Assembly (NCBI GenBank): GCA_963920665.1
Contig: OY987270.1
Location: 17,510,019-17,574,018, forward strand
Direction: 5' to 3'
Origin: Straminergon stramineum
Taxonomy: Eukaryota; Streptophyta; Bryopsida; Hypnales; Calliergonaceae
Length of the DNA: 64,000 bases
Each line of letters starts with the position of its first letter. The stretch's first letter is position 1. A program made the translations under genes and the position numbers. Shown one piece after another: positions 1-64,000 of this stretch. Under the pieces are notes generated by a model. The model worked only from the letters and a program-made list of their open reading frames with translations, did no database searches and was not told the origin of the DNA.

Positions 1-2397
1 TGTATTGTAAACCTTCACTTTGGACTCATAGAGATTTTTTTCATTTCATTAAGTCATTATTAAATTTTACAAGATACAAACAAACTTCCATGAAAAAAGG
101 ATTATATGGTTTTACCATAATTGGTAAAGTACTTAACAATGTAGTGTTTTACCCTTATAAGCCTAGAGTGCCTACAATGCTCTAATCTCTCACTTTTAGA
201 TGAATTAGGTGTAAAGGTAGTCTGCTCTTAAAGTGACCATTTAAGGGCTAGTTTGCTTATTTCATGAACTTCTATTGAAGAAAATATTTTGGATTTACTT
301 TTTAGAGAAAGAAAAATACATGCGGTTTACAATACAATTGGTTTCATATTTTTTCAAGCATTATTGCATTACTTATGAATTTTCAAAGATTTCTATCCTA
401 GGTACCTATTTATGATAGTAGATTAGGTTAAAAATATACACACTAAGGCTATAATGAGAGTTGGGAAAACCAAGAACAAACATGCGGACTTGCATTAAAT
501 AACAATCAATGGTCCTAAATGTGACCATGCTTGTATCAAATTAAATTCATAGATTTTTCATCTACAAGAAAGTAGTTGGCATGCCAACTTCTAATGTAAA
601 TTCATGAATGTCCAATTAAGACTACATTTAAAATTGAACCCAACCATGTGCTTGAACCATCTATATTGAAACATTAAAACAATTTCTCACAGACTTTAAT
701 ATGCTGCCTTTTTATCCTTAATTCATTCATTGTCTACAATCTATTGATTTTAGGACCACTAAATGTTCATTTTTGACTTAATTCTGGGGATGATTTAAAG
801 AAGGTGAGTGCTTTAAGAGTAAACTACTCTATTAAAAGAAATTTAGGTCTAGTTTGTGACAAAATCCTTTCCAAATTACAACTAAAGTCCACACCTAGGA
901 GTGCATGTGATGAATTTTGGATAAAATAGTAGTTAGTATTTAGATGTATGAGTTTCTTTTAGATTTTGATATACTTGTAATAGACAAAATTAGAGTTGCC
1001 AACTATTTTGAGATGAAAGTAGAAAGTTAGATGTTGGTCTTGTAGATGCAAATTCAAGTAGTATTAAGAAAGATGCAATCAAAGGCCAAAGAGGTTTTTT
1101 TTAAGATAAAAGTATTTCAAGAGCCAGCAATGCAATCAATTCATCAAAATTTTACACTAGTCAAAAAAATTCTACACTAGAAGAAAATAAAGGTTTGAGC
1201 GAGTGCAAAAAGTAACTGGTTTTGAGTTGTCTAGGACATTTTGCCACTTGCGCTAATTTGGAGCCACCAGTTGCAGTGGACATATTGTTTGTAGGATTGT
1301 AGTTGCAAGTTGTGACAACCTATTTGGAACTTTGTTAGTGAACTTTTCTAACATGGTTACTTCTATGGTATTTACTACCATGTGAATTCGTGTGAGTTGT
1401 CTGACTTGTTTGCAACTCATTTGCAACTAATGTATGACTTGTTTGCAACACATTTGTGACTTCATTGCAACTTACCTGTAAGGCTATAACTTCATTGCAA
1501 CTTGTTTGTGACTTATTTGCAACTTGTCAATGACTTGTGGATTGGTAGATTTTAAAATTTTCATCTCCATGATTCATAGATTTATAGATTTCACATCTAG
1601 CTTCTTTTCTAAAGTTTAGAAATTATGATATTGATATTTAATAGAATTCACTGGTTTAGGAAATTTTATAATTTCATAGGTTTTAAAAAAAATAAGATTT
1701 TAAATATTTTTAGATTTTTATAGAATGTGAAAATCTATAAAATGTACAAATTTTTGAATTCTATTAATAAAATTCAATACATTAGAATACAACAAGTTAC
1801 ATGTTTTACATATTCAACCTAATGGTACTCTTGAGAATTGATATAAGACTATTATGAAAATAATGACTTCAGAAACAACTAGGAAATGCCTAAAAAATAA
1901 CTACAATTGTAAAATGACTAGGAAATGACTAAGATATGTCTAAGAAACGACTAGGAAACAATTAGGAATCAACTAGGAAACAACTAGACTCATTTTACAA
2001 TTGTAGTCATTTTCTAGTCATATTTTACTATTGCAAATAGATATAGTGGATTCCACAAAGTATAGACTTGTCCACATTGATAATTGCGATGAATATTAGA
2101 TGGAGAATAATTCACATTCATTCTAAATTTGAACTCTATTACAACTCTCATAATCCTACACTCCATTCTATAATTGTTTTGCAACTAAAACAATGTATTC
2201 ATTTCATTCTACAATTACTTTGCAACTAAAACATTGTACTATAAATGTAAAACAATGATGTATGAATTTGGTGCAAGTAAAGAGGGCTATAATCATAGGA
2301 TAGTTGTATACGACACTTAGTCGCATTTTAGTCGATTGTGATATACATGTTTCTCTTCTAGTGCCAGTTCACTTGATACAATAAAAAGCAACTACAT
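1..2397. other. AT-rich intergenic sequence, no gene recognised
   Basis: No reading frame in this stretch looks coding. It holds short degenerate repeats: TTGCAACTT / TTTGTGACTT words recur around 1380-1540, and AACTAGGAAA words recur around 1875-1990. An inverted repeat lies at 1898-2009. It ends at the TTAA flanking the first piggyBac element. Confidence 0.6.
1898..2009. repeat. Imperfect inverted repeat around ACTAGGAAA repeats
   Basis: A 22-base arm at 1898-1919 (core CTACAATTGTAAAATGA) is repeated in inverted orientation at 1988-2009 with about two mismatches. The loop is made of short degenerate ACTAGGAAA-type repeats. It could be a small fold-back element; no target duplication was identified. 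Confidence 0.55.
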
Positions 2398-2401
2398 TTA
2401 A

Positions 2402-2421
2402 CCCCTGAGCGCCCTAGTGAC
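2402..2421 (+). repeat. Left terminal inverted repeat of piggyBac A
   Basis: Starts CCCCTGAGCGCCCTAG directly after TTAA (2398-2401). The CCC start is typical of piggyBac ends, where the transposase cuts next to TTAA. Confidence 0.9.
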
Positions 2422-3051
2422 AGGATCCTGTCGCTCAAAATTGAAAAATGGCTTTCAAAGTCGTGGATGGACTTGTACTGTGGAATGAAGAGTATGAGGT
2501 TGGAGCGGAGTGGGGTACTCAATGCAGTTGAGTGGGGCCACAAGAGGGAGTCGTCGTACGTCGATTTTGGATAATTGCAAGACAAAAGTTGCAATGAAAT
2601 GTTTCGAGGACTGACCGGGGAGGGCCGGTGGCATACCGTTGGGGCATTTTGGTGTGAGATGGGAAGTTTTGGGATTGTTCTGTCATTACTCTTGCAGAGA
2701 GCTTTTTCTTGTAAGCTGAGCGTATGAGGCTGCATGGGTTTCACGAAATGAGTGGGATTGTAGTCCTTTGCACGCAGGCTGGGGTTGCGATGTACACGGT
2801 ACTGATGGCTCAAACAACAGTCATGGATTAGTGCTCTCCATTTGCGAGAGTGGGGAGGAACATGGTAGTTGAGTGGGGGTGCGTGTAGCCACCTTCAGCG
2901 AAAGCAAGGGAGTCAGGAGTTTGTTCGACTGTGGAAGTACGTCCGGCGACATCATCGCGAGGAGTGCTCACACCGGCCAAACCTCAAGCAGCACTTCGCC
3001 GGCACATTCGGCGGCGGTTTGAGTTGACGTGGGTTTTGTAGGGAAGGCGAC
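2422..3051. other. 5' non-coding region of piggyBac A
   Basis: About 630 bp between the left terminal repeat and the first transposase ATG. It is richer in G and C than the flanking host DNA and probably holds promoter and 5' UTR. No TATA box could be assigned with confidence. Confidence 0.5.
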
Positions 3052-4278
3052 ATGGCAACCTTAGCAGCAACCACAAGCGATCGTGCCTCCCCCGACTTGA
3101 TTCCGATTGGAGTGAGGGCTTCAGCTAAGGAATTAGTTGAAATTGAAGTGGCGTTAGAGAGTTGGGCAAGACAACACCACAACGCTACGCTTGATCAAGT
3201 TGTGAAATTGAAATCCTACTTGTAGGAAGACTTCCTCAAGGAACTTCGTGAGCCCAATGCAAATCATTACTGGCCTACAAATCCTAATGGCAAGTCTTGG
3301 TGCTATTTGTTCCGTGGGCAGGTTTTCAGAATTCTGGGTGTGTACGAGAGGATTCCTGAAGGGCATCCAGATGGGCTACCACCAATTGTAAACAATTTCA
3401 TTCGTACCAAATGGTGGCCGATTGATAATCCATGGGGCATTCAAAGCGGAACGTTGCAAGGAAGATCACAATCCCTGATCAAGGAGTATGGAGGGAGAAG
3501 CATCCGAGTGTCCCCTTACACAATTTGTCCTCGAGGACGGCCCCAAGGAGGAAGACGCGGCAGAGCAGAGAGAAACAGGAACGGTGACCACGACACAGGG
3601 GCCAATTCCCCGTGAAGACTTGTACATGCGAGGGTGCAGCAGAGGTTTGGGCTGCGCAGGGTGGGGTAGGGGAAAGGGAGGGCGGGCGGGTAGGACAAGG
3701 CACGGGAGGGGAGGGAAGGGTTCCAATCTCCATGCTTGCAATTTTGACTTGAATGAAGCGGCTCGAGGGTTAGACCTGAATCGGGCGCCGGAGTTAAATG
3801 GGGAAGGGATGCACAATGTTGCGGATTTTGCCAAGCAAATTCCACAGCGAGGGAGAGGCCAAGGCCAAGGAGCAGCTCAGGGAGAACAATCGCTTCTCAG
3901 TTCCGACGTCGGCAACAGAGGGGGGAGAGGTGCGAGCCGCACTCGTGGATGTCTGCGTGGATTAGGCCGTGGGCGGGGGAATGTCCGCGAAACAAGGGAG
4001 ATCTTGGAGTCTCTGTCAGAGGGGAGTTGTAATTCACCATCGAACTCAACTTGTACTGTGCCTCTAGGTTGGATACTGCCTATTATTCAACCTCAAAATC
4101 GATCGCTACATTGCTTGAGATCTCAATGCGCGCCTCTGGGACAGCCTCCTATAAGCACTCCACATAGCCACGATGAAGTGCATAGCCCTGTTCAAGCGGC
4201 CACGGAAGAGAGGCTGCCTTATTCTCCCAACTCCGCGCTAGGCCACCATCGTCAACGACGGCGCATCAACCAAGACTG
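3052..4278 (+). pseudogene. piggyBac A transposase, N-terminal exon
   Basis: The N-terminal extension of the element A transposase. From ATG 3052 the frame runs to an in-frame TAG at 3223-3225. The homologous protein of element B has Gln at that position, in the block LQEDY, so this is a CAG to TAG nonsense change. The block from 3223 to about 3423 (NHYWPTNP, FRGQVFRILGVY, PEGHPDGLPP, RTKWWP) aligns with B at 49411-49210. A frame change (indel or tiny intron) occurs between about 3430 and 3490. The frame opening at 3488 is then rich in RG/RGG and ends at the donor G|GTTAGT (4279). Joining to 5176 preserves frame through a split TGT codon. RGG-rich segments suggest nucleic-acid binding. I know no named domain for this extension. 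Confidence 0.75.
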
Positions 4279-5175
4279 GTTAGTACATTCTCTTTGCATT
4301 TTTTTTCAGATGTAGCAAATAGAATGAGTCTTTCTAGCCATGTGCGACAGGCATACATAGAAGATTCCAGGTAGGGAATTAGCTAGATTTGCCGTTCATC
4401 AATGCAATGGCAGAAATAGCAACTCGAGTAAGCATTAGCTGATCAGAGAATTCCACTTCCATTGTTGCAGAATTTTACTCACCTCCAACATTGAAATTAC
4501 AGAGATAGTTTTGGTGTATACACAGGCGTGCTTAGAAAATCCTGATTGTTATACGTAGGCCTCGAATTCACAGATATTAGGTGTAATTGCTAAGGCGAGG
4601 AATGATGTAAGCGTTTCTTCGCGGAATGAGATATAGAAGCTTTTCAACGTTCTTTGGCAATTCCAGTCTCTGATGTCAGATTCTCCGCACTTCTGAATTG
4701 TTTATATATTGTGGTCTTTGAGAGTGGTCTTGGCATCTATATTTGAATTTTGTCATAGTCTGAGAATGATTTCATGATGTCATAATCTGAGAATGAATTT
4801 GGATGAGTCATTGTGTCAAAGTCACCATTCCTTCCCACTTACTACTGCTTGAATGAAGTCTAGTTTATGCATTTCCTACATACTTTGCCTTGAAGTCCAA
4901 ATGCCGTAAGCCTTCAAGTCATGAATGTAATTTGACGAATTCATTACCATTCACTAGTGAGATTGTGTTCTCTTGGACTTCCCTCTAGTAAGCTGCTCAT
5001 GTTGTGATTGTTCAACCTCGCTATGAGGTCACTACCAAACCACATGAACTCTGACTGTGCCCTTCCAAAATTCATACCTTGAATGTCTCCCCATGTGTGT
5101 CATTTGGGTACGTCATGTCCTATTTGACTCTTACTTGATGGGTCTCGTAACATTATTGAATTTCGTGGCTTGCAG
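4279..5175 (+). other. Intron of piggyBac A transposase
   Basis: An 897-bp AT-rich interval between a GTTAGT donor and a TTGCAG acceptor. The two flanking open frames fit in phase (phase 2, split Cys codon), and stop codons are frequent inside. Confidence 0.65.
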
Positions 5176-7480
5176 TGCATACTATGAGGGCAGTGATTTT
5201 CTTCAAAGTACAGTGAGAGGACTCGACCCTACCTTTGCAGCATTGCAACGCATGCAAGAGTGGCTTCACCATGACAACAACGAAGGGGAAAATGGCAATC
5301 CAGATTTGGATGAGTACTTGCCACGATTGGAGGGGCCCTTTGGGATTGTCAATATGCGGCTGCTGCCACCTGTAGTGTGGGTGCCACTTCCACTTCTAGG
5401 ATATGATCCAGTCCAATGGGTTGGTCTACAAGAGTTTGTAGGTGAACCACAACAACGATGGCAAGAGAAAGGTGTCCCATACTACTTTGTCTTGTTCAAA
5501 GGTAGCATTGGTGGGCGAAAAGTCCGTGTTGCAGATTGTCATGTGTGTCAGGGTGGTGGCCCACTTGTACAAGCAGGCTTTGGAGCAAGCCCATCGAATG
5601 CCCATGTTGAAGGTTTGGATGATGATGATATCCCTAACTTCCCAACCCAACGATTAGACGAAGACCTAGCTTCTCCATTACATCGCCTGCACCCCATAGT
5701 AGTAGAGGACCTCCCCATAGAGGTCACAAGTGGTCCCTCATCCTCTACCAGCAACGACACATCAGAATCAGAGTGGAGGGCTGATTGGCGAGACTTTGCA
5801 GGAGATGCTTCCTCTATTGAGTACTCCAATTGTGAATCTGCATCTGAGGGCAGCAATGTGGATCTTCATCATGAGATCGGATACTATGAGGGTGATGGTG
5901 ACATTGACGACCTTGACTTCCAGGCTCGATACCATGACAGGTTTTGGCAAAGCCCAGAAACTACACTTTTAGGGGACAGGGAATCATTTACTAGTCTGCC
6001 TCTAGGTCCCACAGCTAGAGTTCCTCGTACTAGACGTCCTGCCTTGCACTTCTTCGATCTCTTCTTTGACGATAGGGTATTGAACGAGGTAGTTCAACAA
6101 ACAAATATCTACGCATCTCAACAAGGTACAAGACGGTCAAAGCACACAAATGGTGGCCCTCATTGGGTTCTAACATGTCCTTTGGAAATACGAGCATTTT
6201 TAGGTGTAACCATTCTCATGGGCATCAAGATGATGCCTACTATACGGGACTATTGGAAGTGGTCTGAGTTTCTCCGATGCTCCTTGATACCACGTGTCTT
6301 TACTCGCAACCGCTTCGAATCTTTACTACGATGCCTACATCTTGTGAATAACGAGAGCATTGATAGTGACTGGGATTCACCGCATTATGACAAGCTTGCT
6401 AAAGTCAGGTGGATTATTTCTGACTTTGTCACAAAGAGTCAAGCATTCTACAACCCTGAGAAGTTCATCACATGTGATGAGATTATGGTTGCATATCGCG
6501 GCCACTACTTAGGATTTTGGCAATACATGCCGGCGAAGCCAACAAAATATGGCTTCAAATTCTTTGCTAGTGTGTGCAACCCCTCACGATAAATATACAA
6601 CCTATTGCCCTATGTTGGGGCTTTAGGAGTTCCAGATCATGGGCAAGGCGAACGAGTTGTGCGGGAACTCACCTTGGGCTTAGATGGTGTTGGGCACATA
6701 GTTGTTTGTGACAACTTCTTCACATCATCGAAGTTGTTCGAGGACTTGTACAAGCGCGAGATATGGGCGACGGGGACCTTGAAGGAGAACCGCATTGGAT
6801 TGCCAACATCACTATTGGGCCACAAGAAAAGGGAGCACCCCCGTGGCACCTTGATGTGGAGGATGCATGCCCAACGATGTATGGCCACTACATGTTGGTA
6901 TGACTCCAAGCTTGTGTACTTTCTATCCACATCCGTAGATCTTGTAGCCGATGGAGCACGCTCCATGCGTTGGGTGCAGGGCACTCGAAAGCCGATCACT
7001 TCTACTCCCCAGCAAGTGGAGTACCAAACTCACATGCGTGGCGTTGATGTTGTGGACCAAATGCGCACCGACTATAGTGTGCAATTCCATTCACACAAAT
7101 GGTGGCACAAGCATTTGTTCTTCATTGTTGATTGTTGGTTGAACAATTCATGGGTGCTCCTAAAGCATGACTGACTCACTTGAGGCGAAAAAGTGTATCG
7201 AAAGAGGCTACCGTATCACATGGAGGTAGTAGAGGCTTTGATAGCTCCATGGTTGGATGCACCCTCGTCATGCAAGGTGGAATGCCTTTGCCACCCGACT
7301 GCATTGCATTATAGCAGTATACGCCCAAACCTATTGCATCAATGCATTGTTTGCAAACGTAGGACCAGATTTAGGTGCACTACTTGTGCTGGCGCTCACA
7401 TGTGTTTTGACAAGTGCTTTGTCAAAGTGCACAGTCTGAAAAAGTGGGCTCTTCGTGTAACTCGACCTGCCCGTCATTGA
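5176..7480 (+). pseudogene. piggyBac A transposase, catalytic exon (DDE_Tnp_1_7 type)
   Basis: The core of the transposase, which cuts and pastes the element at TTAA. A second extension block lies at 5372-5540 (WVPLPLLGY, GLQEFVGEP, FKGSIGG, VADC) and is shared with element B. An acidic linker follows, then the DDD catalytic core: ITCDEIMVAYRG, VVCDNFFTS and MRGVDVVDQM carry the three aspartates expected in piggyBac/PGBD proteins. The C-terminus is a Cys-rich domain (CIVCKRR, CTTC, MCFDKCF, KVH), also typical of the family. Breaks, all in one frame: TAA at 6590-6592 where B has Tyr, and two TGA codons (7172-7174 and a few codons on), both explicable as CGA to TGA. The frame ends at TGA 7478-7480. 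Without those stops the exon would be fully open. Confidence 0.93.
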
Positions 7481-8728
7481 CTCACGTTTCTATCAAGTTG
7501 TAAGGTGGGAGATTGAGGTTACTATGTGTGGCAAGGAATGTTGTTCATCCTTATGGCAAGTTGCAGTAAATTTTCAGCAGTAGAGCGGGATTGGTGTAGG
7601 TTGCATAGAATAATGTCTATGTCTTGCAGGAAGCTTTGAAGTTTGTAGGAGTCCTTCATTTTTGCTCAGAAGTGCAAGTGCAGTTGGGTGATCAGGCTCC
7701 TTGTTGTCGATGCTTCAATTCCAAATCATGGGTCGTCAATGCATTGGATTCGAAAGCTAGGTAGCGTAGATGTGACTAGTTGTAGTGAAATTGTCGTTTC
7801 AAGGGGCTTCCAGACATTTGACTATGGCAATTGTTGTTTACTAATTTTGTGATCAATACTTCACCTATGAATCGGTATATGTCAAAGGGTCTGTTGATTT
7901 GGTAGTGTAGTTGCTTTGAACAGCAACTGTTTGGTGATATGTACCGTGTGAGGTCAAATATACGCACTACTTGCTCAGAGTCCATTGGTTTCACCTTTGT
8001 AAATTCTCAATGAATTACTTTCTCCTGGGGCATGATGTTTTTTTTCAATTTCAAGCATGGAAGATGAACATGCTTATCATTCTTGACTAATTGAGAGCTT
8101 ACTCTATATTCTTTCACTGAAGCGTTCTTGCTTGCTACAGGTTTTGTTTTGCAACAAAAGTGGCTAATTTGTCTTTGTCTTACCCGACAGTTCATGGCCC
8201 CCAGTCTCCTACTGCGCCTATGTTGGGATGTCAGCTGACCTTGGAAGTTGGGTCTGTGACGCAAGAGATCACACGTGGGACAATGTACTGCTGGGAAGGT
8301 ACAGCGTGTTAGTGACTTCCGTAGCCTGCTCGTGGTTCGTTTTTCCCTCGGAGTTGTCTTGCACGCAAAGTAAGGGCCGATTTGGGTGGTCCATGTTGCA
8401 TCTAAAAAGCTGCAATTTCATAGCCCGTCAGATACTGAACCTCCACAGACCCTGCCAGAAATTCGTGGCACAATTCCTCTTGCACAGTCTACATTTATTT
8501 TCGAAAGTAGGGGACCCTTGCAAATTTCGACCTACAACTAAAGGTCAACATCGAGTTGACTATTATAATCTTCTACATCGTATAGTGAAAACTTCTGAAT
8601 TTTTCTCCAACAGTAGCGCAATTGTCTCCCCTATCGATTTCTACGGTTACTATTTGTGGATCTCAATTTCCTGATTTTGGCGTCAGTTTGAGTGGAAGTA
8701 GCTCATATGAGTCCTCTGTTTTGTCTCC
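7481..8728. other. 3' region of piggyBac A
   Basis: About 1.25 kb between the transposase stop and the right terminal repeat. A 148-codon open frame at 8228-8674 shows no domain I recognise and no obvious match in element B, so I do not call it a gene. Subterminal transposase-binding sites are expected here but cannot be identified by eye. Confidence 0.45.
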
Positions 8729-8748
8729 ACAGGCTAGGTGCTCAGGGG
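8729..8748 (-). repeat. Right terminal inverted repeat of piggyBac A
   Basis: Reads (inverted) CCCCTGAGCACCTAGCC and abuts TTAA at 8749-8752. Confidence 0.9.
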
Positions 8749-8752
8749 TTAA

Positions 8753-9899
8753 GCCTTCTTATGAAAAGTGTAGGATAAAAATATGAGCTTGCATTGGGTG
8801 TACACGACCCTCTAGAGATCACTTGTAAAGTTTCACAATTTTATGTATTGCAAAAGTCAATTTTTTGAAAAGTCAACAGTTTTAATCAACATTGATAAAT
8901 TCTTAGAAATTAACTAAATTGCAATAAAATTCTAATAAAAATTAGAATAGAATTTTTAGTAGTAATTAAGCCCCCTAACAAGTTTTAAGGCATTTTGACT
9001 TCAACAAATACCCAAACGGTGTCGTGATGTGGGCTCTCTAATATTTGAAGTTGACATCTTTATTAGTTTCAAAAATGTTGTTAGTGTTGTTAATGTTATT
9101 AGTTGTTAGTATTGTGTGTTGGGAGCTGTTAGAGTAAGGAGGTTGTTGTTGTTAACCATGTAATTACTAGTTGATAATCAGTTTGTTAGTAGTTGATACT
9201 AAGGTAGTAGGATTAGGATTAGGGTTAGTTGGCGACTAGCCACTAGGGTTTGTAGAGGCTACTTGAAGCAAGGGCTGGTTCCTTGCTCTCTCTCTTGTTT
9301 TTGTTTTCTTGTTTTTAGTGGTGGGAGTAGAGGGGTGTACTTGAGGATGGAGAGTTATTTTGTTGTGAAGATTTATTTGGATGTTGGATGGATGCAAAAT
9401 TTTAGGTCTAAGTTTTTAGAGAGTTGATACTCAATGAGGCCAAGTTTTAAATCTAGATCTATTATGGGGAAAAAATTATAAAGGTTTGAAGTGGAGGTAT
9501 TTGGATTCTAAGGTAGCCAAGGAAGGCATATTGAAGAGTGTCAATCTTTTTTGGCGTTTTATGTTTTGCCAATGAAACTTAGAAGATACTTTTTTTTTAC
9601 CTTATCTACTCTCTTGTGTCAAAATTTTAGCTTCAATGAGTTTTAGATCTATGAGTTATGCATAAAATACAACCAGGGTATGAAAGTAGTGAAGGGTTGG
9701 AAAGTTAGTATTAGTAAAATGTCTAGCAAAGTTGGACAATAATTTAAATTAAGTTGAAATTTGGTATGTGATCTCTTAGGTAGTTGATCTACATTGTAAC
9801 AAAGTTTCAAGATGTTTGGGGCTACTATGCATGTTTTATAATAGGGTGATTGCAAGAAACACTTGTCCTATTTGTTGCGTTTTCGGTTTTTGCTGCGTC
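8753..9899. other. AT-rich spacer between two DNA transposons
   Basis: No coding signal. A GTTGTTAGT-rich stretch at about 9070-9240 is followed by CTCTCTCTTG / TTGTTTT sequence and resembles a worn plant LTR or UTR, but I found neither a partner repeat nor a primer-binding site. Confidence 0.4.
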
Positions 9900-11144
9900 A
9901 GTCCTATTAGTACTACAAGTCCTGCGAGTACTATGAAGGGTACGGGAGATGAAACATGGACCATCGATTGGAATCGAGATGAAACATTGGGAAGACACGT
10001 GAACGCATGGTAGTGGATGACAGTAGGAGATGTCAGGGAAGGATGATGTTTTGGGATAGTCCCTGTCATCCGCAATTCCGTCGTCTCTTTCAATTTGGCG
10101 TTCTGCTTTAATTCGCCAATCACGATTACCTAGGGTTTCCTGCAAAATGCAAAATTCTGTGTTGTCGATGTAGCCCATGCTCGATAATCATCGCGCTCCC
10201 AACCGCCTCCCAATCTGATCGTTTCATCGCAAGAGTGTTGATCGCGAGGCTTCTGCTGCTATTCTTGCCCGACATTGTGTATTCGTAGTTGTGGTGTGAA
10301 GGGCGGTTCAGATGACTGAGAGACAGTGCATACAATTCACAAAGTTCACGGAGTGGATCAATGTGGAGTTCGCTGATCGGTGGAGGTTGTCAAGGTGTGC
10401 GTCTACTACAGTCGCTGTTGCTCCGAGGGCACTACAAATCACAGTTTTGGACGGCTGCGTAGGTTAGAGACACTTTCATACTTCTGTTTTGAATTCCATT
10501 ATCAATTCCATTAGGAATCCGGGTTTTGGGTCGTCATCCATTGGCAAAAGTTCTTGCCCCATCAGCATAGCTTCATTCTCTCATGGGGTTAAAGCGTAGC
10601 ATGTTAGGGTTCAGGGTTCAATTACATGAAATGTCGCTTGTGGATGTACTTGTTGATTGCTTTCCTGTCCAATTCCAGCTTCTCTAAATTAACTACGACA
10701 TAGGGTTCAAGTTTCACCTGCATTATCAATTCACGCTTGAAATCGATGCACCTGTTGTCATTTAGGGCAGTTTGTGCTAGGGTGGTGTAGCGCGCCTCGT
10801 GATGCAAGTTGTTTCCCGTCCGGCGTCCAGACTTCCCCTTCTTGTTCAATGATCCTTCCTCGTAGGCAACCACATTCATTTCTGTTATTGAATTGACCTA
10901 GCATTTTTTCTTCCAGCACTTGACCTTCTCTCCTTGTGGGTCCTGCATGTATAGTTGTCGTCCCTCTGTGCGGACTGTGTAGTCCTCTACAACTTCCGCT
11001 TTGTCCTACAGACTCCATTTAGTACTGCATTAGTACTGTGGCATATATCTAGTCTTACATAAGTACTATAAGAACTACTGAATGTGACATTAAGCTGCCA
11101 ATTGTATGTTTTGTGCATGTACATAGTTGAAAGCAGTGTGCACA

Positions 11145-13816
11145 ATGGCGAAGATGAAGAGTACGACGGCGGATAACCGAGGCCGACCTCAACCAACTCA
11201 GCATGCATGTGTCGAGGACAGCAGTGGCGCTGATGACGGCAATGCCATTACGTACGAGAAGAAGGGGAAGAGAAGAACAACATCACATCCAGTTCAATCT
11301 GACTTGGACAAAGGGGGGCTTGGGGGGGCTTCTGCTGTAGGAGAAGGTGGAAGCAACAACAACAAAAAGGGTGGAAGGGCAGGACCTAGTCCAAAGAAGA
11401 AGCATAAGCGGGTAGCTTCGCCATCCCCATCCTGAGGAAGTAGCGACGACGCTTCAGATAGCGAAGCCTTGGAGTAGCAGTCGAAGAGGAAACCGGCCAA
11501 GCGCAAGAAACTCGCCCCCACTGACAAAGAGTACACGGAGGACGAATGCCGCCACCAGCTCAATCTCCTCAACCACCCATCCAAGCGCCCTCCCACAGCC
11601 ATGTCAAAAGACATTTTCCACACTTCCTACAAGCTCCCCCAAGATGGACAAAATCCGCATAGGCTTCGCATGGACAAAGACGTGCCCCTAGCTGATGTGC
11701 AGGCCTTGCTTGGCGAAGAGAAGGGGCGGAATGGTTTCCTTATCACAGAAAGGTTGACTCCCGCTTTGCGGAAAGAGGTGGAGTCACTGTATTGCCGGAT
11801 TTACCAGAAGACGCACTCCAGCACTCATGTAGGGAAGGAGTTGGCCATGGGGTGGACTCTGCAGACACAAGGCCATGCCATCAATTGGGCAGGCTTCGTT
11901 GCTGAAACCAATTTGGGACAACGGAAACAATATGCCCGACGTGTGAAGACGTGGTTGACAAGGATTGCCGAAGCGCAAAATAGACCATTCGTTGAGGTCG
12001 TCCAAGAAGAGGCAATTTCGAAGTACTTGGATGTCAAGGACGACAATAAGCTAGTCTTACAGCTATTCGGAGATGGATAGGACATTCTTCCTCGGAATGT
12101 AAAACCTGAGCAGGTGCATCAACGTCTTCCGTCTATGATCGACACTTGCCAGGTTGAAAGGTACGTTCATCCTCTCTTCTCAAAGTTTGCTACTTCACCC
12201 TTACGAACTAGCATGGTCGTTGGCCATGCAGTACTTTAGTGCATTCCGATGAACTGTGTATCACTGCGTCGGGCAATGGATGACTACTACTAGGGTAGTA
12301 CTACTCAGTGCATTAGTTCATCGTCAATGCCCTTTGTCCTCTCGTCTACAGGACTGTATCCCTCGGAGTCCTCATACTACTTTAGTGCACTAGCGCGCGG
12401 AATTTCATGGAGTAACGCTCATGTACTTCTGCACTTGGAGTTGTCCTTCTAGATAAGGCAACTCTACAAAGTCATGCCAGCTTCTTCCTTAATGCCTCAT
12501 CCATGCTTACAGTACTGTCCAGTAGGACTTCTACCACTGACTACCTCCTATCCTTCGTTAGTGATGCACTTCTCTTCCACATGCTGAGTTTGACACACTA
12601 CACTTGTGTCCTTCTTGTCCTACGCAATGTACTCCCACGGATTGTCGGTTGTAATCTGTGAGGAAGAAGGGACTCACCGGTAAGAAATAGTACTACAGAA
12701 ACAGTCTTTTGTACTAATCATTCCTTGTACTTCCATAACGTATTGTCAACGTCCTCAACGACACGATAATGTGACCACTACAGTGCTCACAGGACTAATA
12801 ACAAACATGATGCACATATTCAGTACTTAAACCATCCGAACCCGTGCACTGTGGACTTCGTTGGGACGAAGGTAGCTGCTCGTATTCCCTTCAGGACTTT
12901 AGTGAGGTCTTGCATTATACTTAGAGTACTACAGTACTACATGTTCTTCGGAACATACATCACTGTACTTGTGTGCACAGGAGAAGTGATATGAAGTACT
13001 CTTAGGACTTCGATGAGTGCTTTGTTGTACTATGAGGAGGTCTGCTTGTCTGAGTACTAACCACCTACTTTACGTTCCATGGGTTGTAGGAAGGCCGAGG
13101 TTGAGGACCTAGTGAAATTTGTCACTGGGAACTTGAGGAAACTCGAATGCGATGTTGAGGCACTACAAACCAAGGCGGATTCTGCAGCAGAGCAACAGCG
13201 AGCTAGTCTACTCGGAATTCAGTAAGTGCAAGACACAATGACAGAGATGGCAGAGGAAGGCGGCTCCAAATTTCTGAAGCGCTTACTAGACAGCCACTCG
13301 AAGAAGATGAAGGAATTGACAACCGTGGAAAGTAACATGTGTAGAGCTCTTGATGATGTGACAGGGAAAATATTGGGTACTCAATCTTGCCTTGCAGCAT
13401 TGGAAGAGCACCTCGAAGACCTAGTGCGGGGTGGAGAAGGAGCAATACTCCACCCCCATCCGTAGCCCAATCACGTTGAAGCGATTTTTAAGGATGTATC
13501 CATTGCCTTCAGTCTGGAGCTTTAGCGCTGTGTTGCATGCTCGGAGGGCTTCCCTTATACAGATGTGCTTGTCTGTGCTTGCAGGCATGTGTATCACCCA
13601 TGGTGCGCGACACAGTGGTTCAAGGCGACATCCCTGTGCGCTCATAGTAATTGCGGCGCGGTTCATCCAATGTGGTTGAAAAGCTGGGGTTTCCTTGCCT
13701 CACTTGACAAAGTGAGAAAAACAAAGGAGCCTACAATAGTCAAAGGCCTCTCTATTGTTCTCGGTCGGGGTCCCTCTACCCATAAACACCTATCGGGACA
13801 TGTCATCGATATGTGA
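11145..13816 (+). pseudogene. Coiled-coil protein with CHHC-type zinc finger, decayed
   Basis: Exon 1 opens at ATG 11145 and codes a Lys/Arg-rich, probably nuclear N-terminus (KKKHKR, KRKPAKRKK) followed by a roughly 200-residue region I do not recognise (blocks YTEDECRHQLNLL and FVEVVQEEAISKYL). It reaches a GTACGT donor after 12160. Stops interrupt the same frame at 11433 (TGA), 11475 (TAG) and 12078 (TAG). The next exon starts after TTGTAG at about 13090 and codes a heptad-rich coiled coil (VEDLVKFVTGNLRKLE onward). A cysteine finger follows: CVACSEGFPYTDVLVCAC, then HVYHPWC, then a C..C pair and VHPMW, resembling RING/PHD-like fingers of plant transposon proteins. It may be a separate gene or the N-terminal half of the SET gene downstream. 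Confidence 0.55.
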
Positions 13817-14158
13817 CTACTTCTCCCTGCACTAAGAGAAGGCTATCTTGTACTTCCAATTCATAGTGTTCAACATAGCAGCACCACACAACATTAGTTT
13901 CCAATCATTAACGCCTTCTTTCCGTTGGCTTCAAGACTAGCCCAATAGTACAAATGTAATAGGATGTACAATAGTAGGACTACAGTACTCCCTTCCTTGT
14001 TTCCTGTATGTAAAAGTACCAGTCCTAGTTTGAACATTGGTACATTGTTGGTGCTCTTCTTGAATGTCTCTCTTTTCTTCCGTGCTCACTGCATTCATGA
14101 GAACAGAGAAGCAAATTGCGACTCACCTTGACCACGAACACTATGGACTGCATGTGCA

Positions 14159-15705
14159 GGCCTTTCCTCCATTGGAACTGGGGCACCTAGCATGTCCGCT
14201 TCTGACAGCACATTCACGAAGTGTTTCGGTGGGGACAAGTACTCCTCGCGTGGAAATATCGTTCTTTTAGGCAAACGACTACGGGATGACAGTCGTGTAG
14301 CGGGCACTCCAGACGGCGATGCCACGTCTAATCCTTTTGAATCTAAATGCTTCATTGTCTTTGCGGGAATCAAACATAGTCGTTGCAACATGCCTCTTCC
14401 ACTGTCTTCATCGGATGCACAGGAGTTTCCATTAGGGACTCACATTACCACGGAGAATGTGGAAGATGTTGTTGCAGTTACTCCCGCCTCAGGAGCACCA
14501 ATTGCCTCACCACAGTGTCCAGCAGTGGAGACTATGCTAGGGGACAAAAAGAAAGACAAAGGTCTTCCTACCCGTGAGTCCTTAGCATCATCGGCTGCAA
14601 CAAAGCTCTTTCGAACTTCTTCCCCAGCGGTAGTATAAGGGGAACCCATAGCTCTTCCGGATTCACCAGCAACGGAGGTGGACATTTTGAAGCTGCAGTT
14701 CAGCCAGAAAGAGAAGACGCCCAGTGCTCTAGACTTGGAGTTACATCAACTGGATTTGTAGTCCCTAGGATTCAGCGACACAAACGACGGTCATCCCAGT
14801 GCACCTATGTGCACTATAGAGTTCCATGTTCCTGTGGTATGTGGCCTTATAATGAAATCTGCTCTTCTCTACCCGATCATTCAATACATAGTCGAGTCTT
14901 CTGAATTCCGGATGTAGTTTGTAATCCTTTTCTGTATTTGAAGACAAAGAAAGCCTTTCTGTTGTCGATGTAGGACTTCAGTGGCTTCCAGAGTAATACA
15001 TGTAATTTGATCACCGTGGGTGAATGCAGGAGGTGACGCGCGAAGAAAGTGCTAATGCCAATGAAGATGACCCCTGGGATTTGATGGTGAAAGAGGATGT
15101 TGCACTCATGGGTTCAACTGCCGCTGTTGTGGCCAATGTTTTACCACTGGCGTCGAGAGAACCAAAGGAGAAACTGTCACCATCCGTAGAGGCCGACCAG
15201 GCTTGCAGCCCAGTGAAAGGCGTCATTAGAAACACCTCGTCAGGTACGCCACGCAACAAGAATGACTAGTCCTAATACATGTGGAGTCATTTACGAAAGT
15301 AACCGTATTAGCCGACATTTCAGTCAGTAAAAAGGACTCCTAGTACTCTCAATACTTGCAAGGAGTATACACAATGTACTTGCATGTACTATTTCAGTAC
15401 TAGGGAGCACTCACATGAATACTTTCTGTATGGCTCTATGTGTTCTAATGTTGACTATATACTGCCTTTGCAGTCACAATACACATTATGCGCGCTACAT
15501 CTGAAGTGATACACCTTCCATTCTTGTGGACTATGCTGTGCTAGGTAAAGGAGGAAGTCGTCGTGCGTCGAAGTCTGGTAAGTTGCCTGATGAATTCCGT
15601 AGGCAGTTGCGACCTCGGCCAGCTGGGGGTTCCCCAATTTCGATGTCTAGTCCTCCTTCGACTGGTCCTGCAGAAACTTCGAGTTCCGGAGAGGTGGGTA
15701 AAAAG
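14159..15705 (+). pseudogene. Low-complexity exons, probably N-terminal part of the SET gene
   Basis: Three open stretches separated by AGTACT-rich introns. 14159-14835 follows a TGCAG acceptor and has stops TAA 14636 and TAG 14759 in an otherwise open, Ser/Pro/Asp-rich frame. About 15027-15243 is acidic (NANEDDPWDLMVKED). About 15520-15690 is basic and Ser/Pro-rich (RRASKSGKLPDEFRRQ), with a GTGGGT donor. No catalytic domain is visible. Their position directly upstream of the pre-SET exons, on the same strand, suggests one gene. Plant SUVR proteins have long, poorly conserved N-termini of this kind, but I see no WIYLD domain. Confidence 0.45.
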
Positions 15706-16021
15706 TGACACTATTGCGCGACTGCAAGCACAAGGCATTGTGGTGGACTATGCGTTCAGAGGGGGGACTGCCTCCGCCACTTTTGAGAGACGCTAGCCTA
15801 GAGTGCAGGAATTTCAAGCAGCAATGAGTGTCCGCTTTCCATATAGTTCTTGGGCCGCATCTCAGAAGTAAAAGGGGGCAGTCCAGGGAAGGCCTATGGG
15901 CCTTTGGATAGTAGTGGGTGCAGCACTTCACCCTTTTCTTGGTATCCATGTACTTCATGCTTATGCAATATATAGTTTCGGACGGCTTTGTGTTTGTTGT
16001 ATAATGTGTTGGTCTCAACAG

Positions 16022-17791
16022 GAGGTACGGTCAACGACTCAGTGTGATTTGTCACGTGGCATGGAAAAGGTCCCCATACTGTTTGCGGGATGTTGTACAC
16101 CGCTTTCCGTATCGCCCTTAGATACGGACTATACATATGTTTGCAGTCCCATATTGCATCAATCAGTGAGTGTTGAAGCTCTAGCTGCAGCATATTATGT
16201 ACATATGTTTCCCTTATGCACTTTTGGAAGGAACTCCGGTCTTCCCGGTGGAGTGACTTCACCGTGGGAGGAGAATGCAGGGTTAACATACTTGGATGAC
16301 AGTACCCTTCACTCGCGGTACATCAAGCAGGTGAGTGCGGGCTTCTCCTTGCCTATCCCTCATGTCATTACTTCCTAGGACTACGGAGTTGTATAGTACT
16401 CATTAGTTGTGCCATGTAGTACAGTGACATCCATGTAGTCCTATAGTACTCATTAGTTGTGCCATGTAGTATAGTACGTGAAATCCACGTAGTCCTATAG
16501 TACTCATTTGCTCTGGCATAGAGTACAGTGAAATGAAGATCCATCCGGAAACTGAACCCGCTGTCCTATTTTCCTGACTAGTAGTAAGTGCCAGTTCCAG
16601 ATGACCCGCACTTTGGCGAATGGAGGTCTAGTTCGTTGTCATGGGCAAAATGCCTGCCTTGAACTGTGGGGAGGTCGCTGTGCAGGGCATGTGCAATGAC
16701 AGTACATTAGAGAATGCTTCCGTGTATGTGGTTGCGGCCTACCCTGCAAGAATAGAGTGGTGCAAAGAGGTGTTACACACAAACTGGAGGTACGCAAGGT
16801 TCCTTTGCTTGCTTGTGCATGCTCAAGATGGAAACAATGAAAACGTGGCTGAGAAATGATTAGCAATGGTGAGGGCCTCGAAGGGAACTTGAATTCGGTA
16901 AGATTTGAAGTAGCTGTGTTAGTGGAGGATGGGCATGAAATCCGCACTTGCAATTCTGTTCGACGAATGACATGCAAGCATCTCTCATTTTCAGCAGCAG
17001 AACATATCGGATGTTCCAAGTAACTTGCTTTCCAAATTCGTGCATGATAACCTGTGCACGCACAATGTAATTATGTTTTCAGTCATCAGTGCCGTGGGAT
17101 GGTAGCAGGTTTTCTCCGTCTCTACTACGAAGGATTGGGGCATTCATACACTGCAACGGCTCAGCCGCAGTTCTTTTGTGTTTGAATACGGCGGAGAAAT
17201 AGTGACAAATGCAGAGCTTCTGGCTAGTAAAATATGTCAGAAGTATTGTGTTGCTTTAGATGCGCATTGGCAGTCTGAGATGAACTAGGGAGATGACTCA
17301 CTGCTGACCATTGATGCATCCACAATCACAAACGTCGGTAGGTGGCTGAACCACAGGTGCATCGTTGATTCTGTATTAAATTTACTTTGGACTTCCCCAT
17401 ACAACCGTTGAATAGCTTCAGGGGCTTTTGTTGAAGGAATTCAACTTTCTTGTTTGATTTTGCCATTGTAGATGTGGCGATGCAAACCTGATGGATATTC
17501 CAATCTCAATGGAGCACAGCATCCCCACACTATACCATGTAAGTACTACATGTGATTGTAGATAGTGTTTGGTTACATAGTATGTAACCGCTGTCCACCA
17601 TACAGGTCTGTATCATGTAATAAGTTGTATCGTCCTTGTTAATGCAGGTGGCCTATTTTACCGTCCGGGAAGTAGCGGAGGGGGAAGAATTAATATGGGA
17701 TTATGGATGCTAATTTCAGAGAAAAGATGGAAGACATGTCCCATTCAAATGTACTTGCGGCAGTGACCTGTGTAGAGTGCCTGCGGATTAG
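16022..17791 (+). pseudogene. SUVR-type histone H3K9 methyltransferase domain (pre-SET, SET, post-SET)
   Basis: Exons around 16022-16170 code a pre-SET start (DLSRGMEKVPI, DTDYTYV). An exon ending at 16789 codes the Cys-rich pre-SET core IRECF.VCGCGLPCKNRVVQRG. 17109-17356 starts VFSVSTTKDWGIHTL and contains FEYGGEIV and the first part of the SET fold. 17472-17538 codes CGDANLMDIPI. 17648-17791 codes VAYFTVREV, GEELIWDYG and post-SET C.CGSDLC. The last three introns have GT..AG ends and join in phase. The resulting NHRC.DANL motif is the SUVR1/2/4 variant of the SET signature. Such enzymes methylate H3K9 using S-adenosylmethionine. Breaks: TGA at 16697-16699, TAG at about 17288 and TAA 17711-17713, all explicable by C to T. 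The residues expected to bind cofactor (NH, the Tyr of WDYG) are retained. Confidence 0.85.
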
Positions 17792-18212
17792 GACTGTCCT
17801 ATGTACATCCCAGGGGACTATTGTACCCTCAAACATTACATAGTGAGCATTTCATTTTACCGAATAGGACAATTCGTAGTACTCATAATACAACATAGTA
17901 GTGATTTTCTATGAATGACTAACTTCAGTACAGGCGAATAATTGTGGTCTAGCAAAGGAAGCTTCTGAGAGCAACAATAAAAATATTGCATGTAATTACA
18001 TCTGTAGCAATGAAAACAATGATCACTGTAGATACAAGTGTGGACGGCTCAGGTAATGCCTGCACACTATTTAATAAAACCGGGGCCTTCTTATATTGAC
18101 TTCTCAGGACTGTTTTGAAGAAGAGAACTGCATGCGGCAATGCATTGCACTTGCAAGTGTGCCGATAGATTGTCATATTCTTATACCCTACTAGCGCTAT
18201 GTTATGAGTCTA

Positions 18213-21200
18213 AGAAGTTATGTTCCATGAGACATCAAGTTCCATCATTTATGCATCCATTTCTTCTAGGGCTGTGTTGATGACGTCAACAGTCTCATCT
18301 GAGAGAGTATACACTGCATCTCCCCCCTGCACTCGGTGGTTTCTAGGAATCATTTAGAACTTACAGGCCAAGACTGAGTCGGCGTCCACGAAGGCCTCCC
18401 TGGAATTACGTAAGAACATATAGTAGTTAGCATTTCTTCGTCCCCATTTCTGATAGTACATTGCGGAAATGACGGAGTCTCCCGCTTGAAAATGCCCCCC
18501 CCATACGCAGTCAAAATCTTCTTCGACAATGTGTTTTGGCCTTTGACATTGTAAAATGTAGAATGACAACCCTTCGTCGTTATTTTCATTGGCCGGGATA
18601 GCGAAATTGTCTCCTGCCTACACTAAGTCACCCATGCTTTCATCGTCGTATTCGTACTCCCAACTGTCATCGTCATCCCCTGGGACCATGAGCGCAGCTA
18701 CGAATTCCACATTTCGTGGGTGTATCTTAGTGACCTTCCAAGCCTTTATGTAGGATTTCTTCTCGCAATGACTGAAATCTTCCTCCACGCAAGGGCCGCA
18801 GAAGCATGACAACGGCCGTAGTAACAGTTTCGTGGGATCGTGCTTATCTGGAGCAAAGATAGAGTGCAGTTTTGAGGATCCAGGGATTGGATCACAAGAT
18901 TGGGAATTCCCACGGTCAACCTCATGTAGCCGTACATGATGGAAATATTGATATGACCTACATGCATGTGAGAAGGAGTCAGTCAGTAACAAATGCACTA
19001 TTCTTTACTATGAAACTACAAGAATGCGTAGAATTGCATAATCGTCAACGACAGCCTTCGAGGAAGATGGAGCATCTCACAGTACACGTACAGATCCTTC
19101 GCTAAGGCAATGAGTACTATGCGGCACCCATAGCTTACTTTACGAAGACTACTACACCATTCAGTACTATGCAGTACATAGAGCTCACTGTAAGAAAACT
19201 ATTGTGCTAGAGAGTACTATGAGGTATACATAGCTTAATTTAAGAGGCATTTTTGGGAAACAGAGGAAGCTGGTACTACATATATAATGTGAGACAGCAA
19301 TAGCTTCTGAATAGACGTGTAAAACAATGGAGAAAAGCAAAGCATGGAATGAGGAACCTCATGCCCCCGTGTCGATTAGGAATTGGTCCTGCCATAGTAG
19401 CATTAAGGAACTGAACACAGTCTTGTGCATTTTGGAGGCGTTTGTGAGGATTGACGAGCTGCTCATTGCGAAGAGACCTTTTGATGACTGCCCTAGTACC
19501 GTCCCATTCACCTTTTCCATGGCCCGTCCCATAATAGTTCCAAAGCATCTTGCAGCCGCCCGTAAGGGTTGGATATCTACATCCACTTAGAAGAAACACA
19601 GTGTGAGTGAAGTGTAGGGTACTTGACCCCATCAGTGATTTCTGGGAATGGGTTTGTACATGAACGTGGCATGAACCATTATACATGCCAGACGATGCCT
19701 TGGAAATTAGCTATACGTATAGGACTCAAACTATACTATGAGTACTACTGAAGACTGCGCAGAGCAACAGGACATGGCAAATGAGTTCCTTCCAACTTTT
19801 TTTTTAACACGAAGCATTACAGAGGGAAGCATCACCTGGCTATGAAGTACATGGCCTTGGCACTCTTGAACTGACCTACAAATCCATCACTGAAGACGTA
19901 GTGAATGGATGGGGTCAGTCCTTTTGATTGCATCCACCTCTAGTGGAGCATGAGGCAATGTTGCGCAAAGTCCGTATCGTGCATTTTGTCATCGGAGATG
20001 TAGTAGTGCGTCTCTCTCATCATCTACACCCCCCCTTGCCCCACATCTTCCGCAACATCCGGTGAGTACGTCACTTGCACAAGAATAGTGATTTGGTCAG
20101 AATGGTAGTACATGGACTGAATCTCATTCTGAGGTTCGAATGTGTAATTCTCCGAGAAATCGATGTGCGTCAAGACAGCGCCTCCTTGCAAGCACGCTTG
20201 GAGGAGCTTGGCTTGCTGTGTTTGCCACTTGGCTATGAAATTATGGCGAATGAATTGCTGAAGTGAAGGATAGAAGAAGTCGAGGAACTCAGAAAATGAA
20301 GTCGTCCTCAACACCTCTTTGATGCGCTTCTTCGGCTGACCGTCCGCTGATGTGCCGACAACCTCGTATTGAAACTACTTCCATTGAATGGTGCAAGTAG
20401 CGTCGATCATCCTTTCTCGTGGACAAACGTCAAAGAATTGCAGACCACATCTACTGCAAGCTCCTAGCAAGCATTTAGGGTGATGGAATTCCTCATCCTC
20501 CATCTTCGGACACATGAGCACTTCCCATAGTGCGGTGACAGAAGGAAATCAACTTCGTCCAACATTACAAACTCCTTCTTGGTTGGTGTCGCAAACAGTG
20601 CACTGGCAATCACAGAGGAAGATGACATGCGCCCCTCTAGAAGGATCGCAGAAGGCGTTCAAGGCCTCCAGAAGATAAAGCACTTGAATGTGGTATCGAC
20701 AGCAACAGACATTTCGCTCTTTGCACTTGATAACGAAAAAAGGACAGAGGTTGATGAAAGCCCAGTGCTGGATGGCACACTCTGGGTGCTTCTCAATGAA
20801 TTGTGTGTACAACTGCATCTAGAAGACATTCACAGAATAGAAGTTAGGGATGTCAACTTCAACTCACATGAAACTGTGAGCCCAAGAAGTAGTTTTGTCA
20901 CAGTACTTCTAAAGTACTAGTGTCACTGCATTAAGTACTCAAACAAGCACTACAAGGTCACTGATAGTACTATATAGTACTTGCATGAAAAGAAAGTAAT
21001 ATTCAAGTCACTCATGTTGTACAGAGGAGGATTGCAGTAGTACCTTTTAAAGACAGCACATGACGTTCAAGAGTTATGGGGACTCGAAGAGGATAGGCAG
21101 TGGATGACCCGTGCACTCTAAAGGACTCAGTGATCACGGAATAGTGATTCGGAAGGACTAAATCATTGCAAAGCACGACAAGCTCATGCCGTCCAAGTGC

Positions 21201-23715
21201 GTAAGTGTCGCGCCCCTTAGTGACACTTACCACCTTAAGCTCACTTTCCAAACACTTAGCACCTTAGTGCCACTAAGGTTCACGCTCTCCTAACACTGCA
21301 CATGCCACGCACCCACAATGTTAGGTTCCAACCCAAGTCATGGGGTTCCCCATTCCTCCGTGACTCCCAATCCTTTCCTTCTAATCCTTAACTCCCACAA
21401 GACACCGGGCATGTCATTTGATGACATAGGGCGGAACTTCCATTGATGTCCAAGCAATCGGTGAGGCACTACTCCCACCGGTGCTAACCGCCCTTGAATG
21501 GGACCCAACTCCCCACTAGGCCCAACCCAACTCATTTCGGGACTCACTAATCGGGACTCACCCAACGGGACTCACACCATGGCCTAGTGTAGAGTGGGAC
21601 ACCACCCAACCGGTATCAAGGAGTGCACAAGCACTCCATGGTAACACACAAGTGGTGGTGAGGCTCCAACACTAACCTCACCACCCGGGGCCACTTAGGC
21701 TCACCATAGCACCATCCGGGAGTGAGGAGGGAGACCACCCCTCCTCATAGTACTCTCTGCGGGATTCGGCAGCCCCCCCCGTACTAGAGGTCACCGGGAA
21801 CCCCCAAGATGCACCTCATCTTGGAAGACCACCCATTTCTCCCGATTCGCACTACTTTGGGACTCCCGAACTTCCACCCGGCATAACTTTGCGGTCCGGG
21901 ATCCAAATCACACATGCGACCCCATTTTCGACATCTACGCGACGCGTAGATGCCGATGGACTACTCACTTGCTCCATTCGGACAAGTACTCGCAAAGATA
22001 TCGCCCTCCAAAGATTCGGGACACTCCCGCCGCGGCCGGGACACTCCCGGCGCGACCGGGACACCCTCAACTTTGAACGCCCATAACTTTTGACTCGCAA
22101 GTCCAAATCACGCGTTCTTTGGACGGCTAGAAGCGTCTTCTCAAGACCTTTCCAAGCATGTATCACACGCCTTCAAATTCATCCGGATCAGAGCGCTACA
22201 TCGCTCTGATCGCTCGGGACTCCTAGTCCCCCTCACCTCATCTCTTGCAAGGCTTGGGGAGTCACCCCCAATGTCCCCCTTGCTCACCAAGGTGGCACGG
22301 GCACGCCTTGTGATGAGGGTCGTGACAGTAAGAAGTAACTAGAAGTACATTACGCAATAAGGCATAAGTGAACTTAATACTGCAACATACTCCTCAGGAA
22401 CCAGAAAGGCAGAGAAAGGAGTACAGGCGGTCCGTGTAGTACAGTGTCATCCACTCATGCATCACTGCCGTCTTAGGACAGCATACGCAGTCCAAAGAGG
22501 ACATCGGTTGTAGCAAAGCATTAGGAGGTGCCACTTCAGCATGTACAGGGTACTCCGCAAGCAATGCCTAGTAATGTTCATCAAGTCATGTCGTCAGTGA
22601 CGTGTATGAATGACTACCTCACGGAAAGCAAGTACTACTTACTAAGAGGCGTGTAGTCATTTGTCCATTGCCACTAGCTGAAAGGACTCTTGCTTACTTC
22701 AAAAGTACTATCAGCCGTGTGTGTAATACATTATGCACTACAAAGGAGTATGACATTGTAATCTGGAAAGGCTGGGCAGACTATGAAAATCAAAGGAGGT
22801 CCTATGGGTAAGATGGGGAACTATATAATAGTGAGGACATATCCTGAAAGTACCTCATGCATGGAAGACTAGGTACATATTGGGTATAGGAAGACAACCG
22901 AATACAGTTTCGTCATGAAACGAGGTGTAGAAAGGGATGATGTAGGACGTCCGAGGACTAAGTTACTCGGTAATAACCTTGGGTCAATTGCCGATGTGGT
23001 GTATGTTAAATTGTTCTACACATAATCATAAGTGCTCAAAATGTCTACATTGTAGAGGACGGCATAATCCTCCACATATGCAAGTTGAACTGTAACTACG
23101 AAACACATTGCATTGAACTTTGAGGAACATGAAAGTGAATGGGGAAAGAGGAACCTGGCTTTCCAAGAGAAGATGAGCTGCATGTGTATCATACAAACTC
23201 CGTCCGAGGCGTTTCCTACGAACGTCCCGACGTCTTGGACTAACTCGAGTTTTTTTTGTCCACCACTGCAACACAAGAGCCTTGACAGCATCGTCAATCC
23301 CCCCTTCTCGTTTCTTCCGTGCTGGGACTTGGTATCGGGTTGACGTAGCCTCTATAGCAAATCGGAGGCGCTCCACAGCTGCCACCAAATTCTCCTTTCG
23401 TGTACCAAGAATGTTGTGGAAGTTCGTGAGGTCTGAATCTAATTCGCCGACCACTGCTTCCAGGATGGCGTGCTTCTGAGCCAACATTCCAGAAGAATGT
23501 GGGATCTTCAGGGCCTGCAAATCGGCACGAATGTTCTGCAGTATTTCCCTTTGGGCCCGTGCTTCTTCAAGAGTAGGGTAGTAATCAGGAAGTAAAGGAC
23601 GAACATGGCGACTACTGAAAACCTTGTTGAGAACTTTCGCTCTGAAAGCAGGATTCCGAATTCGTGCCAATAATCTCGTCAGAGAACTCGCGATTTGTTG
23701 AGCACTTCACTAGAC
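18213..23715 (-). pseudogene. Multi-exon DDE-type transposase, decayed
   Basis: The N-terminal exon (about 23715-23155) ends in TRVSPRRRDVRRKRLG and LLLESQ, with donor CAG|GTTCCT. The 2.3-kb intron 20819-23154 holds a solo LTR. The core exon 20818-19836 begins MQLYTQFIEKHPE and carries a Cys-rich stretch (CLLGACSRCG), HIDFSENYTF, NEIQSMYY and VFSDGFVGQFK. Exon 19585-19358 carries WNYYGTGHGKGEWDGTRAVIKR. The last exons (about 18853-18213) carry RPLSCFCGPC and a C-terminal domain. D in DFSENY, D in SDG and D/E in HGKGEWDG are the likely catalytic triad. Joins between the first three exons keep phase. Stops include TGA 20549-20551 and TAG 20375-20377. I recall similar predicted proteins in animals, but I cannot assign a superfamily with confidence (a Sola-like group is one candidate). 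Confidence 0.8.
21206..22327 (-). mobile_element. Solo LTR of the Ty3/gypsy family at 39.2-47.1 kb
   Basis: A 1122-bp LTR in reverse orientation (TG..CA ends) flanked by a perfect 5-bp duplication GTAAG at 21201-21205 and 22328-22332. It matches the 1179-bp LTRs downstream along its length. The 57-bp length difference is fully explained by two fewer 20-bp GC-rich repeat units and one fewer 17-bp repeat unit. It lies inside an intron of the decayed transposase. A solo LTR is expected after recombination between the two LTRs of a full element. Confidence 0.96.
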
Positions 23716-24244
23716 ACTTGTCCGGTGCCTCCTGGAGCCCAATCGAAGTGTAATAGCGTCGATTCCATCTACCGGCTCCCCTGCTTCTATACCTCGTCGT
23801 TGCGTGATTGCACAGTTTGCTCGGCTGCACCGTTGACGATCCCTCCAACGACTTCGTTGATGTTCCACCGCAACAACCAACAATCGCTGTCGAGTCCGCG
23901 GACCTGGACGACCGTCAGGACGGACACCATCCATGCCAACATTTCAAATCCAAGTATCTGCACACGTAATCCAGAACAACAACATAACCTAAACCCACCT
24001 ACAAAAAATTGCACAAAACCCATGAAAATCATTCCGCCTTCCCATGACAGCTTGGGGGACCAAAGGGAGACAGCAGTGTGCAACCGAAACTAGCGACAGC
24101 ATTCAACCGCCGAAACGCATAGCCACTAGAAACTCAGCCATAAAGACGTCGTCGTGAAAGCAGTCCATGTTGGCAAATTTGTAGGCATAGTGGGCCCCGC
24201 CTAGTACTAAGGAGTCCTACACTATACCTTGGACTACTATTTTC

Positions 24245-24790
24245 TGACAGTGTCTTCAATTTACCCCAGAAAATGAAGCTGGAACATTCCCATTTTTGAA
24301 AAATAGTTAATGATTTTGGAAAAATAAATTTAAAAGTGGCCATTATTGACAAGTGAGAGAACTACTGAATGGAGCAAGAAGAAATTGGAAAACATTTTGT
24401 ATTACTTAGAAAATGTTGTGTAAACATCGCACACATCGGAGCAATGCCAAAGGCAATTGAAACATAATTTTGCAAATCCCTCTCCACAAAAGTTGTAATT
24501 CCACTACAGCAGCTCACTGTCCAGTTTTGACGATGTAATCCTTCAAAAAAGGTACTCGACAGTACTAAAAACTATCAAAACCGCAAATGTGACATGTAAA
24601 TGAAATTCAATTTCACACCCTAAAATAATTTTGAAAAATTCAGATTAATTTGTATTCATTCATTAGTGCTAGAGGAACCTACGTTTTGAATTTCATGTTC
24701 ATTCAATCATTTCTCCAATAGTTATGGCACAAAACAATCACTGCATTGAAAGTGTGACGCAAAATAGGACAGGTGTTTCTTGCAATCACC
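24245..24790 (+). repeat. Dispersed repeat, copy 1
   Basis: Diverged copy of the sequence at 34728-35238. Shared landmarks in the same order: AAATCCCTCT, AGGTACTCGAYAGTACTAAAA, TTTTGAATTTCAT.TTCATTCA, ATGGCRCAAAACAA and AATAGGACASGTGTTTCTTG. It has no coding capacity. Its left edge coincides with the right edge of the giant transposon. Confidence 0.75.
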
Positions 24791-27700
24791 CAATAGATCA
24801 AAGTTAAGTATGGCAGTTTCTAGGGCATTGAGTGAATCATAAAATATGGATCTGGGGAAAAAGGGGGTTTTGAGGGTAGATTTATGGATATTTAGGGTGT
24901 TTAGGGGTATCATAGTTATAAGCAAGCATTACCATAGCAAAGGCCTAGTGCTATTCCAAACACGTTCACAAATCTTTGTGACTACGGACAAATTTAGCCA
25001 TTTTTAACAAATTTAAAACAAATTTGAGGTATTGATCGGAGTTATGAGAGCATATAACATCTTAACAAAGATAAAATGGAGTATTTTATTACTCCAAAAA
25101 TCCTATTAAAGACCCCAAGCAAGTCTATTTTGTAGAAAATATAATTTGTGTTGAACTCTAAAAAATCTTAGGGTTAAATGAGGAGGAGAGGCCTTGAGGT
25201 AAAGTATAAAAGGACACCTTTTCTGCTCCCAAACCACCATTGTTCTAATATTATACCTTGAAGGCCATATTCATTATATTGAGACCTTTTGCAGTCTCTA
25301 TTTTATCCTCAACTCAAAGATAAACCGTTTTATCTCTTTAGTGGTATTTTTTTATAAATAGGTAACAACACCAACTTTTAGAATTTCATTATAGGATCAC
25401 TATTTGAGCATTATTTATTTTTGGTTTCAATTCCTAATTTTTTAAATGAATTTTCCAGTAACTAGCATTATGTCTCAAAATCTACAAAAAGTCTCAATAT
25501 AACAAATATGACCTTCTTGTTGATTGTTCTACTTAGTGATTTTTTAGCCAATTTGGCCAAATTTTATAAACACAGTATTTTGGGGATGTTTTATATTCCC
25601 TCCATCCCCAAATGATCTTCATGTTTGACAAAATGTTGGGGATAAATTTAAAGATTTTTAATTTTGTTTTGACATATAAATAAAGTACAATGCTCTCCTA
25701 TTGTCCTCTAGATTTGAACTTAGAATTCAAATTCAATTAGTAGTTGTGGAGCTTCAAAATATGTATTTTGGAGGCTTTTTTTGAGTAGCATTGCTAGTCA
25801 ATGAATTCTATAGTTCTTGTGCTCTCTATTCTAACTTTATATCTTTTGCCACGTGAGTTGTAGCTCCTACTTTGACATGACATACTCTTATCGGTGCTAT
25901 AGTATGGTTTAAAATAACCATTGTAAGAACTTGTATTTTATTGTACATATATACAATGTCACTTCACACCAATTCTCATAAAGAACTCCTAAAATAGACT
26001 GTGGTATTGAATCTGCATTGTACATCTTAAACACTCCATCATCCAAATAATACTGTGATTATCTATTCTTGATTAAAAAAAAACATTTGCACTCATCATT
26101 AGGGAAGGAATTTCTTTATAGCCTTGGTATTTCATTTCGCGGGCTCTTCCTCCATGTCACAAGAGGAAGATCATTTGGGGATAAATTATTACGGCCAATA
26201 GGAGGATCATTTTGGAACACATAGAGTACTATTTTGTAGAGTTTAGGTGCATCCTTAGAAGGCAATGGGGATACCTTCAAATCTTGTCATCCTTCTTCTT
26301 GTTTAAGTGTTTTTTGTTCTAATATCTTTGGAATTTATAGTCTTATGTTTTATATAAACCCTAGAGAATTTGGTCTATACTAATAGTCAAAGTTTTCTAA
26401 AGTTTCATACAATTTTGAAGTGTGTGTTTTTCACAAGGGCTTCTTTAGTAGGAATTTCAATTTGTTGAGAATCCCCCTAGAACCCTGACATGTTAAAAGT
26501 TTGATTCCTAACAAGTTCTTTAGTTCCGTATTTATATTTCTTATACTTTACAGTGAGGTCTTGACTTTGCCCATACTATTCCAAGAGCTTTGAGGCTCAT
26601 CATTAGTACCCATTTATTTCCTTGTTTTTTGTCTGTTTGACAAAACTTGGACTTGTAGTAGCTCTTATTAATAGACATTCTCTTTCCTTATCTTTTATTT
26701 TGCAATTGCCTTGAGTGAGCCCACCACTTATAGAGCTCTAAACCCCCTTCCTCTCGAAAAAAACACCTAGCTCTCCAATCTAGTTGGACAAGGTTTAAGC
26801 CCAATTCTCTAGCCTAGTTAAACAAAGTATAAACCTAGCTCCTCAAATCCAATTATATAAAGTTTAAACCCAGCTCTTTAAACACATTTCCTTGTAAGAA
26901 TCTTAGTAATTACAAAAATGCTTAAAATAGTATGAAATTTCCAAGAAAAATGGAAATAGTTGTGAATTAGGACAAATTTTATGGTGTAGTTGATATCCTC
27001 CTTGAGCTCATACCAAGAGGAATTATGTAGAAAAAGCTCAAAAAGTAGTATATTTTGAACTTTCAAGATGCTTTATTTGAAGTGTCTCATAAATTACAAT
27101 AATAACATTTTTGAAAAAAATTTAAATGAATAAAAAATATATTATTGGAGCTACATTTTCTTAGTTAAGTTTTAAAATGTATAAAATCAATTACTACGTG
27201 AAAAATTCAGATTTTGGCTTTCAAAATGGCCATGCATGGGGCTTGCAATATCCTTTAATAGTTAAACAAAATGTAGGCCTAGCTCCCTAAGCCTAATTAA
27301 ATAGAAATCAAGTCAACCTCAAACTCCATTTGACAAAGTGTAAGGTCAATTACCGACTCAATTAGATAGCTCATTTAAACACCATCTACCCAAAGCCATT
27401 TAAACAAAGTGTAAGGCCAACTATTGACTTGTTAGATAGAGTGTATTACCATCTACAACCTTGCTGGTTAGAGCCAACCTTCATAGACAATTGGCTTTGG
27501 AGCAAAGAACTTCCAAATTCAAGAGAAAAAAACAAGAAAAAATTAAATTCAAATCCTTAGGGATTTTTAGAAAATATCACACTTTAAAAGAATAAGAAAT
27601 CAAAGAAGATAAGTGAGGATGAAGTTTAGTAGTCAAGGGAATTAATTTTGGATGAAAAATATCATAAATCATCTAAGTCAAATTGAAAAATAATTCCAAA

Positions 27701-28439
27701 TTTTAGATAAAATTCAAATGCGAAATTTCAAAAGAAACATTAATTTGGAATTATAAGCTAGTAGAAAACATTGGATGAAATTTTAAAAGATGAATTAGAG
27801 GCAAAACTTCAATTGTCCATAACTTTTGAAAGCAAAGTCCAAATCCAAAGTTTCTTAACATTTTAGAATTTTGATTTTATGATATACAACTTCAAAATCC
27901 TTTAATCCAAAAATAAAAATTTGAATTCAAAATCTAGAGTATTAATCATTGAATAGATGTTCAAAGCAAACCTTTAAAAGTAAACTAAAACACAAGTTTG
28001 AATTCAAAATCACTTAAATAGTTTTTAAAGGATTTGAAAAATGAAAACTATCTCATACTTAGAAAATAGATCAAAACCAAAGAAAATAGAGTAGGATGAA
28101 ATTTTGTAGTAAAAAGGCTAGAGTTGGATGAGAGTTGCAATTATTCATCCAATTCAAGGAAAAAAAGATACCTCAAACTCTATTCATAATCTAGACTCAA
28201 AAACCAAGGAGAAAAGTCAATTTGAACACACAAGTTAGTAGAATTTGATGGATGGAGTTTTTTAGAACAATTTAGAGTTAAAACTTCATCCACCCATACT
28301 TTTGCTAGGAATGTCCAATCAAAGGATTCTTTACCATTCTATATTATTCATATAGTGTTCTACAACTTAGGCTAAGTCAAAGTTTAATTCTAGCAACTTC
28401 TATATAGAAGTCCACAATTTTGACCTAGATTGGTTAGAA
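24791..28439. other. AT-rich intergenic sequence, no gene recognised
   Basis: Strongly AT-rich, with no reading frame showing a domain or a coding-like composition. Part of it (26764-27440) contains a degenerate tandem repeat described separately. Confidence 0.55.
26764..27440 (+). repeat. Degenerate short tandem repeat, interrupted
   Basis: Units of about 35-42 bp of the form CCTAGCTC..AA.C.AATT..A.AAAGT.TAA recur at 26764-26882 and again at about 27245-27440, with an unrelated AT-rich stretch between. Units are strongly diverged. Confidence 0.4.
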
Positions 28440-29212
28440 ACACACAAAATTCCTAATTTTTTGTAGTTTGTATCAATTTCAGTTGAGATTTGAGTCCTTG
28501 AGGATTTTTCACAAGAATAGACTTGCTCATTTTTTGAAAGGCCAATTGAACAACACTTAAACATCCCATTGTAGAATTTGAAGCCAAATATGAAGTCCCT
28601 TGTTGTCCTTGCTTTATCTCAATTACTCGAAGGTAGAGATAGAATGCTCTCAATTGTCCAAAATTCTTAAAATAGGCTCTTTGAAATGTTGACCTAGCAT
28701 TGCAATGGCCAAATGGCATCCTTAGCCATGCATAAGTGTATACATGTCCAAAGAGTAGTAAACATGATCAATAAAATGCTATCCTTGTGTAGCATTATCT
28801 AGTATTTAAAAAGCCTGCATAGTTGTCATATAAAGAATACATCTCATTACAAGCCACTTCGTCTAATAATTCTTCAATATACAACATAGATTGTTGACTC
28901 TTTTAGTATAATTGTTCAAAGCTAGTTTGTAATTTATACAAAGCCTCCATTTGCCTCCTTTTAGAGACACAATCACCCCTTTGATGTTCTTGACCTTGGT
29001 GATAAAGCCTCCTTCTAACAATTGCCATCCAACTCAACTCTCAATATTGCCATCTTATTGGAGGCAATGAATTCATGTTTTGCCCTAACTAGCCTCACAC
29101 CTTCTAGTAATTCAATCTTGTGTTGGTCCAAGGGTTATGGTTGGCATTCTGAGTGTTTGGTAACAAATAGATCAACATATTCTAGTTCTACTAAGTCTTC
29201 TATTTCGTCTCT
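28440..29212 (-). pseudogene. Degenerate Ty3/gypsy reverse-transcriptase fragment
   Basis: Read on the minus strand, the order of motifs is that of Ty3/gypsy pol: QHKIELLEGVR.VRAKHEF, then a GGFI segment, a weak .YKLQTSFEQLY segment, NEMYSLYDNYAGF and finally MPFGHCNARSTFQRA (28680-28719). The last corresponds to the conserved MPFGLCNAPATFQR block upstream of the catalytic YxDD. Several stops and frame changes interrupt it, and the catalytic aspartates were not found. It belongs to a different, much older element than the intact chromovirus downstream. Confidence 0.7.
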
Positions 29213-29366
29213 AATGGATATTTTGTTAAAACGGCGGTATTCCACAAACTTGGTACTTTGAGGTTCAGACTACCCCTCAGACTACGCAGTCTGAAATCTA
29301 CACCAGTCCTAGAAAATAAATGAAATAATGGCATATGAATTACGCCATTTTAACGATATATCTGTT
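29213..29366 (+). mobile_element. MITE family G copy 1 (4-bp target duplication CTCT)
   Basis: A 154-bp element with terminal inverted repeats AAYRGATATTTYGTTAAAAC / inverted ..GATATATCTGTT, flanked by CTCT at 29209-29212 and 29367-29370. The centre has GGTTCAGAC..GTCTGAA inverted motifs. No coding capacity. Confidence 0.88.
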
Positions 29367-30074
29367 CTCTTTCTTATGCAGTGAAGGTTGGCCCCAATTA
29401 TACTTGTAACAAGAGTTTTTCTTCATTTCGTGGTCGGCCTCTGAGGAAACTCCGGCCATCACTGTTAGAATTGGATTCTGTATCAAAAGTCCATGAGGAA
29501 TCTTCCTCTAATTCTGATGTTGTTGATTCGCAAGTTGCTGATGATTTCGTATTCCTAGTTGGAATTACTTGAATACTTACGCAGTTTAGAAGTGATCCAA
29601 TGCTCATCTTGCCCTTTTTACAATAATTGACTGCACGCACCTAAAATCTTGAGATAACTTCCTTTTCCTGTCAAGATTCCCATCAGGTGAAAATTGGTTT
29701 TATTTGTCATGCCATTCACAGTAATCGGAAATTGAGATATTTATCCCAATCATTTCTGATCTCTCTTAATCTTCCAATTTGGCAGTTAATTCGATCTTAA
29801 TTCTCTTCATACAGGTTGTGGAATTTCAACTCCTTCAGATACATTCACATAAATTATCCTGATTTTGAAACTCTCACCCAATTCGGTAATTTCGACACCT
29901 AATCATTTACACACCCATTTTAACTTACTCTAATTTGGTGTTTCTTAGACATACAGTCAAATAGGATTCAAATCCAAATCAGGTACAGACAGACAGACTC
30001 TCAGTCAGACAGCATGCAATTCAGACTCAAAGCAACTTCCAAACTTTAACAAACACACTAACTTGGTTGCACAC

Positions 30075-30217
30075 AACGGATATTTCGTTGAAATGGCGGT
30101 ACTTCACAAACTTGGCTCTTTTAGGTTCAGACCCTGCGGTCTTAAACCTATACCAGTCCTTAAAAAATGAAAGAAAAAATGGCATATGAATACCAACATT
30201 TAAACGAAATATCTGTT
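30075..30217 (+). mobile_element. MITE family G copy 2 (target duplication ACAC)
   Basis: A 143-bp element starting AACGGATATTTCGTTGAAAT and ending AACGAAATATCTGTT, flanked by ACAC at 30071-30074 and 30218-30221. It is about 75-80 percent similar by eye to the copies at 29.2 and 32.5 kb. Confidence 0.88.
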
Positions 30218-30899
30218 ACACACAAACAGACAAAAAGCATAAACTTCGTCCAATTTGGTTACACACTCAACCTGTAGCTGCTCCGGACACTTAACACATT
30301 TCCCCATGATTCAAAACCACAATCATAATTCTCTGCACAAATAAAATCACATGTAATTGAGTTTGTCAACATTGTTCATTACTACACAAGTAATTTCTCA
30401 TTCAGTATTTGTTTCCAAGAAAATTATCCCACATACAGACACAAACAAAAAAGACTAACGTAGACATTCCTTCTCCTTAATTAGACACGGTCACACTCAT
30501 AAATAACACCAGAGCATAAATTAACCATCCATTGTTACACAAATTCAGATTCGAAAAACTAGGAAAAAAACAGGAAAAACGCAGCCAACACGGCTGGGAC
30601 GCGCATGCTGTCTCATCGGCAGTGGGCCGTTTCCAATCGGAGAGACTGGCTTCAAGGCAACACCCTGCCAATCGGCTCAACCACCAAATTGGCAACCACC
30701 AGACAATTCTGCTCGGCACTTAACTTTCACAACTACCAATTCGTAAGCACACATTCTAATTGAATTCAAACCCACTGCTGGACCCGAAACAACCACAAAT
30801 CTGTAAAGACGTTACTTTACCATCAAATTGGAAAACTGGCTAATGGAATGTCGTGCAATTTCTAACGTATTCTGCGCAATTTTAGTGGAATGTTAAGTT

Positions 30900-30950
30900 G
30901 CGCCATTTTATCATAATACCGCCATTTTAATGAAATTCACCATCTATGAA
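30900..30950 (-). repeat. Possible fragment of MITE family G
   Basis: CGCCATTTTATCATAATACC and CCGCCATTTTAATGAAAT resemble the inner part of the terminal repeat of the nearby MITEs. No second end or target duplication is visible. Confidence 0.35.
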
Positions 30951-31889
30951 GAAAAACGGAAGTCCATCTACAAGCTTCGACCCCCTCACATGTCACGAGC
31001 AGATATGAGCATGAATAATACAAAGAAGACAACAAACATCAGATCGCACTCAGATCAATGAGACTAATTCCCTTTTTTGGTTCAAACATCATAGAAGCCG
31101 ATGACAACTTGACCACAATTTGCACAACCTAACCATGCACCTGCCCACAATCAGCTTGAACACATTCCCAGTCACCGGTGATCACACATCGACCCAGGTT
31201 GAAATTAATTATCAGCGATCCAGTCATTCTCAGTGATATACATTCCGAGATACGTTTATTGATCGATCCACAACCAGCTACGTTTGGACCCTGGCCAGCG
31301 ATCGACCAGCAAGAATCCCGACACCAACCAAAGATCGACACTCCCGACCAGTAATCTTCAACCACGTCCCGACCGCATCACGAACACTCACTCACAGCCA
31401 AGAAACAGCATTGGTAAGACCGCGTTGATCGATTACAAACACTCGCTCCCAGAGATCGTTACAGACACAACGAACCAAAGCCAAGCGAATCACAGTGATT
31501 CCTAGCACAGGTCGGCACGAGTTTTAGATTTCACACACGCTACATACACCGGCTTCTCATTCTCCGACCACGACCAGCGACCGCACACATTTTTCCATTA
31601 GACACAAATTTGAAAGCATCCAGATTCAATCAGCGATCGATACCACGCGAATCAACTAGCGTTCAAGAATATAGACCGCAAGAACACACCGCAAGAATAC
31701 AGACAGACGTTCTTGGCTCCACATTGTCAAACCCACTGTAAGCTTGGTCGCACCTAGAGAGCCTGGCCTGGCCAGATAAAAACAGATAGGGTACAGACAA
31801 CTCGCTCTTACTGCCTATTTCTAAGCACGTTGTAGACCCCAGTTACGTTTCCCAGTTCATCGACACATGACACAGATCAGAAAGTTTGT

Positions 31890-31950
31890 GGGGGGGGGGT
31901 GGGTTATAGTTACACACCGAAATATTATACACCCCCACCCCACCCACCCA
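31890..31950. repeat. G-run facing a C-rich run (quadruplex / hairpin-prone)
   Basis: A run of more than ten G with GTGGGT next to it lies about 30 bp from ACACCCCCACCCCACCCACCC. The two halves are roughly complementary, and the C-rich half has four or more C-tracts, so a G-quadruplex on the opposite strand or an imperfect hairpin is possible. Confidence 0.6.
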
Positions 31951-32519
31951 TTATCACCGTCCCGATCTCCCTGTGAGACACAAGATATGACTCAATACAT
32001 ATACTTAGTCCAAACGGCTGTCCTCGACTGAAAGCATGTCGCATTCAAGGGCCGTACAATCCCCAAACATAGGTTACAAACTTTGGTTACGATGCATGTT
32101 GTAGACCCACGTTACAGACACGACACTAGTACGTCCAGAAGGCTGAGATTGCAATAGTTTTTGCAGTGGTTTTATAATGACCCCCCGAAATCTAGTATTG
32201 TCAATTTAGTAATGGTTTAGTATTAAGTTGTGCAATGCATGTATTCTCAACTATTTGAGATTGCAGTAGTTTTTGCAACAGTTTAGGCAGTAGCTAGTTC
32301 TTTACCCCAAGACTTTAAAACAAGTTTGCAGCACTTTAACAATGGATCACAGTTGACCGTGATTTTTTTAGCTAAGTCCGGAACCGCTGCAAAATAATTG
32401 ATCATGATGTGCAGCTGCTCCATCCTGTTGCAGTGCGAGTTACAGCTCCAAGTTACCGATCTGAGCGACGACTGCTCACGTGCAGTTACAGACAAAATTT
32501 ACGACGCATGGTTACCTAA

Positions 32520-32700
32520 AACGGATATTTCGTTAAAACGGCGGTATTCCACAAAATTGGCACTTTGAGGTTCAGACCGCGCGGTCTGAAATGTATACCT
32601 CTCCTAGATTCCAGACCGTGCGGTCTGAAATCTACACTAGTCCTAGAAAATAAATGGAAAAATGGCATAGGAATTCCGCCATTTTAACGAAATATCTGTT
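32520..32700 (+). mobile_element. MITE family G copy 3 (target duplication CTAA)
   Basis: A 181-bp element starting AACGGATATTTCGTTAAAAC and ending CGCCATTTTAACGAAATATCTGTT, flanked by CTAA at 32516-32519 and 32701-32704. It contains a perfect 20-bp palindrome at 32571-32590 (TTCAGACCGC/GCGGTCTGAA) and a second near-copy of it, making this copy longer than the others. Confidence 0.92.
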
Positions 32701-33358
32701 CTAATATGTATAGACACCCCGATAGACACGTTCAAGTTCCCGACGTCAGCATTCTCGGTTTATGTTACGAACACCAGCAATCGACACATACTCGTCCAAG
32801 CCATCATAGACACATGATACGACTCAAGATACTTGTTTATCAACCTTCCAGACACGTTACAGACAATTCATACTGCCGGCCCTTTTCACAGCACGTTGCA
32901 GGCACATTAATTCAAGTTTCCGACCCCATTAACAATGCATGTGCGTTGCGTACACTCTTATAGAAGGCAACCGACCGATGCAAGCTGCGACACATGTTGA
33001 AAACCCAAGAAATCTACGCACTGATGCCTGTTACACAGCTACAGACATTTCCCACGACTGCTCACCTTTCGTATTATGCTTGTACGTACAGTAGTTTGCC
33101 TTGTCTGAGCGTACCAACGATCTCTAACGTGGCGTACTCACCACCCTCAACTCTCACCTTTTGCGACAAATTCTCACCAAGTCGATCCCGGCAACGGAAC
33201 TAAATGAGTAAATGACAAACGCTAAGAAAGAACTCCATTGTCCAAACTACGTCTCATTCCTTACAACCCCCAAGACCCCTTGGCTCCCCCAAAAAATCAT
33301 GACCCCAAACAAGAATCAAAAGTAGGAACTCAAGTCTTATTCCCAAAACATGCCCTAA

Positions 33359-34286
33359 CCCCTAAAGGACCAAGGCCTCTTTTCTACAAAAAAAACACTC
33401 AAAACTGCCTTTTCTAGAGCCAAGAGAAAAAACATTTGAAAATTGTATTTTTTGCACATCTAACTATAGGATCTTACACCTAACTAGCATGAAAATGTGT
33501 GGAAAAAATTTCAGAAATTTTGGACCTCATAGATTGCAAGATATCTGTATTTAAAGTGAAAAAAACAAGTTTTTCCACACATTGTGGGATTAGGATATTT
33601 GACTTTGAACCTTCTTAACTTTAATTTTTTGCACAACAGAGTTTTGAGCTTTAAATCTTCATGGTGGAGAATTGATTTGAGAGTCTAGGAAAAAAAAGAA
33701 AATACAAAAAAAATTAATCTTTATTCTTGAAAAAATTGTTAAATAGAAGTAGGTACAAGATAGAAGGAAAATCTAAATTATTAATATCTCTAAAATGGAA
33801 TTAAAATGCACTAATTCCAATGGTGAGATTTTTCTAGAAAGAAAATGAAACCATATGGAACTTTTTTTTTGTTAAAATTATAAAAATTGCATTCAAAAAT
33901 GAATCCTACAAGTTATTTTTTCAAGAAAATGCTCTAATTGCTTGAAAAACAAGATTGTCTATAACTTTCTCATAACAAGTCCAAGTAGAATGAAGCAAAG
34001 CTTTCCATATAGACAAAAATATAATCTATAAGGGAAAAAAAATAAAAAATAAAAAAATTCAAATTTTTGAAACTTTTTTTTGTTGCCCTCTCTCCCATGT
34101 TTTGAGCTTATTTGGGCATAACTTTTGTTCCTGGATACCAAATGAAAAAAAAAATTATATTCCCACAAAGCTAATCAATTTTTCTATCTTCAAAAAAAGT
34201 TTCAAAAAATTAAGACAAAAAATGAGAATGTATGCACCTACCCAAAATCTCATTTGTCCCTTGAAAGGACAATGGTCCTTTAGGGA
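33359..34286 (+). mobile_element. piggyBac-type MITE, copy 1
   Basis: A 928-bp non-coding element beginning CCCCTAAAGGACCAAGG after CTAA (33355-33358, a one-base variant of TTAA) and ending GGTCCTTTAGGGA before TTAA (34287-34290). The terminal repeat CCCTAAAGGACCA is inverted at the two ends. The interior is AT-rich and related to the copies at 52.2 and 55.7 kb (shared AACTATAGGAT, TGTGTGGAAAAAATTTCAG..A, CATAGATTG.AAGAT). Confidence 0.85.
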
Positions 34287-34290
34287 TTAA

Positions 34291-36713
34291 TAGGCTATGG
34301 CTATCACATCTCGACTTGAAGTGAAAGAAAGATAGAAGAATTGGGTGATTGCATGAAAGATGGAAGAATCAAGTGATTGCATGAAACACTTATACTACTT
34401 GCTGCGGATTTTTTAAAATTTTCGGCCTTTTAGTATTTTTTGTACTAAAAGTCACCTTCAATACTATTGGGGGAATGGAATATGGAATCTAAATGATCAA
34501 TTGGATTCTAGATTTACTATTCTAACAATATGTGCTATGTTCATCAATGGATGGAAAGGATGGATGGCAAGATTGAATTAGCCATAAATATAGAACACAT
34601 TCATAGATTGAAGGTGCTATAGGTCCTCAACAATATTAATATTGAGTCTTTTCTAAGTACCATGTAATACTATTTTGAAGCACAAGTTGCAATTTACATC
34701 AAATAATGAGACTTTTACATTTCTATCTTTTTAAATTAGAAAATGAACTTGAAAAAATTATTTTTCAAGTGACCATTATTTTCTAACTAAGAGCAAAGAA
34801 GGAAGGTCAAAGCTAGAACTAAGAAACCGTTTTAATTCAACATAAATTCAACCTAAATATAACACACTTTAAGCCAATGCAAAATACACTTGGAACATAT
34901 TTTTGGAAATCCCTCTATTGAGAAGGTGTATTTCTATTAGAAAAACTAAACTACCAAATCTAATGACAATACTCTTCTATAAAGGTACTCGATAGTACTA
35001 AAACACTAAAACTATATGTAACATATATATTCAAAATTCAATCTCACCTATTGAATTAATTTTGAAAAAATTGAAAAAATTCAAGTAAATTATGATTCTA
35101 TTGTTATAGGAAGGTAAAGAAGTTTGTTTTTGAATTTCATATTCATTCATCCATTTTTGCAATACTTATGGCGCAAAACAACTTCTGCATTAAATGTGTG
35201 ATGGAAAATAGGACACGTGTTTCTTGCAATCAACTAATTGGCCTTGGCCTCCCCTTTTATCCCCTTGCCAAGCTTCATTTTTTAATCTATTGATCTACTC
35301 TCATTGTTCTTACTTCTTGTAATTTTGCTGCCAACTCGTAGGATCCAATCAACTTCATCTCCTTTCTCATTAGGCAATGAAGCCACTAGAACTCTAGAAA
35401 GTCCATCTTCATTAAAATGAGACAATATAGAATCTTATAATTTTTTACCTATATTTAGAAGATAATAAGTGTTCAATAATGAGACAATTTGATCAATGGA
35501 AAACTTTAATAAATTATAATATTTATAAAACTTTGAATCATTAAAGGTTGATTCATTTAAAAACCTTTAATTTCTTAAAATGGAATCTTCCAATAGTAGG
35601 ACAAAAGTTTCAAAATGTGCATTTTATCTCAATTTAATGAATATGGCCATCTAACCTCTTGGCATTGCTAGTTACCTTGCTTACTAGTAAAATTCTATAT
35701 GCACTTGTATTATTTTTTTTAATCAAACTAAATAGAATGGAATCATTGAATTATAAAGAAAAAAATTAACTTTTTTAACAATTTAATTAATGATACAAGA
35801 AGTATAACATAATTTTTATTATTTAAAAGATAATTTAAAATGAAAACAAAAAAATTCACTAAGTAAAGTAAATGTCTCTTTAAGGAAACACAGAGAATAT
35901 ATATGTTACAAAGAAAAATAGCAATAATTGCAAGAACTAGTGAAAGCATTCATAGTGTGATTAGTCAGGACATGAAATAAGCTCTTTAAAAAATATTTGG
36001 AAAACAATTAATAAAGGTCAAAATATCAAACCAATCAAGTACATCAATATTGTTGTTGGATCCACCTATTCCAAAGAATACATGCCAAATCTTGTAGGAC
36101 TAATTACTTGATAATTAATTTCAAGAAAATGAAGTGGTTTCACATAACATTGTATAACAAGGCAATGGTCCTTCCTATGGTAGTAGGAAGGTATTATGCC
36201 TCTTTAGATGTTTGGGAGAGACTTTCAATTAATTCAAGGATTGGTTTCCATATAAGAGTATAAGACGATTTTGTTCACTATTATGGTCCCTTTTTCAAGG
36301 ATGCAAAAAGGATCCCTACTTCATTGGAAAACAATGTTATACAATAGATGTCTTGGAATTGCCTTTATCTTGGTATTGGGCAATTTGTTGAAATATGATC
36401 CATGTAGTTGCTAGAGAAAAATATGCCAAGGAATGCACAGTCACCATTGACACCATTTATTGGTCAATGTCATCACCCAATCATCCTAGAAAGCCGCAAA
36501 AAGGTTTTCTCAAATATGTGGACTTACAAACAACTATGACGACAATGCAAAACCACTTCTTTCAACAAGCAACTCACCTTCCATTTAACTTTCTAATTGG
36601 GTAATTGCAATAAACTCCTACTAGTTTAGTTACGTTTATAATTCCAAATGCTATAATTTTTAAATTATGAATCTAATGCCCCAAACCGAAAATTTGTTTC
36701 TAGATGTATTCAA
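34291..36713. other. AT-rich intergenic sequence with one dispersed repeat
   Basis: Apart from the repeat at 34728-35238 I see nothing that can be called. A 69-codon open frame at 36395-36604 has no recognised domain and is too short to support. Confidence 0.5.
34728..35238 (+). repeat. Dispersed repeat, copy 2
   Basis: Same landmarks in the same order as at 24245-24790 (AAATCCCTCT, AGGTACTCGATAGTACTAAAA, TTTTGAATTTCATATTCATTCA, ATGGCGCAAAACAA, AATAGGACACGTGTTTCTTG). Diverged and non-coding. Confidence 0.75.
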
Positions 36714-36739
36714 GATAGTAATCATATCGTTTATTTCTT
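36714..36739 (+). repeat. 26-bp direct repeat, left of piggyBac B
   Basis: GATAGTAATCATATCGTTTA plus TTTCTT is repeated exactly at 50751-50776 on the other side of piggyBac B. It is about 75 bp outside the left TTAA. Confidence 0.85.
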
Positions 36740-36771
36740 CATAGTGGCTGTGTCTGGCTGTTACAGCCACT

Positions 36772-36804
36772 TCATGGTGCATAGTGTAAAACTATGCACC
36801 ATGA
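36772..36804. repeat. Perfect 14-bp stem hairpin next to piggyBac B
   Basis: TCATGGTGCATAGT, a 5-base loop GTAAA, then ACTATGCACCATGA. A second smaller inverted pair (GTGGCTGT / ACAGCCAC) lies just upstream. It is outside the element, 10 bp from the flanking TTAA. Confidence 0.8.
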
Positions 36805-36817
36805 CAAAACAAATTAA

Positions 36818-37828
36818 CCCCTCACCGCCCCAACCAAAACTGCGTTAGGAGCACATTTCGTAAGCGATTCACACACGATTCGACCTCGCGAGCAATCGGC
36901 CAAGGTGTATGAGACTTCACCGTTGATTTCGGTAGATAGCTTCCTTGTGGATGGGTATTCCTTGTCGGATCTGGAAATCATGCTTGATGCTCTGACATCA
37001 TAACGTTTGATCAAGCCCACTTTTCCGAAAAACAGTGTCGCAAATAACGTCTCCCGATGTTTGCAACGAAGTTGCAGACAGCTCGAATCACGAACCTGGG
37101 TCCCGCTTTCACCAAGTGGGGAAATGTACCTCTTCAAAAAGCATGCCAACTTGCAAGGTTTGACAAGCATTGGTGGGGGCGGAAACTGGTAAGAGATCTC
37201 TCTCGAGGAAATGCAGTAACCGGCACTAACCAGCTTCAATTGTGAGGCGAACCGGTGATAGGGAGTCACACTTCTTTGACAAGAAATTAGTGTGGGTTCA
37301 TGAGAGTTGCATGCAGACGTGAAGTTCACCAGAACGCAACCATAGCAAAACTCGAAACAACAACCGTATCCATGAAATGAAGTTTTACTGCCGAGAATGG
37401 ATACATGAGGACATTCAAAGGTCTCCTTCAATATACTATGAAAATTCCAACTTCAATATCTGCAAGAGCTAGTGTTGTCCTATCTGTCGAATCAAAACTG
37501 GATGTTGAACAACGGATTTAGAATCGCCAAGTTCAACCACAGGGAAAACATCGACAGAACTTCTAGCTAACAAAATAGAGACCACGAGTCGCTCTTACAT
37601 GAGAAGTGTTGCTTCTAGACGCCTCAGTCTATAGCTCAGGTTGTCGATGAAGGCTACTTGAAGATGTCTCCCAGACCAAACTCCACCGACGGTGATTGCG
37701 ATGCATCTCCGACGCTTGCATGCTCCCCGATGAGTTTTGATTTTTTTCCACTACGGCTCACGGAGCCTAGGGATTTGTCGGATGTCAACATCAGCCATGC
37801 TACACATTCAAACAAACACGAAATCAAA
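36818..37828. other. 3' region of piggyBac B
   Basis: About 1 kb between the right-hand (3') terminal repeat and the transposase stop. A 205-codon minus-strand frame (37431-36814) runs into the terminal repeat and flanking TTAA. It shows no recognisable domain and I do not call it a gene. The length is comparable to the 3' region of element A. Confidence 0.45.
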
Positions 37829-39184
37829 TCACTGCGACAAACGAAGAGCCCACTTCCTACTCGTGTGCGCTTTCAAGAAACACGGTTCATCACAAATGAA
37901 CACCCCGTAGGCCCTGCAATGCCGGTTCTAACGCCACTTGCAAATTCAGCAACGATACCGTGCTGTTGGATGAGCAACGGTGTAATGCAAGAGGTTGGGA
38001 TTGGTGTTGTTGACGGTGCAAGTCATTGCAGGGTGAATTAGTGGAGCAACTAGCTCACTTGCTACACTATAATAGAAATTCTTACGGCTCAGTTGGCGCC
38101 CCCCTTCTCCACGAGCCTCCCAATCAACTTTGTATAGTACCCATGCATTTTGGAGAGACGAATCAACGATGAAAAAAAAGAACTTATGCCACCATTTCCG
38201 AGAATGAAACTACACACTGTAGTCTCGTCTCATTTGGTCAATGACATCCACGCCACGCATGTGCAATTGATATTCAACTTGTTGCGGAGTGGTGCTCATC
38301 TCTTGCCTCTCACCGTTGATCCATCGTAAAGCAATGCCCGGGCCAACAGGATTTGCTGAGGTGCTTAGGAATGATACAGGTTTTGAATCAAACCAAGTAG
38401 TTGCCGCCATGCGGTGACTCTCATGCATCTGCCAAAAAAGTGTGGAACGTGGGTGCTCAGATTTATGAAAACCACTCAAAACTGTAGGGTACCCCACTTG
38501 ACCAACTTTGACAGTTCCTGTAGCATAAATGCCACGTTGCAAGAGGGAATCGAAAAGCAGCGGACTAGTAAAAAAGTTATCGCACACTACTACGTGACCC
38601 TTATGCCCAAGTCCACGAGTCAACTCATGCACAACTCGCTCTCCCTGACCTTCATCTACTATCCCGCCTTTCTTTCCTGTATATGGGATGATGTTATAAA
38701 TGTAGCGGCTAGGATTTGAAACGGCTGCCCACACCTTGAAGCCATAACGTGTTGGCTTTGTAGGAATGTACATTCGACAGGGAGAGAAACGACCTCTAAA
38801 AGCTACCATGATCTCATCTGTCGTAACAAACTTCTCACAATTGAACAACTCCCGAGACCGTTCTACGAAATGCTCTACTATCCACCTCACCTTCCCTAGT
38901 TTATCGTACTGGTCACTATTCTTGTCACGGCACAATGTCAAGTTATCAATATAGTAGATACAACGTAGGAGAGACTCGAATCTATTACGAGTCATTATGC
39001 GGGGAATGAATCCGTAGCGCCAAAAAGGATTAGACTTCCAATAATCCTGAATCGTGGAAGATCCCTTCAAACCCATTAGAATAACGACTCCAAGGAAAGC
39101 ACGCATCTCGATCAAGGTTATTGGCTTCCATCTGGGCCCTCCATTCAAACCTGGTGGTCGTCCCCTTCGACGAGGATCATTATC
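37829..39184 (-). pseudogene. piggyBac B transposase, C-terminal part (after LTR insertion)
   Basis: The first codons beyond the inserted retrotransposon read DNDPRRRGRPPG, then the catalytic core: EMRAFLGVVILMG, VTTDEIMVAFRG, VVCDNFFTS and MRGVDVIDQM supply the three aspartates. After DYSV the frame hits TAG at 38210-38212 where element A has Gln, i.e. CAG to TAG. The frame then continues (FHS.KWWHKFFFFIVD). The Cys-rich tail (ICKWR, FICDEPCFLKAH) has two further stops at Arg/Gln-like positions and has lost one of the Cys seen in A. The apparent start codon of this open frame lies in the LTR and is not the true start. Confidence 0.92.
39180..39184 (+). repeat. Left target-site duplication of the retrotransposon
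   Basis: TTATC, repeated at 47077-47081 immediately after the 3' LTR. Confidence 0.95.
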
Positions 39185-40363
39185 TGTCACGACCCTCATC
39201 ACAAGGCGTGCCCGTGCCACCTTGGTGAGCAAGGGGGACATTGGGGGTGACTCCCCAAGCCTTGCAAGAGATGAGGTGAGGGGGACTAGGAGTCCCGAGC
39301 GATCAGAGCGATGTAGCGCTCTGATCCGGATGAATTTGAGGGCGTGTGATACATGCTTGGAAAGGTCTTGAGAAGACGCTTCTAGCCGTCCAAAGAACGC
39401 GTGATTTGGACTTGCGAGTCAAAAGTTATGGGCGTTCAAAGTTGGGGGTGTCCCGGTCGCGCCGGGAGCGCCCTGGTCGCGCCGAGAGTGCTCTGGCCGC
39501 GCCGGGAGTGTCCCGGCCGCGGCGAGAGTGTCCCGAATCTTTTGAGGGCGATATCTTTGCGAGTACTTGTCCGAATGGAGCAAGTGAGTAGTCCATCGGC
39601 ATCTACGCGTCGCGTAGATGTCGAAAATGGGGTCGCATGTGCGATTTGGATCCCGGACCGCAAAGTTATGCCGGGTGGAAGTTCGGGAGTCCCAAAGTAG
39701 CGCGAATCGGGAGAAATGGGTGGTCTTCCAAGATGGGGTGCATCTTGGGGGTTCCCGGTGACCTCTAGTATGGGTGGGGCTGCCGAATCCCGCAGAGAGT
39801 ACTATGAGGAGGGGTGGTCTCCCTCCTCACTCCCGGATGGTGCCATGGTGAGCCTAAGTGGCCCCGGGTGGTGAGGTTAGTGTTGGAGCCTCACCACCAC
39901 TTGTGTGTTACCATGGAGTGCTTGTGCACTCCTTGATACCGGTTGGGTGGTGTCCCACTCTACACTAGGCCATGGTGTGAGTCCCGTTGGGTGAGTCCCA
40001 ATTAGTGAGTCCCGAAATGAGTTGGGTTGGGCCTAGTGGGGAGTTGGGTCTAGTGGGGAGTTGGGTCCCATTCAAGGGCGGTTAGCACCGGTGGGAGTAG
40101 TGCCTCACCGATTGCTTGGACATCAATGGAAGTTCCGCCCCATGTCATCAAATGACATGCCCGGTGTCTTGTGGGAGTTAAGGATTAGAAGGAAAGGATT
40201 GGGAGTCACGGAGGAATGGGGAACCTCGTGACTTGGGTTGGAACCTAACATTGTGGGTGCGTGGCATGTGCAGTGTTAAGAGAGCGTGAACCTTAGTGGC
40301 ACTAAGGTGCTAAGTGTTTGGAAAGTGAGCTTAAGGTGGTAAGTGTCACTAAGGGGCGCGACA
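39185..40363 (+). repeat. 5' LTR (1179 bp)
   Basis: Begins TGTCACGACC and ends GGCGCGACA. It contains a 20-bp GC-rich tandem repeat (four units plus a partial, about 39447-39537) and a 17-bp duplication (TAGTGGGGAGTTGGGTC twice, about 40029-40070). Perfect stem-loops include GATCAGAGCG..CGCTCTGATC (39301-39326) and a 21-bp palindrome at 39600-39620. No TATA box could be assigned. Confidence 0.97.
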
Positions 40364-40365
40364 CT

Positions 40366-40377
40366 TGGTATCAGAGT
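40366..40377 (+). promoter_or_regulatory. Primer-binding site (initiator tRNA-Met)
   Basis: TGGTATCAGAGT starts 2 bases after the 5' LTR. It matches the 3' end complement of plant initiator tRNA-Met (TGGTATCAGAGC) at 11 of 12 positions. It primes minus-strand DNA synthesis. Confidence 0.92.
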
Positions 40378-40409
40378 AGGGCTACGTAGTGCGACGGAGT
40401 TTGGAAGGC

Positions 40410-43400
40410 ATGGCTAGAAAGGGTACCAAAGTTGGGGAAGTTGAGCCTTCTGAACAGGGTCGACGGACACGTAGTCAAGGTCAAGAGCATGGAGAAGCCT
40501 CAGAAACACAAGGTGAAAGGGTGCACTCTTCGGAGGAAGGAGTGAACCCCATAGCGAAGCAAGAAGGGCTAGCTATGAAACATAGTGGGAACCAAGAAGC
40601 TAGTGAAGACAATCGGGATACTGCCTCTAGTCCTTTGAGGGCACCACGAAGTCGGAAAAGGAAGTCACGTGATGTGATGTTTGAGGAACTTGTCAAAACT
40701 CTTCGGGACATGCAAGGGGAAATTAGAGAGCTAAAAGAGAAGAGCTCAAGCTCTTCATCCCACAAGTTGTGCAAGACCAACATGCCCTCTTCTTTCACGG
40801 GGATGGGCAAGGCTCATAAGGTTAAGGACTTTCTTGTGGAGATGGAGATGTACTTTGAAGCTCAACGTGCATTTGAAGAGGACAAGATCACTATTGCGGT
40901 GACTTTCTTGAAGGATCATGCCTTGACGTGGTGGACCCAATACAAAGAGGAGAAGGGGGAGGTGGTGGAGAACCTTGATTGGGCTAGTTTCAAGGAACTA
41001 CTAGGTAACCGGTTCACACCGGAATACCAAGACCTTCGTGATGGGATGGCATTAGTGCGGTTGAAGCAAACCGGCACTTTGAGGGGGTATGTGCGGGAGT
41101 TCAACGCACAACTAAGTGTACTCCCAAAGTTAGATGAATTGGCGAAGAAGATCATTTTCTTCAATGGACTCCAGAGTTGGGTGGAACGAGCATTGTTTCG
41201 AATGCCAAGGTTGCCAGAATCATGTGCTGAGTTATTGAAGCTTGCGGAGAGGATTGGGGACGATGAAGGTCCCAACAAGAGGTCCAAAGATGGGGCCTCA
41301 ACACATGAATCTACCAAGGCACATTCGAAGCACCAACTAAGGAAACGTGTTTGGCAAAAGCGGAAGCATGGGCAAGATGGGGGACAACCAAGTGGGAATA
41401 AAGGGGGTTCTACTAAAGGAAAAGCGGAAGGTGACAACAAGCCAAAGGGGGATGGAAGTCAAATGACTTGCTTCAATTGTGGTGAGAAGGGCCACATGGC
41501 AAAGGGTTGCACCAAACCGCGGGTGAGTACTCAAAGCATGCGCACCCATTTGACAAAACACTTGCTTCATGGAGGCTTTGTGGCTAAGGCAAGTAGAACC
41601 AAAATAAAACCAAGGTTGTTATTTCTCCAAGGGACCATTGGCCAACGTGATGTTTCATTTTTGTTGGATACAGGGGCAACCCACTCGTTTATAAGTCCAA
41701 GAGCGGTGGAGGAGTTGGGCTTGCAAAAGACTAAGGCAAGCAAGCCCATCAATGTGAGGTTTGCCAAGGGTAAGCCTCACCAAACAAGCCACATTGTGAC
41801 GGATGTGGAGGTGAAGTGTGGAGAATTTTCTTTTGTGGAAGACTTCACCGTATGTGATATGGATGGAATGGACTTCATCCTAGGAAATACCTTTTTGGAT
41901 ACATATGAGGTAGATATACGGTGGCGACCAAAGGTGAAGGTCGTCGCTAATGCGAATGGTAGGGAAATAGAGTTGGAAATAACTAGGACTCCTTCATTAT
42001 TGGGGAGTCGAATCCTACTAGCTAGCATTGAGGACCTAGAGGAAAATAGGTTTTTGATTGTGATGCGGGCGGACTCACATGAAGGAGTTAGCCATGGAGG
42101 TGCTAAGGGGAAGCAACCTCCAAAATGTGTTGGTGATGTAATCCAAAAGTTTGTGGACGTACTTACTCAAGAGTTGCCCGATGAGCTACCACCAAAGAGA
42201 GAAGTGGATCACAAGATTGAGGTGGTGCCGGGGTCGGAGCCACCGTCCAAGGCACCATATAGATTGAACCAAAGGGAGTTGGAAGAGTTGAAGAAACAAC
42301 TCAAGGAGCTTTTGGCAAAGGGGTATATTCGCCAAAGCAAGTCACCTTATGGAGCACCGGTCTTGTTTGTGGACAAGAAAGATGGGAAACTTCGCATGTG
42401 TGTGGATTACCGGGCTCTAAATAAGGTGACCATCAAGAACAACTATCCTTTGCCTCGAATTGATGATCTCTTTGATCGGTTGGCGGGGGCTAAGTACTAT
42501 AGCCACATTGACTTGAAATCGGGTTACTACCAAATTCGCATTGCGGAGGGTGACGTTGAGAAAACGGCTTGTAGGACAAGATATGGGTCCTACGAGTTTT
42601 TGGTCATGCCATTTGGATTGTGTAATGGGCCTTCGACTTTTACCACACTCATGAATATGATATTTCATGAAGAGCTTGATGAGTTTGTCATTGTATACAT
42701 TGATGACATTTTGGTGTTTTCCAAGACGGCGGAGGAGCATGCTAGGCATCTTGAGGTGGTGCTTCAAAAACTAAGGGATAACAAGTTATATGCAAATGGG
42801 GAGAAAAGTGAGTTTGGTTTGATGGAAATGGAGTTCTTGGGACACATTATGACGGGGTCGAGAATCAAGCCGGACAACAAAAAGGTAGAGGCAATTCAAA
42901 AGTGGAAAAGGCCTACAACCTAAAAGGGAGTTAGATCCTTTCTTGGGTTGGCCAATTATTATAGACGGTTCATTCGTGACTTTTCCAAAATTGCCAAGCC
43001 TATGTCCGACTTATTGAAGAAAAACCTTGCCATAGTGTGGACGGATGATTGTGAGAGATCATTTGAAGAACTCAAACAAAAGCTTTCTTCTCCACCAGTA
43101 TTGAAGTTTCCCGAGTTTGAGAAACCTTTTGAGGTGCACACCGATGCAAGCGACTTTGCCATTGGGGGAGTGCTCATGCAAGATGGGCGGCCTATTGCGT
43201 TTGAGAGCAAAAAGCTTGATGGAACTCAAACCAAGTGGCCAACGCATGAGAAGGAAATGTTTGCCGTGGTGCATTGTTTGAAGACATGGCAACATTACCT
43301 TGGTCTTCATAAGACCAAGGTATACACCGATAATGTGTCTTTGAAGTACTTTGAGAACCAAGCTCGGGTGTCACCAAAGCAATTGAGGTGGTATGATACC

Positions 43401-45008
43401 TTGGCGCTTATGAATGTGGAGTTGATCCACAAGCCGGGGCGTGAGAATGTAGTGCCGGATGCACTAAGTCGGAAGGAGGAGCATAGGCCAAGTACCACCC
43501 AAATTTTGCGCATGATGTATGCGGGTGAAGGGGACTTGGCTAGGAAGATAAGGGAGGCGTATATGAAGGACCCGGAAGCTCAAAAGTTTTTGAGTGACTT
43601 GCGAAGTGGTAAGAAAGTGAAAGGAATCCGGTTGCATGAAGGCTTGATCAAGTTCAAACAAACTAGGGTGTATGTTCCAAGTGGCAAGTTGAGGTTAACC
43701 GTGTTGAAAGAGGAACATGATAACCCCTTGGCCGGGCATAGGGGGGAGAAATCCACCATATGTTCGGTTAGCAAGAGGTTTTATTGGCCGGGGATGAAAG
43801 AAGACATTACCCATTATGTGAAGACTTGTGTCATTTGCCAAGGCAACCGGGCATCTTATCAAAAGCAAGCGGGATTGTTACGACCTTTGCCTATTCCAAG
43901 TGGGCCATGGGAATGTGTTTCTATGGACTTCATCACGAGCCTTCCGATGTCACGAGGGTATGATGCGATCTTTGTGGTGGTAGATCGCTTTAGCAAGTTG
44001 GCACTCATGGAGCCAACTCGGGGGACGGCGACCGCATTGGAGACCGCAGTCTTGTTCCTCAACATGTGGTGGCGACATCACGGATTGCCAAGGGTGATTG
44101 TTTCGGATAGAGACCCTAAGTTTACAAGTGCATTTTGGAGGCACTTGTTTCGTAAGATGAAGACTAAACTTGCGTTTAGCACGGCATTTCATCCTCAAAC
44201 CGATGGACAAACGGAGAGGGTGAATGGGGTTCTCAATCAATACCTAAGGAATTACGTGAGTGCAGACCAAAGTGATTGGACGGAGTACTTGGTTTTGGCA
44301 GAGTTTAGTTACAACAAAGCTAAGCATGCGGCGACTGGGGAATCACCGTTCAAAGTGGCCTATGGAGTGGAGCCACTTATGCCTACCGACTTAGCCTTGG
44401 AGCAAGCACAAGTGGAGCCATTGCCAAACCAAGATGCGGAGGACTTGATTGCCAAAAGGGAGCAAATGCTCGAAAAGACCAAGGTATGGTTAGCCAAAGC
44501 ACAAAAGAGGTATGTGGACCAAGTGAACAAAGGGCGACGCCATGTTGAGTATGAGGAGGGCAAAAAGGTTTGGTTGAATGTGAAGAACTTCACCTTACCG
44601 GAGGGCCTAACCCCCAAATTCATGGCAAAGTATGCGGGTCCGTTTGTCATTGAAAAGCGCTTGTTCGAAGATGTCTATAAGTTAACATTACCACTGGAGA
44701 TCAAGGTGCATCCAACTTTTCATGTTTCATTGCTCAAGCCATATTATGAAGATACCTTGAGGCCGGAGCGCAAGCAAGTGTTGCGGCCTCCACCGGAGTT
44801 GGTTGGTGACCACCTTGAGTATGAGGTGGAAGGGATCTTGAAAAGTAGGAACACCAAGAGGAAAGGTAAAGAGTACTTGGTGAAATGGCGGGGATATCAT
44901 GAGAAGGAAGCAACTTGGGTAGAGGCCAAACATATGGTCAATGCCAAGGAGGTAGTGGACTTGTATGAAGCTCAAAGGCAAGGCAACAAACGAGGACGGA
45001 TGCGTTGA
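40410..45008 (+). pseudogene. gag-pol polyprotein with chromodomain, one in-frame stop
   Basis: One frame of 1532 codons from ATG 40410 (an upstream GTG at 40389 is not a likely start). In order: gag with a basic N-terminus; CCHC zinc knuckle [14 protein letters not shown] at about residue 354; retropepsin LLDTGATHS with Asp at about 420; RT with [19 protein letters not shown] and YIDD at about 763-766. TAA follows at 42921-42923 (codon 838), just before the conserved SFLGLANYYRRF. Past the stop come RNase H (HTDASDFAIGG), integrase HHCC (AGHRG..CVICQ) and DDE (MDFITSLP, VSDRDPKF, TDGQTERVN), a GPFVIEKR segment, and a C-terminal chromodomain (YEVEGILKSR, YLVKWRGY, TWVEA). The single stop is probably a recent nonsense mutation; regulated readthrough at this position would be unusual. 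Confidence 0.93.
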
Positions 45009-45897
45009 TGAGGACATCAACCTTTGTTGGTGGGGGTGAAACACCACACTTGGGTAGACTTTGCTTAGTGCTTGGTTAGGAAGTTGTGCTAGGCACACTT
45101 TGTAATACTTGGTTGGCAATAAAGTTGCTTGAGGTTGTAAGTGCATTTCGGAATTGTGTGGCTTAAAAATGTGAGATGAGTCCTAGTCTCTTCATTAGAG
45201 GTAAGTTGGGTAGATGAGGATTGAAGTGATATGCGAAGCCAACTTTTGGAATGCTGCCAATTAGGGGCCTTGGCTTGGGGGTTGTGAATGGGTGATTCCA
45301 CATAAGTCCCAAGCCTTGGACTTGCCCGGGCGGGGGCAAGGTAGTGGCACGGGCTTATAAAAGTGCCTTTGCGAGTTGTCCATCGATAACGCATAGCTTG
45401 ATCAACTATGTCTTTAGAGTGAAGCAAAGACAAGTCGGGCGGGACTTGACACTATCCTGAGGCGGGCAAAGTTCATCACTTAATGGCAGAAATGTTAGAA
45501 AGGGGTCTTGGAGTTGCATCCAAGTGGAAGTTGGTTAGCCTTGAAATCATCCTAAGTCAAGTGAGAAATGTGATAGGCTAGTTGGGCCTAGCTTGGAACT
45601 AAGGTTTGGGAAAGTTCCTTTGAGCCAATTAAGTTCGAGAGAGTCTCAAGGTAGGTAGGTCTAGTTAGATTAGGTCCTCTCTTGGAAGAAGGCTAGGGTG
45701 CCTTGGACCTAAGACCTATCTAATGACACCTTTGAGGACTTAGCCATTTAGACCAAGTAAGGGGACTTGGTGCATTGTGGGGCTAGCTACCCGGGAACAC
45801 AATGCAAGTGTTAAGGAGGTGGGCTACCTTAGAAACTTAACACTACCGGCATGAAGTAAGGTCGATGAGGGCATCGACGCTATTTGGTGGGGGTGAG
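45009..45897 (+). other. 3' non-coding region of the retrotransposon
   Basis: 889 bp between the pol stop and the 3' LTR with no coding frame on the plus strand. The first 35 bp (GATGAGGACATCAAC..GGTGGGGGTGAA, 45007-45040) are echoed at its end (GATGAGGGCATCGAC..GGTGGGGGTGAG, 45864-45897). The polypurine module is therefore present twice, bracketing the interval. Confidence 0.7.
45886..45897 (+). promoter_or_regulatory. Polypurine tract
   Basis: GGTGGGGGTGAG directly abuts the 3' LTR; expected primer site for plus-strand DNA synthesis. Confidence 0.88.
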
Positions 45898-47076
45898 TGT
45901 CACGACCCTCATCACAAGGCGTGCCCGTGCCACCTTGGTGAGCAAGGGGGACATTGGGGGTGACTCCCCAAGCCTTGCAAGAGATGAGGTGAGGGGGACT
46001 AGGAGTCCCGAGCGATCAGAGCGATGTAGCGCTCTGATCCGGATGAATTTGAGGGCGTGTGATACATGCTTGGAAAGGTCTTGAGAAGACGCTTCTAGCC
46101 GTCCAAAGAACGCGTGATTTGGACTTGCGAGTCAAAAGTTATGGGCGTTCAAAGTTGGGGGTGTCCCGGTCGCGCCGGGAGCGCCCTGGTCGCGCCGAGA
46201 GTGCTCTGGCCGCGCCGGGAGTGTCCCGGCCGCGGCGAGAGTGTCCCGAATCTTTTGAGGGCGATATCTTTGCGAGTACTTGTCCGAATGGAGCAAGTGA
46301 GTAGTCCATCGGCATCTACGCGTCGCGTAGATGTCGAAAATGGGGTCGCATGTGCGATTTGGATCCCGGACCGCAAAGTTATGCCGGGTGGAAGTTCGGG
46401 AGTCCCAAAGTAGCGCGAATCGGGAGAAATGGGTGGTCTTCCAAGATGGGGTGCATCTTGGGGGTTCCCGGTGACCTCTAGTATGGGTGGGGCTGCCGAA
46501 TCCCGCAGAGAGTACTATGAGGAGGGGTGGTCTCCCTCCTCACTCCCGGATGGTGCCATGGTGAGCCTAAGTGGCCCCGGGTGGTGAGGTTAGTGTTGGA
46601 GCCTCACCACCACTTGTGTGTTACCATGGAGTGCTTGTGCACTCCTTGATACCGGTTGGGTGGTGTCCCACTCTACACTAGGCCATGGTGTGAGTCCCGT
46701 TGGGTGAGTCCCAATTAGTGAGTCCCGAAATGAGTTGGGTTGGGCCTAGTGGGGAGTTGGGTCTAGTGGGGAGTTGGGTCCCATTCAAGGGCGGTTAGCA
46801 CCGGTGGGAGTAGTGCCTCACCGATTGCTTGGACATCAATGGAAGTTCCGCCCCATGTCATCAAATGACATGCCCGGTGTCTTGTGGGAGTTAAGGATTA
46901 GAAGGAAAGGATTGGGAGTCACGGAGGAATGGGGAACCTCGTGACTTGGGTTGGAACCTAACATTGTGGGTGCGTGGCATGTGCAGTGTTAAGAGAGCGT
47001 GAACCTTAGTGGCACTAAGGTGCTAAGTGTTTGGAAAGTGAGCTTAAGGTGGTAAGTGTCACTAAGGGGCGCGACA
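45898..47076 (+). repeat. 3' LTR (1179 bp)
   Basis: Same length as the 5' LTR, and no difference was seen on reading the two side by side. Followed by the TTATC duplication at 47077-47081. Confidence 0.97.
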
Positions 47077-49462
47077 TTATCCATCGTGCATTGTTGGCCA
47101 GCATAGGTGTTAGTTTCGTTGACAAGGGTCTGGAGGGTATCATCGTCCCACCACAGTTGGAAAAAATAAGCTGCCCCTTGTTTCCGCCGGGTGTACCGTT
47201 GAGTGGGGCCTGGGCAAGGCCCAGTAAATGATGCTCGGTCTCCATGTAGGTCACTCGTTTCTTGACCCCACTTGCTATCTTCATATCGATTTCGAATATC
47301 CTCGATTGCTAATTTACGATCACTATTTACATGCGCAAATTCCTCATAACGCTCCAAATCCAATGACTCTCCAACTGACAAGCGTTCATCCTCATCTTCA
47401 AGAAGCAACCAACTGCAGTTTTCGTCATCAGAGGAATTACCTGCAAAGTCAGAGTAGTTGGCCATCCATGTGGAATCCTATGAGTCCGATGTCCAAACTT
47501 CATAGTTGGTGAGGGGTGCATACTCTGCTACGTCGATTGGACTGCTGACACTACCAAATCGTCTTGGGCCTCGGGGTGGAGTTACGGTGGCAGTTGTCAT
47601 GATGTCCGTTTGCACTAAAGCCCCGATTACAGATTGCTCGTTGTCGCTAACCGCTTGTTGGTTTTGAAGGCGCCCGATGCTCCCATCATGGGACGGCGAG
47701 GGAACATGACATGGTGCATCGGAAGGAGGCAATGTGGTATATGGCATTGGAAGAGGCTGATGGAGGAAGTCTAATGTCTTGCAGTCCGCTTGTGCCACCT
47801 TCTTCCAACCAATCGAACCACCGAAGTCCACACCGTACCAATACACTCCATCGTCGAACCACCCTTGACACACCTCACCCATGAAATCTTGCAGTCCCCC
47901 ATGTTGAATTGAACTGTATCCAAGAACGTGCAATGGAACCCACACTTCATCCGGGAGAGTGCAACCTGGATTTGCATTGTTATGGCCTCCTAGGATGCAA
48001 GCCATGAGTGGTCTCTGTGGTGGCATTGCGGTGGATGAAGAGGCCCCATGCGCCAGTGCCACATGGTGCATGCAACGACGTGGAGGAGTATACATAGACT
48101 CAAGGGGGGATTTGAGCTGTAGATCTCGCCCGTCCTGAGCAGTTTGATTAGAAAGTGTACTTGCTGCCAAATCAGTGACTACCGTAAGCCAATCCTCAGT
48201 GCGAGCAGCATTGTCAAAGGCCCCACTGAGATTCAATTGGCATCCGCGCCTCTGCGACATTTGGTGGTCACCAACCTACAACAATGAATGATTGATCAAA
48301 GGAAGACTATCATCGCCTGCCCCACTTGGAGAAGTAGGAAGTGCTGAGGGTCCACCACGGCCACTTGCAATTGACCTTGGACCTCGACCTCGTCGCGGAC
48401 GTTGATATGCTGGTGACTTGCTTGGGGAATGGATGAAATATTGCTCCCACAACTTGCAAGCCCCTCCGCTGTTCTCTTGTTCATGCATTCCACCACAGTC
48501 TGGACATAGTCGAGCAAGCTGATTTGGTTTTCTTTGTCGCAGTATAGGAGGTGATGTCAAATTTGGTCGAATATTTGGGCGACTCCAATTGCTTCTTCCA
48601 CGCCCCTATGTAATGTGCCCACCATGGCCCATCCTTGCAGTCGCATTTGGAGTAGGTAATTGCCCCAAAAGCATCGGACCTTCATCGGGTCTTTGCCGAC
48701 CGCGCCCTGATTGTCCACCCTGCCACTTACCACGACCTACCCCTCTGATTGAGTCGCCCACCACGGCATTCGCTTTAGCAACGTCCCGAATTGAAGCTCC
48801 ACGCCCCCTCCCTCGGTCACCCCTCCCGCCTTGTCGGACTCCTTGGTGAGATTTGTGTTGAGGTCGGATTGGTGAGGAATTCGGGAGTGGCATTTCGTTG
48901 AAGAGCTCCCCTTGTTGCAACAACGTCGTGGAATTCTTGGATGTTGTGACCATGAGTGCCGCTGGATGGGAGCTGCCTTGCAAAGTTGTGTTGCCTCCTA
49001 CTATGGGCTCTTGAATTGGGTTGATTCCTTGGGTCACTACCGGCAGATTGGTAAGGGGCAGTGCATGCGTGGCCCCATCTGGAAGTGTGTTGGAGGTTCC
49101 TGGAAAGCCTTCGGGGATGACCACTGCGGTACAATGAGCTACATGTTCTGATCGGGCTTGTAGCCGCCCCCCCCCCCGCTGCTTGTCTCGCGAAGTTCTT
49201 CATCAAGAAATGTGGGCCAATGCTTGGTCCGTAGAAAGTCGTTGAAGAAAGATGGGATTCCCCAAGGATGCCCCTCTGGATACACTGTCCTCCACCCTAG
49301 TAGTCTAGCAATTTGTCTTCTACACAAGTATCTCCAATTACGAGTACTAGGATGTGCAGGCCAATGGTGATTCTCCTCTGGTGGCAACAAACTAAGCAAG
49401 TAATCCTCTTGCAAACAATTGACAACCTTTTGTGCTATGACCTCACTCTCAGAACTACCCAA
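47077..49462 (-). pseudogene. piggyBac B transposase, N-terminal part
   Basis: Upstream half of the transposase, ending in TYAGQQCTMDN where the retrotransposon landed. From ATG at 49462: block 1 (LQEDYLLSLL, NHHWPAHP, PEGHPWGIP, RTKHWP; 49411-49210) matches element A. An 11-C run at 49167-49177 follows, with a frame change around it. Then come RGG-rich sequence (GGRGDRGRGRG), a Cys/His stretch (LCPDCGGMHEQ, GGACKLWEQYF, about 48500), more RG sequence and block 2 (WVPLHVLGY, GLQDFMGE, FGGSIGWKK, ADC; 47950-47780), also shared with A. An acidic linker with TAG at 47478-47480 leads into the core. Introns may separate some pieces. The extension is nearly as long as the catalytic part. Confidence 0.85.
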
Positions 49463-50370
49463 TGCCTAGTGATACAACTGATCCTGCACTGCCCACACTT
49501 CTTCTGCCATTGCTCTTCCCGCCCACAAAGCAGTAGTCATGACAATGGAATTTGAAGCCACAAATCCTGAAATCCTTTTTATGAGCTTTCAAGTGAGGAA
49601 GGTGGGATGCCCACAACAATGCTTCACTTCTATGGTGAATTCCGTTCCCAAACCCTAATGTGAACTCCCTGTTTCGTAATGCAATTGAATGCCCACTTCC
49701 CAACATGATTCTTCTTTGCATCAAGACAAGACGACATTTCCAGACATGAGTAATGTGTCCTTCCCAAGCCACCTTCCTAACTAAACCACTCCTTCCAATC
49801 CAACTCCAAGCGCAACCAAAATTGACAAGTACCATGCGCGTTTGTCCACAACAAACCACGAACCGTGCGAGCATGACCATCTCACCACTCTCTAGCCTTG
49901 TCCTCAATTCCCCTCCCCCAATCAAACTCATGATCTGAACACCCCACTAAGCCACTACACAGATCAGAACCACTGAATCATGAAATCGTCGCAATCACTA
50001 TGGTCTCTCTCCACCTTGCACAGAACATTGGAGCCTCAGCGACACCACACACACAGTTTAGACGCAGGGAGACAATATGCAAATAGTATGGGTGGAATCC
50101 GAGGCTCAACGATCTCTGACCGGCCCTGACCGGTCAACAAATGGACAAGCGCCTCGAATTGCCATGTCCGTTTTTTGACACTCTAAATTCAACAGAAGAA
50201 TGCACTTCGCAAAGCTCATCGGTGGCCCCATCCGAAGCTAAACCCTGATCCGCCTCCTTTAGCCATCCAATTCTGTTTTTTACGTCACCTCGATCGAGTG
50301 TGTGTGCTATTAGAAACTTAACTTTGAAAATCGAGAGGGGCCATATTTCGGCTGCTGGGGCGGTGAGGGG
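49463..50370. other. 5' region of piggyBac B
   Basis: About 0.9 kb between the first transposase ATG and the 5' terminal repeat. It presumably holds promoter and 5' UTR, possibly an intron. The minus-strand frame at 49931-49455 is open for 158 codons but has no recognisable motif. Confidence 0.45.
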
Positions 50371-50374
50371 TTAA

Positions 50375-52182
50375 TGAAAATTTAATTTCAACCTCACCCC
50401 CTCTAATAGTTTTGGTAGGGTCCAATTTGTAAAAGATTTTAAATTTCAATTGAAGTTAACCTTGAACCCCACCTCCCCTTCTTGTAATTTTGGGAGGGTG
50501 GGATTGCAAACAATGAATATGGAATAATCCCATACTGTTGTATCTGTATCCCGTCATCCGTATCTGTATATTGTTGTATCATATTCGTAATCGTATTCGT
50601 ACTGTATTTTGTATGTAGATCTGATGGCTATTGATTTTTCTCATGGCTAGGGGATGGAATTTTTTTGAAATGAATCGAATGGCTCCTAATTTTTGGGGGG
50701 TGATAGGGGGAATTTTTTTGAGGGGGGAGTGTGACAGAATCTTTTTAGTGGATAGTAATCATATCGTTTATTTCTTAGAAATTTTAAAATTAAAAGCCTA
50801 TTTTGATAATTTATCACACTTTGATGCTTTGAATTTTTTATACTATTGAGTGGTTTGATTAATGATTTCCAATTGAAATTTCTATAGTATGTTTTCCTAG
50901 TTGGAAGCTTGGGTATGCAACTTCCATATTATGTCCCTAATTATAATCACTTATAATGCATTTAAATCCAATCTTAAGGGATGCAATTTGTTTTAATGTA
51001 GAATAATCTTGTAGACTTTTTAACAAGAAATTAAAAAATGTACTTATATACATGAAACAAATATTTTTGAAGACAATCATAGCATTAAAAACCTAATTAT
51101 ATGAGTTTTTTTAATACATGTATCATAGGCCAAGCTAGGCAACTTTGGGGACTTTCTAATAAAAATTTAATTTTAACTAGACCCAACTTCTTTGTATATA
51201 TTTTTAGAAACTATGCATAGGTGTTTCAATTCTTCATATATATTATGAGTTTTTTTCTAAAATGTATGCAATTCAACCATTTCTACATTTCATTTTCTTT
51301 TAATTTGGTCTTCACCTAGCTTTTTGATCTTTTTAATTTGATATCATTTTAAGAAAAGCCATCCTCTAAGTTGTTTTAATGTAGATGACCCCTATATATA
51401 ATACAAGAGTTGCGTACCGGGGTTGGAAGACTTGTTTTTACCAAAGAACATCTAAAAATATTTTATTTCATACCCTCCACATTCGTGCAAATAGACCTCT
51501 TTTGCACACACACTCCTAAACATTAGAGATGGCATTAGAGAAAAAATCAAGTCTCTAGAGGGCCGCCAAGAAGAGTGACATCCTTGAGGATTTCCACATC
51601 ACAACTAACCCTATAGAATCTTACTAACTGTGTATTCACCTTCTCTAACTTTTACAAAGGTGGAGTCGGGACTTAGTAACCAAGTGCATCAAAGTACAAG
51701 GTGTTTAATAATGAATCCTAAACTTGATGTACAAGGTGTTTAATATTCAAGGTTGAGGGGCATCAAAGTTAAAATACACCTCCAATATTCAGATTTTGAG
51801 CCACCCCGTACATTGACAATCATATGACGTTCCAATATAAAATGAGTAGCAATAGTGTAAAAATCAATGGAAGTGCAAAATAAAATGTAATCTTCAGGGT
51901 CCTTTAAGGGCTTTCTAGCAACCTTCTAGAGGTTCTATTTTTTCTCTAATGGTTTTGACCTCATTTTCTTGATCAAATCTCATCAGCAAGAAGTCCTTCA
52001 AAATTAATGGCTAATTTTTAGTTTTGTTGAAAATTATTTTTCCTATTTTCTACAAATTACAACATCAAAGTATGTTACATCAACTTCCACCTCTATGAAT
52101 TCTCTAACTCAAATGGCCTATGAATAAATAGATACCATAATATACAAGAAGAATTCAAGGAAGAATTGAAACTTGTAATGAA
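50375..52182. other. AT-rich spacer, no gene recognised
   Basis: Contains TATTCGTA / GTATCTGTATC simple-sequence words at about 50535-50620 and the right copy of the 26-bp direct repeat (50751-50776). The 72-codon frame at 50631-50849 is low-complexity and not supported as a gene. Confidence 0.5.
50751..50776 (+). repeat. 26-bp direct repeat, right of piggyBac B
   Basis: Exact copy of 36714-36739, in the same orientation, about 380 bp outside the right TTAA of piggyBac B. Confidence 0.85.
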
Positions 52183-53075
52183 TCCCTAAACTCCTAAAGA
52201 CTTTTTTTCATAAAAAATCACTCAAAATTGTCATTTCTAATGCAAAGAGCAAAAAGTTGAAATTTTTTGAGTGCATTCTAACTATAGGATGGTTTGCACT
52301 ATCTAGACTAATGTGAGATAGAGCAGAAGAAATTTCAAAAACTTTGACTACATAGATTGTAAGATACATGCATTTATAATGAAGAAAATGAGTTATTTTA
52401 CACCCTCCTAGCCTTATATAACTAGATTATAAGACTTTGAATATTCTTAGCTTAAAATTTTTGTAGTACAAATTTGGAATTTTCAATTCTTTATATTGAG
52501 GAATTGAAATTCTAGGAAAAAAATAAAACACTTGATTTCCATGCTTTGGAAAATTATTAAGTAGAAGTGGGTATGAGATTGAAGAAAATTGAAATTGTTA
52601 ACAACTCTAAGATTGAATTGGAATGCACTATTTCCAATACTAAGATAATTCTAGCAAACATATTAAACTTTGTAGAAATATTTTATTTTGAAAATTTGAA
52701 AATTGAGTTAAAAAACAAGAAATTTTCTCAAGAAATTTCTATGGTTGCCCACAAAAGAATAATCTCTATAATTTTCACATCACTAATCCAAATGGAATGA
52801 ATCAAAGATTTTGTACATAAACAAAAATCCAATCTTTGAAAAAAAGATTTTTTAGAATTTAAAAAAAAAAATTAGACCCAACACTCTAAAATTCTGGCTT
52901 TGGATGTCATAAAAAAATTTCTCAAGCATCAATTGGAAGAAAAATTATATTCCAAAAATCTAATGTGTTTACTATCTTTATAAAAAATTTCAAAAAATTT
53001 GGGTCAAAAATTGAGATCATACAAATATGCCTAAACTTTCATGTGTCCCTTGAGGAGAAAATGGGACTTTAGGGG
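52183..53075 (+). mobile_element. piggyBac-type MITE, copy 2
   Basis: An 893-bp non-coding element beginning TCCCTAAACTCCTAAAG after TGAA (a variant of TTAA) and ending GGGACTTTAGGGG before TTAA (53076-53079). The interior aligns with the copies at 33.4 and 55.7 kb (AACTATAGGAT, CATAGATTGTAAGATA, AGAAATTTCAAAAACTTTGAC). Confidence 0.82.
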
Positions 53076-53079
53076 TTAA

Positions 53080-55734
53080 CAATTATATAAAACTAAGTAA
53101 CACTTCTATACAATATTATTATATTCAAACCTCTCAATACTTACATTAAACAGGTTGAATGTCTTCATAAAAAATTTGACAAACTTTATGTTTCCAAAAG
53201 TCACTTGATATTTGAGCAAAATATAATGCAATAGGGTGTGTAAGGTAGAAACACCCATTCCCATTCATTTCAACTAGTGTATATAGAGGGAGTCAAAATC
53301 ACAAGTAGGTGTTATTTTTGCCATGTAGAAAAATGGGAGATTATTTTAATTTTCTATGAATTTTCAAAGCTAAGACCGGAAGAAACTTCAAAATGTTTAA
53401 TAGGTGCATCTTTGAAGCTACTTGAGAAAGACCCCAAACCATTCACTAAAAGTTTGTCTCTTTACAATCATGAAGCACCATTTGTAAAGTAGGAGCCATT
53501 CAAAGCGAATGGTTTGAGGTCTTATTGGTGATACTTCAATAGACACCTATTTGACAAAAGGGGTGAAGGATACTACCATGTAATTCTACCTTTAAGAGAT
53601 TCAAAATTTCCTAAGTTGGGTTATGATGTGGTAAGAACAATGAAATAATGTGATCTAAAGTTATATAAATTGCAAAACTATCTTGCCTCCCAAGTCAACC
53701 AAAATGAGGCAACAAAAGAACTACTATAACAACAACTATGCCCAAAAAATTACATGAAAAAACAACAAGTGATAACTAAGAAGAAGTAATGAGTGCAAAT
53801 GAACCTATAGAAGCAGTCATAGCCTCCCTAAGTGACCTTCTAGTACTACTTACTCATCAAATTTCCAATGACCAAAGAAAATTTCTTCATGTATTAAAGA
53901 GAAATCATGAAGACTAAACAAGGGGTTAGACATCAATTACCATGGACAAACAAAATAAAGGTTATCCATCACAAGTATCATCAGGTCCTAATATCTAATG
54001 AAATTTTACTCTACTTGATGATCAAATTCAACATTTCTTGCCAAATAATTAATTATAGTTGACAAATGGGATTTAGCAATTGCTTAAAAATAGAAAAATT
54101 CTTTTCCTTACAACTAAATTTTAAAAAGTAATATCTTCAAATTCTAATATTTATTTATAGAAATAATTTTTTTTCCATCTATGATGATTTGGTACACTAA
54201 ATACTATTCAATGAATGAAGATAATCACAAAACATCGTTATTATTCAAAAATGAAGATCTCAACTTGATTCATTTGGATAAGAAAAAGAACTTGTCAAAT
54301 TAAAGAATTGCTATCTAAAATCATATTAGTGGGGGGTGCTACTTCAACTAAAGAGGTCAAATTTCTCCAAATGAGTAGACAAATCACAATTGATACCATT
54401 AATGTTCAACATGTAATTCCTTGGTTTTAAATTGCTTAAATTTATGTTGCTAGCTAGTTTTGACCAAAGTTGTGAAGTTGTTACATTGGGGTGGTTAGGA
54501 TCATCAAATGTGCCCATCAATCCATAAAGACAAATACAGGTTTTTTAAATTTGGGTTTTAGGATTTGCAAAACAAAAATATACTAATCATTTTACTACTA
54601 TATGACATGGCAAAGACCTTTGGATTTCAAATTCTATTTTGGAATTTAGGCACAATGGTCTTGGCAAGGGTTTGGTGAAGGCATTGACTTGTAGGGAGTA
54701 GGCACCAACGGCTTGGATACATATGCAACCAACTAATAGGAAATTTGGACACCAATTGGTTGAAAGCCAATATGTGGTTTGTAAAATATGAGTCCATATA
54801 TGAATGAATTAATGTCTAGTGATCATTATTGAGACATTTTGTGTTTATTTGAATCTTATCTGTCATATATTCATTTATAATGTGTTACTTTGAATGTTGT
54901 TTCAACTAAGTAACCCCTACCCATTCATTATAAGAACCCCTTGTTTTAGGTGATGTGCCTAAATTTTTTGGAATGAATTTTAGGTAATGTCCAATGCAAC
55001 AAACCTATGTTTTTATATCAACATAGATGTTACATTGGCATTTATTTTGACATAAAAACATCGGTTTGTTGCATTGGACACCACCTAAAATCCATTCCAA
55101 AAAATTGAGGCACGTCACCTAAAATATGGGGTTCTTATAGTGATTGGAGCCCTTACATGTGTGCACCATGTATCCTATCTAGCTATTGTGGTATGCATTT
55201 AGCAAAGTATATATACAAGATAATTTCATATTAATTACCATGTTAGATGATCAAAATGTCATTGACAATATAAAATGAGGGAGGCCTCTATTAGATGGGT
55301 GTATTGAACTACTGAACAACTTGACAATTTTAGTGTTAATCCCTTCCATTGCTATGAAAAGTAATGTAAAGTAGAAGGCCTCCTCCAAGACCTTTTGGCT
55401 TGTGAGGACCTTGACTTGGAGGTAAAATCTAGTCTCAAAAGGCATGGCCCTCACATCCCTAAAGACCTTGGGAACAATGTCTCTTAATGTGATGGGCCAA
55501 CATAAAATATCTTATCAAATAGTATATATAATCCCATTTTCTAATGCTAGACCTTGCAAGTAATGATATCAATCCATTATGGCATATAAATTCATATTTT
55601 CTTAGTAGAGGAACCAAAGCTTTCAGAGCTTTATGGTGTAAGAATGAATTCTACCTCCATTAAAGTAGGTTTACTTGATTCTATTTGCCTTCCAATTATC
55701 AAATGGGGTCTATTGAAGTGTTATTAATATGACC
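53080..55734. other. AT-rich spacer with one fold-back MITE
   Basis: No supportable gene. The 71-codon frame at 53277-53492 has no recognised domain. A fold-back element occupies 54929-55139. Confidence 0.5.
54929..55139. mobile_element. Fold-back MITE (long terminal inverted repeats)
   Basis: A 211-bp sequence whose left half (TATAAGAACCCC, TTTTAGGTGATGTGCC, TTTTTTGGAATGAATTTTAGG, GTCCAATGCAACAAACC) is repeated in inverted order in the right half, with a loop of about 50 bp. Both ends carry TATAAGAACCCC / GGGGTTCTTATA. TA next to the ends fits a Stowaway/Tc1-mariner-type element, but other target sites cannot be excluded. Confidence 0.85.
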
Positions 55735-55738
55735 TTAA

Positions 55739-56328
55739 TCCCTAAAGCACCAAGGCACATTTTAGACACAAATTGTGGAAAACTGCCACATTTTAGGGCA
55801 TTGAGAAAAAAATGAAAAAAAAAGATTTTTTTTTCAAAACTCAACCATACAAATTTGTACTAGACTACTATGGGAATGTGTGGAAAAAAATTTCAGGAAC
55901 TTTGACTATACGTATTGAAAGATTATAACGTTCGAATTTAGGAGAAGAAGTTTTTTTTCGACCTTGCGTCCTTGCCCAATAAGGCCAACATCCTTTAACT
56001 CTTCCTAGAGTGAGATTTTTACACTACACATGGTGATTTTTTTGACATTTGCATCTTATATCATGGAAGTTATGTACCTACCAAATTTTAGAAGTAGAGG
56101 AGGTGTTTTGCACATGATCCCCAAAGTTGCTCGAGCTGCCAAAAAAGTTTAGGACAACATAACTTTTGATCTAGGCTCCTAATTGGAAAAAATATATATA
56201 TTCCAACTTAGAGGGTACATTTTTACACCTTGTGTCAAAATTTGAAGAACATATGTTAGAAAATGACTTCATACGAACCTACCCAAGATTACCTTTGTAC
56301 ATTCAACAGCCATTCCGTCCTTTTGGGG
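55739..56328 (+). mobile_element. piggyBac-type MITE, copy 3
   Basis: A 590-bp non-coding element between two perfect TTAA sites (55735-55738 and 56329-56332), beginning TCCCTAAAGCACCAAGG and ending CCGTCCTTTTGGGG. The interior shares TGTGTGGAAAAAAATTTCAG and nearby words with copy 1 but is about 300 bp shorter. Confidence 0.87.
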
Positions 56329-56332
56329 TTAA

Positions 56333-58165
56333 ATCAACCTTGTAAAATATCTCCAACTTCACACAATTACACCCACTGAAATATAGTATAAATGAGCCTT
56401 CAACAAATGGTTTTGTGTCTTTCTCGAGATGCTTAAAAAGTTTACTCAAAAGAACAATGTAAGATTATTCTAAGTCATGACTTTAAAAATTCTCCCAAAA
56501 CACAATTTTTTTTCATGAAAATTTATAATTTTTGTTGATTGACAATTAATAATATCCATTAAAAAGAATATTGACTCTCTCTCTATGGTGAATGAATGGT
56601 TTTCAATCTTTCTACCCTTTACCTATCTCATCATATTGTAAGTCTCAAAATAGAATCACCTCTATTTCTAAGCCAAAAGCAAAGAAACCGTCCTCCACTT
56701 ACAACCAGCCACCTGATCTCAATCCCCGAAGCCAAGTGGCACCACCACGTAGTATCTAGCATATTCCTAGATCTTCCATTTTGACACCTTCATGACGCAT
56801 AAAGTCTCGCTCCTTATCGCAGAGCCCTATTCCCACCGCAGTCCCCCGACTCCTACTAATTCTCCTTCCACACTAATTGAAATCATCATTTGCTCACAAG
56901 CTCAGTTTCCGCGAGCTTCTCCAGTTCCTCGCCGAAGACGCCAGAGATTCTCGCAGCGACTGACGCTGGGCCTCAATTTTTTTTCCTTCCCTGGAAGCTC
57001 GTCGAATCGTCGCTGGTGGCAGCAGCTCCATGAAGAAATTTTTCCTTTTCGCGAATTTTTATGGTCATTTTGAGTGCTTTTTTTGAGTGTATTAGCAACT
57101 CAGTAGGCGGTGAAATTCGTGCGCTGCTGGTAATCAAGGGCGACAGGAGCGGCGTTGTTGTTCCTTTCAGAGGTGCGTGGTTTTATTTTGGTCCGGATTA
57201 AATCAGTACTGAGTTTTGGTAGATGACAAGCGTGCAATGCGTTTGAGCTCGTTTGAGAAGTTTTGTGTTTAGGTTTAGTGTTTTTGGTGTTAGCGATGGT
57301 GTGAATGGGAATCCGAGTTGACTAGAATTTCATGTGGATGCTTGTCCACTTAGAAATTTACAGCTTTTGAACTTGATAAGGTAATCCTTTTATTTCGAGA
57401 ACCTTAGTTAGTGGAGTATGTTTTTCTGATAGTTTCGAGGATGTGAGTTTGCTCCCAGTGTTTTTTTTCCCTCCGGAAATCATCACATGATCTTGAAATT
57501 CACACCTCACTTAATACTTTGTGAACCTGAAGGCCTAATGTGCTCCAATTCAGCTCCAGAAGTCTTAGTTCCGCTCGGGAGTGAGCTTTTTCTTCTTTTG
57601 AGGACTGAGCGACTGAATTAGGGTTTGGTGATTTTCGTTTCTTCGGGGTGAAATTTATTGTGCATTTTGTGTCATTTTGTGTCATTTTGGTGAATATGTA
57701 GCTTGGTCTTGTAGTTCAAGAGTATCTTTCTTGATACGGTCCCTGCTGATTCGAATGCTGATTGCTGCACCCCGTGTAACAAATTCTTGGCTCTGCTACC
57801 AGACGCTTGTGGTTTCTGTTTGCTTTTACGATTTCGAGTGTTAAAAACTAATTTCGGGCTCTGCTATCGGACGCTTGTGATTCTGTTCGCCTTTACGATT
57901 TCGAGTGTTGTAAATTGCAAATTGCAAATTGTAGTTGCTTTCACGATTTTCTGTGTTTAACTTTTGTTATACCTACACTCTTTGATTTTTGTTTTCTGGA
58001 TTCAGAAAGTTTGCTGCTGGATGCAGGAGCTCTATCATCCAACCCCTACCTTTCTATGTGACGTCGGTTACCTGATCAGATCGTTTATGGACTGGTCGGA
58101 ACCAAAAAGTGCCGCGATTTGTTATCGGAATTTCCGTGATATTGGGAAATGAGGCTTCGACGACA
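56333..58165 (+). promoter_or_regulatory. Promoter and 5' leader region of the lipase gene
   Basis: AT-rich until about 56800, then a CT- and G/C-richer stretch (about 56870-57170) like a plant 5' UTR exon. CAGAG|GTGCGT at about 57170 could be a donor and TTCTGGATTCAG at about 58002 an acceptor, giving a leader intron of about 0.8 kb. The CDS start at 58166 follows on the second exon. No TATA box or start site is claimed. A 93-codon frame at 56792-57073 lies in the leader and is probably not coding. Confidence 0.45.
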
Positions 58166-61100
58166 ATGCAGATTCCTCAGTGGTTGACGTCGCTGCAGCG
58201 GCAGTTTGAAGTGCGGATACAGCAACAGCAGGCTCAACAGCGTGCACGTCACGACAACGGTATTACGTCTGCAGTGGCTGGTCTGCAATGGCCGCAATGG
58301 CGATTGAGATGGCCCTGGCAGGACAGGAGGGCAGCAATAACTCAGCGAGAGGCAGGAGAGGAGTACAAGAAGAAAGTGGCAGCATTGTGTGCTGCACTAA
58401 AGGTAGAGAATGTGACGGACTTGCAGGACCTTTTGGGGGCAATGGTGCTCTCCGAGTCTGTGTACAAACGACCTGAATCTGAAGTTGTCAGGGCTGTCAA
58501 CAAATTCAAGGAAGATTTTGGAGGCCAGCTGGTGGGGGTGAATTGCATCCAAAGCTCCCTGGATCATGTTCCTCACAGGTGATTTTGGATCTCCACCGTT
58601 GATTATCTTTCATTTTCCGCACTTAACCTGTTTTCGCATAGCTACCGTTTATCGTTTATTCTATTGCGTATGGTTTGTAGGTTTAACGCTAATTCAAACA
58701 CCATATATTAGTGTACCTATTTATTCAGACCATTTACTGAGGTTTCGATCTCATTTTGGTCACTTTCTGATTGAGTGACTATTCACTTCTTGATGATTGC
58801 CGCAAGGTACACTGTTTCACTAAAAGTGTTTGTTTACTATGTGGCACGCTATTTAAGTGTTACATTCAATCATGTATGACACTGAATAGAATGCACTATG
58901 TGCTTCGGCTATTGCATCTATTTTTGCTGTAATAATTGAAAATTTGAAAGGATTTTATTCAACAGGTTTAGAATCAATCGGTATATTTTCATTTTGTCGG
59001 TTTACAATACACTAACCGTCGGTAGTCTATTTCTCTCGCAGGTACTTGCTTGCCGAGGCGGGGAACACACTTTTTGTTTCCTTCATTGGCACTAAACAGT
59101 TGCAGGATGTGGTGGCGGATGTTAACTTCCTCCAACGGTCTTTATTTGGGGAGGATTTTGAAGACATCGATAGCGATGAGCAATCGAAGTTGGTCGTGGA
59201 GGGTAATGGTAAGGGTCTCGGGTTGAATGGTGAATTACCTCCCCGGTCAGCCAAGGCAGTGAAAGTGAAGCCTGCTGCACATAGGGGCTTTCTTGCACGA
59301 GCAAAGAAAATACCAGCCACTGAGCTTTACAGACTAGCCCAACGAAAAGACCGCAGGTTGGTCTTATGCGGACACTCACTTGGTGGAGCAGTAGCGGTGC
59401 TTGCTACATTGGCTATACTTCGAGCCTTTACAAGTTCTCGAGCAACTAACAAGGTTCAGGTGAAGTGCATCACATTCTCACAGCCTCCCGTTGGGAACGC
59501 TGCTCTTCGAGACTATGTGCACAAGAAAGGATGGCAACATCATTTTCGGACTTACTGTATCCCGGAAGATGTCATTCCTCGCATTTTATCCCCTGCTTAT
59601 TTCGAGCATTTCCGCTCTCAAACTCTGAATGGGGGTTCCAAAGATGACAACCAGGTGGTGAAAGAAACTAAGAACGGCGGAGAGCCAATGGTTTTAGGTG
59701 TTGGTCCTACCCAACCGAACCCTTTCTGGAGAATTGCAAGGCTTGCACCTCTTGCAGGTGCAGGGGTGCAAACGTCAATGCAATGGCTGAAGGGAAAACG
59801 GAACAATGGTCAACTTGAGACCCCAGTAGAAAAGGATGAGACTACTGAAGGCTCTGCACAAGTGCTCAAGATATACGAAGATAGTGATGGCGTTGCTTTA
59901 GTGGAGGCTGAAGCGAAATCAGGTTAGCGCTCGGGGAGTTTTCGAACTCCACCGGTGATTATCTTTCATTATCCATATTCAACCTGGTTATCGTATAGAT
60001 ACTTTGTTCATTGCCCTGTTCCTAATGTTATTAGAATTAATTTCCAAATTTTGACCGGTTTTTCAAAAATCAGTCGATTTATAACGTACTAACCGTATGT
60101 TCTTCTCGAACCCTGAATTAGGTGATGAGAAGCTTGACCTGAAACCCGGTGCAGTTGCAGCTGAGTGGCTAGAAAGGGTTCCATCCCTACCATCGTTACC
60201 CTCTTATGTACCATTTGGCGAACTTTATTTGCTCGAAAAGCTTTCTGTTCAGCAGCTTTCTGCTTTGGAATACACTCAGCTGACCACGATGCAGTCGGTG
60301 CTGCTGGAGCTTAGAGAACGGTGTCAATCTCACTCTATGAGGTCGTACCGAGCTCGGTTCCAGAAGATTTTCAACTCTTGCATGTCAAAAGATGTGCCAA
60401 TAAGTAATATTGAGAATTTCCCTCTCTTGCCGCACCTGCAACAATGGCTGAATAGTCTAGGAGGCCAGATGGCCGAAGCTGGAAGAATATCTGAGCCTAT
60501 TAGTATCAGACTGGCCACAGCTATGGTGCCTTTAGGCTGGACAGGTTTGGTAGGAGAGAAGAAGGGGTCTCGTCCCTTAAAGGTGGACATATTGGGCCAT
60601 GGTTTACATTTGTGTACGCTGGTCCAAGCGAGGGTGAATGGACGATGGTGCTCTACAACTATAGAAATCTCGCCACCTAAACCAGAAGGCGGAAGACAAT
60701 CCAAGCTACAGAGAATGCGGATTCGTGTAGGGGATCCTCTCCAACAATCGGCACAAGTACTGCCTACTTCCGAGAACGAGGTCTTTAATGGCTCTGGGTG
60801 TGATATGGGTGGAAGCAGTAGCTTTGAAGTTGACGGATTAGGTGAAGTGACCATCTTTTGCAGCACAGATTTCATGACCACTTCAAGAGAAGTGGCCATG
60901 CGGCTTCGGCGTGTACGTTTACTTGGTTTTGAAGGAGCAGGGAAAACTTCTTTGTACTTCGCTCTATTGGGAGGAGAGGGTATGATGTTGGCTCACAGCT
61001 TTGGTGGTATGCTACCTGACATGGACTGGCGTGAGGGCGTAGTTGGAGGCGTCAGTTACGTTGATGGCCCGGGAGTGAGCCTTCAGGATTTACCTGGTGA

Positions 61101-61764
61101 TGCACAGCGGCTGCAGAAGGAGCTGGCTGTAAAGGCTGGTCCGAACTCTAAGAAGCTAGATCTTGTAATTCTGGTTCACAATTTGGCTCATAAGATCCCT
61201 CAAATGCGAGCCTCATCTCGACCTGCTCTTGCTCTGCTCATGGATGAGGTTGCCGCTGCTGGGGTGCCCTTTGTTTTGACCATCACGAACAAGTTTGCAG
61301 TCAGTGCTGATAGGCGACAAATAGCAACTGTCGGGGTTATGGAGACGTACCAAGTGCCACTGAACCGAAGTGTGGTCGTGAACTCGTGTCCCCACGTAGT
61401 GCATGGAGTAGCGACAGACGCCTTGGTCGAGAATGAGGGTATACCACAGCGTATCATAGCAGGTTCTATGAACCTTGTACAAAGACCGTTCCGAAAAAAT
61501 CCTATGGTGCAAAAATCAGAAGGCATTGAGAATTTGCAGGCTCTTGTGCATAGCGTCTTGCTGGAGCAAGAGGAAGCTGCAATGAAGGAGTTTTCAAAGC
61601 AAGTTTTAGCTTATGAGAGTGCCAAAGAGTTGGATAAGCTGGAAGCGATTAAGCACGGGCGTGACAGGTTTGCAGGTGCAACTACGGCTGCGGGTATTGG
61701 AGCCGGTTTTGGATTGGTTATTGCATTTATGTTGGGCGCTGTCAATAGTTTGCGTAAGCCTTGA
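58166..61764 (+). CDS. Class-3 lipase fused to P-loop GTPase-like domain (plant type)
   Basis: Exons 58166-58578, 59042-59922 and 60122-61764 (phases 2 and 1, GT..AG) give 978 residues, close to the roughly 1000 of the Arabidopsis At3g07400-type protein as I remember it. Residues 1-138: Gln-rich start, then WRLRWPWQDRRA and a conserved helical block (LSESVYKRPESEVVRAVN). Residues 139-430: alpha/beta-hydrolase of lipase class 3 with nucleophile elbow GHSLGG (Ser about 250), ITFSQPPVGN, and PEDVIPRILS for the acid/His part. Residues from 433: a linker, then Walker A GFEGAGKT (700-707), a DGPG turn and TITNKFA, where the GTPase G4 motif NKxD lacks its Asp. The C-terminus has a Gly/Ala-rich hydrophobic segment, possibly a membrane anchor. 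It probably hydrolyses acyl-glycerolipids; substrate and location are unknown. Intact, with no stops. Confidence 0.93.
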
Positions 61765-62500
61765 AAGCTACCATTGTCGGCTTTTGGAATTTTGGGACAC
61801 TTAGCGAGTCTCTTTCAATGGCACTTCTGTCATCTCCTGATTGATACCCTCGTTAGTACTGATTGAGTAGAAAGGTCTGGAACCAAGAACCTTCTAGGTC
61901 AATTATTTTGTGGTTTGAATAGTGTCAGGGTTGAAGATCGACAAAGTAGAAGTCAATTCCATGGGAACTCATCGTAGGATGTGGATAATTCCCTTATTGT
62001 TGCAACAGGAGAGTTGGCACGTGTCAGCCAATAGAGTTCGTTAAAGTTCTGCTGTACATACACTTTTAGTTGATTTCCACTCTAGGTTTTTGGTCTTCTG
62101 ATTTTTGCGGTCTTCTCCGCATGCATAACATGCAAGGCTAGAAAGATCTGTGAGAAGGCTATCATTTTCCTAGATACCGTGATTGGGAGCCAAGCTAGGA
62201 CACATGTGGATGGGGATTATTCACAGGAAGGTGGACTCCACCTGATGTCCACAAGTGGCCGGGTTGTCATTTTAACTTAGTGATAGTGATTCTTTGGCAC
62301 CGATTGTATCAAGATTACAGGATGTGAATTTGGAAGTCGGCAAGCTAAACATGAGTTTCAAATTTTTGGATCCTTTTGGCAAACACGCACTTGTTTGACT
62401 GTCACGTTCTGTAAACTTAGATTTAAACTATTTGCTGTATTTTGGAATTGTGAAAACATTTGTATCCTTTGCAGTGATCGTTGCTTAAGTTAATTCATTT
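61765..62500 (+). other. 3' UTR and downstream region of the lipase gene
   Basis: Follows the TGA at 61762-61764. Composition stays mixed until about 62470 (TTTGGAATTGTGAAAACATTTG) and then changes. No poly(A) signal can be assigned with certainty and no further gene is visible. Confidence 0.4.
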
Positions 62501-62859
62501 GACTATCAGGACTAAGAACCTTGTCACATTCAGTCATGCAGGAACTGGACCTACACTGTTATACTGGACTGGATAGAGGTGGCTCCTATTCCGCTCTCCA
62601 GAAACAAAGAGTATTCAGTATTGTTCCGGGTGAGTTCATGGTGCTACAGTATTCCACCATTGGGCTATTTCTTTTTCTTGAGTCACGCTTCCCACGCAGG
62701 TGATGGTTGTGTACAGTACATCGGTCATTAGCAGGCGCCTCAGCCAGGCTTTTTGAGGACTGTGCACATGTTTGACCAGGTATGTTTTTCCACCAAGCCA
62801 ACCGTCCGAATCTGGATGTGTGATAGGTAAACAATTTTGGACCATTCTGCTTATAATGT

Positions 62860-62919
62860 ATATAATAATAATGATGATGACAATAATAATGATAATAATA
62901 ATAATAATAATGATGATGG
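62860..62919 (+). repeat. (AAT/ATG)n microsatellite
   Basis: An impure trinucleotide run of TAA and TGA units, interrupted once by CAA. It creates a poly-Ile stretch in a minus-strand frame that is not a gene. Confidence 0.9.
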
Positions 62920-64000
62920 TATGTAGACCTTCCTGAATGAAGACCATTTGTGAGGGCGGGTGTTTCTGAGGGCTACCTTGTTGCTTCCTAGTAGACCCAT
63001 CTTGTACAATATCATAAGCCAATGATGATTTGATTTGAAGGATATGGACCCATGACCAAGGAAGTCACCAAAATACTTTGATTATTGGATCAATAGGTGC
63101 ATTCTTTGTTCCCACAATTAACAGTGAAGTCATCCATTGGACTTATTAGGTTTGTAGCATCTTTACTAGGTTAATCCCTCCACTTAAGGTTTGAATGGGT
63201 TCAAAAACATCATTGCTTTTGAAGTGTTATAGATCTCAATATCATTGAGTTGTAAAGATCTCAACTAAACAATCTTGTAGGTGTGCATGTTGCAAATGAC
63301 ATGAATTAAATTTGGAGTCATTTGGTAACATAGATTACAAGATTGTAATGTTCTAGTGTTGAAAAAAGGATATTGAAATTCTCCCAAAACACATTTGACA
63401 ATGAAATTTGACTTCTAAACCTACTTAAATGAAAAAACTTTAATCTAGAGTGTGATTCAAAACCAGCCATACAAACACAATGGTTAAAAAAAAATCACTC
63501 AATGGACTCATTGTGTTTGCAAAATGGCTTTGAAATGTCAAAAAATAGCAAGAAAAGTTGTAAAAAACACATCAAAGGTTGAACCTCCTACTAAAATGCT
63601 TCTTAGTCACTCATAGTTTCTTGGATTGATATGAAATTTTAGCTACACGAATTAGACTAGTATGCACAATTTTTTCAAAAAAAGTTATTAGAAATGGACA
63701 TTATATGAAGAAGAAACAAGACACCAAAGTTCACTGTAGTCCAAAAATGTTTGGATTTTGAACCTTGAATTGCTCCCTAACATTCAAAACAACTTGGATT
63801 GATATAAAAATTTTACTACAATAATTAGACTTCAATGGGAATAGAACCTTATAAATTTGATTGAAGATAGACATTGGATGTAGGAGATACAAGCCCTTCA
63901 AGTTGCAACCATCAAATGCAATTTGTTAACTCAAATTGAACTTATAAACTTCCATTGGCTTTCAAAAAATCAGTACATCTTGGATTGATTTGAAAACTTT
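62920..64000. other. AT-rich sequence with degenerate repeats to window end
   Basis: No gene. From about 63600 a unit containing CTTGGATTGAT..AAA.TTT, ATTAGACT and GACATT..ATG recurs with starts at 63620, 63793 and 63979. That is a spacing of about 173-186 bp, and the repeat is cut by the window end. Confidence 0.5.

Follow-up and report, generated by a model that had tools for sequence, protein, structure and literature searches.

Extent and ends of the element

Within the window, by which we mean the whole 64,000-nucleotide stretch analysed, positions 9844-24791 make up a complete element of about 14.9 kb, or about 13.8 kb once a solo LTR is subtracted. Its inverted ends (9844-9873 on the plus strand and 24762-24791 on the minus strand) enclose a RING-like/coiled-coil gene, a SUVR-type SET gene and a convergent transposase gene. 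The left terminal repeat begins with GGGTGATTGCAAGAAACAC; the paired arms measure 33 nt (9841-9873 and 24762-24794) and are 94% complementary. Both ends abut AATA (9840-9843 and 24792-24795), and an exact 4-bp target-site duplication flanks all three full elements, the other two having ATTA and ACAC. These two further copies read whole, at C8:12.89M and C3:45.09M, match the window element at about 95% from terminal repeat to terminal repeat and share its inverted ends, with two changes in the left end of the C8 copy. The sequence-only reading had proposed a single transposon carrying the SET gene at 9900-24245; shared ends, 4-bp duplications and the two whole copies support this element, whose true limits are slightly wider than that span.

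In the genome searched (59 contigs with a total of 326 Mb, almost entirely in the largest part of 11 contigs), a 19-nt core of the left end occurs 1028 times in forward and 1049 times in reverse orientation, against 0 for a control. The 4-bp duplication was also examined at 10 short end pairs from the fetched loci and the window. Six have an exact duplication (TAAT in L001, AATC in L008, ATAA in L057 at 6475-7206, ATAT in L058, AATT in the window at 34343-35238 and TGCA at one pair in L068), three differ at one of the four bases (L003 and two in L059) and one, L057 68-2536, has no target duplication. Three mid-size stretches bounded by element ends, in L057-L059, were considered as possible autonomous copies lacking the SET gene and rejected, since they match neither transposase, SET nor RING. 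The element end pattern has 0 matches in viral contigs, and alignment found no relative of the transposase among 129 viral stretches.

The solo LTR lies in a transposase intron (21206-22327, minus strand) and is bounded by the 5-bp duplication GTAAG. It matches at 93.9% a Gypsy family with an intact element at 39185-47076 in the window, and whole-element comparison finds no solo LTR at the matching place in the C3 copy. The LTR, the inverted ends, the 4-bp duplication and the RING-like gene (11145-13816) do not figure in the sequence-only reading.

The unusual composition shared by the introns of both genes, which that reading had pointed out, is real and shows in a short motif. Once the LTR is set aside, the 13.8-kb element contains 37 copies of AGTACT, where 3.6 are expected and the maximum of 200 simulations was 8. 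Thirty-five of the 37 fall outside the approximate exons, 22 in the half with the RING-like and SET genes and 13 in the transposase half. At the C7 locus (5 copies) there is no such excess.

Gene content

The RING-like/coiled-coil gene is represented by two plus-strand exons with three in-frame stops each, a first large exon at 11145-12160 (3' end approximate) and a last exon at 13094-13816 (start approximate) containing a RING-like Cys/His cluster. The first is 88% alike between the C8 and C3 copies, and the last is open throughout in the C3 copy. The match to zf-RING_2 (E 8.3e-5) of the piece at 13526-13813 is under the curated cut-off, and that of the joined C3 protein has an E of 0.029. 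Weak RING-like relatives occur in two deep loci, at 26% and at 21% with E 6e-10.

The decayed SET/post-SET gene follows on the plus strand, with exons from 15024 to 17788 and a stop codon through 17791. A plus-strand region at 14132-14635, open in the window and the C3 copy, is its probable 5' coding region; this assignment is uncertain, and the region has no meaningful Pfam family. Exon E1 (15024-15245) is ungapped in 16 of the 18 close copies. The exon frame breaks off in three of these 18: in C1b at E2 (15544-15693), and in C1e and C1d at the pre-SET-like E3 (16025-16330). E4 (16595-16789) holds the second pre-SET half, C-x3-C-x-C-x3-C, and E5 (17109-17357) the SET core ending at NHR, which matches Pfam SET; each has one in-frame stop. 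E6 (17473-17538) contains CGDANL, and E7 (17648-17791) encodes WDYG, the post-SET C-x-C-x4-C and the stop codon, with one internal in-frame stop.

The Pfam SET match reaches 1.4e-10 for the joined window pieces and 1.9e-14 for the C3 copy, and the hallmarks NHxC, WDYG and post-SET C-x-C-x4-C are present, with scattered losses in single decayed copies. Among solved structures, EHMT2/EHMT1 match best (2.5e-32), followed by SUV39H2, Clr4, SETMAR, DIM-5 and SUVH6, with H3K36 enzymes behind all these. The best named protein match of a composite query is Daucus SUVR2 (47% over 42% of the query), and a Pistacia protein matches at 36%; a protein search with the SET region alone gave nothing at E 0.001, for which word sampling is suspected. 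The SRA domain, which distinguishes SUVH from SUVR, was not found: SET stands alone in the joined C3 protein at E <=0.5, its 5' exon being uncertain. With the same uncertainty, the element protein has no WIYLD domain, for which Daucus SUVR2 gives 3e-21. The pre-SET/SET/post-SET architecture previously claimed for the gene stands for SET and post-SET and falls short of a complete Pre-SET cluster, there being no Pfam Pre-SET match and only the second cluster half being kept, the first being eroded; given this incomplete zinc cluster, we name the protein SUVR-type and not a full SUVR. From its motifs it is predicted to have been an active methyltransferase, which we consider fairly likely. We rate this no higher because these motifs are found equally in Daucus SUVR2, whose annotation calls it probably inactive. 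Kept motifs are no proof of activity; Arabidopsis SUVR1 and SUVR2 showed none in vitro (PMC7218100).

The decayed multi-exon transposase gene runs on the minus strand from about 23706 to 18257. Its N-terminal exon lies at 23153-23706. The exon at 19834-20818 carries DFSENY..QNEIQS and SDG..QFK, with the proposed first and second catalytic Asp; that at 19390-19590 (ends approximate) carries GHGKGEWDG with the proposed third, and the last exon (18257-18990, start approximate) encodes a cysteine-rich C terminus. Seven relatives were found (best E 3.4e-140). The Asp of SDG..QFK and of HGKG..DGAGA is present in all seven and that of DFAENY in six, P0005 having Asn, and Asn stands at the second or third catalytic place in some deep transposase copies. 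We propose from these motifs a transposase of the DDD type. Pfam returned no family for the transposase pieces or for P0001 and P0007 beyond chance matches. The structure model of P0001 is poor (pLDDT 52.7), so its fold matches are a hint only; the best, to the IstA transposase, scores 0.016, and none reaches E 0.001 in Foldseek. The 4-bp duplication makes a Sola-like transposase a candidate. A stop in WK*FQY, in the exon at 19834-20818, is common to the window and the C3 copy. With this shared stop and no intact copy seen, the copies were either mobilised in trans or come from an ancestor that was already broken.

Recurrence of the gene pair

The SET and transposase genes converge, with about 0.47 kb between their 3' ends, close to the spacing of 0.4 kb first read, and both are decayed. 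There are 18 close copies of the SET gene, window included, with aligned exon stretches ungapped. Copies holding both genes in convergent order within shared ends, which the sequence-only reading had suggested looking for, were found at both of the two further loci read whole; a convergent transposase with its C-terminal match also lies downstream of SET in 14 of 14 close copies (window included), these being the ones among the 18 that were covered on the SET 3' side. Ten divergent SET loci were read as well. Five of them (L043, L044, L045, L051 and C11:2.73M) have a convergent transposase beside SET, and the other five have none within the 4-9 kb read downstream. In two of the five with a transposase, the order is RING-like, SET, transposase.

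Across these loci the transposases beside SET have diverged to 29-79% identity, and catalytic SET motifs are mostly kept. The SET and transposase trees agree on (C7,(C11,C1)), with support of 95/95 and 96/91, and again in a repeat of both trees (86/77 and 94/87); they conflict over D_C4 at weak support. The X_C11 SETs group with two angiosperm SUVR proteins, apart from the other elements (92 and 88), so that two captures are possible. Because the pairing recurs in diverged element families, the SET enzyme is a long-standing passenger of the element and not a neighbouring host gene.

Decay and selection

In-frame stops occur in all 18 close SET copies, 1 to 7 in each, so that none of these is intact, and at least one occurs in each of the ten divergent SET loci. 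The close copies decay mainly by C-to-T changes at CG and CHG sites. The CHG component of this decay, along with the likeness to SUVR proteins, points to a plant host, perhaps a moss. Terminal changes (nonsynonymous/synonymous/stop) number 383/233/34, against 404/217/30 expected without selection, and comparing copies in pairs, whether of one clade or of different clades, gives a dN/dS of 0.53-0.59, near the 0.63 that would follow from the mutation spectrum alone. Decay of the copies after insertion is close to neutral.

On internal branches, the whole SET gene does not differ significantly from neutrality (p 0.15) or from terminal branches (p 0.32). The same test on the SET core gives p 0.016, uncorrected and with the core picked after the exons were seen, and the N-terminal exons E1-E2 have ratios of about 1 with few changes. 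Descriptively, SET-core divergence from the clade A consensus at codon positions 1/2/3 is 0.17/0.12/0.43 for C4b, 0.32/0.26/0.55 for C1 and 0.38/0.31/0.54 for C7, and the clade A and clade B consensuses differ at 1/4/12 positions over 130 codons. C4b is the clearest third-position case, yet no transposase is seen downstream of it.

Relation to known transposons and SUVR proteins

SET-carrying transposons have already been described in oomycetes (Kojima 2025), where Phytophthora HarbingerS and MuDR families encode SET histone methyltransferases (Kojima and Jurka 2014, via PMC12730594). These are likewise DNA transposons with their own SET histone methyltransferase gene, but they belong to other transposase superfamilies and oomycete hosts, whereas the window element lies in a plant-like genome, makes 4-bp duplications, has a transposase that Pfam assigns to no family and a SET of SUVR type, and carries a RING-like gene as its third. 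HarbingerS itself is ruled out, since Harbinger relatives have target duplications of 0, 2 or 3 bp (PMC12730594) and not 4, and since the transposase has no Pfam family. A literature search, with Repbase Reports and most subscription papers outside its coverage, found no plant transposon with SET. Plant-like host, other transposase, SUVR-type enzyme and third gene are new relative to the oomycete cases.

The Sola superfamily has 4-bp duplications, inverted ends, a DDD transposase and some members above 15 kb, and occurs in the moss Physcomitrella (PMC10741241, PMC9033089). Compared by description only, duplications and ends are alike, the DDD transposase is proposed for the window element, and the Sola descriptions consulted mention no SET gene. 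VANDAL elements similarly encode a chromatin regulator, VANC, and have a short motif dense in the non-coding parts of copies, but VANDAL is MuDR-type, VANC is not described there as a methyltransferase, and the motif here is AGTACT (PMC5735166). Fungal TET/JBP transposons are DNA transposons with an enzyme acting on silencing marks, by DNA demodification and not histone methylation (PMC12730594). The plant SUVR1/2/4 group shares SET with post-SET and the lack of a detected SRA (PMC7218100, PMC3063831); unlike it, the element protein has an eroded pre-SET cluster, no WIYLD found, and is multi-copy and mobile.

Origin and possible roles of the SET gene

We consider the window to hold, very probably, a dead copy of a cut-and-paste DNA transposon of about 13.8 kb that encoded a RING-like/coiled-coil protein and a SUVR-type H3K9 methyltransferase besides its transposase. 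A chance neighbourhood of an unrelated transposon and a pseudogene of a host SUVR would fit the decay of both genes and the ordinary presence of SUVR genes in plants, although no host SUVR gene was identified. At the window locus this rival is excluded by the two further whole copies with shared ends, which hold the pair with their own target duplications, and the same order in 14 of 14 covered close copies and 5 of 10 divergent loci leaves it virtually no weight. Pack-type captures offer a comparison for a SET gene that is a neutral passenger, amplified without benefit to the element. Every copy read is decayed, the whole-gene internal dN/dS is not significantly under neutral expectation and E1-E2 have ratios near 1, all as such a passenger would have it; we nevertheless hold this quite improbable, as a SET with mostly kept catalytic motifs survives beside transposases at 29-79% identity and SET-core change is third-position-rich.

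H3K9 methylation silences transposons. An element-encoded protein may read short repeated motifs such as AGTACT in the element's non-coding DNA and bring the SET protein there; whether the latter would thereby work in trans on the chromatin of the element itself seems to us about evenly balanced. Its effect there could be anti-silencing, shifting or blocking H3K9 methylation on copies and weakening the host H3K9me2/CHG-methylation loop. The CG and CHG decay, read as a mark left by silencing through this loop, the family-specific non-coding motif, as for VANC targets, and the anti-silencing VANC and TET/JBP of plant and fungal transposons (PMC5735166 and PMC12730594) are consistent with this, but catalytic residues look mostly kept, which makes a plain decoy less likely, and the AGTACT excess is missing at C7; we keep it as a tentative option. 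We hold equally tentatively that the protein is a brake, a dose-dependent silencing of the element's own copies that limits host harm. SUVR4 is reported to act on Arabidopsis transposon chromatin, by a title cited in PMC7218100, and copies show silencing-type decay, yet selection for self-silencing is harder to explain in a selfish element. It is improbable that the protein steers insertion toward certain chromatin, and just as improbable that its substrate is a non-histone protein such as the transposase.

A rather unlikely extension of the transposon reading is that a plant element lineage kept, while diversifying deeply, a self-directed kit of SUVR-type enzyme, RING-like protein and a family-specific AGTACT address scattered over its non-coding DNA, by which the element and not the host would set the histone state of its copies. 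The RING-like protein may then supply a ubiquitin signal for SUVR4-like enzymes. Finding a RING ligase next to a SUVR is suggestive, since the product made by Arabidopsis SUVR4 reportedly changes with ubiquitin (PMC7218100, in which two statements differ on direction), yet no ubiquitin-binding WIYLD was found.

For annotation, transposon genes may be counted among the SUVR genes of genomes like this one, because 10 of 10 divergent SUVR-like loci aligned carry stops and five lie beside this transposase. The range of SET-carrying transposons, described in oomycetes, now takes in a plant-like genome, where the transposase is a different one and a RING-like gene is the third component. With a relative of H3K9 writers carried through deep divergence, self-silencing, shielding or placement via histone marks becomes testable.

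The element and its genes

The SET gene and the transposase lie within a single DNA transposon, 9844-24791. Its terminal arms (33 nt) are 94% complementary, and AATA is repeated at both flanks. A 19-nt core of the arms, free of mismatches at either element end, occurs 1028 times forward and 1049 times reverse in the 326-Mb genome (reversed control, 0). The plus strand carries a RING-like/coiled-coil gene (11145-13816) and exons E1-E7 of the SET gene (15024-17791), whose likely 5' part is at 14132-14635 (plus); the transposase is on the minus strand (23706-18257). Inside a transposase intron sits a 1.1-kb solo LTR with duplication GTAAG, 94% like the LTRs of an intact Gypsy element at 39185-47076. 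The 1.18-kb LTRs of this Gypsy element (duplication TTATC) are 100% identical, so it is a recent insertion; its integrase C-terminus bears a chromodomain (Pfam Chromo, 6e-13).

Elsewhere in the window, transposase stretches matching Pfam DDE_Tnp_1_7 (2e-37, 3e-31, 7.5e-58), which we take to be piggyBac-type, lie at 5048-7174 (plus) and 38213-39418 (minus). At 59016-61764 (plus) lies a likely host gene in which a lipase class 3 domain (1.2e-18) precedes a long open frame that matches nothing in Pfam.

Protein identities

Among solved structures, the SET part matched EHMT2/EHMT1 best (2.5e-32); SETMAR and further H3K9 enzymes came next, above H3K36 enzymes. The protein is assigned to the SUVR type because it has no SRA domain; by Pfam, both WIYLD and a complete Pre-SET are absent. 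Daucus SUVR2, the best-matching relative with a name, shares its SET motifs and carries an annotation of probable inactivity, so the motifs do not prove activity. We nevertheless consider it fairly probable that the SET protein was an active methyltransferase. Pfam recognises the RING only weakly, at 8.3e-5 in the window piece and at 0.029 in the joined protein of the C3 copy, both below cut-off.

The transposase matched no Pfam family. Seven database proteins are related to it, one from Klebsormidium nitens (KFL_005820050) and six without names (sources jgi and lgn); the Asp residues of SDG..QFK and HGKG..DGAGA are present in all seven and that of DFAENY in 6/7. In its 4-bp duplication and candidate DDD residues, as in its occurrence in a moss, the element fits the Sola superfamily as described in PMC10741241 and PMC9033089, and the transposase may belong there.

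The gene set recurs and moves as a unit

Searched with the joined SET pieces, the genome yielded at least 119 matches (95 of 165 candidates scored). These grouped into 18 close copies, window copy included, and more distant ones. SET exon stretches aligned among the close copies are ungapped; coverage is uneven, with some exons of some copies outside the alignment. The SET frame breaks off in copies C1b (E2), C1e (E3) and C1d (E3, E6), which therefore contain small indels.

The transposase C-terminus was convergent and directly downstream of SET in all 14 close copies with that side covered, a count that excludes four others. Ten divergent SET loci were fetched: a transposase followed immediately in four (L043, L044, L045, L051) and about 2.9 kb further downstream in a fifth, C11:2.73M, and none was found within the 4-9 kb read downstream of SET at L049/L061, L050/L062, L052/L063, L047/L065 and L048/L068. 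Three of these loci were read at length. C7:16.55M contains SET, a relative of the RING-like gene (42% and 26%) and a left end bearing two mismatches; the transposase is represented there by its C-terminal part, from residue 363 of 809 onward (51-79%). At C1:25.7M, SET is accompanied by a transposase (50-61%), the right end carries a single mismatch, and the RING-like gene was not found. At C11:2.73M, a search of 27 kb picked up a RING-gene-like stretch (21%, 6e-10); SET is present too, as is a transposase whose longer stretches are at 29-45%, and element ends were looked for and not found. The gene set thus recurs across loci.

Two copies fetched whole match the window element. C3:45.09M (13,824 nt, duplication ATTA) aligns over 11,374 and 2,470 nt at 95% and is without the solo LTR. 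C8:12.89M matches along its length at 94-96%, with duplication ACAC and two base changes in the left end; it carries an LTR of the Gypsy family above, 92% like the window LTR, at another site, a transposase exon. The sequence-only reading had proposed one transposon comprising both genes, the alternative being a host SUVR pseudogene beside a transposon; these whole copies with their own duplications bear the proposal out, and the convergent order in the close copies is what its suggested check had looked for. The element is mobile as a unit. The fetched loci also contain ten short relatives whose ends could be paired: six have an exact 4-bp duplication (TAAT, AATC, ATAA, ATAT, TGCA, AATT), three are off by one base and one has none. 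The one with AATT lies in the window itself, at 34343-35238; it is a non-autonomous relative of about 0.9 kb with like ends, and its part 34690-35238 is 68% like 24257-24794.

Trees

In the SET tree, the close copies and the divergent D copies form a group that includes neither the SUVR proteins of Daucus and Pistacia nor a trio on contig C11; within this group the order is (C7,(C11,(C1,C3))) (support 95/95/97). The transposase tree gave (C7,(C11,C1)) (96/91). A rerun on other columns returned 86/77/93 for SET and 94/87 for the transposase. This agreement speaks for probable co-inheritance within the C7/C11/C1 group. The divergent copy D_C4 takes different positions in the two trees, weakly supported, and the branching order of the close copies lacks resolution. 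Support of 92 and 88 places the C11 trio with the two SUVR proteins; with so few references in the tree, this could reflect where the root falls or a further capture. These three SUVR-like loci (L046-L048) form a separate group, one of them within a three-gene transposon; two weaker SET matches on C11 lie at 9183693 and 611674, the matched stretch of the latter without a stop.

Decay and selection

Terminal changes in 14 close SET copies are C-to-T or G-to-A in 545/650. Decay per site is about 0.10-0.12 at CG and CHG vs 0.013-0.016 at CHH, 7- to 8-fold faster, a record of host CHG methylation. We read this as probably left by CG and CHG methylation and hence by host silencing via an H3K9me2-tied pathway.

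Terminal nonsynonymous, synonymous and stop changes (383/233/34; C1b and C1e dropped beforehand, C11a and C1d in neither group) lie near what neutrality predicts (404/217/30), and pairwise dN/dS (0.53-0.59) is near the 0.63 that the spectrum alone would give. Between the consensus sequences of clades A and B, two groups among the close copies, dN/dS is 0.39 (31.5 and 26.5 changes), a value that does not differ significantly from the neutral spectrum (p 0.15) or from the terminal branches (p 0.32); the SET core E4-E7 alone gave p 0.016, uncorrected and for a region picked after seeing the exons. Codon positions appear to give a clearer view, as descriptive proportions. For positions 1/2/3, clades A and B differ by 1/4/12 changes in 130 codons; clade A differs by 0.17/0.12/0.43 from C4b (without transposase in the stretch read), 0.32/0.26/0.55 from C1 and 0.38/0.31/0.54 from C7. 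NHRC, WDYG and the post-SET cysteines are mostly kept where alignable, with scattered losses. The SET gene shows both third-position bias and silencing-type decay. We think it unlikely that it is a neutral passenger.

Possible self-recognition and relation to known elements

As a probable active methyltransferase, the SET protein may act in trans on element chromatin. Two features may be clues to self-recognition, neither of them a test. AGTACT occurs 37 times in the window element, 35 of them outside exons and in both halves; this palindromic hexamer reaches about 2.7 per kb in 9844-24791, nearly all non-coding, vs 0.39 per kb in the rest of the window. It ranks first among 6-mers in the window element, the C3 element and C1:25.7M, does not lead in C7 (5 copies) and is weak in C11 (8). 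It may be likened to the dense non-coding YAGTATTAY motif that VANC21 of VANDAL21 reads in its own copies, according to PMC5735166. The other clue is the RING-like gene: SUVR4 is a ubiquitin-binding enzyme, and ubiquitin changes what it produces (passages of PMC7218100 differ on the direction), so a RING partner would gain a purpose.

Transposons with SET genes have already been described in oomycetes (PMC12730594). Literature searches, with Repbase Reports and most subscription papers outside their scope, turned up no SET transposon with any of four features: a plant-like host, this transposase type, a SUVR-type SET or a RING-like companion. Compared with the oomycete cases, these four features of the moss element are new to us.
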